Below, in pieces: positions 1 through 64,000 of a stretch of DNA of 64,000 nucleotides. This DNA comes from Verrucomicrobiia bacterium. GTDB lineage: Bacteria; Verrucomicrobiota; Verrucomicrobiia; Opitutales; Cerasicoccaceae. Every line of letters begins with the position of its first letter. The first letter of the stretch is position 1. The stretch is from positions 499,136-563,135 of the forward strand of contig JAUIHT010000002.1 in the NCBI GenBank assembly GCA_030432235.1, given 5' to 3'. A program made the position numbers and the translations under genes. The notes beneath the pieces are model-generated. The model was not told the origin of the DNA. It did no database searches and was given only the letters and a program-made list of their open reading frames with translations.

Positions 1-739
1 CCCATTCCGGGTCGGCGACGGCATAGTGTTGGCACGCTAACCCCGGACTGAGCAGGCAGTGATCCACCCGCGCGGCAAAAAGTTTCCACGGCCCCCAACC
101 CGCGTAAGTCGCGAAAGTGCCCTGATGCGCATCCGCATGGGCGGCATCCTGGAAATAAAGGCGGCCCTCGGGCGTGGGAAACTCGCGCAGCAGGCCACTG
201 GATACCAGGGCCCCGGGACGCATATTGAAATCTCCACAGATCACGACCTCGCCCTCCATCTCAGCCTGACAGCGTGCCAGCCGGCGACGGATGAGGCCCA
301 GGCTTTTCCGACGGGCCAGATGACTGGCGTGGTCGAGGTGGACGTTGGCCAGCCACATCCCGCTCCCCTCTCCTTCCGGTTGAAGCCTGACCACGGTCGC
401 GATGCGGCGATGCATGGCGCCCCAGGAGCGACTCGGCTGATGCGGCGTCCGTGACAGCCAGAAATGCTGCTCGCCCGACAGGCGCCAGCGCTCGTTAAGG
501 AGGAACACCGGATTGCCCTCCCCCAGCCGCTCGCCATCGTCGCGCGGCTTGAAAACGGAGGCCCGCGCCTCTAGGCGGTCACGGAGGAACAGGTAATCGC
601 CCAAAAACGCCTCCTGCAGGCAAACGACATCGGGATGCTCTCGCTCCAGCAGGCTGGCGATATTCGACAGGCGCTCGTGGCGAATCTCCGTGGATTCGCC
701 GAGGCGGTTCTGCATGTTGAAGGTGATGAGCCTAAACAA
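1..739 (-). CDS. Endonuclease/exonuclease/phosphatase-family hydrolase (partial, runs off the left edge)
   Basis: Reading the complement leftwards from 739 gives an open frame with no stop before base 1. It has the order of motifs of the EEP superfamily (DNase I-like metal-dependent phosphodiesterases): LITFNMQNR near the start (metal-site Asn), CLQEAF (metal-binding Glu), NVHLDHAS, then GDFNMRPG, and later RVDHCLLS. The final Ser-Asp-His motif would lie outside the window. The chosen start is a TTG at 737-739, because GGGAG sits 8 bases upstream and the core strand LITFN follows at once; no ATG precedes the motif. It lies 17 bases after the stop of the phospholipase gene on the same strand, so the two may be co-transcribed. 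The EEP class covers nucleases, phosphatases and lipid phosphodiesterases. The substrate cannot be read from the sequence. Confidence 0.85.
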   Translation of the reverse strand, partial: MFRLITFNMQNRLGESTEIRHERLSNIASLLEREHPDVVCLQEAFLGDYLFLRDRLEARASVFKPRDDGERLGEGNPVFLLNERWRLSGEQHFWLSRTPHQPSRSWGAMHRRIATVVRLQPEGEGSGMWLANVHLDHASHLARRKSLGLIRRRLARCQAEMEGEVVICGDFNMRPGALVSSGLLREFPTPEGRLYFQDAAHADAHQGTFATYAGWGPWKLFAARVDHCLLSPGLACQHYAVADPEW

Positions 740-756
740 AACGTAAACTCCCGGAT

Positions 757-2157
757 TTACAGTACTGGCGAAAAGAGGCGGACGAAGCCCTGGCGCGCAC
801 GCTCTTTGAAGGGGCGCTTCCGGAACTCATCCAAGGCAACCCGATCACTGCGCTCATAAAAGCCGTCATAGACTTTATCGAGGGCCTCAACGGTGGAGCG
901 ATGCGAAAACAGCAGGCCGACTTCAAAGTTCAGGCGGATGGAGCGTATATCGAGGTTAGGCGAGCCAATCATGACCCAGTCGTCGTCGGCGATGTATACC
1001 TTGGCATGGTGGACGGCGTCGGGCAACTCGTAGAACTCCACACCAGACCTCATGAGGTTTTCGTAAAAGGCGCGCCCCAGGTCGACCATGTACTGGTGCT
1101 CGTTGAGCGTGGGGATGATCATACGCACGCGTACACCGCGCTCCGCCGCCATGCCGATGGCCAGCAGCATGGCCTCGTCCGGCGCAAAGTAAGGCGTGTA
1201 GAGGTCGAGCCGCTTCTGCGCGTGATTGCACAGGTATATGAAGCTCTTCAGGAAAGGCTGCTCCTCGCGATCCGGGCCGCTGCGGATGACAGCCGCCGGG
1301 ATGGGGTCCTGCGTCTTGGCTTTGCACCATAAATGGTCGCCCTCCACCTGCTCACCGGTGGCAAATGCCCAGTCGTCCAGGAAAGTCAGTTGCAATTCAT
1401 TAATCACAGGACCGCTCACGGACATCTGCATATCGTGCCACGGCCCGACATCCTTGTTGCGCCCCTCGTACTCCCGGCCGATATTCATCCCGCCCACGAA
1501 GGCGATGCGGCTGTCCACAATTTGAATTTTGCGGTGATTGCGGAGATTGAAGAAAAAACGATTGCGCCGCGGGTGAACCGTCAGGCACCAACTGAACTCC
1601 GCCCCAGCCTCGACAAGAGGTTGGAAATATTCGGTTTTCGCCTCTGGCGAACCCAGCTCATCCACCAGCAGACGCACCTCGACACCACGCTTGGCTGCAC
1701 GCACCAGGGCATCCAGGTATCGCTGGCCCACATCGTCGGGGCGCCAGACGTAGGTCTGGAAATGGATATACTGCTCGGCCCCGTCAATGGCCTCTTCCAG
1801 GCGCGGGTAGTAGGCTTCCGTATCCGGTAGAATTTCGGGCTGGTCGAGAAAGGTAAGTGCGTTGTTCCCAATGCCGCCCACATAGCGAAGGAGCGCAGCA
1901 TTGTCCCCGGTCAATTGCGGCTGATCCACGTGCTTCCCGGCACGGGCACGCTTGTTGTAGCGCTCCAGGCGCTTGCGCCGGATACGATCCGTGCCCAGCA
2001 GCAGATAGAGCGGGATACCCAGGGTCGGGAGAATGATAAGCCAGAAGCTCCAGATGAGCATGGAGCCGGTGCGTTTACCCGAGGCCAGCATGTGTACCCA
2101 CAGGACCAAGCCCCCTAAATGGACAAGGGCCCCATAGATAAAAAAAAACGTTAGCAT
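757..2157 (-). CDS. cls: Cardiolipin synthase-type phospholipase D family protein
   Basis: A 466-residue membrane protein with two N-terminal hydrophobic helices (MLTFFFIYGALVHLGG and the stretch ending in LIILPTLGIPLYLLLG), then two phospholipase D HKD motifs: HRKIQIVDSRIAFVGG and HHAKVYIADDDWVMIGSPN. Length, helices and paired HKD sites match bacterial cardiolipin synthases, which join two phosphatidylglycerol molecules at the inner membrane. The open frame extends upstream to 2640, but that part overlaps the start of the divergent transporter gene and has no membrane or family character, so the ATG at 2155-2157 is preferred. The gene symbol is assigned by family only. The shared upstream region (2158-2280) must hold divergent promoters with the transporter gene. 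Confidence 0.85.
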   Translation of the reverse strand: MLTFFFIYGALVHLGGLVLWVHMLASGKRTGSMLIWSFWLIILPTLGIPLYLLLGTDRIRRKRLERYNKRARAGKHVDQPQLTGDNAALLRYVGGIGNNALTFLDQPEILPDTEAYYPRLEEAIDGAEQYIHFQTYVWRPDDVGQRYLDALVRAAKRGVEVRLLVDELGSPEAKTEYFQPLVEAGAEFSWCLTVHPRRNRFFFNLRNHRKIQIVDSRIAFVGGMNIGREYEGRNKDVGPWHDMQMSVSGPVINELQLTFLDDWAFATGEQVEGDHLWCKAKTQDPIPAAVIRSGPDREEQPFLKSFIYLCNHAQKRLDLYTPYFAPDEAMLLAIGMAAERGVRVRMIIPTLNEHQYMVDLGRAFYENLMRSGVEFYELPDAVHHAKVYIADDDWVMIGSPNLDIRSIRLNFEVGLLFSHRSTVEALDKVYDGFYERSDRVALDEFRKRPFKERARQGFVRLFSPVL

Positions 2158-2280
2158 CAAGGTACCATAGCCAAAATTGACTTTGGGGCAAACCGTTGAT
2201 CGGATTCGTGGGGCGCTTGACAGGCATGAAAGCCGCTGGCAGTCTGACTCGCTAATAGTTTCTATTCCCCTGTCTAAACG

Positions 2281-3891
2281 ATGCTCGTCATCATCCTGAT
2301 CGTCTCCGCCATCGTCCTGCTGGCTGCCTATCGGTTTTACGGCGGCTTCCTGACGCGGCACTGCGGCATTGATGACTCCCGTGAGACTCCGGCGGAGACC
2401 GAAAAGGACGGCGTGGACTTCGTGCCGACGGCCACTCCGGTGCTCTTCGGCCACCACTTTTCCAGCATCGCGGGAGCCGGCCCCATCGTCGGGCCCATCC
2501 TGGCAACGATGTACTTCGGCTGGGGGCCCACGCTGGCCTGGATTCTCCTCGGCGCGGTCTTCGTGGGAGGCGTCCACGACTTCGGCAGCACGCTGATGTC
2601 CCTGCGCAACAAGGGACGCACCATTACGGAAATCACGCACAAGCTCATCGGCGCGCGCACGGGCCTGTACTTCCGGCTCTTCCTGCTCTTCGCCCTGATT
2701 TACGTCATTATCGTCTTCCTGGACCTGACGGCGTCGACCTTTACCAACACGCCCGCCGTGGCCACCGCCTCGGGATGGTTCGTACTGATGGCCGTGGGCT
2801 TCGGCCTGGTCCTGCGCGCCAAAGGGCTGCCCATGTGGGCCACGCTACTCATCTTCGTCCCGCTGACCTTCGCGGGGCTGGCTCTGGGACACTACTTTCC
2901 CGCCGGAGGCGTGCCCAAAAACGCCTGGCTCATCGCCATCCTCGTTTACTGCCTGGTGGCGGCGGTGCTGCCGGTCAACGTCCTGCTGCAGCCGCGGGAC
3001 TTCCTCAGTTCGCTTTTCCTCTACGTCATGATGGCGCTCGGCTTCATCGGGCTGCTCTTTGCCGGGACGCCCATCGAGGCCCCCGTCTTCGAGGGGCTGG
3101 TTACGGACAAAGCCAACCCCGGTTTCCTCTTTCCCGTGCTCTTCATCACGGTGGCCTGCGGGGCCTGCAGCGGCTTCCACAGTCTGGTGGCCAGTGGCAC
3201 CACCTCCAAGCAGATGGCCCGCGAAAGCGACGCCCGCCGCGTCGGCTACGGCGCCATGCTGGTGGAGGGCCTGCTGGCCGTCTTCGCCCTGGCCACGGTG
3301 GCCATTCTGAGCTCCGGGGCCATCGCTGAGAATCCCAACCCCGTGGTGCTGTTTTCCAGCGGCGCGGCGGTCTTCATGGAGTCGCTGGGCATCCCGGCCA
3401 AGCTCGGGCGGGAATTCACTGCGCTGACCGTCAGCACCTTCCTGCTGACCACTCTGGACACCTGCACGCGCCTGGCCCGCTTCCTGGTGGAGGAAACCTT
3501 CGCCTGGCGCAACCAGCTAAGCCGCTACCTGGGCACGGCACTGGTGCTCATCATCCCGGCGATTTTCTGCTTCATGAGCTTCGACGGCAAGCCCGCCTGG
3601 CAGGTCGTCTGGCCGCTCTTCGGCGCCACCAACCAGCTCATGGCGGCCCTGGCACTGGTCACCTTTGTGGTCTACCTGAAGGCAGAGCGGCTCAGCTTTC
3701 GATTCGCGCTGATTCCGGCAGCATTCATGCTGGTAACACCCCTGGCAGGGCTGATTTTCATGGTCATCGACAATGAGCTAGGCCTGCTTATCCAGGGAAT
3801 TAGCCTTGGCATGCTTCTACTGGGACTGTACGTTTCAGGCCGCTCTTTACACTTTGTTTTTGGCCGGCAGAGCTTGCCCGCCACGGCATAA
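2281..3891 (+). CDS. cstA: CstA-family carbon starvation / peptide transporter
   Basis: A 536-residue, very hydrophobic protein with well over ten membrane segments and the CstA hallmarks: the N-terminal YRFYGGFL, the cytoplasmic FGHHFSSIAGAGPIVGP loop, GVHDFGS, CSGFHSLVASGTTSKQ and the C-terminal WPLFGATNQLMAALAL. Characterised members import peptides or pyruvate across the inner membrane in starved cells. This protein is shorter than E. coli CstA (about 700 residues) and belongs with the short forms common outside the enterobacteria. It starts at the first ATG after the divergent spacer. Substrate is not evident. No sensor pair is encoded beside it in this window. Confidence 0.92.
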   Translation: MLVIILIVSAIVLLAAYRFYGGFLTRHCGIDDSRETPAETEKDGVDFVPTATPVLFGHHFSSIAGAGPIVGPILATMYFGWGPTLAWILLGAVFVGGVHDFGSTLMSLRNKGRTITEITHKLIGARTGLYFRLFLLFALIYVIIVFLDLTASTFTNTPAVATASGWFVLMAVGFGLVLRAKGLPMWATLLIFVPLTFAGLALGHYFPAGGVPKNAWLIAILVYCLVAAVLPVNVLLQPRDFLSSLFLYVMMALGFIGLLFAGTPIEAPVFEGLVTDKANPGFLFPVLFITVACGACSGFHSLVASGTTSKQMARESDARRVGYGAMLVEGLLAVFALATVAILSSGAIAENPNPVVLFSSGAAVFMESLGIPAKLGREFTALTVSTFLLTTLDTCTRLARFLVEETFAWRNQLSRYLGTALVLIIPAIFCFMSFDGKPAWQVVWPLFGATNQLMAALALVTFVVYLKAERLSFRFALIPAAFMLVTPLAGLIFMVIDNELGLLIQGISLGMLLLGLYVSGRSLHFVFGRQSLPATA

Positions 3892-3892
3892 T

Positions 3893-3931
3893 TACCAAAA
3901 GCTGAACTTGACCAATCACAGTCTTTTGGTA
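3893..3931. repeat. 9-bp inverted repeat between cstA and the pyrophosphatase gene
   Basis: TACCAAAAG at 3893-3901 and CTTTTGGTA at 3923-3931 are exact inverted copies separated by 21 bases. They begin 2 bases after the cstA stop and end 31 bases before the next start. The long loop and missing T-run make a standard intrinsic terminator unlikely. It could be an operator or a processed hairpin. Only the repeat itself is seen. Confidence 0.4.
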
Positions 3932-3961
3932 GATTTTGGAAGTTTTTAGCAGTTTTCTATC

Positions 3962-5638
3962 ATGCCCGCCCCGACCTACATCATAGGCCACCGCAACCCG
4001 GATGCCGACGCGATTTGTTCCGCCATCGCCTACGCCGCTTTCAAGGAAGCCGTGGGAGAGTCCGGCTTTGTCGCCGCACGCTGCGGCAACAGTAACGCCC
4101 GCGTCGACGCCATCCTGCACCGCTTCGGCGTGCCGTTGCCGGTCTTTGTCGGGGACGTGACACCGCGCGTGCATGACATCATGAAAACCGAGGTGCGCAA
4201 AATCCTCCTCGGTGAAACCTGCTACGAGGCACTCGAAATCATCGACCGCTTCGACGTGCGCGCGCTCCCGGTGGTCACCCCCCAAGGCGGGCTGGAGGGC
4301 CTGGTCTCCATTTTCAGCCTGGGCGAGTTCTTCATCCCCAAGCCCAAAGAACCGCGCAAGATGCGCCACGTGTGCACCAGCATCGCACACATCATCAAGG
4401 CCCTCGAAGCCACCGTGCTCAACAGTGTCGATGAGGAACGCGTGGAAGACCTCTACGTGCGCGTCGGCGCCATGGACATCCGCTCCTTTGGCAAGTGGAC
4501 CAATTCCGACAGCACCGCGCCGGAGGAAAGCATCATCGTCGTGGGTGACCGCTACGACATCCAGCACAAGGCCATCGGCATGGGCGCGCGCCTGCTTGTC
4601 ATCACCGGCGCGCTCGAAATCGACGAGGAGGTCATGCAGGCCGCCAAGGACAAAGGCGTCTCGCTCATCGTCAGTCGTTTCGACTCCGCCACGACCTCGT
4701 GGATCATCCGCACCGCGACTCTGGTCGACCCCATGGTCCATGCCGACGTGATGACCTTTAGTCCGGAGGAAAAACTGGCCTCAGTGAAACGCCGTATCGC
4801 CAGCAGCAACGCACCGCTGTTCTGCGTCGTCAATGAAGACGAGCACCTCATCGGCATCTTTACCAAGACCGACCTGCTCAAACCCATCCAGACACGTCTC
4901 GTCCTTGTCGACCACAACGAGCTCGACCAGGCCGTGTCCGGCGCCGAGGAGGTCAACATCATCGAGGTCGTCGACCACCACAAGCTCGGCAACCAGCCAA
5001 CCTCGCAACCCATCTTTTTCCGCAACGAAATCATCGGCTCCACCTGCAGCATCGTCGCGGAGATGTTCCGCTCGCGCGGCCTGGAGCCCTCGCCCGCCAT
5101 CGCCGGCATCATGGCCTCCGGGCTCATTAGCGACACGCTCAACCTGCGCAGCCCCACGACTACGGAGCGCGATGTCGAGCTGCTGCCCTGGCTGACCCGC
5201 CTCGCCGGCATCGAGACCAAGGAGCTGGCCGACCTTATCTTCAAATCCGGCTCCGTCATTATCAGTTCCACACCGGACGTGGTCATCAAAGGCGACTGCA
5301 AGCAGTACAGCGAGGGCGATGTGCGCTACTCCGTGTCCCAAATCGAGGAGCTCGGCTTCGACAACTTCTGGAATAACGCCGACGCCCTCGAGGACGCCCT
5401 GGAAGCCTATCGCAGCGGCGAGGACCTCACCTTTTCCTGCCTGCTCGTGACGGACATCAACACGCAGAACTCGCTCTTCGTCGTACGTGGCACGGAGGAG
5501 TTCATCGAGCGCATCCCCTACCCGCGCGTGCTTAATCACACGCACATCTTCGACATGCCCGGCGTCGTCAGCCGCAAGAAACAGCTCATCCCCTTCATCA
5601 GCACCATCCTCGACTCCATGGGCGTGGTTCCTGCCTGA
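3962..5638 (+). CDS. Manganese-dependent (family II) inorganic pyrophosphatase with CBS and DRTGG regulatory domains
   Basis: A 558-residue cytosolic enzyme predicted to hydrolyse pyrophosphate. The DHH phosphoesterase core is split: GHRNPDADAICSAIAYA (metal-binding His/Asp) at residues 9-25, and LVDHNE and VDHHKLGN after about residue 315. The DHHA2 part ends with the phosphate-binding SRKKQLIP motif. Between them lies the regulatory insert of CBS-type pyrophosphatases: a first CBS motif (IMKTEVRKILLGETCYEALE), a DRTGG-like domain (residues about 170-255, including VVGDRYDIQHKAI), and a second CBS motif (ADVMTFSPEEKLASVKRR). In characterised members the CBS pair binds adenine nucleotides or diadenosine polyphosphates to tune activity. 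No clear Shine-Dalgarno precedes the ATG. Confidence 0.92.
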   Translation: MPAPTYIIGHRNPDADAICSAIAYAAFKEAVGESGFVAARCGNSNARVDAILHRFGVPLPVFVGDVTPRVHDIMKTEVRKILLGETCYEALEIIDRFDVRALPVVTPQGGLEGLVSIFSLGEFFIPKPKEPRKMRHVCTSIAHIIKALEATVLNSVDEERVEDLYVRVGAMDIRSFGKWTNSDSTAPEESIIVVGDRYDIQHKAIGMGARLLVITGALEIDEEVMQAAKDKGVSLIVSRFDSATTSWIIRTATLVDPMVHADVMTFSPEEKLASVKRRIASSNAPLFCVVNEDEHLIGIFTKTDLLKPIQTRLVLVDHNELDQAVSGAEEVNIIEVVDHHKLGNQPTSQPIFFRNEIIGSTCSIVAEMFRSRGLEPSPAIAGIMASGLISDTLNLRSPTTTERDVELLPWLTRLAGIETKELADLIFKSGSVIISSTPDVVIKGDCKQYSEGDVRYSVSQIEELGFDNFWNNADALEDALEAYRSGEDLTFSCLLVTDINTQNSLFVVRGTEEFIERIPYPRVLNHTHIFDMPGVVSRKKQLIPFISTILDSMGVVPA

Positions 5639-5670
5639 TGCGGACAACTTTTTCGAGGGCTGCTTTGCCG

Positions 5671-5700
5671 TTGACATTTCAATCGTCTGAGCGATGCTAC
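5671..5700 (+). promoter_or_regulatory. Sigma-70-like promoter of the tRNA-Pro gene
   Basis: TTGACA (5671-5676) is a consensus -35 box, and TGCTAC (5695-5700) is a plausible -10 box after an 18-base spacer. The mature tRNA starts 16 bases further on, the expected distance for a short 5' leader. It lies in the spacer after the pyrophosphatase gene. Confidence 0.6.
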
Positions 5701-5715
5701 CACCCTTTTCCTGAT

Positions 5716-5793
5716 CGGGGCATAGCGCAGCCTGGCTAGCGCATCTGCTTTGGGAGCAGAGGGTCGGGGGTTCGAATCCCTCTGCCCCGACCA
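5716..5793 (+). tRNA. tRNA-Pro (anticodon UGG)
   Basis: A complete cloverleaf can be folded: acceptor CGGGGCA paired with TGCCCCG plus discriminator A; a D-arm containing the AGCGCAG start; an anticodon stem CTGCT/AGCAG closing a loop with TGG; and a T-arm GGGGG-TTCGAAT-CCC. CCA is encoded (5791-5793). C1:G72 with A73 is typical of bacterial proline tRNA. The sequence becomes visibly more AT-rich just after it. Confidence 0.96.
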
Positions 5794-5832
5794 TTTTCAT
5801 AATAGCGGATTTCCGCTTTAAATAATGACCTT

Positions 5833-5851
5833 GAGGCCAGCAGGCCTCTTT
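5833..5851 (+). terminator. Possible terminator hairpin after tRNA-Pro
   Basis: GAGGCC (5833-5838) and GGCCTC (5843-5848) form a 6-bp GC-rich stem with a 4-base loop, followed by only three T residues, 40 bases after the tRNA. The weak T-run keeps confidence low. The rest of 5794-6077 shows no convincing gene; the short frame from 5825 to 6031 has no Shine-Dalgarno and no family features. Confidence 0.35.
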
Positions 5852-6077
5852 GAGCCAATTATGGCTAACTCTGGCCGGTTACCAGAAACTATGGAAAAAC
5901 GGTGCATCTTTGGCAACCGCCTAGGATTTCTGAAAACCGAAATTGCTTTTCTGAGATTCAGGGAGCTGAAAGTCACGGTAAATATTTTATTGGATAGGAT
6001 AATTCCAAGCGCACATCCGATTTATTATTAGCTTCCTCCCTCGTTAAGGGCGATCCTTCATCTTTCCTATGTGAACT

Positions 6078-6941
6078 CTACTCTTCAAAGCTACGCTCCC
6101 GGTATCGCGTTGGAGTCGCACCAACCCGGCTCTGGAATGTGCGGTAAAAGTGCGATAAGTCGTCGAAGCCGCACTCAAAGGCTACCGACTGAATTGAGCT
6201 ATTCATAGTCTCGAGCAAGCAGCACGCATGCCCTATACGCAACTCTATCAGGCGGTCATTCCAGCTGCTGCCAGTCACTTCTTTGAAGAGCTGTGAAAAA
6301 CGGCGACGGCTCAGCCCGCAAGAGTGAGCTGCTTCATCCAGGCTCTGCCTTGAAAAAAACCGCTGTGACATAAGACCGGCGTACGCCTTTACGCGTTCCG
6401 ATGAACAAAGTGTTTGGGACTCTGTCGAGATCTCACGAAGGAGTCGCACAAGTAAAATACTCGAAAGACCAAGAATGATCTCCCGATAACCTTCCCGACG
6501 GGCCGTTTGCTCATAAAGCATTTGCTTTAAGATATCATCTGAAAAGATTTGCCACGCTTGAGCCGGACGAAGGTGCAGTTTATTTAACGCTTTAACTGTC
6601 AGCTCCTTGAATACAAACCTGTCTAAATCGATACAGATAAGGTAGATCGACAAAGGCTTTGTGGTGTCGTCTGCCAAACGGTGGCGCTTCCCCGGCGGGA
6701 CAGCACAAACCACGTTGCTCTCAATCGGCAATATGCCATCCTCCAAACACAGTGACCCCTTACCAGAGAATGCAATTATCAGCTTGGCGTAGTCGTCTAC
6801 CCGCCACTCCATGCTGAATGTGGGATGGTGGACACTTTCCCCCACAAAGATACCATAGTCGGGCATGCTGACAGCTACCGGAGACTGCCTGATGGACTGC
6901 TGCACAGGATATTTGTTGAACCTACCCAGCCTGAAAAGCAA
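6078..6941 (-). CDS. AraC-family transcriptional regulator
   Basis: A 287-residue protein with an N-terminal cupin-like sensor half (residues about 20-130, including IIAFSGKGSLCLEDG and PPGKRHRLADD) and a C-terminal pair of helix-turn-helix motifs: SLDEAAHSCGLSRRRFSQLF and SIQSVAFECGFDDLSHFYRT, ending in GATPTRYRER as usual for AraC/XylS proteins. Such proteins bind a sugar or derived ligand and usually activate nearby catabolic genes. It diverges from the acyltransferase-fusion gene across an 83-100-base spacer, so that gene is a natural first target. Its ligand is unknown. It may also control the polysaccharide genes up to 26 kb, but nothing in the sequence proves this. Confidence 0.93.
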   Translation of the reverse strand: MLFRLGRFNKYPVQQSIRQSPVAVSMPDYGIFVGESVHHPTFSMEWRVDDYAKLIIAFSGKGSLCLEDGILPIESNVVCAVPPGKRHRLADDTTKPLSIYLICIDLDRFVFKELTVKALNKLHLRPAQAWQIFSDDILKQMLYEQTARREGYREIILGLSSILLVRLLREISTESQTLCSSERVKAYAGLMSQRFFSRQSLDEAAHSCGLSRRRFSQLFKEVTGSSWNDRLIELRIGHACCLLETMNSSIQSVAFECGFDDLSHFYRTFQSRVGATPTRYRERSFEE

Positions 6942-7042
6942 TCACTTTTGCCCGATATGCAATTAGCTGAGCATTGCTTTGATAATATGAATAATGCAGT
7001 CTAGAAACAAGTAATCATGCAACTATGAAAGAGGCTGACTTA

Positions 7043-8638
7043 ATGCCCTGGACTCGTACTCCAGAAGATATAGAGCAAGCGTCCGGCTACATGGATGCGC
7101 TACGCTCAAAGCCGGAGCATCACATCGATACAAGTGCGTATGTCTCACCCGAGGCTCATGTCCACACCGAGGCCCTAAAAATCGGACCGGAAAGCTGGGT
7201 TGCCGGCCAAGCTATTCTCAGGGGTGACATCACCATGGGTGAACAATGCACCATCAATGCGATGGCCTCGCTCTCAGGCAAAATAACCATGGGCAACGGT
7301 GTTCGCGTTGCCTCGTTGACTACCATCGTTGGGTTCAATCATCGCTTTGATGATTTAGAAAAGCCTATCTATCAACAAGCCCATACCTGTAAGGGTATTG
7401 AAATCGGCGATGATGTCTGGATAGGCGCCAACGTCGTTATCTGTGATGGAGTGAAAGTCGGTTCGCACAGCGTCATTGCAGCGGGAGCGGTGGTGGTCAA
7501 AGACGTAGCCGAGTACTCCATTGTGGGGGGAAATCCGGCTCGTCTCATCCGAGACCGACGAGTCTCCAAGCAAAGAAGAAGCACGAACGTTGAACAAACC
7601 CTCATTGATTTAAACGCACAGATTACTGAACAATGGCAAAACGTCCTGCGCAACTACGAAGCAAAATATAAAGGCGAACCTATCTATTTGGACCCCCAGT
7701 ATGGACAACCTACGTTACGCGCCTGGTGCGATGCCATTGAAATAGCGGGTGGTTTTGGTGAAACACCTTCACTCGAGAGCCGCGAGGCGTTAATACATCG
7801 GTTGAAGAGTTATCAAGAGGCGAAATATGGCCTGATTTTTAGCGACAATAAGGAGCCGCCTCCAGCAGATAAGCTGATTCATCTACCGGACGGTTACCAT
7901 TTCCTGGCCGTCGGTTACGCTTTAGAATGCCTGGGAAGCAATTTACCCAATGAAATAAAAGCGATTGATAAACTGGAGTATGATGAGGTGGAAGCTCACC
8001 TCGAATCCCTTAACTGGAAGGACGCTGCCTGGGACGCAGGGTCATGGGTAGACCATTACGGTACGGGCATGTACCATAACTTGCGCCACCATCATAGCTC
8101 AGTCCGGCCAGATCACTTGTTCGCCTGGTTGGACAGAAACTGCGATCCGGCCACCGGGATGTGGGGAGCCCAAACTCGCGAACAGCAATGGCTGCAAGCC
8201 GTCAACGGATTCTATCGCTTAACACGAGGAACCTATGCGCAATTTGGCCGTGAACTACCCTACCCGGAAAGCAGCATCGACACGATCTTGAGCCATTGCC
8301 GCCTGAACGGAAATTTCCTCGAACACAATATCAACGCCTGCAATGTGCTCGATATCGTACATCCGCTCTGGCTTTGTTCCAAACAGAGCCCGCATCGAAA
8401 GTCAGAGATACAAGAAATCATCGAGATACAGCTTCTGGCAATTGCGCCACGCTGGCAGAAGAACTATGGCTTTTCTTTTGCCCCCGGAATGCCAGCAGGG
8501 CTACAGGGCACGGAAATGTGGCTCTCGGTTGTAGCAATAGCAGCGAACTATCTGGGCCTGGAGGATCACATCTCTTTCAAACCTCAAGGCGTACATCGCT
8601 TGGCGGCCACTTACCCTTTGCCAAGTACCGACTCCTAG
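7043..8638 (+). CDS. Hexapeptide-repeat acyltransferase fused to an uncharacterised alpha-helical domain
   Basis: The N-terminal 170 residues form a left-handed beta-helix acyltransferase: repeated hexapeptides with I/V/L every six residues, ending in IGANVVICDGVKVGSHSVIAAGAVVVKDV and the closing GGNPARLIRDR (longer stretch seen, key part GAVVVKD). The catalytic-type His is in VGFNHRFD. Such enzymes move acetyl groups from acetyl-CoA to a sugar or small molecule. The remaining 350 residues are helical, with DPATGMWG, NINACNVLD and GLQGTEMWL, and match the pair at 39.4-42.3 kb in spacing and motifs. ATG 7043 is chosen over 7025 because GAGG sits 8 bases upstream of it. Divergent from the AraC regulator. 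The fused domain's role is unknown. Confidence 0.8.
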   Translation: MPWTRTPEDIEQASGYMDALRSKPEHHIDTSAYVSPEAHVHTEALKIGPESWVAGQAILRGDITMGEQCTINAMASLSGKITMGNGVRVASLTTIVGFNHRFDDLEKPIYQQAHTCKGIEIGDDVWIGANVVICDGVKVGSHSVIAAGAVVVKDVAEYSIVGGNPARLIRDRRVSKQRRSTNVEQTLIDLNAQITEQWQNVLRNYEAKYKGEPIYLDPQYGQPTLRAWCDAIEIAGGFGETPSLESREALIHRLKSYQEAKYGLIFSDNKEPPPADKLIHLPDGYHFLAVGYALECLGSNLPNEIKAIDKLEYDEVEAHLESLNWKDAAWDAGSWVDHYGTGMYHNLRHHHSSVRPDHLFAWLDRNCDPATGMWGAQTREQQWLQAVNGFYRLTRGTYAQFGRELPYPESSIDTILSHCRLNGNFLEHNINACNVLDIVHPLWLCSKQSPHRKSEIQEIIEIQLLAIAPRWQKNYGFSFAPGMPAGLQGTEMWLSVVAIAANYLGLEDHISFKPQGVHRLAATYPLPSTDS

Positions 8639-8680
8639 TATCGCCCGCCTGCCGACATCAGTAGTCTAAAAACAAACGGC

Positions 8681-8804
8681 CTAAAACCCTATCGAGGCAC
8701 CGCCATCAACTGGCAAGACGCCACCGGCAATAAATTTGGCCGCCTGTAATCAGCGCAGCTTCGCCATCCAAAGAAAAAGCTGCATGGCGGTTTGAAGTGT
8801 TCAT
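8681..8804 (-). pseudogene. Remnant of a short-chain dehydrogenase gene with its middle deleted
   Basis: The complement starts with ATG at 8802-8804, overlapping the stop of the preceding enolase-superfamily gene as ATGA. It reads MNTSNRHAAFSLDGEAAL then ITGG, the usual first strand and glycine start of a short-chain dehydrogenase. In the next frame it continues directly with AKFIAGGVLPVDGGASIGF and a stop, which is the usual C-terminus of the same family. About 200 residues between (rest of the NAD site, Ser-Tyr-Lys catalytic part) are missing, and 124 bases is not a multiple of three. A deletion joining the two ends is the simplest reading. Confidence 0.75.
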
Positions 8805-9907
8805 CGTACGCTACCTTTGAGGCAGGTTGCTTCCAACGGAGACAGGGTACTGTCCTTGAAACTGAATCCCCATCCTGGCCCCGGCAAGGGATAAGCGTAA
8901 CCATCCTCAACGCGAATCGGCTTGTCAACCAGACCGTCCACCCAATCAAACGACTCGCAGGCAAAGGCGTTCGGGATGGTGCATAACAGCGGCACATCGT
9001 ATTCCTTATAGTAGTGAGGAAGTACGGGCAACCCATGTGCATTGGCCATCAATGCACTTTGTCTCCAGCCCTCGACACCCCCGAGCCTGAGAATGTCCGG
9101 CTGCCACAAGTCAAGGGCTTGGCGGGCTACCAATTCCCGCAAAGCGGTGACGTCATATTCACGTTCTCCCATCGCCAGGGAGATGCCCGCTTGCTGGCGC
9201 AAGGTCCGGTAGCCGTCAAAGTCCGTCCGAACGATGGGCTCTTCAAACCAATGTATCGATAAGTCCTGGGCACGCTTAGCCAAGGCCAGGGCATCCGGCA
9301 GTTGCATGCCCTGATTGGCGTCCATCATGACTTTGATACTCGGGCCTACGGCTTCGCGAACGCGGCTGAGGCGTTCCACATCGTTTTCGATATCGGCAGA
9401 TCCCACTTTGATTTTGACGGCCTTGAACCCGCGCCGCACATAGCCGGTGACTTCTTCAATCAGTTCCTCCATCGAGTAGCTGAGCCAGCCGCCGCTGCCA
9501 TAAACGGGCACCCGCTGACGGTATGTCCCGAGAATTTTCCAGATGGGTTGGCCCAGCACCTTTCCCCAGGCATCCCACATGGCAAGGTTGATAGCGCCAA
9601 GCGCCCAGCGATTGATGCCCACATCACCGAAGTACTCAGCCTCAGCGAGAGCCTTTTGCATAAGCTGTCCCGTCTCATTAACCTCAATGCCCTCGACCAG
9701 CGGGGCAATGTCAAACAACGCTCCAGCGATAGCAGCAGGAGAATAATGAAAGGAGAGCAGGTTGCTCTCGCCAATAACGCCGGACTCTAGCTCGAGGCGT
9801 GTAATGATGAAAGCGATCTCATCGATCCTGTGTGTAGCATCGGCAATCGGGCGCGATACTGGCGACAAAGCCTTGTAGAATGATATGTGACGAATTTTGT
9901 GTGACAT
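8801..9907 (-). CDS. Mandelate racemase / muconate lactonizing-type enolase-superfamily protein
   Basis: A 368-residue enzyme with the N-terminal capping domain and the (beta/alpha)7-beta barrel of the enolase superfamily. Visible ligands: the KxK motif in VKIKVGS, metal-binding Asp in MMDANQG, Glu in HWFEEPI and Glu in MGEREYD, and a barrel-end His in VLPHYYKEYD. This set suits racemases and acid-sugar dehydratases that abstract a proton next to a carboxylate. The substrate is not evident. Its stop overlaps the start of a truncated dehydrogenase gene (ATGA), so the two once formed a coupled pair, probably for a sugar acid. The next gene upstream ends 30 bases before it on the same strand, so an operon is possible. 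Confidence 0.88.
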   Translation of the reverse strand: MSHKIRHISFYKALSPVSRPIADATHRIDEIAFIITRLELESGVIGESNLLSFHYSPAAIAGALFDIAPLVEGIEVNETGQLMQKALAEAEYFGDVGINRWALGAINLAMWDAWGKVLGQPIWKILGTYRQRVPVYGSGGWLSYSMEELIEEVTGYVRRGFKAVKIKVGSADIENDVERLSRVREAVGPSIKVMMDANQGMQLPDALALAKRAQDLSIHWFEEPIVRTDFDGYRTLRQQAGISLAMGEREYDVTALRELVARQALDLWQPDILRLGGVEGWRQSALMANAHGLPVLPHYYKEYDVPLLCTIPNAFACESFDWVDGLVDKPIRVEDGYAYPLPGPGWGFSFKDSTLSPLEATCLKGSVR

Positions 9908-9937
9908 AGGAATGTCTTCTGTGGAGACGCAGTATGA

Positions 9938-10654
9938 TTACATCTGTGGTTTGGGGACACGCTCGACAAAGGACCTCAACATAACTGGCTGCGGTGTTGA
10001 GCTGCTAAGCCGATTGGGGTCATCCAAATAATCAAATACCATGTAGGTGTAGCGGCAGCCGGAGCTAAATCGCTTTTCGATACTCATAACAGGAATCCAG
10101 CTTCCCGCTTTTTGAACAGCCTGCTGCACAAGAGAGGCTCGCGAAGGAACATCTATTGCCGTCGACTCTCCAACATCAAGCAGCTCCATCGTATCATTGA
10201 TTTGAAATGCGACAGGCATGGATGAAAAGTTCATCAATCGAATAACCTCGGCATTTTCCATATCGAAATCATCCTTCAGAGCCATTGCGGCTATATGCCC
10301 ATCCTCCTTTGGCATAAGAACAATGACATAGCGATCCGCACCGCCAGGGATACTGATGCTCGCCACAATCTCTCTGAGCTTAGTGTTATCCCCTTGTGTT
10401 TCACTCGCAGGCAGAGTCACTTCACGATACAGATCAAACGTATCCCCATCGGGCATCGGATACGATTTGGAGGGCTTGCTGTAAATGGCTAAGTCTACAA
10501 ACTCTTTGCTTTGAGCAGGCTTGTAGCTCAAGTCCATTGTAGTCCCAACTAGCGCAAAAATCCGGAAGGTGCTCGCTGTTGCATGGCCGGAAAACAACAC
10601 CACGAGCAAACAAGCAAAGGCGACTCGAAGGAGGCATGAGTAGGGTTGGTTCAT
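9938..10654 (-). CDS. Secreted protein of unknown function, coupled to the pilin-like giant
   Basis: A 238-residue protein with a clear signal peptide (positive start, hydrophobic LLRVAFACLLVVLFSG, cleavage near HATAS). The mature part is beta-rich with no motif I recognise. Its ATG overlaps the stop of the 1250-residue gene (ATGA at 10651-10654), so the two are probably translationally coupled and work together outside the cytoplasm. Function is not assigned. Confidence 0.7.
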   Translation of the reverse strand: MNQPYSCLLRVAFACLLVVLFSGHATASTFRIFALVGTTMDLSYKPAQSKEFVDLAIYSKPSKSYPMPDGDTFDLYREVTLPASETQGDNTKLREIVASISIPGGADRYVIVLMPKEDGHIAAMALKDDFDMENAEVIRLMNFSSMPVAFQINDTMELLDVGESTAIDVPSRASLVQQAVQKAGSWIPVMSIEKRFSSGCRYTYMVFDYLDDPNRLSSSTPQPVMLRSFVERVPKPQM

Positions 10655-13600
10655 ATCTCTGAAGGGGTCAGCCAGCGAAAGGACACAACGACAAATTTGC
10701 GTCCGAACTCGCTATTTATACCAAGTGATTCTTCCCAGGCATTGGGGTTTGTCCCCACGTCTGTGTATTCGGGTATGCGTTGCACGACCGCTTCACACCA
10801 GGCACGTCCTTCTATTGCCCGAGTGAGCGGATTTAGACTTTCCCCATATGCGCGCACGATGAAAGTATCTGAACGAACTGTCAGCATTGGGCCCAGAGTA
10901 GAAAGGATATCCGCCTGGGTGAGGTACTTCGGCGCAAAGGCGGATGTCAGTCGAAAAGCATCCCGGCCGGTACCTACTTCGGAATTTGCGCCCCCGATAT
11001 AGTGCTCGTCATCCCAGGAGGGATAGGGGTTACGGTAACTGTCACTATTGGTGATTATTCTTCCTTTTCCATTAACGGGCTCCATGGGGTTGACCTGCCC
11101 CGGAGACTCAGTTGAGTCTATAGCTGCTTGCAGGGCTCCTTTAATCCCTGCGCTTTGCCGTGTCTGTAATATAGGGCGATTTACAAACTGAGCCATTGAC
11201 AGAAACGGACCGCGACGTCGAACCTCCTGTACGATTTTACTAGCCAGTTCATTTACAACCGCTTCCGCGGAAGCATTCTGAGAAGCCACAGCAGGATCGT
11301 TGAGGAACAGGCCACGGTTGCCGTGAAAATAGGTTTCGTAAAACGACCTCTCGTTGGAGAGATTCGTAGCCATCGTATGTACGACTCCTGCGTAGGGCGA
11401 ATTCCCAGTACGCTCCAGATTACGCGAAAACCTCGGGAAAGGTACAAGCTTCTCAACAGTATCGGATGTATCAGAATACGTGTCGTCATGCGGCAGCCCA
11501 AGCGTTCCGGCCAGTACAGCTCGCCAAGCCTGCTCAGACGTGGAATTGACGTTGAATGCACCAGTAACCATGAGATTCGCCGCCGCCTCATCGTAGGCAT
11601 TCGAGAGACCCGGCTTCGCTTGAATGGAGTCAATGTCAGGACGAGAGCCGTCGAACGAGGCATAACGCATGCGGTTATTGGGAAGTTGCAACCCGGCATC
11701 AATCGAAGCCTGTGTCCAGGTCGTTGGCACTCCAGAAACATAATACCGGTCCCAGAGTGCGCGGTTGAGATGCCAGGACAAATCATAGGCAGGGTCCATG
11801 TTTGCCGGATCCCCTGGCCGCAATACGATACCCGAACCTACGCCAGGTCCAGTACCAGTACCCAAGCCCAGTCGGTATGTCGTTGTGCGGTCGATATGAA
11901 CATCAGCGACCGAATTCCCAAAAGGATACGACGAATAAAACGAATAGCGGGAGAACGGAACATGCTGAAGTTGTCCAAGAGACAGCAAACGGTCAGGCGA
12001 ATCCAATACATCAAAATACGTTGCATAACGTGGGGGCGTGCTTGCTTGCGGGATTCCTGCCAGATTTGCGGTGTAGCGGTTATTGCCAGTCAACAATGCG
12101 GTGCTCGTGCTAGCTATTGGATTTGCAAGTAATGCGCCCGTAACCATGGAACCCGCACGCTGGTCCTTCGCCCTATGGCCGCCGATAACGACCGGGCCAC
12201 CCGAAATTGTAGCGGCCTCAGCAAATGTTGGCAGAGAATAAGGCGCTCGCAGATTCCCACTCCTTAGCCATGCCTTAAAAGGAGAAGGCGCCATCCCCAC
12301 CGATTGACCTAAATCAGCAAACGTATAGCGCGCATCGAGAGCCGTTCCCAATCGAAAGGCCGCGGTCGCCAGACCGGGGTCGATACTCCAATCGGCTATT
12401 GGCAGGTTTTCATTCGTTGCCTGAAAAATGCGGTTACCCGCCGGGCGGATATTCAGCTCGCTCATCATCATCTCAAAGGACTGGAAGGCTTGAGACGGGC
12501 TGCCCAGCCCACCAGCCTCTGCGAAGTTAACTCTAAAAGTGTCGCCAGGCCATTCTTCCCGGGTTCTTGAAACGTTTTCTGAGAAGACGACCAACTTACG
12601 TTCATCCGGCTCCGGGACTGTCGGGATCGTAACTGCTACCGCCGGTGACAGTTCCAATCGGTTCACCGTCCCAATAAAGCTACTATCGGGAGCCCGGCGC
12701 AGGACACGCCCTGGCTGGTAGTTTTGGCCATCCTGGGATGCATCCAGGACATAAATATGCGTCTCACCCGGAGGGATAATACTTCCTTCAATACGAAAAC
12801 TGACTGGCACACTGTTGGGAGACTGAGCCTCCAAGGCTTCAGGCGTCCATTCTCCTGGCTTCAGATCAAAGGTACCGATATCAAACGTCGCAACCGTCGT
12901 GAAGGCAGTGTCGTCACCCGCACTCACCTTAACGCCCGTAGATTCCGGTGCTGTCCGGTAATACAAACAAGCTCCGGCTCTAAATTGAAATGAAATGTCA
13001 TAGTCCGCTGCATCAATCGCCACCGAATAAGGATTACTGAGAACGACAACGGGATAAATAGACAGGTGAATGGTATTAGAGCTAAAGGTATCTACATAGG
13101 TGCTCATCCCAAGCGAGGCATATTGCACAATCGGGTATATGCCCGCCTCGGTATCCGTCGGGGGAACAGGCGCAACAGTCCCTCCAATCGCCTGGGTTCT
13201 GGCCCATGAGCGCAAATGCCCCCATGTCGGCAAATTGACTTCATTACTGCTCAGGGGGGCAAATATTGGGGCCGAATCTGACGGACGATAGCTAGTGTCA
13301 TTCGAAGTATCCGCGATGTCGGCAGTCAGATCCTTTTTTAGACCACCATTATAGGCATCGGCCAGAACGCCTGAACTATATGAGGTCAAATCGTGAAAGC
13401 GAAACAAGGCCCCCTCCTGTAAACGCGATTCTGCTGAATTATCAGAGGCAAGCAGGGGTAATTGCTTGCCTGAACTCAGGTTTTGAACTCGTGCATCTCC
13501 TGGATGAATGTCCGACCCAATAGTATTCCCATCTTGGTCTCGGTCCATGCTCTGAACCGAAGAGCGCTGGCTCGTGATAAAACTATTAATGCGATCTACA

Positions 13601-14403
13601 TCCTGTCCACTGTCTTGGTAGCCATTGATAAGATTGATGCGCGCCTTAACGCCTTCGTCGCCGACCCACCAGGCATATCGCCCGGAAACTGCGTTTGTAT
13701 TGCCGGGAACCTCAAGCTTTGGAGCAACAATGTAGTCCTGAGCAAATCCATCCGTAACGGATCCGGCCCCAACCAAAAGGACCGCGGCAGAGTCGCCCCC
13801 ATCATTGCTTTGTATGGTTAATTCAGTGGACATTGCGTCAGCATTGGTCGGCAGGGATATAACCGAGCTGGGTGTATAGCTGGGTGCGTTACCCTTACTC
13901 ACTGAGCCGTCGCTGGCATTCACCGAGTATGAAGCGGAAGTATTTCCACTAACCAGCCAGTTCAACTGTATCGGGTCTACTCCGTCACCATCCACTTCAT
14001 CCGGGCGCAGGTCGTAACGACTAGTTTTTCCATTAGCGAGTGAGTCTCCATTCCCCCAGACACCCATCCAATAACGGGCACCATTCTGAACCGCAATACC
14101 GCTACTGGTCGGTGACGCATTTCCAAATTTGTCCTGCGAGGCCAGGATATCAGCAGTGGCAGTCACGCGCTGATCCGGCCCCGCATACTTCTGCAACTCC
14201 CCTATTGCCTCCTGAAGCGCAAAGAGTGCGTTTTGCTCCGCTTCATTTGTGTACCCGGCACTAGAGGCAACCTTATGTTCGAGCTCGACCAAGGTTGCGA
14301 GCGTTACGACGAGTATCAGTATAAAAGCCAACAGCGAGATCGCGACAATCAGCGCGAAGCCACGAGGCTTATTTGGGGATGCGATGGAAGGATTATACCT
14401 CAA
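10651..14403 (-). CDS. Very large pilin-like envelope protein, resembling Verru_Chthon cassette protein A
   Basis: A 1250-residue protein. Residues about 13-43 (start RGFALIVAISLLAFILILVV, then TLATLVELE) look like a type IV pilin/PilX-type leader: a short basic start, Gly-Phe, a hydrophobic helix and a Glu. The rest is a long extracytoplasmic region with Tyr, Asn and Ser-rich beta segments and a helical part near the C-terminus. Size, leader and coupling with a small secreted protein recall the Verru_Chthon cassette family A of Verrucomicrobia; this is from memory of the family and was not checked. The usual other cassette members are not beside it. It could form the tip or stalk of a secretion pseudopilus. 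Function is unproven. Confidence 0.65.
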   Translation of the reverse strand: MRYNPSIASPNKPRGFALIVAISLLAFILILVVTLATLVELEHKVASSAGYTNEAEQNALFALQEAIGELQKYAGPDQRVTATADILASQDKFGNASPTSSGIAVQNGARYWMGVWGNGDSLANGKTSRYDLRPDEVDGDGVDPIQLNWLVSGNTSASYSVNASDGSVSKGNAPSYTPSSVISLPTNADAMSTELTIQSNDGGDSAAVLLVGAGSVTDGFAQDYIVAPKLEVPGNTNAVSGRYAWWVGDEGVKARINLINGYQDSGQDVDRINSFITSQRSSVQSMDRDQDGNTIGSDIHPGDARVQNLSSGKQLPLLASDNSAESRLQEGALFRFHDLTSYSSGVLADAYNGGLKKDLTADIADTSNDTSYRPSDSAPIFAPLSSNEVNLPTWGHLRSWARTQAIGGTVAPVPPTDTEAGIYPIVQYASLGMSTYVDTFSSNTIHLSIYPVVVLSNPYSVAIDAADYDISFQFRAGACLYYRTAPESTGVKVSAGDDTAFTTVATFDIGTFDLKPGEWTPEALEAQSPNSVPVSFRIEGSIIPPGETHIYVLDASQDGQNYQPGRVLRRAPDSSFIGTVNRLELSPAVAVTIPTVPEPDERKLVVFSENVSRTREEWPGDTFRVNFAEAGGLGSPSQAFQSFEMMMSELNIRPAGNRIFQATNENLPIADWSIDPGLATAAFRLGTALDARYTFADLGQSVGMAPSPFKAWLRSGNLRAPYSLPTFAEAATISGGPVVIGGHRAKDQRAGSMVTGALLANPIASTSTALLTGNNRYTANLAGIPQASTPPRYATYFDVLDSPDRLLSLGQLQHVPFSRYSFYSSYPFGNSVADVHIDRTTTYRLGLGTGTGPGVGSGIVLRPGDPANMDPAYDLSWHLNRALWDRYYVSGVPTTWTQASIDAGLQLPNNRMRYASFDGSRPDIDSIQAKPGLSNAYDEAAANLMVTGAFNVNSTSEQAWRAVLAGTLGLPHDDTYSDTSDTVEKLVPFPRFSRNLERTGNSPYAGVVHTMATNLSNERSFYETYFHGNRGLFLNDPAVASQNASAEAVVNELASKIVQEVRRRGPFLSMAQFVNRPILQTRQSAGIKGALQAAIDSTESPGQVNPMEPVNGKGRIITNSDSYRNPYPSWDDEHYIGGANSEVGTGRDAFRLTSAFAPKYLTQADILSTLGPMLTVRSDTFIVRAYGESLNPLTRAIEGRAWCEAVVQRIPEYTDVGTNPNAWEESLGINSEFGRKFVVVSFRWLTPSEI

Positions 14404-14462
14404 GGGGAATTTTTCTAAAATTGCTACGGCACTCCAAAAAATAGAATGCCAAGGTCGACGAT

Positions 14463-14624
14463 GTGAGAATACCTATAGAAATTCATCGTACCACTGACAA
14501 GAATGGCCAATTTTTACCCGTTAGATTTTATGTCGTTTTACCCGAAGGAGCCACCGCATACTCTTACAGCCTTACCGATGATCGAGGGCGCATAACAACA
14601 AGCAAGCACGCGACTCTGACTTGA
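14463..14624 (+). CDS. Possible small ORF (53 codons, GTG start)
   Basis: In the spacer 14404-14690 a plus-strand frame starts at GTG 14463 with AAGG 8 bases upstream and ends with TGA at 14622-14624. Its product reads like folded beta sequence (FLPVRFYVVLPEGATAYSYS, then LTDDRGRI). No family is recognised. It competes with reading the same bases as regulatory sequence, and could be the end of a decayed gene. Confidence 0.25.
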   Translation: MRIPIEIHRTTDKNGQFLPVRFYVVLPEGATAYSYSLTDDRGRITTSKHATLT

Positions 14625-14638
14625 GTCGTGTGCTTGCT
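14601..14638 (-). terminator. Strong hairpin downstream of the 14691-15398 PEP-CTERM gene
   Basis: AGCAAGCAC-G-CGACTC (14601-14616) pairs with GAGTCG-T-GTGCTTGCT (14623-14638): about 16 pairs with one G:T and a 6-base loop. Read on the minus strand it lies about 50 bases after the PEP-CTERM gene and runs into a T-rich stretch, so it is a good terminator candidate. The stop of the possible small plus-strand ORF falls at its loop. Confidence 0.6.
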
Positions 14639-14690
14639 ATATCGTTACTTCTGAACTGCGCCGGAAAGCGCAGAAAGGACTAGCCGTCTA

Positions 14691-15398
14691 CTACTGTTTA
14701 CGGAAACGACGAACCAGAAATACCGTCAGCAAAATAAAGCCTCCCAACATGGCGGCCGCTTCACTGGGCTCGGGTACGGCGGTGACATTAAAGCCATTAA
14801 TGATGAAGTTGTCGCCACTAGAGTTAAACTCAAAGGACATGTCGGGGGTCGTTTCATCCACAGTAAAACTAAAACTGACTGTCGTGATCGCACTCGGGTT
14901 GGTGCCAGTTGAGGGTGTCACACCGCTCGCAACTATACGGTTGGTCGCGTCAGCGTCATCCACGAGCACTGTTGCTGTGCCCCAATTCGTGTATTGGGTC
15001 GCATGGTGATAGCTGGTAATATTGTACTCACCATACTCGAGGCCGGAAATTTCTACAGCTAAACGAGCATGAATGACCAAGTCTTGTAACAGAGCAGTTT
15101 CCGACAGGAAAGGGCCACTGGTTATAGGCTCGTAGTTTCTTGGGTCCAGGGCATTCGAATGCGCTACATATTCATAGACACGCACATCAATACTATCTCC
15201 AATACCCAGACTATTCGAAAAATTCTGAGTAATACTATGCAATGCCGTATTGCGGTCGGCAGACCATCCATCATAGCCCGCCTGAACAATCTGGGGATCG
15301 GGATCATTCGAAGCCCCGAAGTCCACGTTGAACTGCGCTTGTGCGGTAGAAAGTGTTAGGATAGAAACGGATAGGATTTTAAGTAACGAGTTTTTCAT
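14691..15398 (-). CDS. PEP-CTERM secreted protein
   Basis: A 235-residue exported protein: signal peptide (KNSLLKILSVSILTLSTAQA), a beta-rich mature part (residues about 22-205), then the sorting signal VPEPSEAAAMLGG, a hydrophobic helix and the basic end RRFRKQ. In PEP-CTERM systems an exosortase cuts at this motif and the protein is delivered to the cell surface or matrix; no exosortase gene is in the window. The mature domain is not recognised. A TTACCCGTAATATTACGG site lies about 50 bases upstream, like those before the GH30-like and SGNH genes. Confidence 0.85.
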   Translation of the reverse strand: MKNSLLKILSVSILTLSTAQAQFNVDFGASNDPDPQIVQAGYDGWSADRNTALHSITQNFSNSLGIGDSIDVRVYEYVAHSNALDPRNYEPITSGPFLSETALLQDLVIHARLAVEISGLEYGEYNITSYHHATQYTNWGTATVLVDDADATNRIVASGVTPSTGTNPSAITTVSFSFTVDETTPDMSFEFNSSGDNFIINGFNVTAVPEPSEAAAMLGGFILLTVFLVRRFRKQ

Positions 15399-15446
15399 AG
15401 GGGCATTAGTCTATTTGAAGGGCCAGCCGATGCCAGCTTGAATAAA

Positions 15447-15466
15447 TCTTACCCGTAATATTACGG
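15447..15466. promoter_or_regulatory. CCGTAA-type operator candidate before the PEP-CTERM gene
   Basis: TCTTACCCGTAATATTACGG contains the perfect palindrome CCGTAATATTACGG (15453-15466). Similar sequences lie upstream of the GH30-like gene (22561-22580) and between the two SGNH genes (24849-24868). The binding protein is unknown. Confidence 0.45.
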
Positions 15467-15479
15467 CATTTTCATGGTT

Positions 15480-18400
15480 TTACTCCAGCCTCATGCTGCC
15501 CCAGTTACCTGGCTGCAGGCGGGCTTCCGAGCCAACATCGCTGACGACCTGTGTGTCATCGTTGTAAAAGTACAACCGTCGTGTGGTTTCGGTGCCCAGG
15601 TTGTCCGAAAAGAGTGACCCCACATCCCCTTGTAATGCCATTCCGGATTCAGGTGTCACACCCAGATCTGACCATGGCACGGATGCTTCAAGCGTATAGC
15701 CGCTCTCAGACTTGCCAACCGTCACCTCCGCGCCCTGAAGTTGCCGCACGCGTTCAAACTTTGCAGTGTTTACCCCGACAAAGACAACCGGGTCCTCCGT
15801 TTCAGGATTGTCTGCTTCATAGAGTACAGCAATGGACTCGCCCTCCAGATTGCCGAAGAGCAAACGCAAGTCGCCCGGCACTGGCGTATTTCCTGTTGCG
15901 CTGGGGTCTGTCCTCAACATGAGATCGACGACGTCACCGCTCAGGAAAAGTGAATCATAGGTTTTTCCTGAATTCATCCACGGTGTCGGATCCTTAACGT
16001 CGTAGAACACATACAAGCGCTCCTGGTCCCAGCCGAGTCGAACCGTAGCGGACTGCTTATCATCGGCAACGATCTGAATCGTATCGTCGTCCTTTGCCGC
16101 CGGCCAATCATCCGAATCACCATCCATGCCGAGAGCCTGCTGAATGTTTGTTACTGGAATCGTCTTCGCCTCAGCGTCAGCTTCGCCATCCGAAGCCGAT
16201 ACTTTATACAAATAGCCTTTTTGCTTCTCAACGACCAACCGAGATGCTTCAGCGCGCTCTTCCGAAGTAAACTCAATCGATGCCCCCTGCAAACGCTGAA
16301 CGGTCTCAAGCCCCTCGACCCGGCAGATTCGGTAATCCGTCTTTCCTCCAATGACGTAGAAATTACCACTCTCCTGGTCGCGCCAGAAATAGCCCGACCA
16401 GCCCTCCTGGCTAAAGCTGGTATTGTCCATGTTCATGCCACGTCGGTTTTCGGAAGGTTGCGATGCGCCCGTGCGACTATCGGCAAAGAGAGTCGAGATA
16501 TACAGGCCATCGGTAGTGAACAGGAAATGCTGGCCATGGTTTCCGGTAACGTGAAAAACCCGTCCCTGCTCACCGTCCAGAGGCGCATCATTAGAGATGT
16601 TAAAAGAGCCGACAAACTGGCCGCGGTGCGGCGCTGGAGCCCGATGAGAGCCAGCAACGCCCTTATAGGGATTCGGGATAACCCATTCCGTTTCCAATGT
16701 GTCCGCATCGTAGGCGACAAGCGGGTCAGACATGGAGATAACCCGTTCATCTCTAGTCGCGAGGACATCCCCACGCTGAGGCAACACCTCGGCATCGCTC
16801 AGCTGATAGATAGGCGTCCCATTTTCTGAGAAACCATGAAGCGGAAATTTAGCAATTGAAGTGTAAATGGTTAAATCCTCATCGATGGAGCCGAGTCCAT
16901 TCCAGCGATACGCAAGCGCACCCTCTTCTTTATCCGATTCCTGGATGAGCTCGAACTCATCTTCCTGACTGAGGCCATCCCCATTGGCGTCTACCCAGAT
17001 GAAGTTAAACTCAGGAAGTGCCCGAGACCGGTCTCCCAGCGTTGCGGCATTGGTGCCACCGCCTCGAACAATAGAACCATCGGGGGAAAACTCGTACCCC
17101 GGAATCGCATCCAGAATGTACTTGTCAGACCAATAGCTACGCCGCGCAAAATAGTGAGTCGACCCAATAGCTACACGTGGCAACCAGCGCCCCTCCTTCT
17201 TTTCGTACAGAACGGGAAAAGGCGATCGCTCCAGAAAATACTCATGCCCCTGATATTGAATATACTTTCCAGACCCCGGATAGTTTGCCCATTTCGCAAC
17301 ATTTTTATCCATGCCTGCATAGATGATAGAGGGCCCTCCAAATAGAGCTTTTGGATCCGACTCCGCTCGGGAAAACACATCAGTAACCTTGTAATCTCCT
17401 GTTTCCCAATCGAGTTCGAACTGCATTCCCGGAGCAAAGGCAATGCTTCGGTCCCACTCGCAAACGACTGGCCCCTCTCCGCCATACATTGTCGGCCCAA
17501 CATACTCCTTTTCCAGAGAACCAGTATCGGCGTCCCAAACGCTAAAGCGCCTGGGCGTATAAACATACTCTGCGACCCACAGTTTTCCCTTGGTATCCAG
17601 TGCCGACCCCATGGGCAAAAGCATGCCATTGGGGTCATAGCGACCGTGAATTCCTCGCCCACCGTCTTGGCCGACTGAGCCGAGATACGCTCCCTGTTGC
17701 GAAAAGACTCGTACCTGCATGGAGGCACCCCAGTCACTGACATAAAGTCGGCCATCTTCGCCATACGTGATTTCAAGCGGCGCGGACAACAAATCACTAT
17801 CCTCCGGGATGACCACTTCCTTCCTGCCGGTTTCGACATCAATGCGAACCACCGCACCATCACTGATGGCGAAAAGCGTGCGACCATCCGGCGCGAAATC
17901 AATACCCGCCGGATGAGCTAATTCGATCTCGCGAACAGTTTGGCCGGTTGCCTTGTCTGAAATCATCAATCGATTATCAGGCCATAGGGCCAAAACAATA
18001 TACTTCTCACCCACAGCCAAGCCACTCAGGTTGTTTCCATCTCCACGATCCCCGTAGAGCGCGTACCGCACGTCCAAACCTTTAGACTTCAGAGCCTCCC
18101 ATGCATGAGGCATGTCTTCGCCTTCAAATGAGGCAAGCTCATCACCTTGACGTACGATTTGGTCGATTCTGGACTTCTTCTTGCCATGTTCAGTCCACGT
18201 GAAAGGAACAACTTCCCCGTCCTTCAAGCCAAGCCGGTAAAAGCCCACTTTGCCGTCATACTGCAGCGCCACATAAACATGCTCATCATCGGCGTCGACT
18301 CTTGCCGAACCACCGCCCCAGTGGGCGTTGCCCATGATAGCCCGATGTGGAGAGGCCCACCGTCTTTGACCATCTAAATCTACCGCCACAACACCCCAAC

Positions 18401-20477
18401 CTGCCTCATAAAAAGGCCAGCAAAGCACAACCGTATCGCCGGACGAGGTCGCATCCTGAGGTGGCGCATGGTCAGAACCCCAGTTGCCTGTGCCATCGGG
18501 TGTATTCCAGGCGGGGTTTCCAGGATTATTGTATACGAACTCGAAGTAAGTGTGGAGTCCCTCGTGAGTGAGTCCCCGCCAACGATAGGTGCCCACCGGC
18601 ATTAAATCGCCCCGGTCATTATAGCCATCCCAGTAGTCGACATTCTCACCCGCCAACCTTGGCTGATCGTTGAGCAGGTTTCTAATGCGGTTCCCATCCT
18701 CGTCTTCGATCACGATGGTGACGTAGGCATCCTTGTCCAAATCGTAATGAATCGGCACGGGCCCGTGAAAAGTCTCTGGCAGGAGGACGCCTTCGCCCAA
18801 CCGGTACACCAGCGAAACTTGAGAGGCCATGACCATTCCCCCACCAACTACCCAAAGATCATTTCCAGCATAGGCCAGGCTCTCCAGTCCCACCTGATTT
18901 AGCCTCTCCTCAGAAGCCTGGAAATCATACATCCAGTGCCAGCTTGTCCCCCCGTCCAACGTTTCGTAGATCCTTTGAGTCCCATCTCGATTAGTCAGTA
19001 GCGCCCAGCGCATCTCATCATAGACAGCCAAGGAAAGACATTGCCCAGCCTCGTAGGGCAATTCAACCGGGCTCCAGGCCTTACCCGCATCCTGGCTGAT
19101 GGATGCTTGACCATCTCCGACAACTATCAACGAGCTTGAATCCGGAATCCGCTGAGCCGCCTGTACTTCGAAGCCCGGCGAATCCTGCACATGCCATGAA
19201 AGGCCATCTTCAGTTTTAAGGGTCGCACCTGACTCCAGCACAGCAAGGGCATGACTGATATCGAAGGCAAATAGTTCAATTAACGTGGATGGAAGTCGTA
19301 CGCTTATACGCCAGCTCTCGCCCCCATCTTGCGTGTAAAATATCTCACGGTCCGTGGTCACCCAACCGGCGTTTGTATCCGCAAACGCGACACGTCTCAA
19401 TTTTACCGGAAAATCTTTGTCCAGGTCTTTCCAATGCTTGCCCCCGTCCTCCGTGGCCATGACCACACCAGCCGCTCTTGGGTACTTGGGAGCACCCATC
19501 CCAATCGCGTAACCGACATCAGCCGAAGGAAAGCTCATCCGCCACATGGCAAAGGCAGGGATATCGGTCTTGTTCCAGCTTCGTCCTCCGTTGGTGGTAC
19601 TCAGGATACCGTGCTTGCCAGTTAGAAAACCGGTGTTTTCGTCCAGAAAAACGGCTTCGGTCAAGGTGCCAATTTGCGGAACAGACACTCGCTCCCAGCG
19701 ATTGCGTAGTATCGAGTCCAAGACTGGAGCTGTCTCGCCCGAAACGAGAACGGCTTCGCCCCAGTTTTCAGACTGTTCGTAAATCATACGCTCAATGCCG
19801 GCCCTTTCAGCCACCATCTCAAAGAACATATTTTCGACGCCATCATAGAATACATGAATAAGCATACCCATACGTCCAGAAGCCGGCGGTTTACCATTTC
19901 CGGTGATGAGCGCCCATGGGATTTTTATTTCCTGCACATAGCCGGGAGCAGGCGAATCGAAAGATGCTACGGCCATTTCCACGCCCCCCCATAATTGGGT
20001 ATCCCCCAACACTTTTAGCAAACCATCCGGTGTGGCCTTGGGTTTCTCTCCTATGGAAACGTGAACCGCTGGCAGATTTTTCGGCCCGTACCACCAAGCC
20101 GTTAGGTGCGTAATCTGGTCCGTATCAAAGCGAACCTGCACACAGTCCCCCAGCCAACCATAGCTGCTGAGCGTTGGGTTCACCGTACTGTTCAAAGGAG
20201 TCGGATCGAATACCCGGAAGGCCAGGTAAACAGCCTCTTGGTCATACATGCCGTATATCCAGGCGCTTTGGTCAAGGTAATCACCATCCGGGTCACGCGC
20301 ACCGAGAATGCCTGCCGTCGTGTCCCACTCATCCAGCACTCCGTCGACCTCAACAGCCTGCTCCCTGGGTACCAACGGCAGCTCGGAATGGACACCACTG
20401 GCAGCACCGAGCCACATCGGCAACAGGCACGCAATGACGAATAAGGCGGACCCCAAAGGGCGTGTCAGGCTTTTCAT
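15480..20477 (-). CDS. Large secreted beta-propeller protein flanked by CBM9-like carbohydrate-binding domains
   Basis: A 1665-residue exported protein. From the ATG at 20477 it has a classical signal peptide (MKSLTRPLGSALFVIACLL, cleaved near AASG); an in-frame ATG at 20519 would add 14 residues and spoil it. Order of parts: a CBM9-like domain from about residue 30 (VDGVLDEWD), YCF48/BNR-like propeller repeats with TTNGGRSW, TEDGGKHW and TQDGGESW (about 260-540), a FlgD-like Ig domain (about 580-640, LMPVGTYRWRG), an NHL/six-bladed propeller region (about 700-1100), and a second CBM9-like domain to the end (from MDGDSDDWP, about 1442). No catalytic site was recognised. The gene lies downstream of the GH30-like gene on the same strand, and probably helps bind or open a polysaccharide. 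Confidence 0.8.
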   Translation of the reverse strand: MKSLTRPLGSALFVIACLLPMWLGAASGVHSELPLVPREQAVEVDGVLDEWDTTAGILGARDPDGDYLDQSAWIYGMYDQEAVYLAFRVFDPTPLNSTVNPTLSSYGWLGDCVQVRFDTDQITHLTAWWYGPKNLPAVHVSIGEKPKATPDGLLKVLGDTQLWGGVEMAVASFDSPAPGYVQEIKIPWALITGNGKPPASGRMGMLIHVFYDGVENMFFEMVAERAGIERMIYEQSENWGEAVLVSGETAPVLDSILRNRWERVSVPQIGTLTEAVFLDENTGFLTGKHGILSTTNGGRSWNKTDIPAFAMWRMSFPSADVGYAIGMGAPKYPRAAGVVMATEDGGKHWKDLDKDFPVKLRRVAFADTNAGWVTTDREIFYTQDGGESWRISVRLPSTLIELFAFDISHALAVLESGATLKTEDGLSWHVQDSPGFEVQAAQRIPDSSSLIVVGDGQASISQDAGKAWSPVELPYEAGQCLSLAVYDEMRWALLTNRDGTQRIYETLDGGTSWHWMYDFQASEERLNQVGLESLAYAGNDLWVVGGGMVMASQVSLVYRLGEGVLLPETFHGPVPIHYDLDKDAYVTIVIEDEDGNRIRNLLNDQPRLAGENVDYWDGYNDRGDLMPVGTYRWRGLTHEGLHTYFEFVYNNPGNPAWNTPDGTGNWGSDHAPPQDATSSGDTVVLCWPFYEAGWGVVAVDLDGQRRWASPHRAIMGNAHWGGGSARVDADDEHVYVALQYDGKVGFYRLGLKDGEVVPFTWTEHGKKKSRIDQIVRQGDELASFEGEDMPHAWEALKSKGLDVRYALYGDRGDGNNLSGLAVGEKYIVLALWPDNRLMISDKATGQTVREIELAHPAGIDFAPDGRTLFAISDGAVVRIDVETGRKEVVIPEDSDLLSAPLEITYGEDGRLYVSDWGASMQVRVFSQQGAYLGSVGQDGGRGIHGRYDPNGMLLPMGSALDTKGKLWVAEYVYTPRRFSVWDADTGSLEKEYVGPTMYGGEGPVVCEWDRSIAFAPGMQFELDWETGDYKVTDVFSRAESDPKALFGGPSIIYAGMDKNVAKWANYPGSGKYIQYQGHEYFLERSPFPVLYEKKEGRWLPRVAIGSTHYFARRSYWSDKYILDAIPGYEFSPDGSIVRGGGTNAATLGDRSRALPEFNFIWVDANGDGLSQEDEFELIQESDKEEGALAYRWNGLGSIDEDLTIYTSIAKFPLHGFSENGTPIYQLSDAEVLPQRGDVLATRDERVISMSDPLVAYDADTLETEWVIPNPYKGVAGSHRAPAPHRGQFVGSFNISNDAPLDGEQGRVFHVTGNHGQHFLFTTDGLYISTLFADSRTGASQPSENRRGMNMDNTSFSQEGWSGYFWRDQESGNFYVIGGKTDYRICRVEGLETVQRLQGASIEFTSEERAEASRLVVEKQKGYLYKVSASDGEADAEAKTIPVTNIQQALGMDGDSDDWPAAKDDDTIQIVADDKQSATVRLGWDQERLYVFYDVKDPTPWMNSGKTYDSLFLSGDVVDLMLRTDPSATGNTPVPGDLRLLFGNLEGESIAVLYEADNPETEDPVVFVGVNTAKFERVRQLQGAEVTVGKSESGYTLEASVPWSDLGVTPESGMALQGDVGSLFSDNLGTETTRRLYFYNDDTQVVSDVGSEARLQPGNWGSMRLE

Positions 20478-20547
20478 GATGAGGCTCAGCAAGAGTTTGG
20501 GGAACGATAACACAGACATCGATTAATAGCGAACAGCTCGCATAGGG

Positions 20548-22521
20548 TCAAACGGAGCGAAGGGGGATATTCGTCAATGTCCGAATGACACCGGGCTCAA
20601 TAGCGATGCATTCAATACTGTCAGTAATACGACGCGACAAGCTAGGTGCGTAAGGTGACACTTCCTCCATCCACTTGAACTGCTCCATATCCAGTCCCTG
20701 GATGTTCAACGAGACAGGGCTATTCCCCCGGTTCATAGCGACCAAGGTCTGCCCCCCCTGGTCATCCACAAAGGCAGTGATGAGCAAATCCGAGTCATCG
20801 CAGTCGACTTCCACCCGCACCATCCCCTTTCGGATGCGGCGGCTCCAGGCACCGAACACACGGAGTTGATGGCTGCTGGGCTTCGCGGAAAAACCACTTT
20901 CCCGATCGATGGCGAGGAGCGAACGTGTCCAGCCGTACGAGGGTTGCTCGACATTCAGCAGGGTCCAGCAGTACAGTAAAGCAACTGCATCGAGCAAAAC
21001 CAGATTCTTGTGAGAAAGCTGCCCCATGAGCAATGCCAGTCGGTAGCTGCGCATTTGGTAGCGCGGACTATTCACACATAATTCCGTAGAAAGGAAAGGA
21101 CGGTCACCGTAAAGACTATGCAGTTGCTTCATCGGCTCATCGAAGCGATCCGGGTCGTCAAAATATTCCTGAAAATCATACATGTGCGTGGCCGCGTAGT
21201 CGACCTTTTCCCAAACGTCTGCTCTCTCCGTGAATGTCTTTGCGCGCGTAATACCGTCGGCGTACAGCTTGCCCCACTCGGAATCAGTCGAAAGCATGTT
21301 CGCGTCACTCATGTGAATCCGCACTTGTTCGAAGCCAGCCTTGTCCAGCGCTTGGCGCAGAGTAAGTACCATGGCATGGTAAGTCTCTTTGGGATGCGAA
21401 TTTTCATTCTGAATCCCGACGATGCGCGGCGGCTGTCCGGTTTCCTTCACCGCGCGGCGGCAATACTCAACGATTGAGCGTGCGTACTCATCCACACGAA
21501 CTGGATCCGGACGCTCCTTGCCCTTTTCGTCAACAAAAGTCTCCCCGTCACGCACCATCCATTTGGGAAAGTGCCAATACTCGAACCAGACCTCTCCACC
21601 GCGTTGGATGAATTCACGGTTCAGGGAGAAATCCGAAATATTACCGTTGGGGAAACTATCCCCATAGTAGTGTGGAATCGCATCATCGAGATCGTCCCAA
21701 TTATCCATCTCTTCAGACAGCTCGCCTGCGATAGGATTCTCTCTTTGGATACGCAGATTATAGTCCTCCACATACTCCCAGAATTGACGCCTACCCGCCT
21801 CGCTTAACTCCGCGTAGGCGGTTGGGATTGTCGTTCCACCGAAGCCCAGCATCGCCTGATGGCTGGCTTCTACATCCACTCGGGCATTGACCTCGCGCGG
21901 CATCGGCGCAGAGAGCACGCCGGAACAGTAACCCGACGAATCGGAGAGCTGCAATTGGTGATGATGAAGGTCATACAAGCAGTTTTGTGAGATGACCTTT
22001 TCACCGTTCACCAGGACTGCCAGTTCCATGTTATGGGAAAGGGAAAGCGATACTGAGTGCAGTCTCGCAGGCAAAGTATAACGGCGCTCGTCCCATTTGG
22101 CCTCTGGGTGCACATTGATACCGGTGACTCCGTCGAACTCCGACATCTCTGCTTTAAACCACTGGCTTCGAGCCACATCAAAGTCCTGATCAAAAAGCAA
22201 GGAGGGCGAATTCAGGTAAAAGGAATCATGAAAATATTGCTGAAAGACAAGTTCACTCGAGCTGAGCGTCAAACGCACCTTCCCCTCAGGCCCAGTCAAA
22301 ATCCAAGACAAAATGGCCTCACCGAGGCGCCAATCATCGAAATCGAGCCTGCGCTCAAAGCAGGCCGGCAACCACTCTTTGAAAAACAGAGGGCGTGGCT
22401 TTTCACCCCTGAGCCACATCTCCATAGTTCCCGCATTTGACGGTAGAGAAAAGGACTCCAACGTCTCGAAGTTTTCGACATCGACTGTCGCTCCATGGGG
22501 TGAAATCTCTTTCAATGCCAT
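20548..22521 (-). CDS. GH30-like (clan GH-A) glycoside hydrolase
   Basis: A 657-residue protein without an obvious signal peptide. Residues 1-230 form a beta-sandwich; the barrel starts at GFGGTTIPTAYAELSEAG, where GFGG is typical of GH30 enzymes. The acid/base is probably Glu373 in GIQNENSHP and the nucleophile Glu480 in FLSTELCVN. A C-terminal beta domain follows (from about 570). GH30 and related clan A enzymes cut glucuronoxylans, beta-1,6-glucans or galactans with retention. The exact family is uncertain, and the extra N-terminal sandwich is unusual for GH30, where the side domain is mostly C-terminal. It is first in an apparent operon with the propeller gene (28-70-base gap), with a CCGTAA-type site 40-60 bases upstream. 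Confidence 0.75.
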   Translation of the reverse strand: MALKEISPHGATVDVENFETLESFSLPSNAGTMEMWLRGEKPRPLFFKEWLPACFERRLDFDDWRLGEAILSWILTGPEGKVRLTLSSSELVFQQYFHDSFYLNSPSLLFDQDFDVARSQWFKAEMSEFDGVTGINVHPEAKWDERRYTLPARLHSVSLSLSHNMELAVLVNGEKVISQNCLYDLHHHQLQLSDSSGYCSGVLSAPMPREVNARVDVEASHQAMLGFGGTTIPTAYAELSEAGRRQFWEYVEDYNLRIQRENPIAGELSEEMDNWDDLDDAIPHYYGDSFPNGNISDFSLNREFIQRGGEVWFEYWHFPKWMVRDGETFVDEKGKERPDPVRVDEYARSIVEYCRRAVKETGQPPRIVGIQNENSHPKETYHAMVLTLRQALDKAGFEQVRIHMSDANMLSTDSEWGKLYADGITRAKTFTERADVWEKVDYAATHMYDFQEYFDDPDRFDEPMKQLHSLYGDRPFLSTELCVNSPRYQMRSYRLALLMGQLSHKNLVLLDAVALLYCWTLLNVEQPSYGWTRSLLAIDRESGFSAKPSSHQLRVFGAWSRRIRKGMVRVEVDCDDSDLLITAFVDDQGGQTLVAMNRGNSPVSLNIQGLDMEQFKWMEEVSPYAPSLSRRITDSIECIAIEPGVIRTLTNIPLRSV

Positions 22522-22560
22522 ACTCGTAATCCAACGCTAGACAAGCCTGAGGCGCGAAAC

Positions 22561-22580
22561 AATATTACGAGTAAAACGAT
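22561..22580. promoter_or_regulatory. CCGTAA-type operator candidate before the GH30-like gene
   Basis: On the minus strand this reads ATCGTTTTACTCGTAATATT, 40-60 bases before the GH30-like start. It shares TTTTAC-(C/T)CGTAA-NATT with the sites at 15447-15466 and 24849-24868. Confidence 0.4.
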
Positions 22581-22621
22581 TGTCTACTATACGCGTACTA
22601 CAATTTCACCGGTTAGGGATT

Positions 22622-24781
22622 TCACTCCACTTGAATCCTGAAGGGTAATGCGCCCTGCGGATTTTTGCGCGCCACACCATACCACCTTGGTGTCCAGGGG
22701 TGCCCGTTTTCTGACCACATCAAGTAAGTTGGATCTCCGCTATCGGGTTGATACTTCCAAATGATAGACCAGCCGAGATCGCCCGACTCCGGCCAATGCT
22801 TTAATCCAATCACAGGATAGGGAATGAATAGCTCACCCTCAATTTGAGCACCGTCCTGAATCCATTTTCCGATAAGCCCAGAGCGGCTGGGCGAGGTATC
22901 ACCAGGACGCAGAGACAATGAGCCGTCCCGATCCAATCTGACATCCAACCAATAGTAGGCTCCGACCGTACCCAGTGCTTCAGGAGCTCTGGGATCGAAA
23001 AAAAGAGTTACCGTGTCGCGCTTCGGATTCCCCTGGCCACGGAATGCGATATAGATGCCTACCTCGCCAGCAGCAATCGCCCATTCTGTGTAAGCCTCTT
23101 CTTTGGCCTGTCGACGATCCATCGGCCCTCGCAACCAGCGCGCTTGCTCCGTCTCGCCCACCGGCACCCAGCGGGCATCTTGCCATTCCTCCAAATCCGC
23201 ATCGACGGTGACCTCACGCGCCCTCGCCTCGGCATACTGCGTGAAAACCAATTCGCCTACCGCATAAGTGGTTTTCCCATCCACCTCAAATGGCTCAACT
23301 AACTGCACGCGGCCGGTTTGCTCAGGCACAGGCAGACTCACCGCTATCGATTTGCTCTCCCCTGCCATCACCACACCGATGCTCACTTCCGGCCCTTGCG
23401 CCACATAACGGCCCGACTCATAATAGACCCGTGGCTCCCAGGGAGCTGCGACGGCGGCAACCTCACTCGCCTTTTCACTCCGATTCCAAATCTGGAGGTA
23501 GGGGCCCGGTCGCCGGAACGCCGTACGCATGGGCTCGACTAAAAGGTCACCGGGCTTTTCTACACCAGGCCAAGCAAAAGCAATCTGTTGCTCTCCTCCA
23601 GACTCCAAATCATAGGGATGGGACTCGTGCGTGTCGTTTTCCGGATAAGGATAGATGCGTAAGGTTCCCCGTTGCCGTTTATCACTATTATTCCTCAGCG
23701 TGAGAATACTCCGCGGTTTACCCTCTTCCCAAACCGTTTTCGCCGAATAGCCAAATGTGGGTGCTTCGGGTTGCCCGCAAAGTGTGCGATAGACTGCTTT
23801 AGAGATTTGCAGGTGTCCCAATGCATTCGGATGAATGGTATCGCCTTTGCCTTGGGTCTCAAGTAAAGTCGTCATCGGCTGTTTGTAATGGACAGGGTAC
23901 AGCGGCCAAAGCGCTTGAGCGTGTTCCCGCAAACCATCGGCCTGAGTCCCCCAAAGGGCATCAAATGCAGGCACGACCGGCACATCGAGCTGTTGGCCTA
24001 AATCCCGAAGAGCCGATGCAAACGTAATCGTACGGAAAATGGAAGACGCTGGCGGCAAGCTCTCCCCCTTTCCCGGAGTCAAGGTATGAATATGCGGTGT
24101 CGGTTCCAAGAATACAACATCGGCATCATAGCGCTCTTTCAACTGGCGGGTCAGCCAGGCATACTGCTCCAGATAGGCAATCAGCGGCGAGTTGGAGCCC
24201 TGATCATTTAATCCGTACATAATGAGCACGAGGTCAGGCTGGATACCGTGCAAATCCCCTTCGAAATTCCTCACCGAGGCGTCAATACTTTTGCCCGGAT
24301 AGGCCCGCTTATGGACGTGAATGTCCGTGTTCGAGGTCGCACGCTCGAAAAGCATGGCCAGCATTTCCGGGTAATCGCCTGTCTCCGTAACGGAGTCCCC
24401 TATGGCAAGGAGCGTTACTGGTTGATCGCTCAACAGCTTTCCAGCTGTATGCGGCAAGGTTTCGCGCAGTCGATCTTCGTCGAGCCTTTCAGGTGGTTCG
24501 AGAGCGAGAAACCGGTACTCGCCATCGCCGAGGTGCACCCGGTTTATACCCTCGCCCAGCGGCTTTATTCGGGCGCCTTCTCCTTCGACCGGAGCGTGCT
24601 GCAAAACGGTGTTGCCCCACCCTTCCCGTGTCAGCAAATCAATCTTGAGGTCCGTCTCGGCCGTATCTTCAGGCACATCAACCAGCACCTCTTCATCCGT
24701 GAATAGGTACTTACTGCGTACATCCCCGTGCGCAAAGAAGGCAGCGCTCAACAATACTAAAAGTGAGAAAGACTTTAACAA
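22622..24781 (-). CDS. Secreted SGNH/GDSL esterase with C-terminal CBM9-like domain
   Basis: A 719-residue exported protein (signal peptide ending near FFAHGD). An N-terminal beta domain (21-118) precedes an SGNH hydrolase: block I LLAIGDSVTETGDYP with nucleophile Ser130, the Gly block near SIDASVRNFEGD, block III MYGLNDQG with the oxyanion Asn, and block V DTIHPNALGH with the Asp-x-x-His pair. A second beta domain is followed by a CBM9-like domain from about residue 515 (VDADLEEWQDARW). Such enzymes remove acetyl groups from xylan or pectin. It diverges from a second SGNH gene across 149 bases holding a CCGTAA-type site. Acetyl-polysaccharide esterase is the likely role; the polymer is inferred from neighbours. 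Confidence 0.85.
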   Translation of the reverse strand: MLKSFSLLVLLSAAFFAHGDVRSKYLFTDEEVLVDVPEDTAETDLKIDLLTREGWGNTVLQHAPVEGEGARIKPLGEGINRVHLGDGEYRFLALEPPERLDEDRLRETLPHTAGKLLSDQPVTLLAIGDSVTETGDYPEMLAMLFERATSNTDIHVHKRAYPGKSIDASVRNFEGDLHGIQPDLVLIMYGLNDQGSNSPLIAYLEQYAWLTRQLKERYDADVVFLEPTPHIHTLTPGKGESLPPASSIFRTITFASALRDLGQQLDVPVVPAFDALWGTQADGLREHAQALWPLYPVHYKQPMTTLLETQGKGDTIHPNALGHLQISKAVYRTLCGQPEAPTFGYSAKTVWEEGKPRSILTLRNNSDKRQRGTLRIYPYPENDTHESHPYDLESGGEQQIAFAWPGVEKPGDLLVEPMRTAFRRPGPYLQIWNRSEKASEVAAVAAPWEPRVYYESGRYVAQGPEVSIGVVMAGESKSIAVSLPVPEQTGRVQLVEPFEVDGKTTYAVGELVFTQYAEARAREVTVDADLEEWQDARWVPVGETEQARWLRGPMDRRQAKEEAYTEWAIAAGEVGIYIAFRGQGNPKRDTVTLFFDPRAPEALGTVGAYYWLDVRLDRDGSLSLRPGDTSPSRSGLIGKWIQDGAQIEGELFIPYPVIGLKHWPESGDLGWSIIWKYQPDSGDPTYLMWSENGHPWTPRWYGVARKNPQGALPFRIQVE

Positions 24782-24848
24782 AACGGGGTTACGTCGTTGT
24801 CCACAAACAAGGCACTAAAAGCTAACGTGAGAGGCGACATCCGATTTG

Positions 24849-24868
24849 TTTTATCCGTAAGATTATAG
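24849..24868. promoter_or_regulatory. CCGTAA-type operator candidate between the divergent SGNH genes
   Basis: TTTTATCCGTAAGATTATAG lies between the starts of the two divergent SGNH esterase genes, 68-87 bases from one and 63-82 from the other, so one site could control both. Confidence 0.4.
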
Positions 24869-24930
24869 CCTTCTTAGATTGTCCGGTCTCTGGCCATAGG
24901 CATAAGTTAAATCAAACCCACGGTAGCAGA

Positions 24931-26247
24931 ATGGCTGTTACTCGATTCACCATGTATATACCGAAGGAAGAGACACCCAAAGAAATAACCGCCCCGCTCA
25001 GACTCAGCCTCCTGAGCCTCGGCGAAGGTATCAGCATACTGTTCGCAGCCAGAAACCTCTTGCTCACTGTCATCCAAATAAGCTTGTTAATAATGCTCAT
25101 GGGGACAGCTCGACTTAACGCAGTGGCAAGCTTCGCCGAATTCGACCAATCCGCGCGCGAAGGCAAGCCGCTCACGGTCGCTTTTCTCGGGGGCAGCCTG
25201 ACTTGGGGCGCGCAGGCGACCAATCCCAACAAGACCTCCTACCGTGCACTCATCGAAAATCGTCTGGAGACCACGTACCCGGATGCCCACTTCCATTTTG
25301 TGGATGCCGCCATCGGCGGGACAGGATCCCAATTGGCCGCTTTCCGTCTCCAAAGAGATGTTTTGGCTTATCACCCTGACTTGGTGTTCCTGGATTTCAC
25401 GGTGAACGATAGCGCTCACGCCTCTCCTGACCCAGACCGGATGGCCGCCTACGAATCCATCGTTCGCCGCCTGGTCCACAAGGGCATTCCTGTCGTTCAA
25501 GTCATTCTTCCGGTTAAGAGAGACATTCAGCCCAATCCACCTAAACGCCCACTGGACGCAGCACACAAAACGGTCGGTAAAGCCTACGGGCTAGCCATCG
25601 CCGACGCGGTGGGCTTTACCCGGGAACATGTGGAATCGGGAGACACTACCCCGGATGTGCTATGGGATATCGAGAATGATCAAACCCATCCCGGAGACGC
25701 TGGCTACGCAGTGTATGCTCAGGCAGTGTGGCAGGCCTACGAAAGAGCGGTTGCCGAAGCTTTAGTATCCAATATACCCGAGGAAATGCTTTTCGAGGAC
25801 ACTTATATGAGCCTCGCACGCATCCCGTTTTCACAGTTTAACGAGCTTCCAGCAGGCTGGCGCGTGGGTAAACCTCACCGGAATGCGATCGCGTTCGATT
25901 TCGTGTGCTCACGCTGGATGGATACTATTTGCATTGCAGAGCATACCGAATCTCAAAGTCCGGAACCCCTAATACTCAACGTGCATGCCCGCAATGTCAT
26001 GCTATTCGGTGAAGCGACACAAAACTCGGGAAGCTACCAGGTAATTGTGGATAATGGCCCTCCACGCACCATCTCGAGTCACTGCAAGGATGGCAATATG
26101 CGCAGTGTGGCAGCCATCGCCACCGGACTCGACCCGGGCAAGGCTCATCGAATCGAAATCGTGCCAATACTCAAGCAGGGAGAAGAATTACGTATTGAAA
26201 GCATTTGTTTAGCTGGCGATAGGGCTGAGGCTATTCTCACACAATGA
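24931..26247 (+). CDS. SGNH/GDSL-family esterase
   Basis: A 438-residue protein. The SGNH domain starts near residue 85 with VAFLGGSLTWGAQATNP (nucleophile Ser in GGSLT), then AAIGGTGSQLAAFRLQRD (Gly block), FLDFTVNDS (Asn block) and DQTHPGDAGYAVYAQ (Asp-x-x-His). A C-terminal beta domain follows from about residue 290. The GGSLTWGA form is common in polysaccharide deacetylating enzymes of Bacteroidetes and Verrucomicrobia. The start is uncertain: an internal ATG near 25093-25099 would leave a short hydrophobic leader (LMGTARLNAVA), and the 50-residue extension is not like the family. Divergent from the other SGNH gene, so the two probably act together on an acetylated polymer. Confidence 0.82.
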   Translation: MAVTRFTMYIPKEETPKEITAPLRLSLLSLGEGISILFAARNLLLTVIQISLLIMLMGTARLNAVASFAEFDQSAREGKPLTVAFLGGSLTWGAQATNPNKTSYRALIENRLETTYPDAHFHFVDAAIGGTGSQLAAFRLQRDVLAYHPDLVFLDFTVNDSAHASPDPDRMAAYESIVRRLVHKGIPVVQVILPVKRDIQPNPPKRPLDAAHKTVGKAYGLAIADAVGFTREHVESGDTTPDVLWDIENDQTHPGDAGYAVYAQAVWQAYERAVAEALVSNIPEEMLFEDTYMSLARIPFSQFNELPAGWRVGKPHRNAIAFDFVCSRWMDTICIAEHTESQSPEPLILNVHARNVMLFGEATQNSGSYQVIVDNGPPRTISSHCKDGNMRSVAAIATGLDPGKAHRIEIVPILKQGEELRIESICLAGDRAEAILTQ

Positions 26248-26253
26248 GAATAG
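26231..26253 (+). terminator. Hairpin overlapping the SGNH gene stop
   Basis: CTATTCTCA (26231-26239) and TGAGAATAG (26245-26253) are perfect inverted copies with a 5-base loop; the stop TGA is the first part of the right arm. No T-run follows, so it may be an RNA-stabilising hairpin or factor-dependent end. The remaining spacer to 26554 (about 300 bases) holds the 26439-26456 operator and otherwise nothing recognisable. Confidence 0.4.
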
Positions 26254-26438
26254 TGCAAAATCGTATCGCATACTTTCTTTATGAACCCTGGAGGTAAAGC
26301 TTTAGGTCAGTGCTATTAAAACATGCTCATTGAAGCACCTTGGCATGTTTCTCTACCTCAGGGCACTGGTATGTTGGGTTTTAGTCTATTTTGACACGGC
26401 TCGAATTCTTCAAAGTCTTTAGCCCACGATGCCCGGCC

Positions 26439-26456
26439 AATTTATATGTATAGACA
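26439..26456. promoter_or_regulatory. Xylan-locus operator, site 1 (before the GH10 gene)
   Basis: AATTTATATGTATAGACA matches the consensus TGTCTATA-N2-TATAGACA with a perfect right arm. It lies 99 bases before the preferred GH10 start, and inside the longer reading frame that starts at 26429, which argues against that earlier start. Confidence 0.65.
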
Positions 26457-26554
26457 GCGTCTGTATTTCATTCGATCACTCTGGGAAGCTAAGCTTCTGT
26501 TTTAGCCCTAATGCGCTCACGCGTATAAAAAGCCACCGAGATATCCATACGAAA

Positions 26555-28369
26555 ATGACGGCTCAGCTCCCCTCTATCCGCCGCAGTACTGATTGCATTC
26601 GCTTGTTGCTCATCATCACTTATTTGACCGTGCTCACGGGCTTATCGGCCCAATCAAGCGAGCCCCCACTCTCTCCTGCGACTCCGATAACGATTGGTAA
26701 TTTCCAGCCCTATCCAGATGCTGAAGCGGTAAAGATCACCCCCGCCAGCGGCGACCCGTACGGAGTCCTGCGCGTTGAGACTTTTGGTCCGCGTCCCCAG
26801 ATCGACAGCACATGGCAATTGCGCGCCACCCTGGAGGAAAGCTTCCAAAAGTCGGATGTGCTATTCCTCAGCTTCAAGGTTCGTTGCCTGGAGACAAAGG
26901 CCGAAAGCGGCACCGGACAGATCGGGCCATTGGTAGAGATGAAAAACGCCCCCTACACAAAGACGATCTGGGGACGTTTCCCGGTAGTCAAGGAGTGGAC
27001 AGAAATCCAGATACCCGGCCGTATCGGTCGTGATTATTCCAAAGGTGAAATCAATCTGAACCTGCGCGTGGGCTACGACTCGCAAATCATCGAAATCAAA
27101 GACCTGCAACTATGGAAGCTGCCAGCGAAAACGGACCTGGCCACTTTGCCGGTGACCACCCCGCCCCTCTACGAGGGACACGAGGAAAACGCTCCGTGGC
27201 GACAGGAAGCGCAGGAGCGTATAGAAAAGTACCGCAAGCAGGATATCACGGTCCGCGTCCTCGACAGCGCCGGAAACACAGTCCCTGGCGCCACCGTACG
27301 CCTGGAGCAAACGCGGCACGCTTTTGCCTTCGGAACCGCCGTTGCGCTGAAGCAATTGTTCGAGTACGACAAGCCCGCGGATACCGCCCTCTACCAAAGC
27401 ATCCTGCTCAAGAACTTCGACGCCTGCGGCACAGAGTACGATCTAAAATGGCCCAGTTGGGAGAAGACCCGCGAGCGAACCCTGCACGGGCTGGAATGGC
27501 TTCATCAAAACGGTTTCGAAGAAGTACGCGGACATGTCCTGCTATGGCCCAGCTTCCGTCTCACACCGGACTACTTAAGAGATGCTGAAGATGATCCGGA
27601 GCGACTACGACAACTGATCCTCGACCATATCAAAGATATTATCGTACCTACCGCCCCCTACGTCCGGACGTGGGACGTAATCAATGAACCACGCCTCCAC
27701 CACGAAATACTCGATTTGCTCGGCGGGGAATCCTTCATGACCGAAGTCTTTAAGGAGGCCCAGCGCTGGCTCCCTCAGGGACGATTTTTCCTCAACGAAG
27801 CGCTTGCGCTGTCGCCCGGCCCCCGGATGGACGCCTTGGAGCAGACTACCCGATTTCTCCTCGAGGAGGGGGCGCCGATTCACGGGCTTGGCATCCAGTG
27901 CCATTATAACGGCTGGGTCGTCACACCGCCCGCCCAGCTCATTGAGACACTCGATCGTCTGGAGCCGCTGGGCCTGGATATCGAAGTGACTGAGTTCGAC
28001 GTGGACAGCGCCGACGATGCGTTTCAGGCACGCTACCTGCGCGATTTCTATACCGCTGTCTTTAGTCACCCCAGCGTAACCGGAATCCAGATGTGGGGGT
28101 TCTGGGAGGGGCGACACTGGAAGCCCTCCGCTGCGCTCTGGAAGCGCGACTGGACGCCCAGGCCCGCCGCACTCACCTACCTGGACTTGGTCCGCGGGGA
28201 ATGGTGGACGCAAGCGTCGGGCCGGACCGCCGCGGACGGCACCTGGAGTAAACGCGGCTTCAAGGGTGAGTACCACATTACCGTGCTTATGGGGGAAACG
28301 GTCGTTGGCACCCGTACGGTCAAACTCGACGAAGCCCCTCTCTCACTTGATATTCATATACAAAGATAA
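26555..28369 (+). CDS. GH10 endo-1,4-beta-xylanase
   Basis: A 604-residue secreted enzyme predicted to cut the beta-1,4 bonds of xylan. From ATG 26555 it begins with a signal peptide (basic start, CIRLLLIITYLTVLTG, cleavage near LSAQSS). Residues about 40-190 form a beta-sandwich like a carbohydrate-binding domain, followed by a short beta region and the GH10 barrel from about 260. The acid/base is Glu378 in WDVINEPR and the nucleophile Glu480 in DIEVTEFDV; WGFWEGRHW closes the barrel. A frame open from 26429 is rejected since it has no signal peptide and spans the operator. The secreted-protein gene 18 bases downstream is probably co-transcribed. Confidence 0.92.
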   Translation: MTAQLPSIRRSTDCIRLLLIITYLTVLTGLSAQSSEPPLSPATPITIGNFQPYPDAEAVKITPASGDPYGVLRVETFGPRPQIDSTWQLRATLEESFQKSDVLFLSFKVRCLETKAESGTGQIGPLVEMKNAPYTKTIWGRFPVVKEWTEIQIPGRIGRDYSKGEINLNLRVGYDSQIIEIKDLQLWKLPAKTDLATLPVTTPPLYEGHEENAPWRQEAQERIEKYRKQDITVRVLDSAGNTVPGATVRLEQTRHAFAFGTAVALKQLFEYDKPADTALYQSILLKNFDACGTEYDLKWPSWEKTRERTLHGLEWLHQNGFEEVRGHVLLWPSFRLTPDYLRDAEDDPERLRQLILDHIKDIIVPTAPYVRTWDVINEPRLHHEILDLLGGESFMTEVFKEAQRWLPQGRFFLNEALALSPGPRMDALEQTTRFLLEEGAPIHGLGIQCHYNGWVVTPPAQLIETLDRLEPLGLDIEVTEFDVDSADDAFQARYLRDFYTAVFSHPSVTGIQMWGFWEGRHWKPSAALWKRDWTPRPAALTYLDLVRGEWWTQASGRTAADGTWSKRGFKGEYHITVLMGETVVGTRTVKLDEAPLSLDIHIQR

Positions 28370-28387
28370 TCGTTAGCCCAATAGACT

Positions 28388-29206
28388 ATGAACCACAAAC
28401 ACCCCCAATGGAATCGCGCGCTACGCATCGCGCTCGCACTTACTTGCACACTCGCTGCCTCCACCTTGCCCGCTCAGGAAGCTGAAACCGATTTTTCCGA
28501 TGGCGCGGGAGACCAGCGTCCCGACCAGTATCCCGGTGCACGCGGTGCCGGCTGGGCCGAAGGGTGGCAAATACCCAAATACGCAAAAAATATCGACTTG
28601 AATGTAGAACTCGATCCGGGCGATCCATCCCCGCATCTGGTCTTCACTATGCAAGTTCAGCCCCCGTCCCAAGATTACAACAACGCCTCGGTCATGCGTA
28701 AATACAGGGATGCCGACAGGCCCCACCAGATTCGCATGAAAATCCAGATGAATCACACCGAGGGCTTCAACGACTATTCGGATTTCGTGGGCGCATTCGG
28801 CGGAGAGAATCCCCGAACGAATTTCACCAGCACCTCCACCTGGGCGGTGCGGACGGTTGGCAAGACCCCCGACAAGTGGAAATGGGGCGCCTATCATGGC
28901 GAGGCTGACGGCGGTGATTTCTCCGGTCGCGCCATGCAGGAGATCGGTGGGAGAGGCAACGGCATGTTAATCGAACCAGGGAAGATCTACGAAATTACGA
29001 TCAAGAATTATCCGGAAAAAGGCAGCTACGACATCACCGTCTCGAACGGCAAGGACGAGGTCAGCTCCGCAGGCCTACGCTACCGCGCCCAAAAGGATGA
29101 CTGGGCCCCGGAAGAGTCCGGCATCGCATTCCAGGCCCAAACGAATGAGAGCGACGCCAGCGTCAGCTTCTCCATCTTCGAGGTAGAGATATCTCCCTTG
29201 AACTGA
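28388..29206 (+). CDS. Secreted beta-rich protein of unknown function, downstream of the xylanase
   Basis: A 272-residue exported protein: signal peptide with ALRIALALTCTLAAST, cleavage near LPAQEA. The rest looks like a single beta-sandwich (jelly roll) with many Asp, Asn and aromatic residues (for example GWAEGWQIPK, KWKWGAYHGE), similar in style to sugar-binding domains. No family was recognised. It follows the GH10 gene by 18 bases and precedes a terminator, so the two are likely one transcript under operator site 1. A sugar-binding or lytic helper role is a guess. Confidence 0.75.
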   Translation: MNHKHPQWNRALRIALALTCTLAASTLPAQEAETDFSDGAGDQRPDQYPGARGAGWAEGWQIPKYAKNIDLNVELDPGDPSPHLVFTMQVQPPSQDYNNASVMRKYRDADRPHQIRMKIQMNHTEGFNDYSDFVGAFGGENPRTNFTSTSTWAVRTVGKTPDKWKWGAYHGEADGGDFSGRAMQEIGGRGNGMLIEPGKIYEITIKNYPEKGSYDITVSNGKDEVSSAGLRYRAQKDDWAPEESGIAFQAQTNESDASVSFSIFEVEISPLN

Positions 29207-29261
29207 CCTTGATCGAGTAGTCGCCAGCTTCCCTATTACATCGCTGACAAGTTCGCCAGCT

Positions 29262-29300
29262 CTGCAGGCTAAAAACGGCCTGCAGTCTGGCGGTTTTTTT
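29262..29300 (+). terminator. Intrinsic terminator after the GH10 operon
   Basis: CTGCAGGC (29262-29269) pairs with GCCTGCAG (29278-29285), and a run of seven T residues ends at 29300. It lies 56 bases after the secreted-protein gene. The rest of the 432-base gap to 29638 shows no convincing gene; a 79-codon frame at 29347-29586 has no family features. Confidence 0.6.
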
Positions 29301-29638
29301 GCGCCCACAATTCGTCGCTAATGCGGATAAAGGCTAGTCGCACTCCATGCTCAAGGTCTCCCCAGTGATGTCCATGAGCCGGACTTCGCACAGGCAATCG
29401 ATAGCGAGGCAGGACAAGGATAATCTTTCTACAGTCTCTACCGTGGGTTCTCTTTGCCTAGTCCCTGCCCTGCCAGGGAGTCCACCTGGCACTATCGGAG
29501 TCTTACTCTCTCTCCCCTATCTTGTAGCGACGAGTGCCTCGCGTCCGTGTCTCATGGAAATAAGCACCGCTATCCGCTCCTGCTAAAGCAAGGCGGATCT
29601 CGTCTCTAAAAGAATTCCCCGGAACGGGAGAAGTGAAA

Positions 29639-30511
29639 CTAGCTGCGCTTGAATCGGCGACTGACCGCGACAAAGCCTAATACTGCCAGCGACATGAATA
29701 CCGCAACCGAACCAGGCTCGGGAACCGCGCTGACGCTCAGGTTGTCAATGCCAAGCCCCTGGCCATTACCGCTGACTCCGGAAAAGTCATCAGACCAGCG
29801 AATCCAAAAAGTATCGCTTTGGGCAATCGAAAGCCCGGAAATAGTCACGGATATATCGGTGAAGTTATCGGCGCCTGGGCCGCCTGCTTGACCAGCCGTC
29901 TTCGCCACATAACCAGAGCCGTTATAAATCGTGTTACTATTGCCGTTCAGACCGGCGCCTGTTCCAGAGTCAAACAGTGAGGCGAAATCACCGTCGTTAT
30001 AATCGGTCCAACTGCCGTCGGTCAAGCTGGTCGCATCCTCCGAGAAGGTAAACTGAAGCGTATTGTTAACGGTTGCGGTGTTCCAATTCCACTGCTCACC
30101 CGTGTAGCTAATGGTCAGCGATGTGATTACCGCGCCCGTGTTGTTGATAAACTGCGCACCGAAAACCGCGCTGTAAGTGCTGTTACTCAGCGAACCGAGG
30201 GCGGCTTCGGTGCCATTCGGGCGAAAGGCGAACAGCGATGTCGCGGTCGCACCGGTGCCAGGCCACTGATTATTCGCATTGGATGCGCGGTATAGCGTGT
30301 CAGGAGCATTCACCGTGTAGCCATACCATCCCTGGATCGTGCTGTTGTCTGTCCACGTGTAGAGGCCCGCTGAGCTTACATTGGGGATACTGTTAAAATC
30401 CTGGGTATAGCCATCAGTCGTGAGGGAGACCTGAGCGTGGACTAAAGAAGTAAAGGCGAAGGCTGCAACAGCGGCCCGAATAGAGATTAAGGGGAGCTTT
30501 GTCATAATCAT
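29639..30511 (-). CDS. PEP-CTERM secreted protein, paralog 1
   Basis: A 290-residue exported protein: signal peptide (KLPLISIRAAVAAFAFTS, cleaved near VHAQ), a beta-rich domain, and the sorting end VPEPGSVAVFMSLAV followed by RRFKRS. Very close to the 34089-34928 protein, with the same strings FGAQF, SYTGEQW, KTAGQAGGPGA and FWIRWSDDFSG. A third, more distant copy is at 38599-39339. The open frame extends upstream to 30895, but the extra part overlaps the regulator gene and operator; the start is at 30511 or 30505. The likely fate is the outer surface. It shares operator site 2 with the divergent LacI gene. Confidence 0.85.
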   Translation of the reverse strand: MIMTKLPLISIRAAVAAFAFTSLVHAQVSLTTDGYTQDFNSIPNVSSAGLYTWTDNSTIQGWYGYTVNAPDTLYRASNANNQWPGTGATATSLFAFRPNGTEAALGSLSNSTYSAVFGAQFINNTGAVITSLTISYTGEQWNWNTATVNNTLQFTFSEDATSLTDGSWTDYNDGDFASLFDSGTGAGLNGNSNTIYNGSGYVAKTAGQAGGPGADNFTDISVTISGLSIAQSDTFWIRWSDDFSGVSGNGQGLGIDNLSVSAVPEPGSVAVFMSLAVLGFVAVSRRFKRS

Positions 30512-30587
30512 ATTAGGGGTTTGGGTTAATGGTGAACTAAACAATCTAACATACTGGCTAATCGCGCCATAGGCACAAATCCGCTTT

Positions 30588-30605
30588 TGTTTATACATAT
30601 AGACA
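30588..30605. promoter_or_regulatory. Xylan-locus operator, site 2 (between PEP-CTERM and LacI genes)
   Basis: TGTTTATACATATAGACA, an almost perfect inverted repeat (one mismatch between the 8-base arms). It lies 77 bases before the PEP-CTERM start and 141 bases before the divergent LacI-type gene, so autoregulation of that gene is possible. Confidence 0.7.
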
Positions 30606-30745
30606 GGCTTGCGATCCTGGCACCGAGCCTCATCATGGAATCGACTTTCTGAAAGTTTTCTGAACCCGGAAAACCTCTGCCTCGAAAGCGACAAAGAAAA
30701 TACCTGGCAGCGACAAAGCTTTCCAAAACCATATTTTTCAACCAG

Positions 30746-31771
30746 ATGGCTACCCCGCGCCCTACCCAGAAGAAAATCGCCGAAGCCACCGGTCTGACCC
30801 AAGCAACGGTTTCTATGGCTCTGGCCAAGAGCCCCAGGATTCCTGCAGAGACACAGCAAAAAGTCTTTGAGGCTGCGGAAAAGCTGGGCTACCACCCCGA
30901 TCCCCTCCTATCAGCCTTGTCCGCCTACCGGAAGCAGCTAGTGCCGGCCCAGTACCAGGCAACCCTGACATGGCTAGTCAACGGCAGTGACGATTCAGAG
31001 TGGAAGAAGTCAAAAACATTCAAGCTGTACTTCTCTGGGGCGGTGAAACGGGCCAAAGAACTGGGTTACCGCCTCGAAACCCACCATCTTCTCAGCGAGG
31101 GTATGACCCCGCGCAGGCTGGCCAGCATGCTGCAGACTCGGAATATCCCGGGGATGCTGCTGGCCCCACAGCCGAATCCGGACACGCGCATCGAGTTCGA
31201 CTTCGCACGGTTTTCCGCCGTCACCTTCGGCTACACCCTGACAGAGCCCACGCTGCACCGGGTCACGCTGCACCAGTTCCGTTCCATGACCAAAGTCATG
31301 GATAAGCTGCGGCGTTTGGGTTACAAACGCCCTGGCCTGGCACTTTCCAATGAAAGCGATCATCGGGCCGACTATAATTGGTCCGCTGCTTTTTGGAGCG
31401 CTCAGCGCCTTTTGCCCTCCCGTGATCGCATACCGTTGCTTCTACCCAAACCCTTAACCCAGGAGGGTTTTAACCGCTGGCGCCAAAAGTATCGTCCCGA
31501 TGTCGTTGTTACGATTTGGCCAAGAGTTCACGATTGGCTTATTGAGGCAGGGGAAAAGATTCCGGAAACAACGGGCCTGGCTCTTCTCTCAGTTCCAGAC
31601 GAAGGCAAAATCTTTTCCGGCATCTGGGAGAATCCTGAGCTCATCGGCGCACGCGCTTTAGAGTTCCTGGTGGACATGATTCATCGGCGTGAATGCGGGG
31701 TGCCGACAGTGCCGCTGACTCAATTGGTAGAGGGCACCTGGGTCGATGGCACGACCCTTCGCAAGCTTTAG
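30746..31771 (+). CDS. LacI-family transcriptional regulator, paralog 1
   Basis: A 341-residue protein: N-terminal helix-turn-helix (residues 7-27, KKIAEATGLTQATVSMALAK) and hinge helix (PDPLLSALSAYRKQ), then a periplasmic-binding-like sugar sensor to the end. The ligand half is atypical in lacking the usual ISVVG-type strands of LacI. Close paralog of the protein at 44176-45225, with identical recognition-helix residues QATVSMALA, so both could bind the same operator. It lies among seven TGTCTATA-type repeats and is the best candidate to bind them. LacI proteins mostly repress until a sugar is bound. No ligand can be assigned; xylose or xylo-oligomer is plausible from the neighbours. Confidence 0.9.
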   Translation: MATPRPTQKKIAEATGLTQATVSMALAKSPRIPAETQQKVFEAAEKLGYHPDPLLSALSAYRKQLVPAQYQATLTWLVNGSDDSEWKKSKTFKLYFSGAVKRAKELGYRLETHHLLSEGMTPRRLASMLQTRNIPGMLLAPQPNPDTRIEFDFARFSAVTFGYTLTEPTLHRVTLHQFRSMTKVMDKLRRLGYKRPGLALSNESDHRADYNWSAAFWSAQRLLPSRDRIPLLLPKPLTQEGFNRWRQKYRPDVVVTIWPRVHDWLIEAGEKIPETTGLALLSVPDEGKIFSGIWENPELIGARALEFLVDMIHRRECGVPTVPLTQLVEGTWVDGTTLRKL

Positions 31772-31819
31772 CAATACTCCCAGCCTACGGACTGGCGGAA
31801 CTTGTCGACTAAAGCGCCA

Positions 31820-32998
31820 TCATGCCCGAGTGGTCAATTCGCTCACATCCAGCACATACATCTTTCGTTTGCCCTCGTGGACCGAATCGAAGCAGACCTG
31901 TGTCCCGTCGCGATTCCAACGCGGATGAAGGTCGCAACGGATTTGCCACTCCATCGGCGGCGAATGGAAACGCCCCAACAGATGCAGGGCACCCGTGTGC
32001 ATATGGTAAAGCAGCAGGCTCCGCCGATCCGCCTCATCCGGATAGGTATCCGTTAACATCCACTCTCCATTGGGCGAGAAAGAGCAATGCCCATCGCAGT
32101 TGAAGACGGACTCTCCAACCACCTCAATCTCGCTGGTTTTATCGCCAAACAGGAAATAGCGCGCTCCCACATCATTGCGATTTGCCCAAGCCAGGATGGC
32201 TGAATCACCTCGCCAGTCATAATGCGAAACCATGCCATGATCGGACAGGCAACGCAAATCGCTGCCATCCAAATTCATCGTCATGAGCCGGGTCTTGCCC
32301 ACTTCTTCATCAGGCGTTTTATAGCGGTGTAAAAAGGCAAAGCGCTTCGGGTTCGCACCGAACTGAACGTGGTTGAAACGATGCGTTTTTCCGTCGAATT
32401 CAGTCCGACGCTGAAAGTCCGCCGCTTCCGCGATACTCAGAATAAGCTCTGATCGCCCCGTGTTGACATCCACGGAGTACAACCCGTCGTTTTCAGGCTC
32501 ATCCGCCAGCTGCCATGGGTCCGGCACACCGTCATAGCCATAACCAGGCCGTTGGTGATGAAGGCGGGAGAAGTTCAGGGAGACCGCATGCGTGCCGGTA
32601 CGGTTCAGCGCATAGACTGGACGCTTAATCATGCGTTCCAAGCCCGTAGTGACGTTAAGAACGCGGGCGCAAAACGCACCTTCAGACACATCATTGAAGA
32701 TAATATCCGAACTGCTCCCAAGCCATTGTAGCATGCATCCCTGTTGCCAGTTCCAGGCCTCCGTTTCAGCAAGCGGACGCCATTCGTAGCCCTGTTGCGT
32801 ATCGATCACCCCAATGATGGCCTTATCACCCGCCCTGGGTGGGCGATCCATAAACGAGGCCCGCAAGCCAAGAATCCAGCGCCCGGAAGCGTCCCAGCAG
32901 GATTTGTCGTAGTAGCCAAAGAAGTGATGCCCGGGACCGCTGGTTACCGCTTGCGCTTCTTCTGTAAATGAAAGGGGAACTGGTAAAGATAATGACAT
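31820..32998 (-). CDS. Six-bladed beta-propeller protein (TolB / oligogalacturonate lyase-like fold)
   Basis: A 392-residue protein without a signal peptide, made of repeated beta-propeller blades with WD/TolB-like ends (CWDASGRWILGLR, FSPNGEWMLTDTY, HPRWNRDGTQVCFDS). Several His, Asp and Tyr residues sit in blade loops (GHHFFGYYDK, CDGHCSFSP), as in the metal-binding pocket of oligogalacturonate lyases, but the catalytic set cannot be confirmed. Probably cytoplasmic, acting on an imported oligosaccharide. The open frame reaches 33154 but the longer form spans operator site 3 and has no supporting features, so ATG 32998 is preferred. Convergent with the LacI gene (48-base gap). Confidence 0.75.
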   Translation of the reverse strand: MSLSLPVPLSFTEEAQAVTSGPGHHFFGYYDKSCWDASGRWILGLRASFMDRPPRAGDKAIIGVIDTQQGYEWRPLAETEAWNWQQGCMLQWLGSSSDIIFNDVSEGAFCARVLNVTTGLERMIKRPVYALNRTGTHAVSLNFSRLHHQRPGYGYDGVPDPWQLADEPENDGLYSVDVNTGRSELILSIAEAADFQRRTEFDGKTHRFNHVQFGANPKRFAFLHRYKTPDEEVGKTRLMTMNLDGSDLRCLSDHGMVSHYDWRGDSAILAWANRNDVGARYFLFGDKTSEIEVVGESVFNCDGHCSFSPNGEWMLTDTYPDEADRRSLLLYHMHTGALHLLGRFHSPPMEWQIRCDLHPRWNRDGTQVCFDSVHEGKRKMYVLDVSELTTRA

Positions 32999-33048
32999 GA
33001 TCTGCCCGCATGCTACCCTTACCCGTGCGCTCGAAGATAGCTCCCTGA

Positions 33049-33066
33049 TGTCTATACATATAAGCG
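33049..33066. promoter_or_regulatory. Xylan-locus operator, site 3 (before the propeller gene)
   Basis: TGTCTATACATATAAGCG has a perfect left arm and a partly decayed right arm. It lies 51 bases upstream of the propeller gene start on the minus strand. Confidence 0.6.
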
Positions 33067-33190
33067 CACAGGCATGCGAACAGCCCTCCAGTACCTGACA
33101 GTTAACCCGGAGCCGGAACGCGCAAAATACATTGCCCCCCCTTGAATCAGCCACCTCCTCGGGTGTCCGCAGGGAAGCTGAGCCAGCGTC

Positions 33191-33208
33191 TGTCTATTTG
33201 TATAGACA
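33191..33208. promoter_or_regulatory. Xylan-locus operator, site 4 (before the pseudopilin gene)
   Basis: TGTCTATTTGTATAGACA, with both outer arms intact and one changed inner base, is among the best copies. It ends 25 bases before the first pseudopilin ATG (43 before the second), a position where binding would block transcription or its start. Confidence 0.7.
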
Positions 33209-33233
33209 CCAATCATGCAGAAGATTATGAATT

Positions 33234-33956
33234 TTGAGCTATAATGTAATAATGCTTTTAAATCATACCCCATGTAAAGGCGGGCAGCCCCGCGGATTTA
33301 CGATAGTCGAGTTACTCACCGCAATCGCCATTATCGCGGTACTCGTAGCGATACTAATCCCGGTAACGAATTCCGTGATAACGAATGCCGGCGTATCGAA
33401 GAATCTTGCGAACCTGAGAAATCTTCAGGCTGCAAACATGCTCTATGCGACGAATAACGATGGCCTGTATGTCCCCGTAGGCACATTCGATGGAACAGGA
33501 GCGTATAAAAACCATTGGCATCGTAACCCTGATTTTGCCCCCATATACCTCGAAGTGTCCGACGTCTATGCATGGCCTGAGGAATTGTTGTCTCCCAAAG
33601 CCGCCCTGCGGGACATCCATGGTAATCTGATGATAGAGCGCTCCTATGGCTACAACTACACCGGGCTGGGCAGCTACGGAGTCCCTGACACCTCGCGAAA
33701 CGCTACCCTGAACCAAGTCTTTCAACCTGCCCAAACCCTGGCGTTTGCGGACGCCCTTGACTGGCAGATACAAATCAACGGCGCCGATAAGTACAAGGGC
33801 GTCGAAGAGGTGGGGAATCCCAATAACAATTCCGCGATAGCCTACCGTTATAACGATAAGGCCGGTGTCGTTTATTTTGATGGCCACACCGAGCTGTTGA
33901 GCCGGGACGACGTCATTGGCAACGTGGAGCTCTGGACGATTCGAGAAGTTCAATAG
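33234..33956 (+). CDS. Pseudopilin (prepilin-type leader) secreted protein
   Basis: A 240-residue protein (222 if the ATG at 33252 is used). It has a type IV prepilin leader: a basic start, the cleavage site RG before FTIVELLTAIAIIAVLVAIL with the conserved Glu at +5, then a long hydrophobic helix. The mature part holds Tyr/Asn-rich beta segments and a C-terminal GVVYFDGHTELLS, as in the DUF1559-like pseudopilins that are amplified in Planctomycetes, Lentisphaerae and Verrucomicrobia. These are processed by a prepilin peptidase and may form short fibres or type II-like export parts. Its role here is unknown. Operator site 4 directly upstream ties it to the xylan genes. Confidence 0.85.
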   Translation: MSYNVIMLLNHTPCKGGQPRGFTIVELLTAIAIIAVLVAILIPVTNSVITNAGVSKNLANLRNLQAANMLYATNNDGLYVPVGTFDGTGAYKNHWHRNPDFAPIYLEVSDVYAWPEELLSPKAALRDIHGNLMIERSYGYNYTGLGSYGVPDTSRNATLNQVFQPAQTLAFADALDWQIQINGADKYKGVEEVGNPNNNSAIAYRYNDKAGVVYFDGHTELLSRDDVIGNVELWTIREVQ

Positions 33957-33993
33957 TTCAATATTCGGCATGCCACGGGTGTCCATGCTGATT

Positions 33994-34011
33994 ATTCTAT
34001 ATGTATAGACA
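33994..34011. promoter_or_regulatory. Xylan-locus operator, site 5 (before PEP-CTERM paralog 2)
   Basis: ATTCTATATGTATAGACA has a perfect right arm and most of the left arm. It lies 78 bases before the 34089 start, as site 2 does before paralog 1. Confidence 0.65.
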
Positions 34012-34088
34012 AGGGGTCGCCTTGTTCCTGGTTGGGGTAGGCAGTAGGGTTTTCCGACATTAAGAAAACAAACCCAAAAACTACTCCA

Positions 34089-34928
34089 ATGAAAAATCGA
34101 TACATCACCTTATTCATCGTTCTTGCCTCCCTCGGCTCGTTGCATGCGCAGATTTCACTAACCGGAAGCGGCTACAACGAAGATTTTGAAAGCGTTGACC
34201 GGAGCGTGGGCCTGCACCCCTGGACGGATGACAGCACCCTCTTTGGTTGGTATGCTGAAACCGGTTTCCCTAGCGATTCACAATACCGTGCCTCGAACGC
34301 GAATAATCAGACCCCGGAAAGCGGCGCAACGCCGACAGCCCTGTTTCTCTTTCGTTCAGGCAGCACTGACGGCGCCTTGGGCTCACTCTCGAACAGCACC
34401 TACCAGGCCACGTTCGGCGCACAGTTTACAAATGCCACTGGCTCGACGATTACCGACCTGTCCATCAGCTACACCGGCGAACAATGGGGTTGGGGCTCAA
34501 GCAGTGACTTTAACACGCTGGACTTCGCCTACTCGACAGATGCCACCAGTCTATCCAACGGCTCCTGGTCGGACGCATCCTCGCTCAGTTTCACCGCCCT
34601 ATACTCGGGAGGCACCGGAGCCGGCCTCAATGGTAACTCAGACACTATCTACAGTGGCGGCAGTTATGTGGAAAAGACCGCCGGGCAGGCCGGAGGACCT
34701 GGCGCACCTAATTTTAGCGCTATCTCAGCCAACATCTCCGGCTTGAACATCGCCAATGGTGAGACCTTCTGGATTCGCTGGTCGGACGACTTCAGCGGCA
34801 CCGGCAATGGACAGGGCCTGGCCATCGACAACCTCTCCGTCAATGCAATCCCAGAGCCCTCCACGATAACCTTTTGCCTAACCGTGATCATCGGCACACT
34901 CCTGTGGCGCATCCGCAGACGCGGATAG
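34089..34928 (+). CDS. PEP-CTERM secreted protein, paralog 2
   Basis: A 279-residue exported protein with a signal peptide (RYITLFIVLASLGSLHAQ) and the sorting end IPEPSTITFCLTVIIGTLLW followed by RIRRRG. The mature domain is almost certainly a recent duplicate of the 29639-30511 gene: shared runs include YRASNANNQ, LGSLSNSTY, SYTGEQW, AGLNGNS and KTAGQAGGPGA. Probably a beta-sandwich at the cell surface. The dehydrogenase gene follows 39 bases downstream and may be read from the same promoter under site 5. Confidence 0.87.
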   Translation: MKNRYITLFIVLASLGSLHAQISLTGSGYNEDFESVDRSVGLHPWTDDSTLFGWYAETGFPSDSQYRASNANNQTPESGATPTALFLFRSGSTDGALGSLSNSTYQATFGAQFTNATGSTITDLSISYTGEQWGWGSSSDFNTLDFAYSTDATSLSNGSWSDASSLSFTALYSGGTGAGLNGNSDTIYSGGSYVEKTAGQAGGPGAPNFSAISANISGLNIANGETFWIRWSDDFSGTGNGQGLAIDNLSVNAIPEPSTITFCLTVIIGTLLWRIRRRG

Positions 34929-34967
34929 ACCAAAACGTATTTCGCACAGCAGTTCGACTTAGGACAC

Positions 34968-35963
34968 ATGAAGCGGCCTGAAGGGATTTATCTGATAAAA
35001 GATAAGTTCTTCCCCCTGATCTATGGGCCGGAAGAGCAGGCGCTCATCCGTACTCTCGTGGATATTGCCCCGGGGCCGCTCCAGTTGACAGAGGCCAGCG
35101 ATGCCCGATTGAGCAGCGTTGAGATCATCTTTTCCGGCTGGGGCGCCCCCGTTTTCGACCAGGCCCTTTTAGATCGAATGCCCAGCTTGAAAGCGATTTT
35201 TTACGGGGCGGGCACGGTAAAAAAAATCATCACCGATTGCATCTGGGAGCGGAGCATTATCGTGACAAGTGCCTATTATGCGAACGCCATACCCGTTGCC
35301 GAGTTCACCTTCGCGCAAATCATTCTGGCACTAAAAAGCACCTGGCAGTATGCGCTCAAACTGAAAGCGGAGCAGCGGTGGTCCCAGGACCTGGCAATCC
35401 CGGGCTGCTTCCACGGAAGCAAGGTGGGCATCATCGCGCTCGGCACCATTGGCCGATTGGTTTGCGAGCGGCTGCGGTCAATTGAAGTCGAGATTCTCGC
35501 CTATGATCCCTATGCCAGCAAGGCGCAAATGGAGGAAATGGGGGTCCGCAAGGTAAGCCTGGAGGAGCTCTTTGCCGAATGCGAAGTCATTAGCCTGCAC
35601 GCGCCCAAGCTCGATTCGACATTGAACATGATCCAGGATTTCCATTTTCGTCTGATGGCCCCGGGGGCAACTTTTATCAACACTGCCCGAGGCGCCATCG
35701 TGGATGAAGTGGGAATGCTCAATGTCCTTAAGGAGCGCCCCGACATCATGGCCATTCTGGATGTTACAACCCTGGAGCCGCCCGAACCAGGCTCGGCCAT
35801 TTTCACTTTGCCCAATGTAATTCTCACCCCGCATATCGCCGGGTCCATGGGGCGCGAATGCCGACGTATGGGGCGCCTGGCAATTACTGAGTGTCAACGT
35901 TTCCTCCAAGGCGAACCACCCCTTTATCCGGTCAACCTGGAGAACTTTCACCTCATGGCCTAG
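34968..35963 (+). CDS. D-isomer-specific 2-hydroxyacid dehydrogenase family protein
   Basis: A 331-residue cytosolic oxidoreductase of the D-2-hydroxyacid family (D-lactate, glyoxylate/hydroxypyruvate and phosphoglycerate dehydrogenases). The NAD site reads VGIIALGTIGRLV, with Ala at the first glycine of GxGxxG. The catalytic Arg is in INTARGAIVDE, the Glu in TTLEPPEPGS and the His in LTPHIAGS, so activity is likely. Substrate is not evident; a sugar-acid or glyoxylate step in pentose use is possible. It follows PEP-CTERM paralog 2 closely and ends just before operator site 6, so it may be the last gene of the site 5 unit. Confidence 0.88.
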   Translation: MKRPEGIYLIKDKFFPLIYGPEEQALIRTLVDIAPGPLQLTEASDARLSSVEIIFSGWGAPVFDQALLDRMPSLKAIFYGAGTVKKIITDCIWERSIIVTSAYYANAIPVAEFTFAQIILALKSTWQYALKLKAEQRWSQDLAIPGCFHGSKVGIIALGTIGRLVCERLRSIEVEILAYDPYASKAQMEEMGVRKVSLEELFAECEVISLHAPKLDSTLNMIQDFHFRLMAPGATFINTARGAIVDEVGMLNVLKERPDIMAILDVTTLEPPEPGSAIFTLPNVILTPHIAGSMGRECRRMGRLAITECQRFLQGEPPLYPVNLENFHLMA

Positions 35964-35968
35964 AAAGC

Positions 35969-35986
35969 CATTTATATGCATAATCG
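35969..35986. promoter_or_regulatory. Xylan-locus operator, site 6 (weak; before the GH43 pair)
   Basis: CATTTATATGCATAATCG keeps the central TATATG-ATA but few outer bases, so it is the weakest of the seven. Its place, 53 bases before the GH43 reading frame and 6 after the dehydrogenase stop, fits the pattern of the others. Confidence 0.4.
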
Positions 35987-36038
35987 CTCAAAGAATTTGT
36001 AGAGGACACCGTGAAGGTAAAACCTCTGCAAGATAGCA

Positions 36039-36897
36039 ATGCCTTCCTTGCCCTTAACCAACCCGCTCATAGCTGAGGCTGGAATGTCCGACCCTCACGC
36101 GCTGGTGGTTGATAATGTTTGCTATCTGTTCACGGGGCACGATGTAGGCTTTGGCATCAGTGACTGGGTCATGCCTCACTGGCGCATCTATAAGTCCGGG
36201 GATTTACAGAATTGGGAGCAGGTTGGCATCATCGATCCCTCGGACAACTACATGGGAGCAGGTAACACCTCGTGCTGGGCGGGAGACATTGTCGAGCGTC
36301 ATGGCCGTTACTTCTGGTATTTTTCAAATCGCAAGGAAAGCACCGGTGTCATGGTTGCCTCGTCGCCTGAGGGGCCCTACGTGGATGCTCTTGGGAAGCC
36401 CATGGTCGATTCCTTCGACCCCCACCATCTTCGTGGATGACGACAACACGCCCTATATTATTTATGGCGAGGGCGACTACCAGATTGCGCGATTGAAAGA
36501 CTCCATGATCGAGCTGGACGAGGAGCCGAGGCTGATTCCATTGGAGCGCAAGGATGTTTTCCCGGAGATGGATAAGAACTCGCTGCATAAGCACAACGGC
36601 ACCTACTACCTGAGCTGCTCGGGCTACTATGCGACGTCAAAGAACGTGTATGGCCCGTACGAATACAGGGGCCTTGTCGGCGAAGGTTGGCAGCTCGAAT
36701 CGGTTTACGCGCACGGCGACTTTTTCATCTTCAAAGGGCAGTGGTATCATGTCTGGTGCAAGTACCGCAACCGTGCGGTCGACCGCATACGTGACTGCTA
36801 TATCGCGCCCGTGCACTATACTCCAGAGGGCTTGATGTACGATGATTTGGAGCACTTGAGATTGAATGCTTGTTCAGCGCCGCACGCCTCCGCCTAA
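36039..36897 (+). pseudogene. GH43-family glycosidase broken by a frameshift at a C5 run
   Basis: The first frame (36039-36440) reads SDPHALVVDNVCYLFTG (likely catalytic base Asp), then shifts after VDSFDP. The continuation is in another frame from FVDDDNTPYIIYGEG to the stop at 36897, including FPEMDKNSLHKHNGTYYL and the GPYEYRGLVG segment. The two halves join perfectly if one base is removed from the C5 at 36419-36423. The joined protein of about 285 residues is GH43-like, of the subfamily with arabinosidases and xylosidases. This may be a real pseudogene, a phase-variable gene or a sequencing error. Together with the next gene it forms a GH43 pair. Confidence 0.8.
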
Positions 36898-36916
36898 AAA
36901 CCTTTCCCACAGAAAA

Positions 36917-38494
36917 ATGATAGAGAACCCTATCCTGAAGGGCTTCAACCCCGACCCCTCCATCCTTCGTGTCGATGAGGATTACTATATTGCGACCTCG
37001 ACCTTCGAATGGTTTCCCGGCGTACAAATCCATCACTCCCGCGACTTGGTCAACTGGCGTCTGCTCACCCGCCCCCTGGACCGCATCAGTCAGCTAAACA
37101 TGCTCGGCGAACATGCCTCCTGCGGTATCTGGGCCCCGAACCTTACCTGGGACGACGGTACCTTCTACTTGGTCTACACGGACATCAAAACCTATATGAA
37201 AGGCATTAAAGATGCCCACAACTATGTAGTCACGGCCCCGTCGATTGAAGGCCCCTGGTCCGAGCCCACCTATCTGCACAGTCACGGTTTCGACCCCGCC
37301 CTCTACCACGAAGACGGACGCCACTGGGTGCTCAGCATGGAAACGGACTATCGCAAAAACCGCTCCCGCTTTGGAGGCATCATTATTCAAGAGTACTTGC
37401 CCAAGGAAAAACGAGTCACCGGCCCGGTCACCGAAATATTCAAAGGCACGCCGCTGGGGTCCACCGAAGGCCCAAACCTTTATAAGAAAGACGGATGGTA
37501 CTACCTGATCGTCGCCGAAGGCGGCACTTCTTACGGCCATGCAGTCACTGTCACGCGCTCCCGCTCCCTGCTGGGCCCTTACGAACCCGACCCCTCAGGC
37601 CCAGCCCTGACCAGCCGTAACCACGCGCTGGACCCCCTGCAAAAAGCCGGGCATGCCAGCATCGTGGAAGTCCCGGACTCAGGTTGGTACATGGCCCACC
37701 TTTGTGGTCGGCCCATCGCCCGTAAAGGCCGCTGTACGCTCGGACGCGAAACCGCCCTACAGCAGGTTTTCTGGACGGAGGATGGCTGGCTCCGGGTTGG
37801 CCCGCTCGCTGGATGTGCGGCGACGGAAGTCCCGCCTCCCGGGCTTCCCCCGGCGCCCTGGCCAGCGCTTCCCATCCGCGAAGACTTTGAGGAGGCGAAG
37901 CTGCCCCTGTGCTTCCAGACGCTGCGCATACCGCTGAAGGAAGACACTCTCAGCCTTGTGGAAAGGCCCGGCTATCTGCGCCTCAAAGGCCGCGACTCGC
38001 TCTACTCCCGCCATTACCAGGCTCTGGTGGCACGACGCTGGCAGACCTTCCGTTTTCGCGCCTCGACTTGCCTCGAATACGCCCCCACCCACTTCAAGCA
38101 CTCTGCCGGTCTCATCTGCCTGTATGACCAGGAAAACTTCTTTTATCTCAAGGTCGGTTTCGACGAGAAAACCGGACGCATGGTAGAGATCATGACCAGC
38201 GTCAACGGCGAGCTGGATTTCCCCCTCGATGGCCCTGTCCACATTCCATCCGATGAGCGCTGGGTGCTATCCGTGTCGGTGGATTTCGACATCCTGAAGT
38301 TTTCACACGGACCCGAGAATGGGCCGCTGTCAGCAATCGGTCCTGAGTTCGACGCCAGTATTTTATCGGATGAGCATTGCCGCGAAGGCAGGTTCACTGG
38401 CGCATTCGTAGGCCTGTGCTGCCAGGACCTGACCGGGGGCCGCCAGCATGCCGACTTCGACTGGTTCGAATACGAGGAAAAGTCTTCAGGATAG
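36917..38494 (+). CDS. GH43-family beta-xylosidase / arabinofuranosidase
   Basis: A 525-residue protein without a signal peptide. The five-bladed propeller holds the GH43 triad: Asp in FNPDPSILRVDEDYYI, Asp in SHGFDPALYHE and acid Glu in LGSTEGPNLYKKDGWYYL. A C-terminal beta-sandwich (about 330-525) is as in the XynB-type family 43 xylosidases, which shape the active site of exo-acting enzymes. It probably trims xylo-oligomers in the cytoplasm or at the membrane. ATG 36917 starts right at the catalytic N-terminus; the frame open from 36866 overlaps the previous gene. It lies 19 bases after the broken GH43 gene, so the two were probably one unit. Confidence 0.9.
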   Translation: MIENPILKGFNPDPSILRVDEDYYIATSTFEWFPGVQIHHSRDLVNWRLLTRPLDRISQLNMLGEHASCGIWAPNLTWDDGTFYLVYTDIKTYMKGIKDAHNYVVTAPSIEGPWSEPTYLHSHGFDPALYHEDGRHWVLSMETDYRKNRSRFGGIIIQEYLPKEKRVTGPVTEIFKGTPLGSTEGPNLYKKDGWYYLIVAEGGTSYGHAVTVTRSRSLLGPYEPDPSGPALTSRNHALDPLQKAGHASIVEVPDSGWYMAHLCGRPIARKGRCTLGRETALQQVFWTEDGWLRVGPLAGCAATEVPPPGLPPAPWPALPIREDFEEAKLPLCFQTLRIPLKEDTLSLVERPGYLRLKGRDSLYSRHYQALVARRWQTFRFRASTCLEYAPTHFKHSAGLICLYDQENFFYLKVGFDEKTGRMVEIMTSVNGELDFPLDGPVHIPSDERWVLSVSVDFDILKFSHGPENGPLSAIGPEFDASILSDEHCREGRFTGAFVGLCCQDLTGGRQHADFDWFEYEEKSSG

Positions 38495-38510
38495 ACCCAC
38501 CTAGGCAAAA

Positions 38511-38528
38511 AATATATATGTATCAACA
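38511..38528. promoter_or_regulatory. Xylan-locus operator, site 7 (partial; before the third secreted paralog)
   Basis: AATATATATGTATCAACA keeps the centre TATATGTAT and the final ACA. It lies 71 bases before the 38599 start, the same spacing as sites 2 and 5 before their PEP-CTERM genes. Confidence 0.45.
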
Positions 38529-38598
38529 GCGATTCATTTGAAGCCTGAGCGCGGTCACTAATACATAAGTAAAACCCAACCCCTGTACAACCGATTAT

Positions 38599-39339
38599 AT
38601 GACACAAAAATCCCTTACCCTCCTTGCCACCGGCGCAATGCTCTTTCTCGTAAACTCCGCCCAGGCCAAGGTCGTGTTTGTAGAGGACTCCGAGTACGTC
38701 CAGCCCTTCGAGCAAGGCAAGAACGGCGTGGACGCCTCCACGATAATTCACGATTACGGTGCCTACCCCTGGGTCGACAACACCACCGTTGTTGGCTGGT
38801 ATGCCATCGTCGATGATGACACCCCTTCTGAGTACAAAGCTTCCAATGGCAATACCCAGGAAGGCGCACCGGGCATTTTCCTTTTGAGAAAGGCGGGCAA
38901 GAGCGGCGCACTCGGCACCATGCGTGAAAGCTCGAACAAAGGCTTCACCGCCATGGGGCTGGAACTGAGTAATGACACGGACTCAACCATCACCGAGTTC
39001 GCCGTCAGCTATCTTGGGCAGCAGTGGCAGCATAACAGCGGTGGGGCTGACAAACTGGTTTTCCAGTACTCAACCGATGCCAGTTCCCTGGACACAGGCA
39101 AGTGGACCACCGTTGACAGTCTGACCTTCAACAGCCTGGTGGATTCCGGCCCGAATGACTACATCGGCCTTGCGACCACCAGCGGTGTCCTGAGCGAAAC
39201 CATCTCGGGCAAAGTCACCGACCTTCAGCTAAAGAGCGGCGAGAGCATTTGGTTTCGCTGGGTTGATGAAAACAATAAAGGCACCGACCAGGCCCTGAGC
39301 ATCGATTCCGTTTCGATTCGACCCACCCTTTCCAAGTAA
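38599..39339 (+). CDS. Secreted beta-rich protein, paralog 3, lacking the PEP-CTERM tail
   Basis: A 246-residue exported protein: signal peptide (KSLTLLATGAMLFLVNSAQA) and a mature domain that follows the two PEP-CTERM paralogs in order (YPWVDNTTVVGWYA, SGALGTM, AVSYLGQQW, SIWFRWVDE, LSIDSVSI). It ends at RPTLSK with no PEP motif, hydrophobic helix or basic tail, so it is probably released rather than anchored. Divergence from the others is large. Function unknown; operator site 7 lies upstream. The next gene starts 98 bases downstream after a small hairpin. Confidence 0.8.
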   Translation: MTQKSLTLLATGAMLFLVNSAQAKVVFVEDSEYVQPFEQGKNGVDASTIIHDYGAYPWVDNTTVVGWYAIVDDDTPSEYKASNGNTQEGAPGIFLLRKAGKSGALGTMRESSNKGFTAMGLELSNDTDSTITEFAVSYLGQQWQHNSGGADKLVFQYSTDASSLDTGKWTTVDSLTFNSLVDSGPNDYIGLATTSGVLSETISGKVTDLQLKSGESIWFRWVDENNKGTDQALSIDSVSIRPTLSK

Positions 39340-39367
39340 AGCCAAGCACAGCGTTACCTGCCTTGGG

Positions 39368-39384
39368 ACCAAACGGTGTTTGGT
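39368..39384 (+). terminator. Possible terminator hairpin
   Basis: ACCAAAC (39368-39374) and GTTTGGT (39378-39384) form a 7-bp stem with a 3-base loop, 28 bases after the paralog 3 stop and followed only by TTC. It is weak, so transcription may continue into the next genes. Confidence 0.35.
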
Positions 39385-39437
39385 TTCACTGGCCAAGCAT
39401 GCCCCCGCACTTATTCTCAGAAAAGGCTCCCCTCCCC

Positions 39438-40877
39438 ATGAAACGAACCCTATCATGCCTGGCACAGTTCAGCCTCATTGCTTCGGCGATGGCCGTGCCG
39501 ACAAGCGATTTAAGCCAGACCGACCTCCAGAGCTCCCTGAGCCAGTTTGAAGCCCTCTACGAAGACGTGCTGCCGTGGGTTGCCGAGCTCTATGACCCCG
39601 TCAGTGGCGGCTTCTACGAGTCCATCGGGCTAAAGCGCAAACTGGAACCCATAGACTACGGCCCCGATATTCAGTCCACCCATATGGCCTTTTCGATCAT
39701 ACGGCAATCGGACGCCAAGTACTCCATGCCGGAACAGGTTAAGGAGAAGCTGATTCACTACTTCCTGGTTCGTCAGGACCCCGAGACCGGTTACTTCATC
39801 GACCCTGACTACCCGCAAATGCGGGACAACCAGCGCGTCCTCGGCAGGGCGCTGTCGTTTTCCACTGGGTCGCTAAAAGTACTCGACGCCAAACCGCTCT
39901 ATCCCCTGCCCGGCCAGAAGAAGGCCGCCCCTCAGTCCAATGCGCCGAAGCAGTCAAAAAGCGCCTCCACACAAGCGGCCGATCCAAACCTCCAGGCCAG
40001 CACATCCGCCCAAACAAATGGTGCGTCCTCGCAAAGCAAAGCAGCCACGCCGGCGGCAAAGACCCCGAAGGTCAAAAGCGAACCTCCCGAGAATGTTTAC
40101 ATAGTCCCCAACCTACGCGACCTGGATTTGTCGAATGTCCCCCCGCACCTGGTCTCCGCCGAAGCCTTTCGCCAGTGGATGGATGAACGCCCGTGGCACC
40201 ATGCGTGGACAGCGGTGGATAATATTCAATCACAAGGGACGCTCATCAAAAATCTGCCCGAGCCCCTGCGCACGCAAATCATCAACGAAGTCATTCGATA
40301 CATTTCGGAACGCCAAGAGCCGGACACGGGTCTCGTTGGCGAAGGGACCATCGAGGTACGCCTCTCCGGTGCTTTTAAACTGATACTGTTTTGCAGGGCC
40401 ATGCAACGACCTGTGCCGGAAGCCGATAAGTTGCAGGCTACCGTGGTGGAATGGTTCCAGAGCGAAGCCGAGACTGAAAAGATTTTCTTCATCCGCAATG
40501 CCTGCGACATGCTTGATATGCTTATCGACCAAACACGTAATGAGCTGACCGAGGAGCAGCTCGTATCCATCATTCGCTTCGCCACCAGGGAACTGGATCG
40601 CTTCCGCCAGGACGACGGCGCCTTCAGCAATTATCCAGACAGATTCATCGTCTGCCCCAACGACCTCTATTATGGCGAAGACGAAATACCTGCCCAGGCG
40701 GGCCCGCAAAGCAACATCAACGCCACACGTATGGCCATGGCGACGCGTGATGCCGTCTATGGACTGGCCGGCGAAAAGGTTCCGCTGCTCAAGACGAAAA
40801 ACTTTTGGGAGGCATGCCTGGATGATAATTTGACGAATACACCCGCAAACAAGGAAACCCATGGCTCTCAGAAATAA
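39438..40877 (+). CDS. Uncharacterised helical-repeat (alpha/alpha toroid-like) secreted protein, copy 1
   Basis: A 479-residue protein with a short signal peptide (KRTLSCLAQFSLIASAMA). Helical repeats carry the motif D-P-x-(S/T)-G-x-(F/V): YDPVSGGFYES, QDPETGYFIDPD, QEPDTGLVGEG, and QDDGAFSNYP. A later block, FFIRNACDMLDMLIDQ, matches NINACNVLD of the 7.0-8.6 kb fusion protein. Between the two helical halves lies a low-complexity linker of Ala, Ser, Lys, Pro and Gln (about residues 165-215), ending in VYIVP. Such repeats form closed helical barrels in glycosidases, terpene cyclases and sugar epimerases, but no known catalytic set is visible. The downstream paralog overlaps by 17 bases. Start at ATG 39438 by the signal peptide. 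Confidence 0.75.
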   Translation: MKRTLSCLAQFSLIASAMAVPTSDLSQTDLQSSLSQFEALYEDVLPWVAELYDPVSGGFYESIGLKRKLEPIDYGPDIQSTHMAFSIIRQSDAKYSMPEQVKEKLIHYFLVRQDPETGYFIDPDYPQMRDNQRVLGRALSFSTGSLKVLDAKPLYPLPGQKKAAPQSNAPKQSKSASTQAADPNLQASTSAQTNGASSQSKAATPAAKTPKVKSEPPENVYIVPNLRDLDLSNVPPHLVSAEAFRQWMDERPWHHAWTAVDNIQSQGTLIKNLPEPLRTQIINEVIRYISERQEPDTGLVGEGTIEVRLSGAFKLILFCRAMQRPVPEADKLQATVVEWFQSEAETEKIFFIRNACDMLDMLIDQTRNELTEEQLVSIIRFATRELDRFRQDDGAFSNYPDRFIVCPNDLYYGEDEIPAQAGPQSNINATRMAMATRDAVYGLAGEKVPLLKTKNFWEACLDDNLTNTPANKETHGSQK

Positions 40878-42288
40878 AATAGCTCCGATTTGCGTGATTT
40901 TGCTGTCCTGCGTTCTTGGACTTGCGGAGACCGATGCGAGCTCTGAGCGAGAGGAAGCCATGGCCGAGCTGAATGCTCTGTTTGTCGACATCCTCCCCTG
41001 GCTCGCCCAAACCTACGACCCGGTGAGCGGCGGCTTCTACGAATCCATCGGCCTCAAGGAAGGCAAGGAGCCCAAAGCCTACGGCCCCGATATCCAATCC
41101 ACCTTCTTCGCTATCATCATCCTGGATAATGCCGGGCTGGTCGACACCATGCCGCCCGAGGTTAAGGAGAAGATGATTGGCTACTTCCACAGCCGCCAGG
41201 ACCCGGAGACGGGCTACTTCATCGACCCGGATTTCCCCGACATGTGGGAGAACCAGCGCGTTCTGGGCCGCGCCCTCTCGTTCTCAATCGGCTCGCTCAG
41301 AATCCTGGGAAGCGAGCCCCTCTATCCACTCCCGGGTCAGCCCCGCCCCAAAACAACAGCCAAAACACCTTCCGCCCCCGCCAGCAAAGCCCAACCGGCC
41401 GCGCCTGCCGCTTCTTCCTCGAATACAGGCAAGACCACTGCACCAAAACCCACTGCACCAAAACCCACGGCGCCCAAAGCAAATAATGTCTACATCGTGC
41501 CGACTGAAGCGGAGGTCTCACAAATCGACCTATCCCGGGTGCCCCCGCACCTGGTATCCGTGGAGGCCTTTCGCCAGTGGCTGGATGATCGGCCCTGGCA
41601 TTTCTCATGGACGGCCCTGGACAATCTCTCTTCTCAAAAGCAACTCATCAAGGGTCTGCCACCACAGCTTCGTGACCCCTTAATCGACGAGGCCATGCGC
41701 TACGTCGGTGAACGCCAGGAGCCGGACACCGGGCTGATCGGCGGCGGCAATCCGGAGGTGCGTATCTCCGGCGCGTTCAAGTTCGTGCGCTTTTGCGTCG
41801 ATACCGGACGCCCCGTCCCCCGGGCGGAGGAAATGCGCGACTCGCTGATTGCATGGTTCAAGAGCGAGCCGGAAATAGACAAGATATTCTTCATCCGCAA
41901 CGCCTGCGACATGATGAACGATCTCAGCAAGCAAACTGGTCAACAGGTGACTGACGAGCAACTGGTGGAAATCACCCGCTTCTCCACCAAACAGTTGAAG
42001 CATTTCCGACAGGACGACGGTGCCTTTCTCAGCCGCACCAGTGGCTCCTACGTCAATCCCAACGACCTCTACCTGGGGAGCAAGGCCATACCGGCAAAAG
42101 CCGGTTTTCAGAGCGAGATGAATGGCACTTCTAACGCTCACCGTGTCTGGAAAACCATTTACTGGATCGCCGGTCAGGAGCGCCCGGACATGACCATGGA
42201 AGACTTCTGGGAAGTCGTCGCCAGGCAGGACTTCGACAACACGCCTGAACCCGTCGCGGCTGAGTCGAACACCTACATCGTCCCTTGA
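40861..42288 (+). CDS. Uncharacterised helical-repeat secreted protein, copy 2 (tandem paralog)
   Basis: A 475-residue protein with a signal peptide (KIAPICVILLSCVLGLA, cleaved near ETDA). It is a tandem duplicate of the gene before it, overlapping by 17 bases (40861-40877): YDPVSGGFYESIGL, YGPDIQST, QDPETGYFIDPD, NQRVLGRALSFS, QEPDTGLIGGG and FFIRNACDMMNDL are all kept. Its linker (about 160-215) is again Ala/Pro/Lys/Thr-rich, with an imperfect repeat of PTAPK, and also ends in VYIVP; a second YIVP is the last part of the protein. The overlap and duplication suggest that the two form a complex or act on related substrates. Activity unknown. Confidence 0.75.
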   Translation: MALRNKIAPICVILLSCVLGLAETDASSEREEAMAELNALFVDILPWLAQTYDPVSGGFYESIGLKEGKEPKAYGPDIQSTFFAIIILDNAGLVDTMPPEVKEKMIGYFHSRQDPETGYFIDPDFPDMWENQRVLGRALSFSIGSLRILGSEPLYPLPGQPRPKTTAKTPSAPASKAQPAAPAASSSNTGKTTAPKPTAPKPTAPKANNVYIVPTEAEVSQIDLSRVPPHLVSVEAFRQWLDDRPWHFSWTALDNLSSQKQLIKGLPPQLRDPLIDEAMRYVGERQEPDTGLIGGGNPEVRISGAFKFVRFCVDTGRPVPRAEEMRDSLIAWFKSEPEIDKIFFIRNACDMMNDLSKQTGQQVTDEQLVEITRFSTKQLKHFRQDDGAFLSRTSGSYVNPNDLYLGSKAIPAKAGFQSEMNGTSNAHRVWKTIYWIAGQERPDMTMEDFWEVVARQDFDNTPEPVAAESNTYIVP

Positions 42289-42377
42289 AGGCGGGCGTCT
42301 CAAACGTTATCCTAACCTTGCTGCGGGCAGCCTCACGCTAGCCGCGCGTTTCACTACATACCCGCGATAAAAGCACC

Positions 42378-44132
42378 ATGACCCTAACCATCGTCACTTT
42401 GGTCATCTACCTCATACTGCTTATGGTGGTTGGCTCGCTGTTCTCGCGAATGAACAAGAACATCAGCGACTTCGCCCGGGGCGGCGCTCAGGGCACCTGG
42501 TGGATGGTCGGGGCCAGTATGTTCATGGGGGGCATCAGCGCCTTTACTTTTACCGGCAATGCATCAGCAGCTTTTTCAGCCGGCCCCACTTTTCTCGTCA
42601 TTTACCTCGCCAACATCATCGGTCTGGCCCTGTGCATGGTGCTGGGGCCCTGGTTTCGCCAGACCCGGGCGACCACCTGGGCGGATGTCATGCGGGAGCG
42701 CTTCCACGTCAGCGTAGAGCAATTCAGCATCTACTTTTCACTGCTCACTCAGCCGGTAGGCGCAGCCACGCAGCTCTACGCCCTGGCGGTATTTATCGCT
42801 GCCATCCTGGGGCTGCCGACGCCCTGGGTAATCATCACCCTGGGCTTGATCGTTCTCTTTTACTCCACCACGGGCGGACGCTGGGCCGTCATGGCGACGG
42901 ACTTTGTGCAGGGGCTCGTCCTCTTTGCCATCACCGTGCTGGTGTTCTTCCTGTCGATTTATAAAATCGGCGGCCTTGGGCAGTTCTTCTCCTATTTCAA
43001 TGACCCGAACTTCGCCAGTGACTTTTCCTTTGTCAAAGAGCCCGGCCAGTTCCCGGATGACAAATTCACCTGGAAATGGATGATCGTCATATTCATCCTT
43101 CAGCTCCAGGGTTATGTAAACCTGAGCAGCGTCGGGCGCTTTCTTTCCGTCAAGGACAGCCGCCAGGCACGCTGGGCCGCGGGCCTGGCCTGCTTTCTGA
43201 TGATCATCGGCAGCATCATCTGGTTCCTGCCACCGATGGTCTCCCGCTTTCTCTATCAAGACGAGGTCTTGGGCATGGCCTTGAAGGAGCCCGCCACGGC
43301 AAGCTACGCCGTCATCGCCCAGCACCTGCTCCCAAACGGCCTGATGGGAATCATGATTGCAGCCATGCTGGGCGCGACCATGAGCAGCATGGATACCGGG
43401 CTGAACACCGTGGCCGGTGTCGTCGTCAACAACATCATACCGAGAATACGCGAGAAGGCAGGCAAAACGCCTTTGAGCGATAAGGTGACCATTCGCATTT
43501 GCCGCCTGACTACAATCGCACTGGGCCTGTACATCATCCTGGTCAGCCTTTTTCTGGCATTTCAGAAAGGCCTGTCTCTGTTTGACGCCTACCTGATGAT
43601 CGCCGCCTTGATTGGGCTGCCATTGAGCATGCCTCTGCTTCTAGGTCTGTGGATCCGGAAACTTCACTGGAAGGCCTACTATGTCATTATCGGCGCTGCC
43701 CTGATTCCCTCCGTCTACTTTATCGTACGTAGCAACATATACGGTGAAAACTGGCCCATCCAGGACAGGCTCATTTGGATCTATGCTTTCAGCCTGATCG
43801 GGCTGGCACTCTCCTGGGGCTTCTGGAAGCGAGGCACGGATGCCTATAAGAAGCAAGTGCAAGCCTTCTATGAAAAGATGGGCCGGCCGGTTGATTTCAG
43901 GGGTGAGGTCGGCCAATCCCAGGATGTCGCCCAGTATACTATCATCGGATGGACTACGCTAATCCTCGGCATGCTTATCCTCCTTCTGCTGTTTGTGCCC
44001 AATACCCTCCCTGCTCGCCTGCAAATCCTGGCCCTGGGCAGTTTCACTGCCGGCATCGGAGGCGTTCTCATTTGGTTCTCCAGGCACACTGAGGCCGATA
44101 GACCACCCCGGGGAGACGAACCCGCAGCCTAA
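42378..44132 (+). CDS. Sodium:solute symporter (SSS family)
   Basis: A 584-residue inner-membrane protein with about 13-14 hydrophobic helices. SSS-family features are the first helix with a kink, ARGGAQGTWWMVGASMFMGG (the region around the sodium site), RQTRATTWADVMRERF, and YSTTGGRWAVMATDFVQG, with GATMSSMDTGLNTVAGV later (key Ser/Asp). Such carriers take up sugars, sugar acids or amino acids with Na+. The position after the xylan genes and before LacI paralog 2 suggests that it brings in xylose, xylobiose or uronates. Substrate not determined. No operator copy was found in the 89-base spacer before it, so it may be co-transcribed with the genes upstream. Confidence 0.92.
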   Translation: MTLTIVTLVIYLILLMVVGSLFSRMNKNISDFARGGAQGTWWMVGASMFMGGISAFTFTGNASAAFSAGPTFLVIYLANIIGLALCMVLGPWFRQTRATTWADVMRERFHVSVEQFSIYFSLLTQPVGAATQLYALAVFIAAILGLPTPWVIITLGLIVLFYSTTGGRWAVMATDFVQGLVLFAITVLVFFLSIYKIGGLGQFFSYFNDPNFASDFSFVKEPGQFPDDKFTWKWMIVIFILQLQGYVNLSSVGRFLSVKDSRQARWAAGLACFLMIIGSIIWFLPPMVSRFLYQDEVLGMALKEPATASYAVIAQHLLPNGLMGIMIAAMLGATMSSMDTGLNTVAGVVVNNIIPRIREKAGKTPLSDKVTIRICRLTTIALGLYIILVSLFLAFQKGLSLFDAYLMIAALIGLPLSMPLLLGLWIRKLHWKAYYVIIGAALIPSVYFIVRSNIYGENWPIQDRLIWIYAFSLIGLALSWGFWKRGTDAYKKQVQAFYEKMGRPVDFRGEVGQSQDVAQYTIIGWTTLILGMLILLLLFVPNTLPARLQILALGSFTAGIGGVLIWFSRHTEADRPPRGDEPAA

Positions 44133-44165
44133 CATTCGCTTGAGTAATGCAAGGAGGCCACTACC

Positions 44166-44183
44166 ATGGTTACCCATGCATGA
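44166..44183 (+). other. Possible five-codon leader ORF overlapping the LacI start
   Basis: AAGGAGG at 44151-44157 is the best Shine-Dalgarno here, but its spacing fits ATG 44166, which opens a frame of five codons (MVTHA) ending in TGA at 44181-44183. The LacI start (44176) lies inside it in another frame. Translation restarting after the leader would set the regulator's level. Confidence 0.25.
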
Positions 44184-45225
44184 GCATCGGCCAACCCAAA
44201 AGGATATCGCCAGGCGAACGGGGATCGCACAGGCGACCGTCTCGATGGCGTTGGCCAATAATCCACGCGTTTCCAAAGAGACGCGGGATAAGGTTCATCA
44301 AGTTGCCAAGGAGCTGGGATATCGGCCCGACCCGCATCTGACGGCCTTATCCGCCTACCGAAAGCGAACCGCAAAGACACACTACAAGGCCACGCTCGCC
44401 TGGATTGTCAATGATCCCGAAAGCGAAAACTGGAAGAACATTCCTCAATTCTATCTGGACTATTACCATGGCGCCGTTGAGCGGGCGCAGGAGCTCGGTT
44501 ATCAAGTCGAGACACATTATTTAGCCAAAGCAGGCATGACCTCCAAGCGTTTGTCCGAGTTGCTCTGGGCCCGCAACATCCCGGGGATTCTCTTTTCGCC
44601 ACAAGCCACTCCCAGTACCTATATAGACTTTGATGTGTCCCGTTTTTCAGCCGTGACCTTTGGTCACACCCTGGCCTCTCCCGCACTGAACACGGTCGTC
44701 TCTCATCAATCGAAATCCATGATCAAACTGATGGAGCACGTCCTGGAACTCGGCTACAAGAGACCAGGGCTAGCCCTATCCGAACGGAGTGACCAGCGCA
44801 CGATTCATAACTGGTCGTCTTCCTTCTGGGGAGTGCAGCAATCGTTAAGTGCCAGGAATCGCCTACCCATCCTCCTGGTCAATGACATGACGGGGCAGAT
44901 GCTAACAGATTGGGTTCATCAAACGAAACCCGATATCGTCATTACGGAGCAAAGACGGGCAAAAAACTGGCTACTTTCAAGTGGCATACGAATCCCGGAA
45001 GATCTGGGGCTGGCGCTCATCTCACTTTACGAAAAAAACACCGGTGTCTCTGGGATTGTTGAAAACTCACATCTGATAGGCGCTCGGGCACTGGAGTTTC
45101 TGGTCGATATGATCCATCGACGAGAATACGGCATTCCCGAGGTACCACTCACGCTGATGATCGATGGCACCTGGCAGGAGGGCAAGACCCTGAGAACAAT
45201 GCGAAAAAAGAAAACCAACCGATGA
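44176..45225 (+). CDS. LacI-family transcriptional regulator, paralog 2
   Basis: A 349-residue protein with helix-turn-helix QKDIARRTGIAQATVSMALA and hinge PDPHLTALSAYRKR, then the sugar-sensing domain ending in HLIGARALEFLVDMIHRR, nearly identical to the end of paralog 1. The recognition-helix block QATVSMALA is the same in both, so both may use the 18-bp repeats. ATG 44176 is chosen because MHEHRPTQKD then lines up residue by residue with MATPRPTQKK of paralog 1. The frame is open from 43993, but that part overlaps the symporter gene. It is separated from the symporter by 43 bases and may be read with it. Ligand unknown. Confidence 0.9.
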   Translation: MHEHRPTQKDIARRTGIAQATVSMALANNPRVSKETRDKVHQVAKELGYRPDPHLTALSAYRKRTAKTHYKATLAWIVNDPESENWKNIPQFYLDYYHGAVERAQELGYQVETHYLAKAGMTSKRLSELLWARNIPGILFSPQATPSTYIDFDVSRFSAVTFGHTLASPALNTVVSHQSKSMIKLMEHVLELGYKRPGLALSERSDQRTIHNWSSSFWGVQQSLSARNRLPILLVNDMTGQMLTDWVHQTKPDIVITEQRRAKNWLLSSGIRIPEDLGLALISLYEKNTGVSGIVENSHLIGARALEFLVDMIHRREYGIPEVPLTLMIDGTWQEGKTLRTMRKKKTNR

Positions 45226-45231
45226 ACCAAC

Positions 45232-45252
45232 CATGGCATGTTGGATGCCATG
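45232..45252. terminator. Inverted repeat between convergent genes
   Basis: CATGGCAT (45232-45239) and ATGCCATG (45245-45252) are exact inverted copies with a 5-base loop, 6 bases after the LacI stop. No T-run follows. It may end transcription from either side in the 134-base convergent spacer. Confidence 0.4.
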
Positions 45253-45359
45253 AGCGTAATCGCGCAGCAAAAGACTCTCGCCTATCGGAACTGCCCAAAG
45301 CCTCGGCAGCATAACGCCAAGTACCCGACCTTCCACCGCTTTGAGCGATTCCGGGAGGG

Positions 45360-47117
45360 TCAGACGGCCTGGTCACCCTCAAGCGATTCGGCTCGCTGGC
45401 GCCTGCGGTAGCGCCTGTAACCGTGGCCGAGCAGCATGCCAGCCATGGCAAAGCCACCGATGTACGTGCTCGGCTCCGGAATGTAGGAGAAGGGCACAAC
45501 CTCACCCGTGGAGAGGATGATGGCATCGAATGTACCGGTCTTTCCCGCCGGATTGAGGAACTTGATGCGGCTGACCTGCGAACCGGTCAGGCCGTTGATA
45601 TCGCTGCCGAAGAAAACCTGGTCGTTGCCGCCGCCGTAATTGACGATGCCATCCCAGTTTTCGATGATGAGCAGGTTGCCGCCGGAGTCGCTCCAGTCCT
45701 CGGAAGAGCTGTCGGCAAAGAAGATTTTGGAGGTGGTGCCATCCCCCGTCATATCGAGGGTGGAATCCTCGCTGAGGGTCAGGTTCAGGGTGCCGAGCGA
45801 TTCGTTGGCCTCGCCAACCTGAAAGAGGCCGTGCGTGTACTCGATATCCGTGCTGGAGCCGAACTGGTTGTCGCTGGTGGGATTGGTCTCGCTGATGAGG
45901 AGCGTGCCACCGTCGATCTTGATATCGGTGTTCAGACGCGGGCTGGTGCCGGTGCCGGACATCTGCAGGGTGCCCTCCTCCAGGAGGATTTTTCCGGTCA
46001 GCGTACTGACCGTATTGCCGGCCATGACCAGCGTGCCGTTTCCAATCTTGCGGACGTCCTCGGAGCCGGCCAGAACGGTCTCGATGGTGGCCTCGACGCC
46101 GGTATCGACGTTGATGAAGGCCTTGCGGTGGACCGAGGTGGTGCCGTCGGTTTCGTGGAAGGCGTGCTTGCCGTTGCGGTCGAAGGTAATGGAACCGCCG
46201 GTGCCATGCGCGATGGTAATGGAGTCGCCGTTCTCGAAGTCCAGGCCGAAGACATCCTCGTTGCCTTCCTTGACCACGGTGTAGGTGGAGCCATCGGCGT
46301 CGTCCCCGGCGGAGAAGACGGCCACGGAATTCTTCTTAAATTTCTTGGTCGGGTTGGTGCCGTCGGCCTTCTTATTCCAATTGGTATTGGAGCTGTTCCA
46401 GGTGGCGGTCGTACCCGCGGCGGCGGATCCGGCAGTGGAGCCGTTCAAGTCCCAGTAGTTGCCACGGCCACCGGAATGGGTCTGGAAATGAGAGGTCGCC
46501 GGAGAAGCGTCGTAGTCGCCCATGCCGATGGAGGACTGGTCGTTGATGGACCCGTACAACGCGGTATCGGCCTCGGACAGGTAGAAATTCGGCGGGACGC
46601 TGGTAGAGCTGGCATTCGGAATCTGCCAAGCGCCGTCGATACAGTTGTCACACTCACCGTCGAGGTACTGGGTGTAGAGGGCCCATTCGCTCGTCTCCGT
46701 GATGGATTGGGTGTTGTAAACCCAGACGTAAACCTGCTCCCCGGCAGAGAAGGTGGCCCCACTGGCATCCGAGGAGGCGGAAGTCTGGTTGGCGTTAAGG
46801 GTGTCGCCGCCTAAAAAGGCCCCGTCGGTGCCGGAGAAGTCAAAAAAGCGGTCAGAACTGTCACTGTCACCGGAACTGACGACGTCGAGGACCTTCCAGT
46901 TGCTGGCCCAGTCCTCGATGTTGTTTTCGGTGGGGGTAAAGGAGCCGAAGGTCCCGAGCGCGATGGTGTAACCGCTCGGCGTGACCTCGGTGACGCCATC
47001 GCTTTCGACCATTTCATCCACCACAAAGCCCGTGCCCCAACTAATCGTCGTCTGGGCATGCATGACGCCGGGAATCAGCGCCAGAAGCAGTAAGCCTATT
47101 TTGCAGCGAAAAGTCAT
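45360..47117 (-). CDS. Secreted PEP-CTERM protein with beta-strand (autotransporter-like) repeats
   Basis: A 585-residue exported protein: signal peptide (KIGLLLLALIPGVMHAQ), an N-terminal domain (about 22-180) with WGTGFVVDEM and TEWALYTQ-type strands, and a long beta-helix-like region (about 220-520) of GTLVMAG, GTLQMSG and GTLLISE units as in autotransporter-associated beta-strand repeats. The end reads IPEPSTYIGGFAMAGMLLG then RRYRRRQRAESL and ten more residues, so the basic tail is longer than in a typical PEP-CTERM protein. The N-terminal domain resembles the 60009-60950 protein. It lies 3 bases after the giant gene on the same strand and is probably co-transcribed. Confidence 0.83.
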   Translation of the reverse strand: MTFRCKIGLLLLALIPGVMHAQTTISWGTGFVVDEMVESDGVTEVTPSGYTIALGTFGSFTPTENNIEDWASNWKVLDVVSSGDSDSSDRFFDFSGTDGAFLGGDTLNANQTSASSDASGATFSAGEQVYVWVYNTQSITETSEWALYTQYLDGECDNCIDGAWQIPNASSTSVPPNFYLSEADTALYGSINDQSSIGMGDYDASPATSHFQTHSGGRGNYWDLNGSTAGSAAAGTTATWNSSNTNWNKKADGTNPTKKFKKNSVAVFSAGDDADGSTYTVVKEGNEDVFGLDFENGDSITIAHGTGGSITFDRNGKHAFHETDGTTSVHRKAFINVDTGVEATIETVLAGSEDVRKIGNGTLVMAGNTVSTLTGKILLEEGTLQMSGTGTSPRLNTDIKIDGGTLLISETNPTSDNQFGSSTDIEYTHGLFQVGEANESLGTLNLTLSEDSTLDMTGDGTTSKIFFADSSSEDWSDSGGNLLIIENWDGIVNYGGGNDQVFFGSDINGLTGSQVSRIKFLNPAGKTGTFDAIILSTGEVVPFSYIPEPSTYIGGFAMAGMLLGHGYRRYRRRQRAESLEGDQAV

Positions 47118-47120
47118 CGT

Positions 47121-50100
47121 TTACTCGGTGGGCTCAGGCAATAGATGGATTGTTTGGTCGCTAGCCGGCAACTTGATGAAGCGCGCGCGGTTGCTTTGGA
47201 AGAGAAGCGTCGCGGGCTCATCGTTGAAATTAGTGAACGGAGGTGCACCAACTTCCGCGTAGTCAATCCAGGCGTCATCGGTGTCCAGAAGCATAAATAC
47301 CGTACTGTCAAAGGCCTCGACCTCCGGATCCGTGTGCCACAGGATGATCTCGGTGGAGCTGGTCGGAGCAGTGCCACCGGTAAAGTTGGTCGTTGTGAGG
47401 TCCTGGCCATCGTCACCTTGATCTGCATCATCTATCGGCACTTGGTCCAGTGGGTAAAGGGAACACACTAGATTAAATCCGGAATTAAGCACCAGGTCGG
47501 CATCGTGCTCACGGGCCACCCCGTAGGCGTAAAGCGTGGGTGAAGCCGTGGGCGCGGGTTTGGGAATGACGAGGAAGCCGGTTTGCGGGTCCACCAGGCG
47601 GCTTCCCTGGTCCTGCGCGTCCAAATCACCCTGCTCGGACTCCAGCACCCAGTGCTTGCCTTCGTCAAGGTAGGTGTAGAAGGGCGCGAACTCGGCCGGG
47701 ATGTCCACCAGGACCATGGCGTCGTACATGGGCACATCGGCACGGTTATTGTAAATGTAGGAGTGCGCGGCATTGGCCCCGTTGGCGTCCGCCTGAGTAC
47801 TGAAAGTGGTCGCGGGGTTAAAGAACTCGCCGACCGTACGGTAGCGGACGATCTTGATTGCGTCGCCGAGGAGGTCGGCGGGTACCCCGGTGCGGGTGTT
47901 GAGAGAATCGACCCCCGTGGGCGAATACACGTCGCTGTCGTTGTAAACCGTGATGGTGTTGACCCCGCCGGAGGCGATCTGGAAGCGCGCGCCCTCGTTG
48001 TCACCATCGGTCACCTCGACGTAGTAGTTCGCCCCGGCCAGGAAGGAGCTGAAATCGGTGCCGTTACCGGAGCTGATGGTCAGCTCGGCTCCGCTGACGT
48101 TGGTGACGCCACCGCAGAAGACTTCCTGGAGCGAGAAGGGATTGCCGTAGGAATTACACTGCCCCTGGGTCAGGACGGTCTTTTCCCAGCCCCAGACAGC
48201 GGTGTAGTGCTCGCCTTCACCGGTTTCAATCTTCAGGCGCACCAAGCCGAAGCTCGGCGTGGCGTAGGAACCGTGGCTTTGGACGTTACCGTAGGTGATG
48301 GTTTCGGTGCTGTTGCCGTTGTCATGCACGGAGAACGGCGAGGCTGCGGCGGCATTGGCCGCGATGGAGGCGATATCGAACCAGGTGCCGATGAGGCTGT
48401 TGCTGCCTTGCAGGGTGTAGCTCACTCCGACGATGCCGACCGGGCGGGTAAAGACAAAGTCGAAGCGGCCCGTGGCGGTGTTGACCAGTTGCAGCTTCGG
48501 CCAGGTGGCGTTGACCGCACCGCTGTCGAGGTCACCGGAGAGGGCGTACTCGAGCACGTCGCTGCGGCAGTCGTTGTCCCCGTTGTTACTCAGGTTGGCG
48601 TCGAGGAAGTAATGGCCGCTGGAGGTGCCGCCGTTGGTGACGGTGATGCCGGTGACGACGTTGTTGTTCGGCGATACGGAGTCTCCCGTGCTGATGTAGC
48701 CAGCCGGGTCGGTTTCCTTAATCAGGTAATTGCCGACCGGAACGTTGGTGAATTGGAAGAAGCCGCTGCTATTGGTGGTGGCGGCGTTTTCAAAGACGAT
48801 GTCACCCAAATCAATCTGGCCGTTGCCGTTCTTGTCCAGGATGAGGTCGATGGTGACGCTCTCGATGCCGGGCTCGCCGCCGTTGTAGGCCCCATTGAAG
48901 TTGAGGTCCTCATAAACGTAGCCCTCGACCGTGCCCACCTCCGACTCGATGAAGTCGTTGTCGGAAACATTGACTCCCGAGGTCACGGTGATGGCGGTCT
49001 CGTCGCCGATCATGTTGTTGACCGTGTCATTGAAGCCATCGGTGTCACTGGTGCTGACGAGGCCAGCAGGCTGAACCAGCTGGACCACGCGGTAGTCGCC
49101 CACCGGAACGTTTTCAAAGACATAGGCGCCGAAACCGTTGGTGGTGGCAATGGGCGGCTGGATGCCGACGGTGTCCGGATCCGTGTCGATCTGGGTGCCG
49201 TCGTCCAGTTGCAGCTCCAGCGTGTTGCCCGTGATGGGCACATCGCCGATACCGTCGCCGTTGGTGTCCTGCAGGACATAGCCGCTGATAGCGCCGACAT
49301 CGACGGGGTCGAAGACGGTGGAAGAGAACGGGCCGGGCTCCTGATCGCTGGTTACGATGGCGGTATTCTCAACGACGGAGACGCCCGGGTAATCGTCGAC
49401 CAGAACCTGATAGGTGATGGTCATGACCTCGCCGCCATCGAGAGCGTAGTCGGTGGCGATGGCGCTGGGTGCTCCCGGAGTACCGGGCTGTGGCACTTTC
49501 TCGATGCAGGAGATGGCGATGTTATCGATGTAAAGCTCGTCGAGTGCGTTGAACGTATTGTTCGAATAGAAGCGCAGGTAAGCCACATCGCCCAGGAACT
49601 GCGACGGGATGGAAATGGTCGGTTGAGTCTGGAAACTCGAGTCGTCGGTGCCGGTGCCGTAGTGTGTTTCCAGCGTGGTCCACGGGCCACTGGTGCTGGA
49701 GGCGATTTGGACATCAACGTACTCGCCCGAGTCCTCAATTGCCAGTCGCAGGAAATCGTAATCAAGGAAGGCTTCGGCGGCACGGGTCAGATCGAAAGCG
49801 CGGTAAATGCCATTGCTGGGACCCTGAATATGAATCGCGTTACCGCCACTTTCCGTATCAATCAGGATTTCACCGCTGCCGGAGGCTCCGTTATCGCCGA
49901 TTTCCGTCCAGTTGGCATCCCAGCCAATAGAATCGCCGCTGGAAATAGGTGAGCCGCCACTGTAGTTATTGCTGCTCCAGTTCTCCGTTATGTTGACGAA
50001 AGAGGCGTCAGAGGCGACGATGGTGACGCTGTCGAACCAGACTTGGTCATTGTTGCCCATGTTGGGCGATGTTCTCAGACGAATCCGGGCCGTACTGGTT

Positions 50101-53100
50101 AGGAAGGATGCAGGAATAGACACCGTCAGGTTCTGGTAATTGGCATCGGTACCGACTGTACTACCGTCGATAGTGGCAAGATTGGTCCAACTGCTACCGT
50201 TGTTGGAAACATCAATGTCAACATAGTCGTTGCCGTTGTCCAAGCCGTTACGGCGGTATTCCAGACTCAGGGTCGCAATGGTCGCACCGCTGAGGTTAAG
50301 GAGACGTTGCGCGCCTTCGCCACCATTTTGATTGTCGCGCAAACGGAGGGCTACGGTAGAGCCGTCGTTCATGATCTGGATATCGCCGCCACCGAAGCCG
50401 CCAGACTCGCCGACTTCTATCCAGTCACTGTTCCAGTACCAGGTACCGGAGGTCGGTGTACCGGTGGTGCCGTCGCCAACGGTATCAATGGGATCGGTGA
50501 TGGTAACGGTGTTGTAGGGCGCAATATAATAGGCGGGCGCGTCGACATTGACGCTGGCAGCCACATAGGAGGTGCCCTCGGGAACGACATCGGTCACGTC
50601 GACACCCGTAAGGGTATCGGTCGAGGTATTCGTGACCGTGACGGTGTAGGTGACGGTATCGCCGGGGTTAACCGAAGCACCCGCATCGGATGTCTTGACG
50701 ATAGTCAGGTCACCTGCCTGCGGGCCGAAGCCGAAGTCATTGCCGGTGGAGTCCTGCCCGTCGGTGAGAACCACACTGTGGGACGCGACAGTAGTGGAGA
50801 TATAATCTGACGGCGGATTGGTGAGCGCGCCACTGCGGTCCACCCGGACAGTGTAAGAGCCGGCGTCGAGGTCACTGAAGAGATAATCACCGCTGCTGTT
50901 GGTCAATACGGAGGGTTCGCTGACACCACGGCTGCCGTTGCCGTCGAGGTCGAGGTAGACGCGGGTGTTACCAAAGCCGCTTTCACCGCCATCGAAGACC
51001 CCGTCGCCGTCAGTGTCATCCCAGACAGAGCCGCTGATGCTGGCGGTATCGGCGGTGAGCTGGATATCGTTGTCGGAGTCGTCCGGCACGGGCGTACCGT
51101 ACTCGTCGAAGGCACCCGTGACGGAGGCGATGTTCTCGACATCCGTACCGGAACGCACCACGACGAAGGTCACTTCGATGGAAACGCTTTGCCCGGCCGA
51201 TAGTGGACCGAGGTTGTCCCAGGTAATCTCGTTACCATCGACCAGGTCAGGAATGACGGTAGCTGACTGGTACTGCAGAACGGAGCTGTCAAAAGTGTCC
51301 AGAAGCGGCAGTGTGGTGATGGCGGTGTTGCCTAGATTCTGGACCTGGATGGTATAGGTGGCCGTGTCGCCGTAGTAAAGGGTTTGGACGCCGCCGTTGA
51401 GGCTCTTGGTCACGTTGAGGCCGACACCAGCGTTGGCGTCGAGGAACTCGTGACCACTGCTGGTCCCACTGGGCATGACGCTGGCAGCGATTTCGTTGTT
51501 GTTGGGCGCGTCGGAGTCCGCGGTGCTGTAGTAGTTGGGCGGATCGGTTTCGACAATGACGTAGTCACCCGCCGGAACGCTGAAGCTGAAGTTACCGCCA
51601 CCGCTCGTGGTGGTGGTGTCATAGAGAACTTCGCCGAAGTCCAACTGGCCGTTGGCGTTGTCATCCACGTAGATTTCGACGGTGACGCCGTCGATGCCGC
51701 TCTCGGAGTCATTCACGCCATTGGAGTTGGCGTCGTCGATAACGGTACCGGAGATGGTGCCGGGAACGCCATCGATGAAGTCGTTGCCGGTAGAGTTAAC
51801 ACCCGCGCCGAGGCTAACGGTTATGTGGTTGGCATCACCGCCGTCGCTGTCGCTGACGGAGACGTAGCCGCCGGGATCGACCTCACGGACATGGTAGGTG
51901 CCGTTGCGCAGACCGGTGAAGCTGTAGTTGCCGCCGCCGCTTGTCGTGGTCGTCGTGTCGAAGCCGGCATCGTAAGTGCCGTTGTTGTTGAGGTCCAGGT
52001 AGACGGTGACGCCGTCGATGCCGGTGTCGCCGGTGCCGTTACCGTCGGTGTCATCGTAGACGGTGCCGGAAATGCTGCCGGGGATAAGCTCCTCGATGAA
52101 GTTGTTGCCAGGATTTGCGCCCGCGACTGTGGTGATAGGTGTGACGTCACCAATGAGGTTGGCATTGCCGCCGTCACTGTCACTGACGCTGGTGTATCCG
52201 CTGGGCTGAACAGTCTGGCGGACTTGGTAGGTGACGCCGGGCGTCAGGTTATTGAAGGAGTAGAAGCCGCTCGCGTTCGTCGTGGCAACGGTCGGCTGGA
52301 CACCGGCGGTGACGTTGTCGCTGTCGATCGGCGTGCCCGTGGCATCAAGCAGCTCAACCGTGATACCGCCGATTCCGATATCGCCGCTGCCGTTGCCGTC
52401 GAAGTCTTCCAGAACGTAACCGGAAATGGTGGCGGGCTGTTGCTCGACGAAGTTATTGCCCGAGTTAATGGTATCGCCCGTGACGGTGAGGGCATAGTCG
52501 TCACCGAGGACATTCACATCCGGGCTGTCGGGGTTGTTCGGCGTGGTCGTGGCCACGCTGACGTAGCCACTGGGCTGGGTTTCCCAAACCTGGTAGCTGA
52601 CCCCGTCGTCGAGGTCGTCAAAGGAGTATTCGCCGTCGGCGTTGGTGTAGGCGTAGGTCGGCTGGATGCCCGGCAGGCTGCTGTTGGCGTCGATTTGTGC
52701 GCCACCGGAGGTGCGCAGCTCGAGGCGTACGTTCTCAATGGGCTGGTTGCCGATGCCGTCGCCATCGGTGTCAGCCTTGACCGTACCGGCAATGGAGCCG
52801 GTGCTGGGCGGGATGACCACCGTATCGGTCACCGTGGAGTTGGTCAGACCCGTTTGGTTACTCTGTACGCTGGCGGTGTTGGCCAGGCTGCCACCAGGAT
52901 GGGAAGCGTCCACGGTCACCTCGTAAGTGATGGTTATGCTCTGGCCGTCCTCCAGAACGTAGCCCAGGGCAAGCTCGTTGTTGGAGGGGAAGTTCCCCGG
53001 CGCACCGGTTTGGGAAATATTCTGAGTGGCGGAGATGACAAAGTCGTCGAAGTTAACCCAGTCACCATTCTCCAGAGTACTCTGGGAAAGCAGTCGGATT

Positions 53101-56100
53101 TGCGCCGTGGACGTCAGGAAAGAGCCGCCGATGGTGATGGGCGAGCCCTGGTCGACATAATCATTATCGTCGGCATAGCCGGGCTGGGTATCCTCGCCAC
53201 CCTCGATGGCCAAGGTGGTCCAACTGGAACCATCCGGGGAAATCTGCACTTCGACGTTGTCGTCCGGGAAGTTCAGAGACACGCGACGAATGGTGTAATC
53301 GATGGTCGCGGATGAGGCCGCGCTCAGGTCCAGGGCACGGCGGGCACCGACCGGGCCGAAATCGGCACCGTTCTCAACGTGCATGGACCAGGAGTCGGTG
53401 GAGGAGGCGCCGGAGTCATAGATGATGGCTACTTCGGTGTTGCTGAAGCCGTTGGCTTCGTTGACCTCAATCCAGTCGCCAACCCACCCGAGCGAGCCGG
53501 AGACGGACATCGGGCTGCCGCCGCTTTCATCCTGGGAATCAAAGTTGTCCGTGATGTTGACCGTAGCCATGACGTTAGCCGGGGCGTCGATTTCGAGACT
53601 GCCGGGAACAAAAGTGACGTTGGCAGGCAGGGTGTCGGTAATGTCGATGCCATCCTGGGTAACGCCACTGTTATTGGTCACATTGATCGTGTAGGTAACG
53701 GTGTCTCCCGGCTCAGCGTTGGTATCGACATCGGAACTCTTGAGGATACCCAAGCCGTTAAAGGCATAGCCGACATCCGAGGCTGTGCTGAGGGTGCTGC
53801 CGGAGACCGAAACATTCTGCGGGTCGTTGGCGGTGGTTGGCGTGGTATCCAGGCCGGAAGGCAGCGTGGATTCGTCCACCTGGATGGAAATGGTGCCGGT
53901 GGAGGGAATTTCCAGCGTGTAGTCGCCGTTGCTGTCGGTGACGGTGAAAGGCTCGCCGGGGTCGAGGTTGCCGTCGGTATCGAGGTCAGCAAAGACGGTA
54001 ACGCCGGGCAGGTTCGGCTCACCGCCGTCCTGGGTGCCGTTGGCATCCGTATCGATGAAGAGATGACCGGTAACCCCCTGGGGCTGCTGGTAGCCGATGG
54101 AGGTGTAGGTGTTCACGCCGGGCACGGCCGTGAGTGACTGCGGTTCGTTGTCGGTCGTAGCCGAATCGGTGGTGAGAGCGTAGCCCGCCGGTAGGGTCGT
54201 GTCGTCGACATCGATCCAGGTCAGTCCGGCGGGGACTTCAGCGGTGAAGGTACCGTCGGGCAAGGTGCGGACCACCTGGGTGTTGCCGTTGGAATCGGTG
54301 ATGATAACGTCGATACCGCCGAGTCCGTTTTCACCGGAGTCCGGCGTGGTCAGGCCGTTGCCATTGACGTCGTTGAAGATGAGGCCCGTGATGGTGGTGC
54401 GCTCAAGGCCAAAGTCCACCGTGCTGTCGTCCTCGCCTGGGTCGAGGGTGACGCTGTACGCGCCGGCGCCGGGAGTGGTGATGCTCAAGGCGTCGTCGAT
54501 GGTGTTGGCGTCGAGACGGACGGTGTAAGTGCCCTCGGGCAGGTTGCCGATGCGGTAGTTGCCGTTGGAATCGCTGACATCAAAAGGCTCGTTGGGGTCG
54601 CGAATGCCATCACCGTCGAGGTCGAGGTAGACGCGGATGCCGGAAAGCCCGCCCTCGGAACCGTTCTGGGTACCATTACCGTCGGTGTCTTCCCAGATGG
54701 TATCGGAGATACTGGCGGCATCGGCGGTCAGCTCGGTGTTTTGATCCTCAGCCGGAGGCGCCTTATCACCGTTGACGTCGGTGGCGTAGCGAATCTCGAC
54801 ATAGTTGATGGCCGGGTCGGCCTCGCCGACGACCTTAAAGGTAACGGAAACGCTGGTGGTGTTGCCGACGTCGAGCGTCGCGGCGCCGGGCGTAAGGTCG
54901 TTCCACAGAATAACACCGCCGCCGCCACCGTCGGCTGCCGGAGTGGCGCTGACGAACTCCAACGCGGTGGAGTAATTGTCGGTCAGCGGCAGGGTTTCGA
55001 TATCAACGTTACCGGTGTTCTCGATTTCAATGGTGTAGGTGAGCAGGTCGCCGTAGTAGAGCGTGCGGGCTCCGCCATCGAGAGTCTTGGTCACGGTCAC
55101 GCCCGGCTGAGTGACCGACAGGCTGGCCGTGTCCGAGCCCAGGGCCGTGCCAAAACCGGAAGTGGCGGTGACATCCGCATCGTTATCGATGGTACCGGCA
55201 GAATTGACGGTGAAGACGAGGGAAACGGAAACGCTATCGCCCACAGCCAGCGCGCCGAGGTCGTCCCAGGTCAGGGTACCGCTGGGCGAAGTGCTGTCCG
55301 GCGCGATGGAGGCGGAGACATAGGTCAGCTCGCTATCGACGAAGGTGTCGACCAACTCTGTCGAGGTCAGCGTGGTGCTGCCGACATTGGTAATGGAAAT
55401 CGAATAGGTAATCTGCTCACCAACCAGCGCCGTGCCGTCCGAGGGTTCGATGATTTGCTTGTTGACCGATACCGCGGGGGTGTTGGGCGTGCCCACGGGC
55501 ACCGCCGCGTTGTCCTCGGCCACATCGAGCGGATCGTCGTCATCGACGTAGCTGACGTGCAGGCCGGTGCCGGCGGGGGCGTTGATGTCGCCGTCGTCAC
55601 CGTTGCCAGAGTCTGTTGCGGAGGGGAACAGAGCGGTGAAGATGCCGGTGTCGGGCCCGGTTTCGGTCAAGGTAACCACGTCGGTGTCACCCTGGCTGGT
55701 GGTGATGGTAACCTGGACGGTTTCGACCACACCGGGGTCTTCGTTTTCGTCAAAGTCGAAGAGGCGCACGCCAATGCTCTCGGAGGGCGTATAGGTGTCG
55801 GTGACAGGGCCGTCGTTGCCGGTGGTGAACTCGACGAAGGCGGGCGTACCCGCATCCTGCTGAGTCAAGACAATGGTCTCGGTCAACGTATCGGTGACCG
55901 TGCCTTCGGTGCCTTCCTCGGCGGTAACCGTGATGGCGTATTCACCGTCAATGCCCGGAGTTTGCCAAACGTACTCGTAGGTCACCGAGTCGGTGTCGCT
56001 GGCGACCTGGGCGCCGACCACAGTCAGGTCAGCCGGATCGGGAGTGAAGGCGTCCTGATCGAGCGGATCGGTGATCTGCAGAGTCGGATTGGTAATGTCG

Positions 56101-59100
56101 GAAGGGCCGAAGGGGTCGCTGATAACCGTGCGGATGTACAAGCGATCCCCGACCGAGGTGGAAGTCACCAGGCTGCCGCCAGGATACGGCGCGTCGTAAA
56201 ACTCGACCGACTCAACATCGACAACCGTAGTGGCCGGCAGAGAGATGAAAGTGTTGTAGGCACTGCTGTCGTAAAGGATGGTAAAGTCGACCGTGCCGTT
56301 GTTGACCATGTTTAGCTCAATGGTGTCACTGGGGCTGGCGTTGACGGCTGAACTGAGCGTACCGTTGAAGTCGAGACGATAGACATCGCCGCCGTTGGGG
56401 CCGCTGCCGGAAGCGCCAATCTGAGTGATGGTCGAAACCGTTGAGGTGAAGAAAGGTGTCGTGTTGAGCAAAAGCGAAGCCTCGATGTCCCCGGCGGTCA
56501 ACGTCTCGCCCATATCCACCTCGGCGAAAATGCTGATCTCGACGGCGCCGTTGGCCGGCATGGAGAAGGGTGAAGTAAAGGGGATGGAGGTGGCCTGCAG
56601 GGCGGAATTCACACTGTCGTCCGCCTTAATGGCTACACCGACGACCGCGTAGGCGTCCGAGCCGGAGGGGAAGTCCCAGGCAAAGTCCACACTGGAGGCA
56701 TTGGAAGGGCCGACCTTGGCGGAGATGATGCATCGGGCACCGTCACCGACCGGTGCGGATTCACCCACGGGGGAACCCAGGCCCTCGCCGCCACCTTCAG
56801 AACCGACCGGGCCAAAGATATCCACCTGACCAGGGGCGGACTGGATGGTCTCCTGGTCGTCCACCGCCAGCAAACCGAGCACCAGGTCGCCGGGCTCGGA
56901 GGGCACCCCGATGATAGCGGTTTCGTTGTCGTAGCCTTCGAACTGGATGGAAGTGCCGAAGGGCGCCACCTGGTCAACATCCGACATGACGATGACGCTG
57001 ACGATGACGGAGTCTTCAAAACCGCTACCGGGGTCGGTGTCGTTGATGATGGAGACCTCGACGTCGCCGGGACCGGGGTTGGGATTCAGAATATACCAAA
57101 GTTCCGTCGTCGCTTCTTCGGTCGAAATCTGCTCATTCTCGAAAGTGGCATTAACGGGCGCCGCGGAGTCACTGTCGAAGACCACGCCAGACACGTCGAT
57201 ATCGGGACCGGCGTAAGAGCCGCCGGAAGTATCCTGGTCATCTTCGTAAAAGACGCTGACGAGGATAATCTGGTTGTTGGCGGTACTGCTGACCGTGATC
57301 GGGACGGTCATGGTGTGGTTGCCGGTAGAGGAGGAATTAACCCGGTAATTGGCATCCACCACCTTGACGCCCGTGCCCAAGGGAAGCTCGATGGGCGAGC
57401 CACCGCTGGGCTCGGTACGGTTGATGACCGGGGTGCCAAAGTCGTCGGCCAGGTAAAGCAGCTTGGCGTTGGAAGGCGCGGAAACCGTCACGGTGTCCGT
57501 GTCGGTGTTGCTGCCAGAGGGATCGCCCGGGTCGGTCACGGTGACCGAGAGCGTATCGCCGGTGTGGTAATTGAGCGTGCCGTCCTGAGCGGTCTCGCCA
57601 ATACTGGCGGAGCCCGGCAGAGCCACGGTGTTCTGGAAGATGCCGGTGTTCGGCCCGGTTTCGGTCAGCGTCAGCAGCTCGTAATCGCCGGTGGTGTCGT
57701 TCTTGACGATGACGGTAAAGCTGTCGACGGTGACGGAGTCGATGTTGAAGTCGGGCTCGTCGAGAGAGATGTAAACGTCGTCGCCTTCCTCGTAGTAAGA
57801 CACCGGGGTATAACCGTCATCGGTGAATTCCACATCCGGCGGGACGCGATCATTGACGACCTCGACGGCGCTGGAAGAACTGAGCGAGTCGGCGATGAGC
57901 AGCTCCGGCCCGATGTCGAGGATGGCAGTGTTAACGACGCGTCCGGCTGCGCTGGTGTTGAGCAGGACGCGGAATTTCACCCAAAGGGTCTTGCCCCGGC
58001 CAATGGTGGGCAGCTCCATGCCGTCACCATCCAGCGGGAAGGGAGAACCGATGGGATCGTCGGCTATGGCAACCACAGCCCCAGCCTCGGAATTTTGCAA
58101 AGTAGTGCTGCTGGACACATAAGTAACGTCCGTGGGAAGCTCGTCGAGCAGGAGCAGATCAGGCAGACTGACCGCTCCCAGGTTCTTGATTTTAATGGTG
58201 TACTCGATCGTGTCGCCGGGCTCGAAGATGCCGTCCCCATCCATGCCGGCAACTTCGGCGGCGGTCTTGGTCATCTGCGGGAAGGGGAATGGCGGCACGG
58301 TGGTGCCCAGGTCCAAGTAGGGGTTACCCGCGCCAGCCCGGCTTGGGTCCTGCCCCCAGGCTGCGGTGATGAGCGTGCCGTCGACCGTGTAGAGCTTCAT
58401 GCCGGTCTGGTCGTTGTCACCCGAATCGTCGTAGACCTTGGCCTGCTGAAAGCGATTCATGTTGAGGGCCTTGTCGTACTTGTTGCCGTTGGGGTCGGTC
58501 AGCGGGCCGGTGGAGGCATCACCGTCATAGTCGATGTAGACCACGGTGTTCTGAGTAACGGCCACCCAAACCGGGCTGCCCTGGGCATCCGGCTCGCCGT
58601 TATTATTCTGGTCGTCCGCGCCGGGGCCCCACCCCACCACAATTTGCGGGGTCAGGATGGACTCCGGCACAAGGCTGAAGCCCCAGTCCCAGGTATCGTT
58701 GTCCTGACTGGAGGAGCCGCCGTTGTTGGTGCCTGCCGCGACCATGGCGACGCCGAAGAAGGGCTCTTCGTTCTGGGAGACGAAGACCGCCCCGGTGTTG
58801 GACGGCATGGTGTATTCCGCGACCGCGCCGGCGCCGACGTTGATGGTGCCGCTGCTGACAAAGGTTTCGTAGTCGACGTTAATGGCGCTGCCGCCGGGAT
58901 TATAGAGGAAGACGCGCGTCGGCTGGTTGGTACCGGAGCTGCCCACGGGGCAGTAGTACTCGTCGCTCCAGGTGTCACTGGAAATCTGCGTGAACCAGCG
59001 CGCCTCCAGGCGGCCGCCGCTGGTGCTCAGGTTACCGGTGATGAGATGAACCTGGATTGGGCTGTCAGCCGTAACCGTACCGCCGGTCTGCACGCCGGAG

Positions 59101-59834
59101 GTGAAATAGTTTTCGCCGGCATTCAGCACACGAGTGACAGGTGCATTCCCGCCGGGGCCGTCAACGTCGATAGTGATGTTAGTGCCGTCCTTCGTCGACA
59201 TGACGAACGCAGCGACATACTGGAACATCCGGTCGGACACGACGTCGAGGTCTTCGCCGATGGGGAATTCGTACTGCGTACCGAGGTATTCCACCGAGAA
59301 AACTTCCACCGCGCCGGCGAGCACGGTTCCGGGGTCTTCAGCCCATTCCGCACGCGTCATGGCCACGGCCTTGGTCGAGCCGATTTTGTCCCGCGCATCG
59401 TAGTAGAAAGTGGAGGGGTTACGCGGCACAGTCACATCGTTGGTCAGCGCGATAACGGAGTCCGCATCGATGATGTCGGTGACGAATCCGGGCGGAATAC
59501 CGTTGGACGGATCGTTGTCGCCCCATATCTGAGTGCCGCCGGGATTGGAGGCGTTGTAAAGGTTGACCGGGTTGGCAATATCAACCTCGTAGCCGTTTTC
59601 CCAGTGGTCGTAGTAAAGGATGGTGCTGTCGCGCGTGGTCGTGACCGAGGTCACACTGCGGATAGACTGCCCGATGGTCTGGCTCGGCTGCAGCTCCACC
59701 AGAGTTCTTTGGATGTCCTGCTCCGGCAGCGGCAGATAGAAAATCTGGACCGGCTCGGGACCGGCATAGGCAGCGAAGGCGGATAGCAGCAGGCCACCCG
59801 TTACCAGCAGAAGCGTTTTGTAACTTCTAATCAC
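47121..59834 (-). CDS. Giant modular secreted protein with DUF11 and SdrD B-like repeat domains (4237 residues)
   Basis: A single 12.7-kb frame. Signal peptide (SYKTLLLVTGGLLLSAFA), then an N-terminal region (about 22-500, with YYDHWENGYEVDI and the YYDARDKIGSTKAVAMTR part). Six DUF11-type repeats start near residues 521, 1453, 1578, 2028, 2806 and 3041 (pattern LxxxKT...PGDTVTYTI). Ten SdrD B-like units run between about 1707 and 3700 (pattern GxVxxDxxGNG...GI..V.V.LD). Three jelly-roll units near 2096, 3115 and 3285 are inserted within DUF11 units. The C-terminal part (about 3750-4237) resembles the Verrucomicrobial TIGR02597-type family. Acidic Asp-rich loops suggest calcium binding. Probably a surface adhesin or matrix protein; no anchor was identified at the end. 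Confidence 0.88.
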   Translation of the reverse strand: MIRSYKTLLLVTGGLLLSAFAAYAGPEPVQIFYLPLPEQDIQRTLVELQPSQTIGQSIRSVTSVTTTRDSTILYYDHWENGYEVDIANPVNLYNASNPGGTQIWGDNDPSNGIPPGFVTDIIDADSVIALTNDVTVPRNPSTFYYDARDKIGSTKAVAMTRAEWAEDPGTVLAGAVEVFSVEYLGTQYEFPIGEDLDVVSDRMFQYVAAFVMSTKDGTNITIDVDGPGGNAPVTRVLNAGENYFTSGVQTGGTVTADSPIQVHLITGNLSTSGGRLEARWFTQISSDTWSDEYYCPVGSSGTNQPTRVFLYNPGGSAINVDYETFVSSGTINVGAGAVAEYTMPSNTGAVFVSQNEEPFFGVAMVAAGTNNGGSSSQDNDTWDWGFSLVPESILTPQIVVGWGPGADDQNNNGEPDAQGSPVWVAVTQNTVVYIDYDGDASTGPLTDPNGNKYDKALNMNRFQQAKVYDDSGDNDQTGMKLYTVDGTLITAAWGQDPSRAGAGNPYLDLGTTVPPFPFPQMTKTAAEVAGMDGDGIFEPGDTIEYTIKIKNLGAVSLPDLLLLDELPTDVTYVSSSTTLQNSEAGAVVAIADDPIGSPFPLDGDGMELPTIGRGKTLWVKFRVLLNTSAAGRVVNTAILDIGPELLIADSLSSSSAVEVVNDRVPPDVEFTDDGYTPVSYYEEGDDVYISLDEPDFNIDSVTVDSFTVIVKNDTTGDYELLTLTETGPNTGIFQNTVALPGSASIGETAQDGTLNYHTGDTLSVTVTDPGDPSGSNTDTDTVTVSAPSNAKLLYLADDFGTPVINRTEPSGGSPIELPLGTGVKVVDANYRVNSSSTGNHTMTVPITVSSTANNQIILVSVFYEDDQDTSGGSYAGPDIDVSGVVFDSDSAAPVNATFENEQISTEEATTELWYILNPNPGPGDVEVSIINDTDPGSGFEDSVIVSVIVMSDVDQVAPFGTSIQFEGYDNETAIIGVPSEPGDLVLGLLAVDDQETIQSAPGQVDIFGPVGSEGGGEGLGSPVGESAPVGDGARCIISAKVGPSNASSVDFAWDFPSGSDAYAVVGVAIKADDSVNSALQATSIPFTSPFSMPANGAVEISIFAEVDMGETLTAGDIEASLLLNTTPFFTSTVSTITQIGASGSGPNGGDVYRLDFNGTLSSAVNASPSDTIELNMVNNGTVDFTILYDSSAYNTFISLPATTVVDVESVEFYDAPYPGGSLVTSTSVGDRLYIRTVISDPFGPSDITNPTLQITDPLDQDAFTPDPADLTVVGAQVASDTDSVTYEYVWQTPGIDGEYAITVTAEEGTEGTVTDTLTETIVLTQQDAGTPAFVEFTTGNDGPVTDTYTPSESIGVRLFDFDENEDPGVVETVQVTITTSQGDTDVVTLTETGPDTGIFTALFPSATDSGNGDDGDINAPAGTGLHVSYVDDDDPLDVAEDNAAVPVGTPNTPAVSVNKQIIEPSDGTALVGEQITYSISITNVGSTTLTSTELVDTFVDSELTYVSASIAPDSTSPSGTLTWDDLGALAVGDSVSVSLVFTVNSAGTIDNDADVTATSGFGTALGSDTASLSVTQPGVTVTKTLDGGARTLYYGDLLTYTIEIENTGNVDIETLPLTDNYSTALEFVSATPAADGGGGGVILWNDLTPGAATLDVGNTTSVSVTFKVVGEADPAINYVEIRYATDVNGDKAPPAEDQNTELTADAASISDTIWEDTDGNGTQNGSEGGLSGIRVYLDLDGDGIRDPNEPFDVSDSNGNYRIGNLPEGTYTVRLDANTIDDALSITTPGAGAYSVTLDPGEDDSTVDFGLERTTITGLIFNDVNGNGLTTPDSGENGLGGIDVIITDSNGNTQVVRTLPDGTFTAEVPAGLTWIDVDDTTLPAGYALTTDSATTDNEPQSLTAVPGVNTYTSIGYQQPQGVTGHLFIDTDANGTQDGGEPNLPGVTVFADLDTDGNLDPGEPFTVTDSNGDYTLEIPSTGTISIQVDESTLPSGLDTTPTTANDPQNVSVSGSTLSTASDVGYAFNGLGILKSSDVDTNAEPGDTVTYTINVTNNSGVTQDGIDITDTLPANVTFVPGSLEIDAPANVMATVNITDNFDSQDESGGSPMSVSGSLGWVGDWIEVNEANGFSNTEVAIIYDSGASSTDSWSMHVENGADFGPVGARRALDLSAASSATIDYTIRRVSLNFPDDNVEVQISPDGSSWTTLAIEGGEDTQPGYADDNDYVDQGSPITIGGSFLTSTAQIRLLSQSTLENGDWVNFDDFVISATQNISQTGAPGNFPSNNELALGYVLEDGQSITITYEVTVDASHPGGSLANTASVQSNQTGLTNSTVTDTVVIPPSTGSIAGTVKADTDGDGIGNQPIENVRLELRTSGGAQIDANSSLPGIQPTYAYTNADGEYSFDDLDDGVSYQVWETQPSGYVSVATTTPNNPDSPDVNVLGDDYALTVTGDTINSGNNFVEQQPATISGYVLEDFDGNGSGDIGIGGITVELLDATGTPIDSDNVTAGVQPTVATTNASGFYSFNNLTPGVTYQVRQTVQPSGYTSVSDSDGGNANLIGDVTPITTVAGANPGNNFIEELIPGSISGTVYDDTDGNGTGDTGIDGVTVYLDLNNNGTYDAGFDTTTTTSGGGNYSFTGLRNGTYHVREVDPGGYVSVSDSDGGDANHITVSLGAGVNSTGNDFIDGVPGTISGTVIDDANSNGVNDSESGIDGVTVEIYVDDNANGQLDFGEVLYDTTTTSGGGNFSFSVPAGDYVIVETDPPNYYSTADSDAPNNNEIAASVMPSGTSSGHEFLDANAGVGLNVTKSLNGGVQTLYYGDTATYTIQVQNLGNTAITTLPLLDTFDSSVLQYQSATVIPDLVDGNEITWDNLGPLSAGQSVSIEVTFVVVRSGTDVENIASVTGAFDEYGTPVPDDSDNDIQLTADTASISGSVWDDTDGDGVFDGGESGFGNTRVYLDLDGNGSRGVSEPSVLTNSSGDYLFSDLDAGSYTVRVDRSGALTNPPSDYISTTVASHSVVLTDGQDSTGNDFGFGPQAGDLTIVKTSDAGASVNPGDTVTYTVTVTNTSTDTLTGVDVTDVVPEGTSYVAASVNVDAPAYYIAPYNTVTITDPIDTVGDGTTGTPTSGTWYWNSDWIEVGESGGFGGGDIQIMNDGSTVALRLRDNQNGGEGAQRLLNLSGATIATLSLEYRRNGLDNGNDYVDIDVSNNGSSWTNLATIDGSTVGTDANYQNLTVSIPASFLTSTARIRLRTSPNMGNNDQVWFDSVTIVASDASFVNITENWSSNNYSGGSPISSGDSIGWDANWTEIGDNGASGSGEILIDTESGGNAIHIQGPSNGIYRAFDLTRAAEAFLDYDFLRLAIEDSGEYVDVQIASSTSGPWTTLETHYGTGTDDSSFQTQPTISIPSQFLGDVAYLRFYSNNTFNALDELYIDNIAISCIEKVPQPGTPGAPSAIATDYALDGGEVMTITYQVLVDDYPGVSVVENTAIVTSDQEPGPFSSTVFDPVDVGAISGYVLQDTNGDGIGDVPITGNTLELQLDDGTQIDTDPDTVGIQPPIATTNGFGAYVFENVPVGDYRVVQLVQPAGLVSTSDTDGFNDTVNNMIGDETAITVTSGVNVSDNDFIESEVGTVEGYVYEDLNFNGAYNGGEPGIESVTIDLILDKNGNGQIDLGDIVFENAATTNSSGFFQFTNVPVGNYLIKETDPAGYISTGDSVSPNNNVVTGITVTNGGTSSGHYFLDANLSNNGDNDCRSDVLEYALSGDLDSGAVNATWPKLQLVNTATGRFDFVFTRPVGIVGVSYTLQGSNSLIGTWFDIASIAANAAAASPFSVHDNGNSTETITYGNVQSHGSYATPSFGLVRLKIETGEGEHYTAVWGWEKTVLTQGQCNSYGNPFSLQEVFCGGVTNVSGAELTISSGNGTDFSSFLAGANYYVEVTDGDNEGARFQIASGGVNTITVYNDSDVYSPTGVDSLNTRTGVPADLLGDAIKIVRYRTVGEFFNPATTFSTQADANGANAAHSYIYNNRADVPMYDAMVLVDIPAEFAPFYTYLDEGKHWVLESEQGDLDAQDQGSRLVDPQTGFLVIPKPAPTASPTLYAYGVAREHDADLVLNSGFNLVCSLYPLDQVPIDDADQGDDGQDLTTTNFTGGTAPTSSTEIILWHTDPEVEAFDSTVFMLLDTDDAWIDYAEVGAPPFTNFNDEPATLLFQSNRARFIKLPASDQTIHLLPEPTE

Positions 59835-60008
59835 CAGACTTTTGAGTTAAAGGCCCTAGAAAAAATTCCCATTAGCTTAGTAGTATTTGGAATAGGGTAA
59901 AGACTAGATTCTCCCATAAGGAGTTATAGCATTGTCATTTAGTGTCGGCTGAAATAGAGAAATATTTAGTGACTTAAGTTTCTTTCCTGAAATCCGTAGA
60001 AATACACT

Positions 60009-60950
60009 ATGCACCCGATACCGCGCATCCCTGTCGCCACCTGCCTTCTGGGGGCTTTTTTGCTCTCAGGCAGCGGCTTACACGCGCGCGCGCTGGATTG
60101 GGGGTGCTCCATTTACGCCAGTAATGTGCAACAGGATGAGACGACGCCACTGGATGACGCCTATGTCTTTTACCTGGGTGTATTTAGCGAAGGATTCACC
60201 CCTACTTCCGGCAATATCGCCGAATGGGCGGAAAACTGGACAACCGTCGATGCGGTCAACTATAATCCTTACTATCAGGTATTTAACGCACGCCACACGC
60301 TTTCTCCCAGTGATCCCGCTGTCGGCCGCAAAGGCTACATCTGGGGTATTCACCGCGATCCGGCCCTCAATGAATGGGTTCTGATTTCCGATCCAACCTG
60401 GGCTTGGCCGGAGGACAGCCTGCTGGGCTTCAAGGTCAACTGGATGGTCGGCGAAGCCAGCGAGGCCGTCATCGGTGCAGTCAACAGCAATGGTCACCAG
60501 GTAGTGACTCAAAACGTCGGCGACGCTCCCCTGCCCTCCATTGATTACGCCATCTGGGCCAAGCGCTTTTTTGCCGATGGCGACCCCGATGCGGACGCCA
60601 TGGCCGATCCGGACGGCAACGGACGCCCCAATATGCTCGATTTCGCCCTGGACGACAATCCGGTGGCCACGGGCGCGAACAACGCCCTCGAGTCCGGCAT
60701 CTTCGAAATCGTCGAAGGCCCCGAACCTCTTGATAACGAGTCAGATACGCGCTACCTGGCCGTCATCGTGCGTCCCTCCATGGACGCCAATGTGACCATT
60801 TCAGGGCAGCTATCGACCACGCCGACCTTTACCCAGAACGTCGAAGCCGCTGTGGTGGAAGACCTCGGGGACGGCACCCTGCTGGTGCGCGACAGCACTC
60901 CGGCGGACGAAATGACCACGCCGAAGTTCCTTCGCGTCGAGGTAAACTAA
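60009..60950 (+). CDS. Secreted protein sharing an N-terminal domain with the 45360-47117 protein
   Basis: A 313-residue exported protein (signal peptide RIPVATCLLGAFLLSGSG, cleaved near LHARA). Residues about 28-170 follow the start of the PEP-CTERM protein at 45.4 kb: DWGCSIYASN, the GFTPTSGNIAEWAENW segment (there SFTPTENNIEDWASNW) and an EWVLISDP strand. A second domain carries an acidic dockerin-like calcium loop (DGDPDADAMADPDGNGR) and a C-terminal beta part. No sorting signal. It diverges from the giant gene (174-base spacer) and its last 4 bases overlap the end of the convergent dehydrogenase gene. Confidence 0.78.
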   Translation: MHPIPRIPVATCLLGAFLLSGSGLHARALDWGCSIYASNVQQDETTPLDDAYVFYLGVFSEGFTPTSGNIAEWAENWTTVDAVNYNPYYQVFNARHTLSPSDPAVGRKGYIWGIHRDPALNEWVLISDPTWAWPEDSLLGFKVNWMVGEASEAVIGAVNSNGHQVVTQNVGDAPLPSIDYAIWAKRFFADGDPDADAMADPDGNGRPNMLDFALDDNPVATGANNALESGIFEIVEGPEPLDNESDTRYLAVIVRPSMDANVTISGQLSTTPTFTQNVEAAVVEDLGDGTLLVRDSTPADEMTTPKFLRVEVN

Positions 60951-61735
60951 TCCTGCATCAAAGCGGAGCGACCTCCGTCCACGCAGAGGGTCGTACCGGC
61001 GATAAATCCGCCCATGGGCGAACTGAGGAAGGCGCAAAGCTCCCCGATTTCCCGCGACGTACCTAGGCGGCCCACCGGATGCATGGCCTCGGTCCGCGCG
61101 CGCTCAGCCGCTGGATCGTCAAAGGAATTGAACCAGGCTTGGTTGCCGGTGGTGTCGATAAAGCCCGGTGCGATGCCCACTGTGCGGACAGCCGGGCTCC
61201 ACTCGATGGCCAGCGACTGCACCAGCCCAAGCAGGCCCGCTTTAGCCACATTGTAGGGGAAGCAGCCGGGAATGGTGCCCCAGGCGTGGTTCGAGCCGAT
61301 GATGATGACCGCGCCGGGGGAAGCTTTTTCCAAGTGAGGACGGGCTTCGCGGGCCAGCCGCCAGTGCGAGGCCAGATCAAGCTGCATGCACTCGTCCCAG
61401 TCCGCGTCAGTGCAATCCGCCGCGCCCTTGAAAACATTGCGACCCGCGTTGGAAACGAGGATGTCGAGCCCACCGAGGCCATCCACCGCCTCACCTACCA
61501 ACGCTGCCGGAACCTGTGGGTCGGACACATCCGCCTGCACATAGTACGCCCGCCGACCTGCACTTTCCACCGACTCGACGAAGGCACGCGCGCCGCTTGA
61601 GTCGAGCCCGCTCCGGCCACAACCGGCCACATCGCAGCCAGCCTCCGCCATGACGGTGGCGATGGCGGCCCCGATGCCGGAGGTCACACCGGTCACCAGC
61701 ACGCGCTTGTCCTGTAAATCGATTTGGAGCGCCAT
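60947..61735 (-). CDS. Short-chain dehydrogenase/reductase
   Basis: A 262-residue cytosolic enzyme with a complete SDR set: TGVTSGIGAAIA (glycine motif), NAG in LVSNAGRN, catalytic Ser in IIGSNHAWG and Tyr-x-x-x-Lys in FPYNVAKAG, and the C-terminal FIAGTTLCVDGG. Probably uses NAD(P) to oxidise a hydroxyl of a sugar, sugar acid or its product. Its ATG overlaps the stop of the enolase-family gene by one base (TGATG), so the two are translationally coupled. It is the last gene of the sugar-acid operon. Confidence 0.92.
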   Translation of the reverse strand: MALQIDLQDKRVLVTGVTSGIGAAIATVMAEAGCDVAGCGRSGLDSSGARAFVESVESAGRRAYYVQADVSDPQVPAALVGEAVDGLGGLDILVSNAGRNVFKGAADCTDADWDECMQLDLASHWRLAREARPHLEKASPGAVIIIGSNHAWGTIPGCFPYNVAKAGLLGLVQSLAIEWSPAVRTVGIAPGFIDTTGNQAWFNSFDDPAAERARTEAMHPVGRLGTSREIGELCAFLSSPMGGFIAGTTLCVDGGRSALMQD

Positions 61736-62901
61736 CAGACGTAAAAGTTGTCCCTCGCCTTAAGTTCACGAATTCCGGGGTGCTTTTCGAGTTCTTCTTC
61801 GACCAAATCGACGCCCAGCCCGGGCCGGTCGGACAGGTGCAGGAAGCCCTCGCGCACGTCCAACGGGTGCGTGATGACTGCGTCGCGCCAGGGCACGTCG
61901 TTGACCATGAACTCGCAGCGGAAGAAATTGGGAATCGAGGCGCAAACGTGCGCGCTGGCCAGCGTGCTGAGCGGGCCGTTCGGATTGTGCGGAGCGACGA
62001 GCACGCCGTAAGCCTCGCCCATGGTGGCGATGCGCTTCATCTCGCTGGGGCCGCCGCAGCGGGTAATGTCCGGCATGATGACATCGCAGATGTGTTTCTC
62101 CAGGACGGGGCGGAAGTTGTGCCGCGTGTAGTGGCGCTCACCCACGCAAATCGGCACATTCGCAGGCAACCGGTCACGGAAAGCCTTCAGCGTGTCGGCG
62201 CTTTCGGGACCGGCGGGCTCCTCGTACCAGGTCACGCCCAGCGGCGCCAAGCGCTCGGCCATCTTCACCGCGACCTCGAAGTTGAGCATGGCGTGGGTCT
62301 CGATCATCATGTCGAACTCCGGCCCGACGGCCTCCCGCACGGCCTTGGTCACCTCGAAGGCGACGTCCTGCTGGTCGGGAGTCAGGCCCAGGTCGGTGTT
62401 AAGGTCCTCGCCGTAAAGGTAGTTGGTGTGGGCGAAGGGGTCGAACTTCAGCCCGGTGAAACCGAGCTCCTTCACCCGCCGGGCCTGCCGTGCGTAATCC
62501 TCAGCCGTGTGCCCCCCGCCGGTAAACCAGTAGTTGGCGTAGAGGCGGATGCGATCCCGGAAGGCGCCGCCCAGCAGCTCATAGCAGGGTGCGCCGAGGA
62601 CCTTGCCCTTCAAATCCAGCAGGGCCATGTCGACGCCGCTGATGGCGCACATGCTCGCGCCGAAGGGGCCGATCCAGTTGAGGTCGCGGTAGAGCTTCTG
62701 CCAGATGAAGTCCGTCCTCATCGGGTCCAGGCCGATGATGCGCTCGCCCACATGCTTGGCAGCCGCCTCGATGATGGGGCTGCCCGGCCAGTTCGTGGCC
62801 TCACCGACGCCGGTGTGTCCGGTGTCCGTGGTGATGCGGATGAGGGTCCAGTTGTACTTAACCCCCTCGACCAGCCAGACGTCTACTTTGTCGATTTTCA
62901 T
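61735..62901 (-). CDS. Enolase-superfamily acid-sugar dehydratase (galactonate dehydratase-like)
   Basis: A 388-residue enzyme with the N-terminal capping domain (KIDKVDVWLVEGVKYNWTLI) and the barrel motifs LKFDPF (general base Lys side), MIETHAML, WYEEPAGPE, GERHYTR and APHNPNGPLST (catalytic His). This set, with the NPNGP His loop, is typical of D-galactonate/gluconate-type dehydratases, which remove water from an aldonate to give a 2-keto-3-deoxy acid. The exact sugar is uncertain. AAGGAG sits 7 bases before its ATG, and the RraA-like gene stops 11 bases upstream. Product could then go to the aldolase and dehydrogenase of the same operon. Confidence 0.9.
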   Translation of the reverse strand: MKIDKVDVWLVEGVKYNWTLIRITTDTGHTGVGEATNWPGSPIIEAAAKHVGERIIGLDPMRTDFIWQKLYRDLNWIGPFGASMCAISGVDMALLDLKGKVLGAPCYELLGGAFRDRIRLYANYWFTGGGHTAEDYARQARRVKELGFTGLKFDPFAHTNYLYGEDLNTDLGLTPDQQDVAFEVTKAVREAVGPEFDMMIETHAMLNFEVAVKMAERLAPLGVTWYEEPAGPESADTLKAFRDRLPANVPICVGERHYTRHNFRPVLEKHICDVIMPDITRCGGPSEMKRIATMGEAYGVLVAPHNPNGPLSTLASAHVCASIPNFFRCEFMVNDVPWRDAVITHPLDVREGFLHLSDRPGLGVDLVEEELEKHPGIRELKARDNFYV

Positions 62902-62912
62902 GAGTCTGCTCC

Positions 62913-63614
62913 TTACATAATACCAAAGGTGTCCCAGGCCTGGCGGGTCAGCATGCCGCCCTTGATGGCCTCGAAGACCTGTTTTTCGCCGTAGGCTTTT
63001 TCCCAGGCCCTCTGCATCACCTCCTGCTCGATTTCCCGCGGCACGATGCAGACGCCGTCGAGGTCGCCGTAAACGATGTCACCCGGCCGCACGCGCACGC
63101 CCCCGACCTCGATGGAGCAGCGGAAGTCGATCACCTTGCCCCGCGCACGCTGATCCTGCGCGTAACGACCATAGGAAAAGCACGGGAAGTTCAGCGCGAG
63201 GATGCCGCGAGTGTCACGCGAGTAGCCGTCCACCACCGCACCGACCGCGCCTCGATTGAGCGCTGCCGTACTCATCAACTCGCCCCACAGGGCGTACTTG
63301 GGCGACGAACCCGCGCAAATGTAGACCTCGCTCTCCTGCAGGTCGTCGAGCGCATCCAGCATCAGGCCGAAAGCCTGGTTGAGCTGCCCGCCCCTGCGTC
63401 CCGGGCCCTCGCCGCCGCCAAAGTCGTCGGCCTCCAGCACCGGCATGGCGCGACCAGCCACCACCATGTCGTCGCGCAGCGGCTGGATCTGCGGCGGCAG
63501 AAACTGGTTCGTGTGGCCCATGAGGTCCATGACGTCGCCCACCACGGCGGTGAAGAGCTTCTCGCGCATCAGCCGAAAGAGCTCGGTATCGTCTTTCCAT
63601 TGCATCGGTTCCAT
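62913..63614 (-). CDS. RraA-like / HMG-CHA aldolase family protein
   Basis: A 233-residue protein with the family's marks: VVGDVMDLMGH near the start, the GAVVDGYSRD site and RPGDIVYGDLDGVCIVP, which hold the Arg-Asp and metal-binding acids. Members either restrain RNase E (RraA) or act as class II pyruvate aldolases on 4-hydroxy-4-carboxy acids. Leading a sugar-acid operon, an aldolase or decarboxylase-like role is more likely than RNase control. The start at 63614 has a strong AGGAGG site 7-8 bases upstream; the longer frame to 63671 would cover the palindromic operator. Divergent from the IclR gene. Confidence 0.88.
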   Translation of the reverse strand: MEPMQWKDDTELFRLMREKLFTAVVGDVMDLMGHTNQFLPPQIQPLRDDMVVAGRAMPVLEADDFGGGEGPGRRGGQLNQAFGLMLDALDDLQESEVYICAGSSPKYALWGELMSTAALNRGAVGAVVDGYSRDTRGILALNFPCFSYGRYAQDQRARGKVIDFRCSIEVGGVRVRPGDIVYGDLDGVCIVPREIEQEVMQRAWEKAYGEKQVFEAIKGGMLTRQAWDTFGIM

Positions 63615-63662
63615 GTGCTTTTCCCTCCTGAACCGACCCTTTTTAGTCAATAATAGAAACAT

Positions 63663-63685
63663 AAAAGTCAATATTGTTGACTTTT
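63663..63685. promoter_or_regulatory. Perfect palindromic operator between the sugar-acid operon and the IclR gene
   Basis: AAAAGTCAA-TATTG-TTGACTTTT, two exact 9-base arms with a 5-base centre, lies 49 bases before the RraA-like start and 35 before the IclR start. A half copy (AGTCAATA) lies at 63645-63652. IclR proteins usually bind such sites in divergent spacers, so this is the likely control point of both units. Confidence 0.7.
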
Positions 63686-63719
63686 TGCGCGATTTTCCTG
63701 GTAAAACACCTCCAAGAGC

Positions 63720-64000
63720 ATGCCCGTATCCACATCCTTACTCAAAGCGCTGGACCTGATCACGTACCTGACCGGTCACCCGAAAGGCGCCCGCCTGCGC
63801 GAAATCGTGGCGGCCTCCAGCCTTCCGCGACCCAGCGTCCTGCGCAACCTGCAAAGCCTCGCCGCCTACGGCTTGGTGGAGAAGTGCGAAGCGGGCTACC
63901 GGCTGACGGAGCAGTTTTATGTCTGGTCTTCCCACGACCGCAATGCGCTCCTCAAGACCCGCTACCGGCCCATCCTGCAACACATCCGGCAGGAAACCGG
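63720..64000 (+). CDS. IclR-family transcriptional regulator (partial, runs off the right edge)
   Basis: The first 93 codons of an IclR-type protein: SLLKALDLITYLTGHPKGAR leads into the winged helix-turn-helix (LREIVAASSLPRPSVLRNLQ, then SLAAYGLVEKCEAGYRL), with the start of the linker helix at the window's end. IclR proteins hold a sugar-acid or aromatic ligand in the C-terminal domain (not visible here). The divergent sugar-acid operon is the obvious target. The ATG at 63720 was chosen as it starts directly at the family's N-terminus. Confidence 0.9.
   Translation, partial: MPVSTSLLKALDLITYLTGHPKGARLREIVAASSLPRPSVLRNLQSLAAYGLVEKCEAGYRLTEQFYVWSSHDRNALLKTRYRPILQHIRQET

Follow-up and report, generated by a model that had tools for sequence, protein, structure and literature searches.

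A private 18-bp palindrome as the probable operator of a local LacI-family glycan regulon in a Cerasicoccus-like Verrucomicrobiia genome

In a 64,000-nucleotide stretch of a Verrucomicrobiia genome (the window), the same 18-bp palindrome stands before genes for xylan-type enzymes, PEP-CTERM-type proteins, a pseudopilin and a LacI-family regulator (Table 1), raising the question of which protein reads it and whether these genes form a single regulon. The initial annotation listed seven copies and left two options, a LacI protein of new specificity or some other regulator. Five clear copies were confirmed, all within three mismatches of TGTCTATANNTATAGACA (starting at 26439, 30588, 33049, 33191 and 33994), against a mean of 0.02 sites per window in dinucleotide shuffles. 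They take the form TGTCTATA-(CA/TG)-TATAGACA, an even 8-N2-8 palindrome whose 18 bp fall within the 16–22 bp of LacI-type operators. Measured from the end of the site to the start codon, the enzyme and surface-protein genes lie 43–98 bp away and LacI-1 lies 140 bp away, mostly within the 30–140 bp upstream at which most known LacI sites lie (PMC4052901). To score the sites independently of the window, we used a matrix built from Cerasicoccus sites only. The five strong sites took ranks 1–5 (scores 23.4, 22.6, 22.5, 19.9 and 16.2) and site 38511 ranked sixth (14.8), compared with a top background score of 12.1 across 390 kb taken from other LacI loci of the same genome. Site 35969 scored 7.2, which is background level, so these scores support six of the seven proposed copies (five strong, one weak) and not the seventh. 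One further match, at 16201 (score 13.7), falls within a coding sequence and was not counted.

Table 1 Candidate operators and genes of the locus (window coordinates).
Feature	Coordinates	Strand	Remarks
Operator AATTTATA-TG-TATAGACA	26439..26456	.	98 bp upstream of likely GH10 start
GH10 (xylanase family) protein with signal peptide	26555..28369	+	
Secreted protein, family unassigned	28388..29206	+	co-directional with GH10
PEP-CTERM-type protein	29639..30505	-	paralogue of 34089; sub-threshold NF038120 tail match
Operator TGTTTATA-CA-TATAGACA	30588..30605	.	82 bp from PEP-CTERM gene and 140 bp from LacI-1, which diverge from it
LacI-1, 341 aa	30746..31771	+	LacI HTH, helix QATVSM
Protein with weak beta-propeller similarity	31820..32998	-	JB024 homologue also preceded by sites
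Operator TGTCTATA-CA-TATAAGCG	33049..33066	.	50 bp upstream of minus-strand gene 31820-32998
Operator TGTCTATT-TG-TATAGACA	33191..33208	.	43 bp upstream of pseudopilin
Pseudopilin	33252..33956	+	N_methyl
Operator ATTCTATA-TG-TATAGACA	33994..34011	.	77 bp upstream of PEP-CTERM gene
PEP-CTERM-type protein	34089..34928	+	
D-2-hydroxyacid dehydrogenase	34968..35963	+	C. frondis and C. maritimus homologues sit behind operator
Doubtful site CATTTATATGCATAATCG	35969..35986	.	upstream of GH43; matrix score at background
GH43 gene	36039..36897	+	apparent frameshift near 36435 (real decay or assembly error)
GH43, beta-xylosidase type	36914..38494	+	GH43_C2 domain
Weak operator AATATATA-TG-TATCAACA	38511..38528	.	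70 bp upstream of 38599
Secreted protein	38599..39339	+	kept in G002 and every Cerasicoccus locus examined
Conserved secreted protein, no family	39363..40877	+	
Paralogue of 39363	40861..42288	+	
Sodium:solute symporter (SSF)	42378..44132	+	
LacI-2, 349 aa	44176..45225	+	LacI HTH, helix QATVSM; final gene of 38599-45225 run

A genome-wide scan had been named beforehand as a possible refutation, should the motif turn out to occur at random frequency. Across all 42 contigs of the genome (5.72 Mb), a search for TGTCTATACATATAGACA allowing three mismatches returned the five window sites and one poor match on another contig, and its reversed control had no match in the same 5.72 Mb. The 14-base core TYTATACATATARA, with up to one mismatch, returned the five sites and two others with a single mismatch. 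As neither search finds anything comparable outside, the motif is restricted to this locus. Adjoining the LacI-2 end of the locus is an open frame of 4237 residues in which many domains are repeated (47121–59834).

The motif also recurs in related genomes, alongside an orthologue of one of the two LacI proteins. Cerasicoccus arenae, C. frondis and C. maritimus (genomes of 4.1–5.8 Mb) each contain exactly one match to the 18-mer with up to two mismatches, and in each this match lies inside a homologous locus carrying a LacI-2 orthologue. These loci have the LacI-2 orthologue only (64–68% identical to LacI-2, 55–56% to LacI-1), so the operator can be accompanied by LacI-2-type proteins alone. 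In JB024, a LacI-1 orthologue (69% identical) occurs with GATTTATA-TG-TATAAACC and related sites; therefore, LacI-1-type proteins accompany a close operator variant. In G002, TGTCGATA-TG-TATCGAAT and AGTATATC-TG-TATAAACT occur with a LacI-2 orthologue whose helix is QSTVSM. The variant sites of both genomes keep the same core and stand upstream of homologous or neighbouring genes. No match to the 18-mer occurs in four family genomes that lack a close LacI orthologue (best identity 38–40%), and matches with two mismatches outside the family, which lie beside unrelated genes, were taken as chance.

Although the flanks of the sites have diverged across these genomes, the distances from operator to start codon were kept: 43, 44 and 45 bp for the pseudopilin and 77, 76 and 77 bp for the PEP-CTERM gene, first in the window and then in two other genera (C. 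arenae and G002), and 70 bp in the window and 74 bp in C. arenae for 38599, whose C. arenae site is strong. The homologous loci keep members of the pseudopilin and 38599–40861 families, with other enzymes alongside (MGH1-like/GH63-like ones in C. maritimus and, in JB024, GH95 together with a weak match to GH39), and the symporter is kept in C. arenae and C. frondis. Considering these other enzymes, the substrate probably differs between species.

Both regulators carry the LacI HTH (PF00356; 55.6 and 37.5 bits, cut-off 27). For the C-terminal periplasmic-binding-protein-like sensor domain, a sub-threshold Peripla_BP_3 match was seen for LacI-2 only (22.6 bits, cut-off 26.5). The predicted fold of LacI-1, a modest model (mean pLDDT 68), aligns over its full length with CcpA, RbsR and LacI (E ~1e-10, TM ~0.3); the hinge helix is not visible in this model, where residues 51–70 are of low confidence. 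The recognition helices had been described as identical, which is true of QATVSMALA itself, but this stretch is preceded by T in LacI-1 and by A in LacI-2. In our own alignment, the specificity residues Q/A/M occupy the positions of LacI Y17/Q18/R22. G002 also encodes a more distantly related LacI with the helix QSTVSR, which has CGCGCATACATATGCGTG between its own gene and a divergent heparinase-like gene; here the ATACATAT core is unchanged and the outer bases are altered. Helix and core thus covary, QATVSM and QSTVSM occurring with a TATACATATA-like core and QSTVSR with CATACATATG (C-ATACATAT-G; one related LacI).

The centre of the site had been flagged as TG/CA instead of CG. This is correct for all strong sites, each of which, read in one direction, is centred on CA (TG on the other strand); the CG pair that is usual, not obligatory, is absent. 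In LacI and PurR, the hinge leucine intercalates into and kinks the operator centre, and CA/TG, being a pyrimidine-purine step, is kinkable just as CG is. The corresponding leucine, L58, is invariant in both of our alignments (equal to LacI Leu56 by our own alignment), so the CA/TG centre is no argument against LacI. It is also less remarkable than implied, being of a documented minority type: among 1303 LacI-type transcription factors surveyed, the centre was CG in 1173, another pair in 49 and degenerate in 29 (PMC4052901). Compared with solved CcpA, LacI and PurR complexes (such as 3oqo, 1efa and 1pnr), the likeness lies in the HTH by sequence, apparently the whole chain by predicted fold, and the hinge leucine; the differences are the specificity residues Q/A/M and the centre, which is not CpG. 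Separately, a LacI of Geminisphaera colitermitum with the helix QATVSM (L089:9883) has a CG-centred relative of the operator, CATTTATACGGATAAAAT, ~100 bp upstream of its start.

Of the two options originally left open, we therefore favour a LacI protein as the likely reader, considering its co-occurrence with the motif, the match of helix and core, and the finding that no other regulator is common to all homologous loci. More broadly, given its privacy, its conservation with the LacI orthologue, the conserved distances and the helix/core match, the 18-mer is very probably a LacI-family operator serving a local regulon for the use of xylan or a related glycan. Homodimers of LacI-1, LacI-2 or both would bind TGTCTATA-(CA/TG)-TATAGACA through their identical QATVSM helices, with Leu58 kinking the DNA at the central CA/TG step. 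A sugar breakdown product in the C-terminal sensor domain would act as the switch and jointly control the GH10 and GH43 enzymes, the symporter, the pseudopilin and the PEP-CTERM proteins; the 2-hydroxyacid dehydrogenase would be a further target. LacI-1 may regulate itself through the 30588 site and LacI-2 through the 38599 operon. As a default, we take the LacI proteins to be sugar-relieved repressors. Four observations count against this explanation: one 18-mer is common to two LacI paralogues, either of which may be the binder; the LacI-1 orthologue of G002 has a half-conserved site only in its own locus; an AraC-type gene lies near the C. arenae locus; and the centre is polar. In unidirectional contexts, TG is always read towards the gene (10/10 sites, ~6 independent groups) despite the palindromic arms, a feature that an apolar dimer would not need.

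Some LacI-family proteins activate transcription by recruiting RNA polymerase, and the LacI proteins here might do so from an operator at a fixed place upstream of promoters without a good -35. We consider this unlikely, while noting that LacI binds in this case as well, so that our confidence in it overlaps with that in the preferred explanation and the two are not mutually exclusive. A -10-like hexamer lies 32–35 nt past the site (TG orientation) at most promoters, including those of orthologues, which was reached in 1/2000 shuffles, an optimistic figure as the spacing window was picked after seeing the data, though each shuffle had its own best window. The best case is TATAAT, TATATT and TATATT before three orthologous pseudopilins. 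This spacing would put the operator centre near -53, and a good -35 is not apparent. Nevertheless, the signal is weak when one promoter is taken per orthologous group (174/2000 shuffles, n = 9), and the same geometry fails on the other LacI operator families of these genomes (602/5000 shuffles, n = 45 promoter sides). Scanning for promoters likewise revealed no surplus of sigma-70-like sites. Owing to the failure on those 45 promoter sides, we do not claim activation.

It is improbable that another regulator, for example one of AraC type or one encoded elsewhere, binds the palindrome and that the LacI genes are targets only. Such a regulator would fit the position of both LacI genes behind sites, and the AraC-type gene of C. 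arenae would be a candidate. However, LacI is the only regulator common to the homologous loci, the core tracks the LacI helix across genomes, and in its length and even symmetry the palindrome is of LacI type. It is very improbable that the motif is some recurring DNA element, such as a promoter, and not an operator; the polar centre and the rough spacing to -10-like hexamers would suit this, but the dyad symmetry would be left unexplained, and as the motif is missing from the rest of the 5.7 Mb genome it is no general promoter element. For the same absence from the remainder of the genome, we rejected the site itself as an extended -10 or -35 element. Spread by chance or recent duplication can practically be dismissed: the two PEP-CTERM genes are paralogues, but the flanks of the sites are dissimilar, only 0.02 sites are expected in the window, and conservation across genera already refutes it.

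A local LacI regulon is thus the reading we carry forward, and the sites are both confined to the regulator's locus and conserved with it. It is known in kind, being ordinary local LacI control of sugar genes; what is unusual is the minority-type centre and the predicted pseudopilin and PEP-CTERM targets. Like the local LacI sugar regulons of RegPrecise (Ravcheev et al, 2014; PMC4052901), it has an 18-bp even palindrome, sites mostly 30–140 bp upstream, few target operons, clustering with the lacI gene and presumed autoregulation; it differs in the CA/TG centre, the pseudopilin and PEP-CTERM targets and the two LacI paralogues in one locus. Verrucomicrobiota are not mentioned in the text of that study, and we found no operator study for Cerasicoccus-like Verrucomicrobiota among open-access papers.

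Several other LacI loci of this genome also have non-CG centres. ACATTAC-GG-GTAATGT has only three copies genome-wide (up to one mismatch), all in its own LacI locus, and TTAC-GT/GG-GTAA is a multi-copy palindrome of another. The idea that the CG centre was lost across the genome's whole LacI set was rejected, as CG centres occur at the loci L124 and L146. Within-locus palindrome pairs numbered at least ~30 among those listed, compared with ~2.4 expected from unrelated loci (about tenfold, counted by eye with up to six pairs taken per locus), while most LacI genes had no strong palindrome within 300 bp upstream. Repeats of the TATAGAATATTCTATA type flank a GntR-like regulator gene (L108:16493, 18534 and 19734), which suggests another private operator.

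The 5.7 Mb genome encodes 59 LacI HTH genes and 73 matches to the prepilin-type N-methylation (N_methyl) domain, and a pseudopilin lies within 5 kb of the LacI gene in 20/54 cases, compared with 7.9 by rotation (reached in 0/2000 rotations). In one further LacI locus (L109:10134–14869; C20:286133–290868 of this genome), ACATTACGGGTAATGT occurs in three private copies, alongside a PEP-CTERM-like gene and a pseudopilin of the DUF1559 type. At L103:8163, L157:10523 and L160:13170, in two genomes, LacI-locus palindromes directly precede pseudopilin genes, their sequences all different. According to the available text of a report on polysaccharide utilisation in Verruconatronum alginivorum, another member of the Verrucomicrobiota (PMC13274419), growth on alginate over-expresses a pseudopilin along with the alginate clusters, and the organism has 67 homologues. 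In both organisms, a pseudopilin goes with substrate-specific glycan enzymes and pseudopilins have multiplied (67 there, 73 N_methyl matches here); there the substrate is alginate and that text describes no operator, whereas here the enzymes are xylan-type and a candidate operator precedes the pseudopilin. Tentatively, each glycan module in this lineage might come with a dedicated LacI, a private operator, and a pseudopilin and PEP-CTERM proteins of its own. If so, these type II/IV-pilus-like parts would be substrate-specific, sugar-induced components of polysaccharide use and not housekeeping secretion.

The 18-mer provides a conserved, testable candidate operator for LacI-family control in Cerasicoccus-like Verrucomicrobiota, and would tie DUF1559-like pseudopilins and PEP-CTERM proteins, whose roles are unclear, to a specific sugar switch. 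Several LacI paralogues with matched candidate operators in one genome also offer material for studying how specificity depends on the residues of the helix and on the central step.
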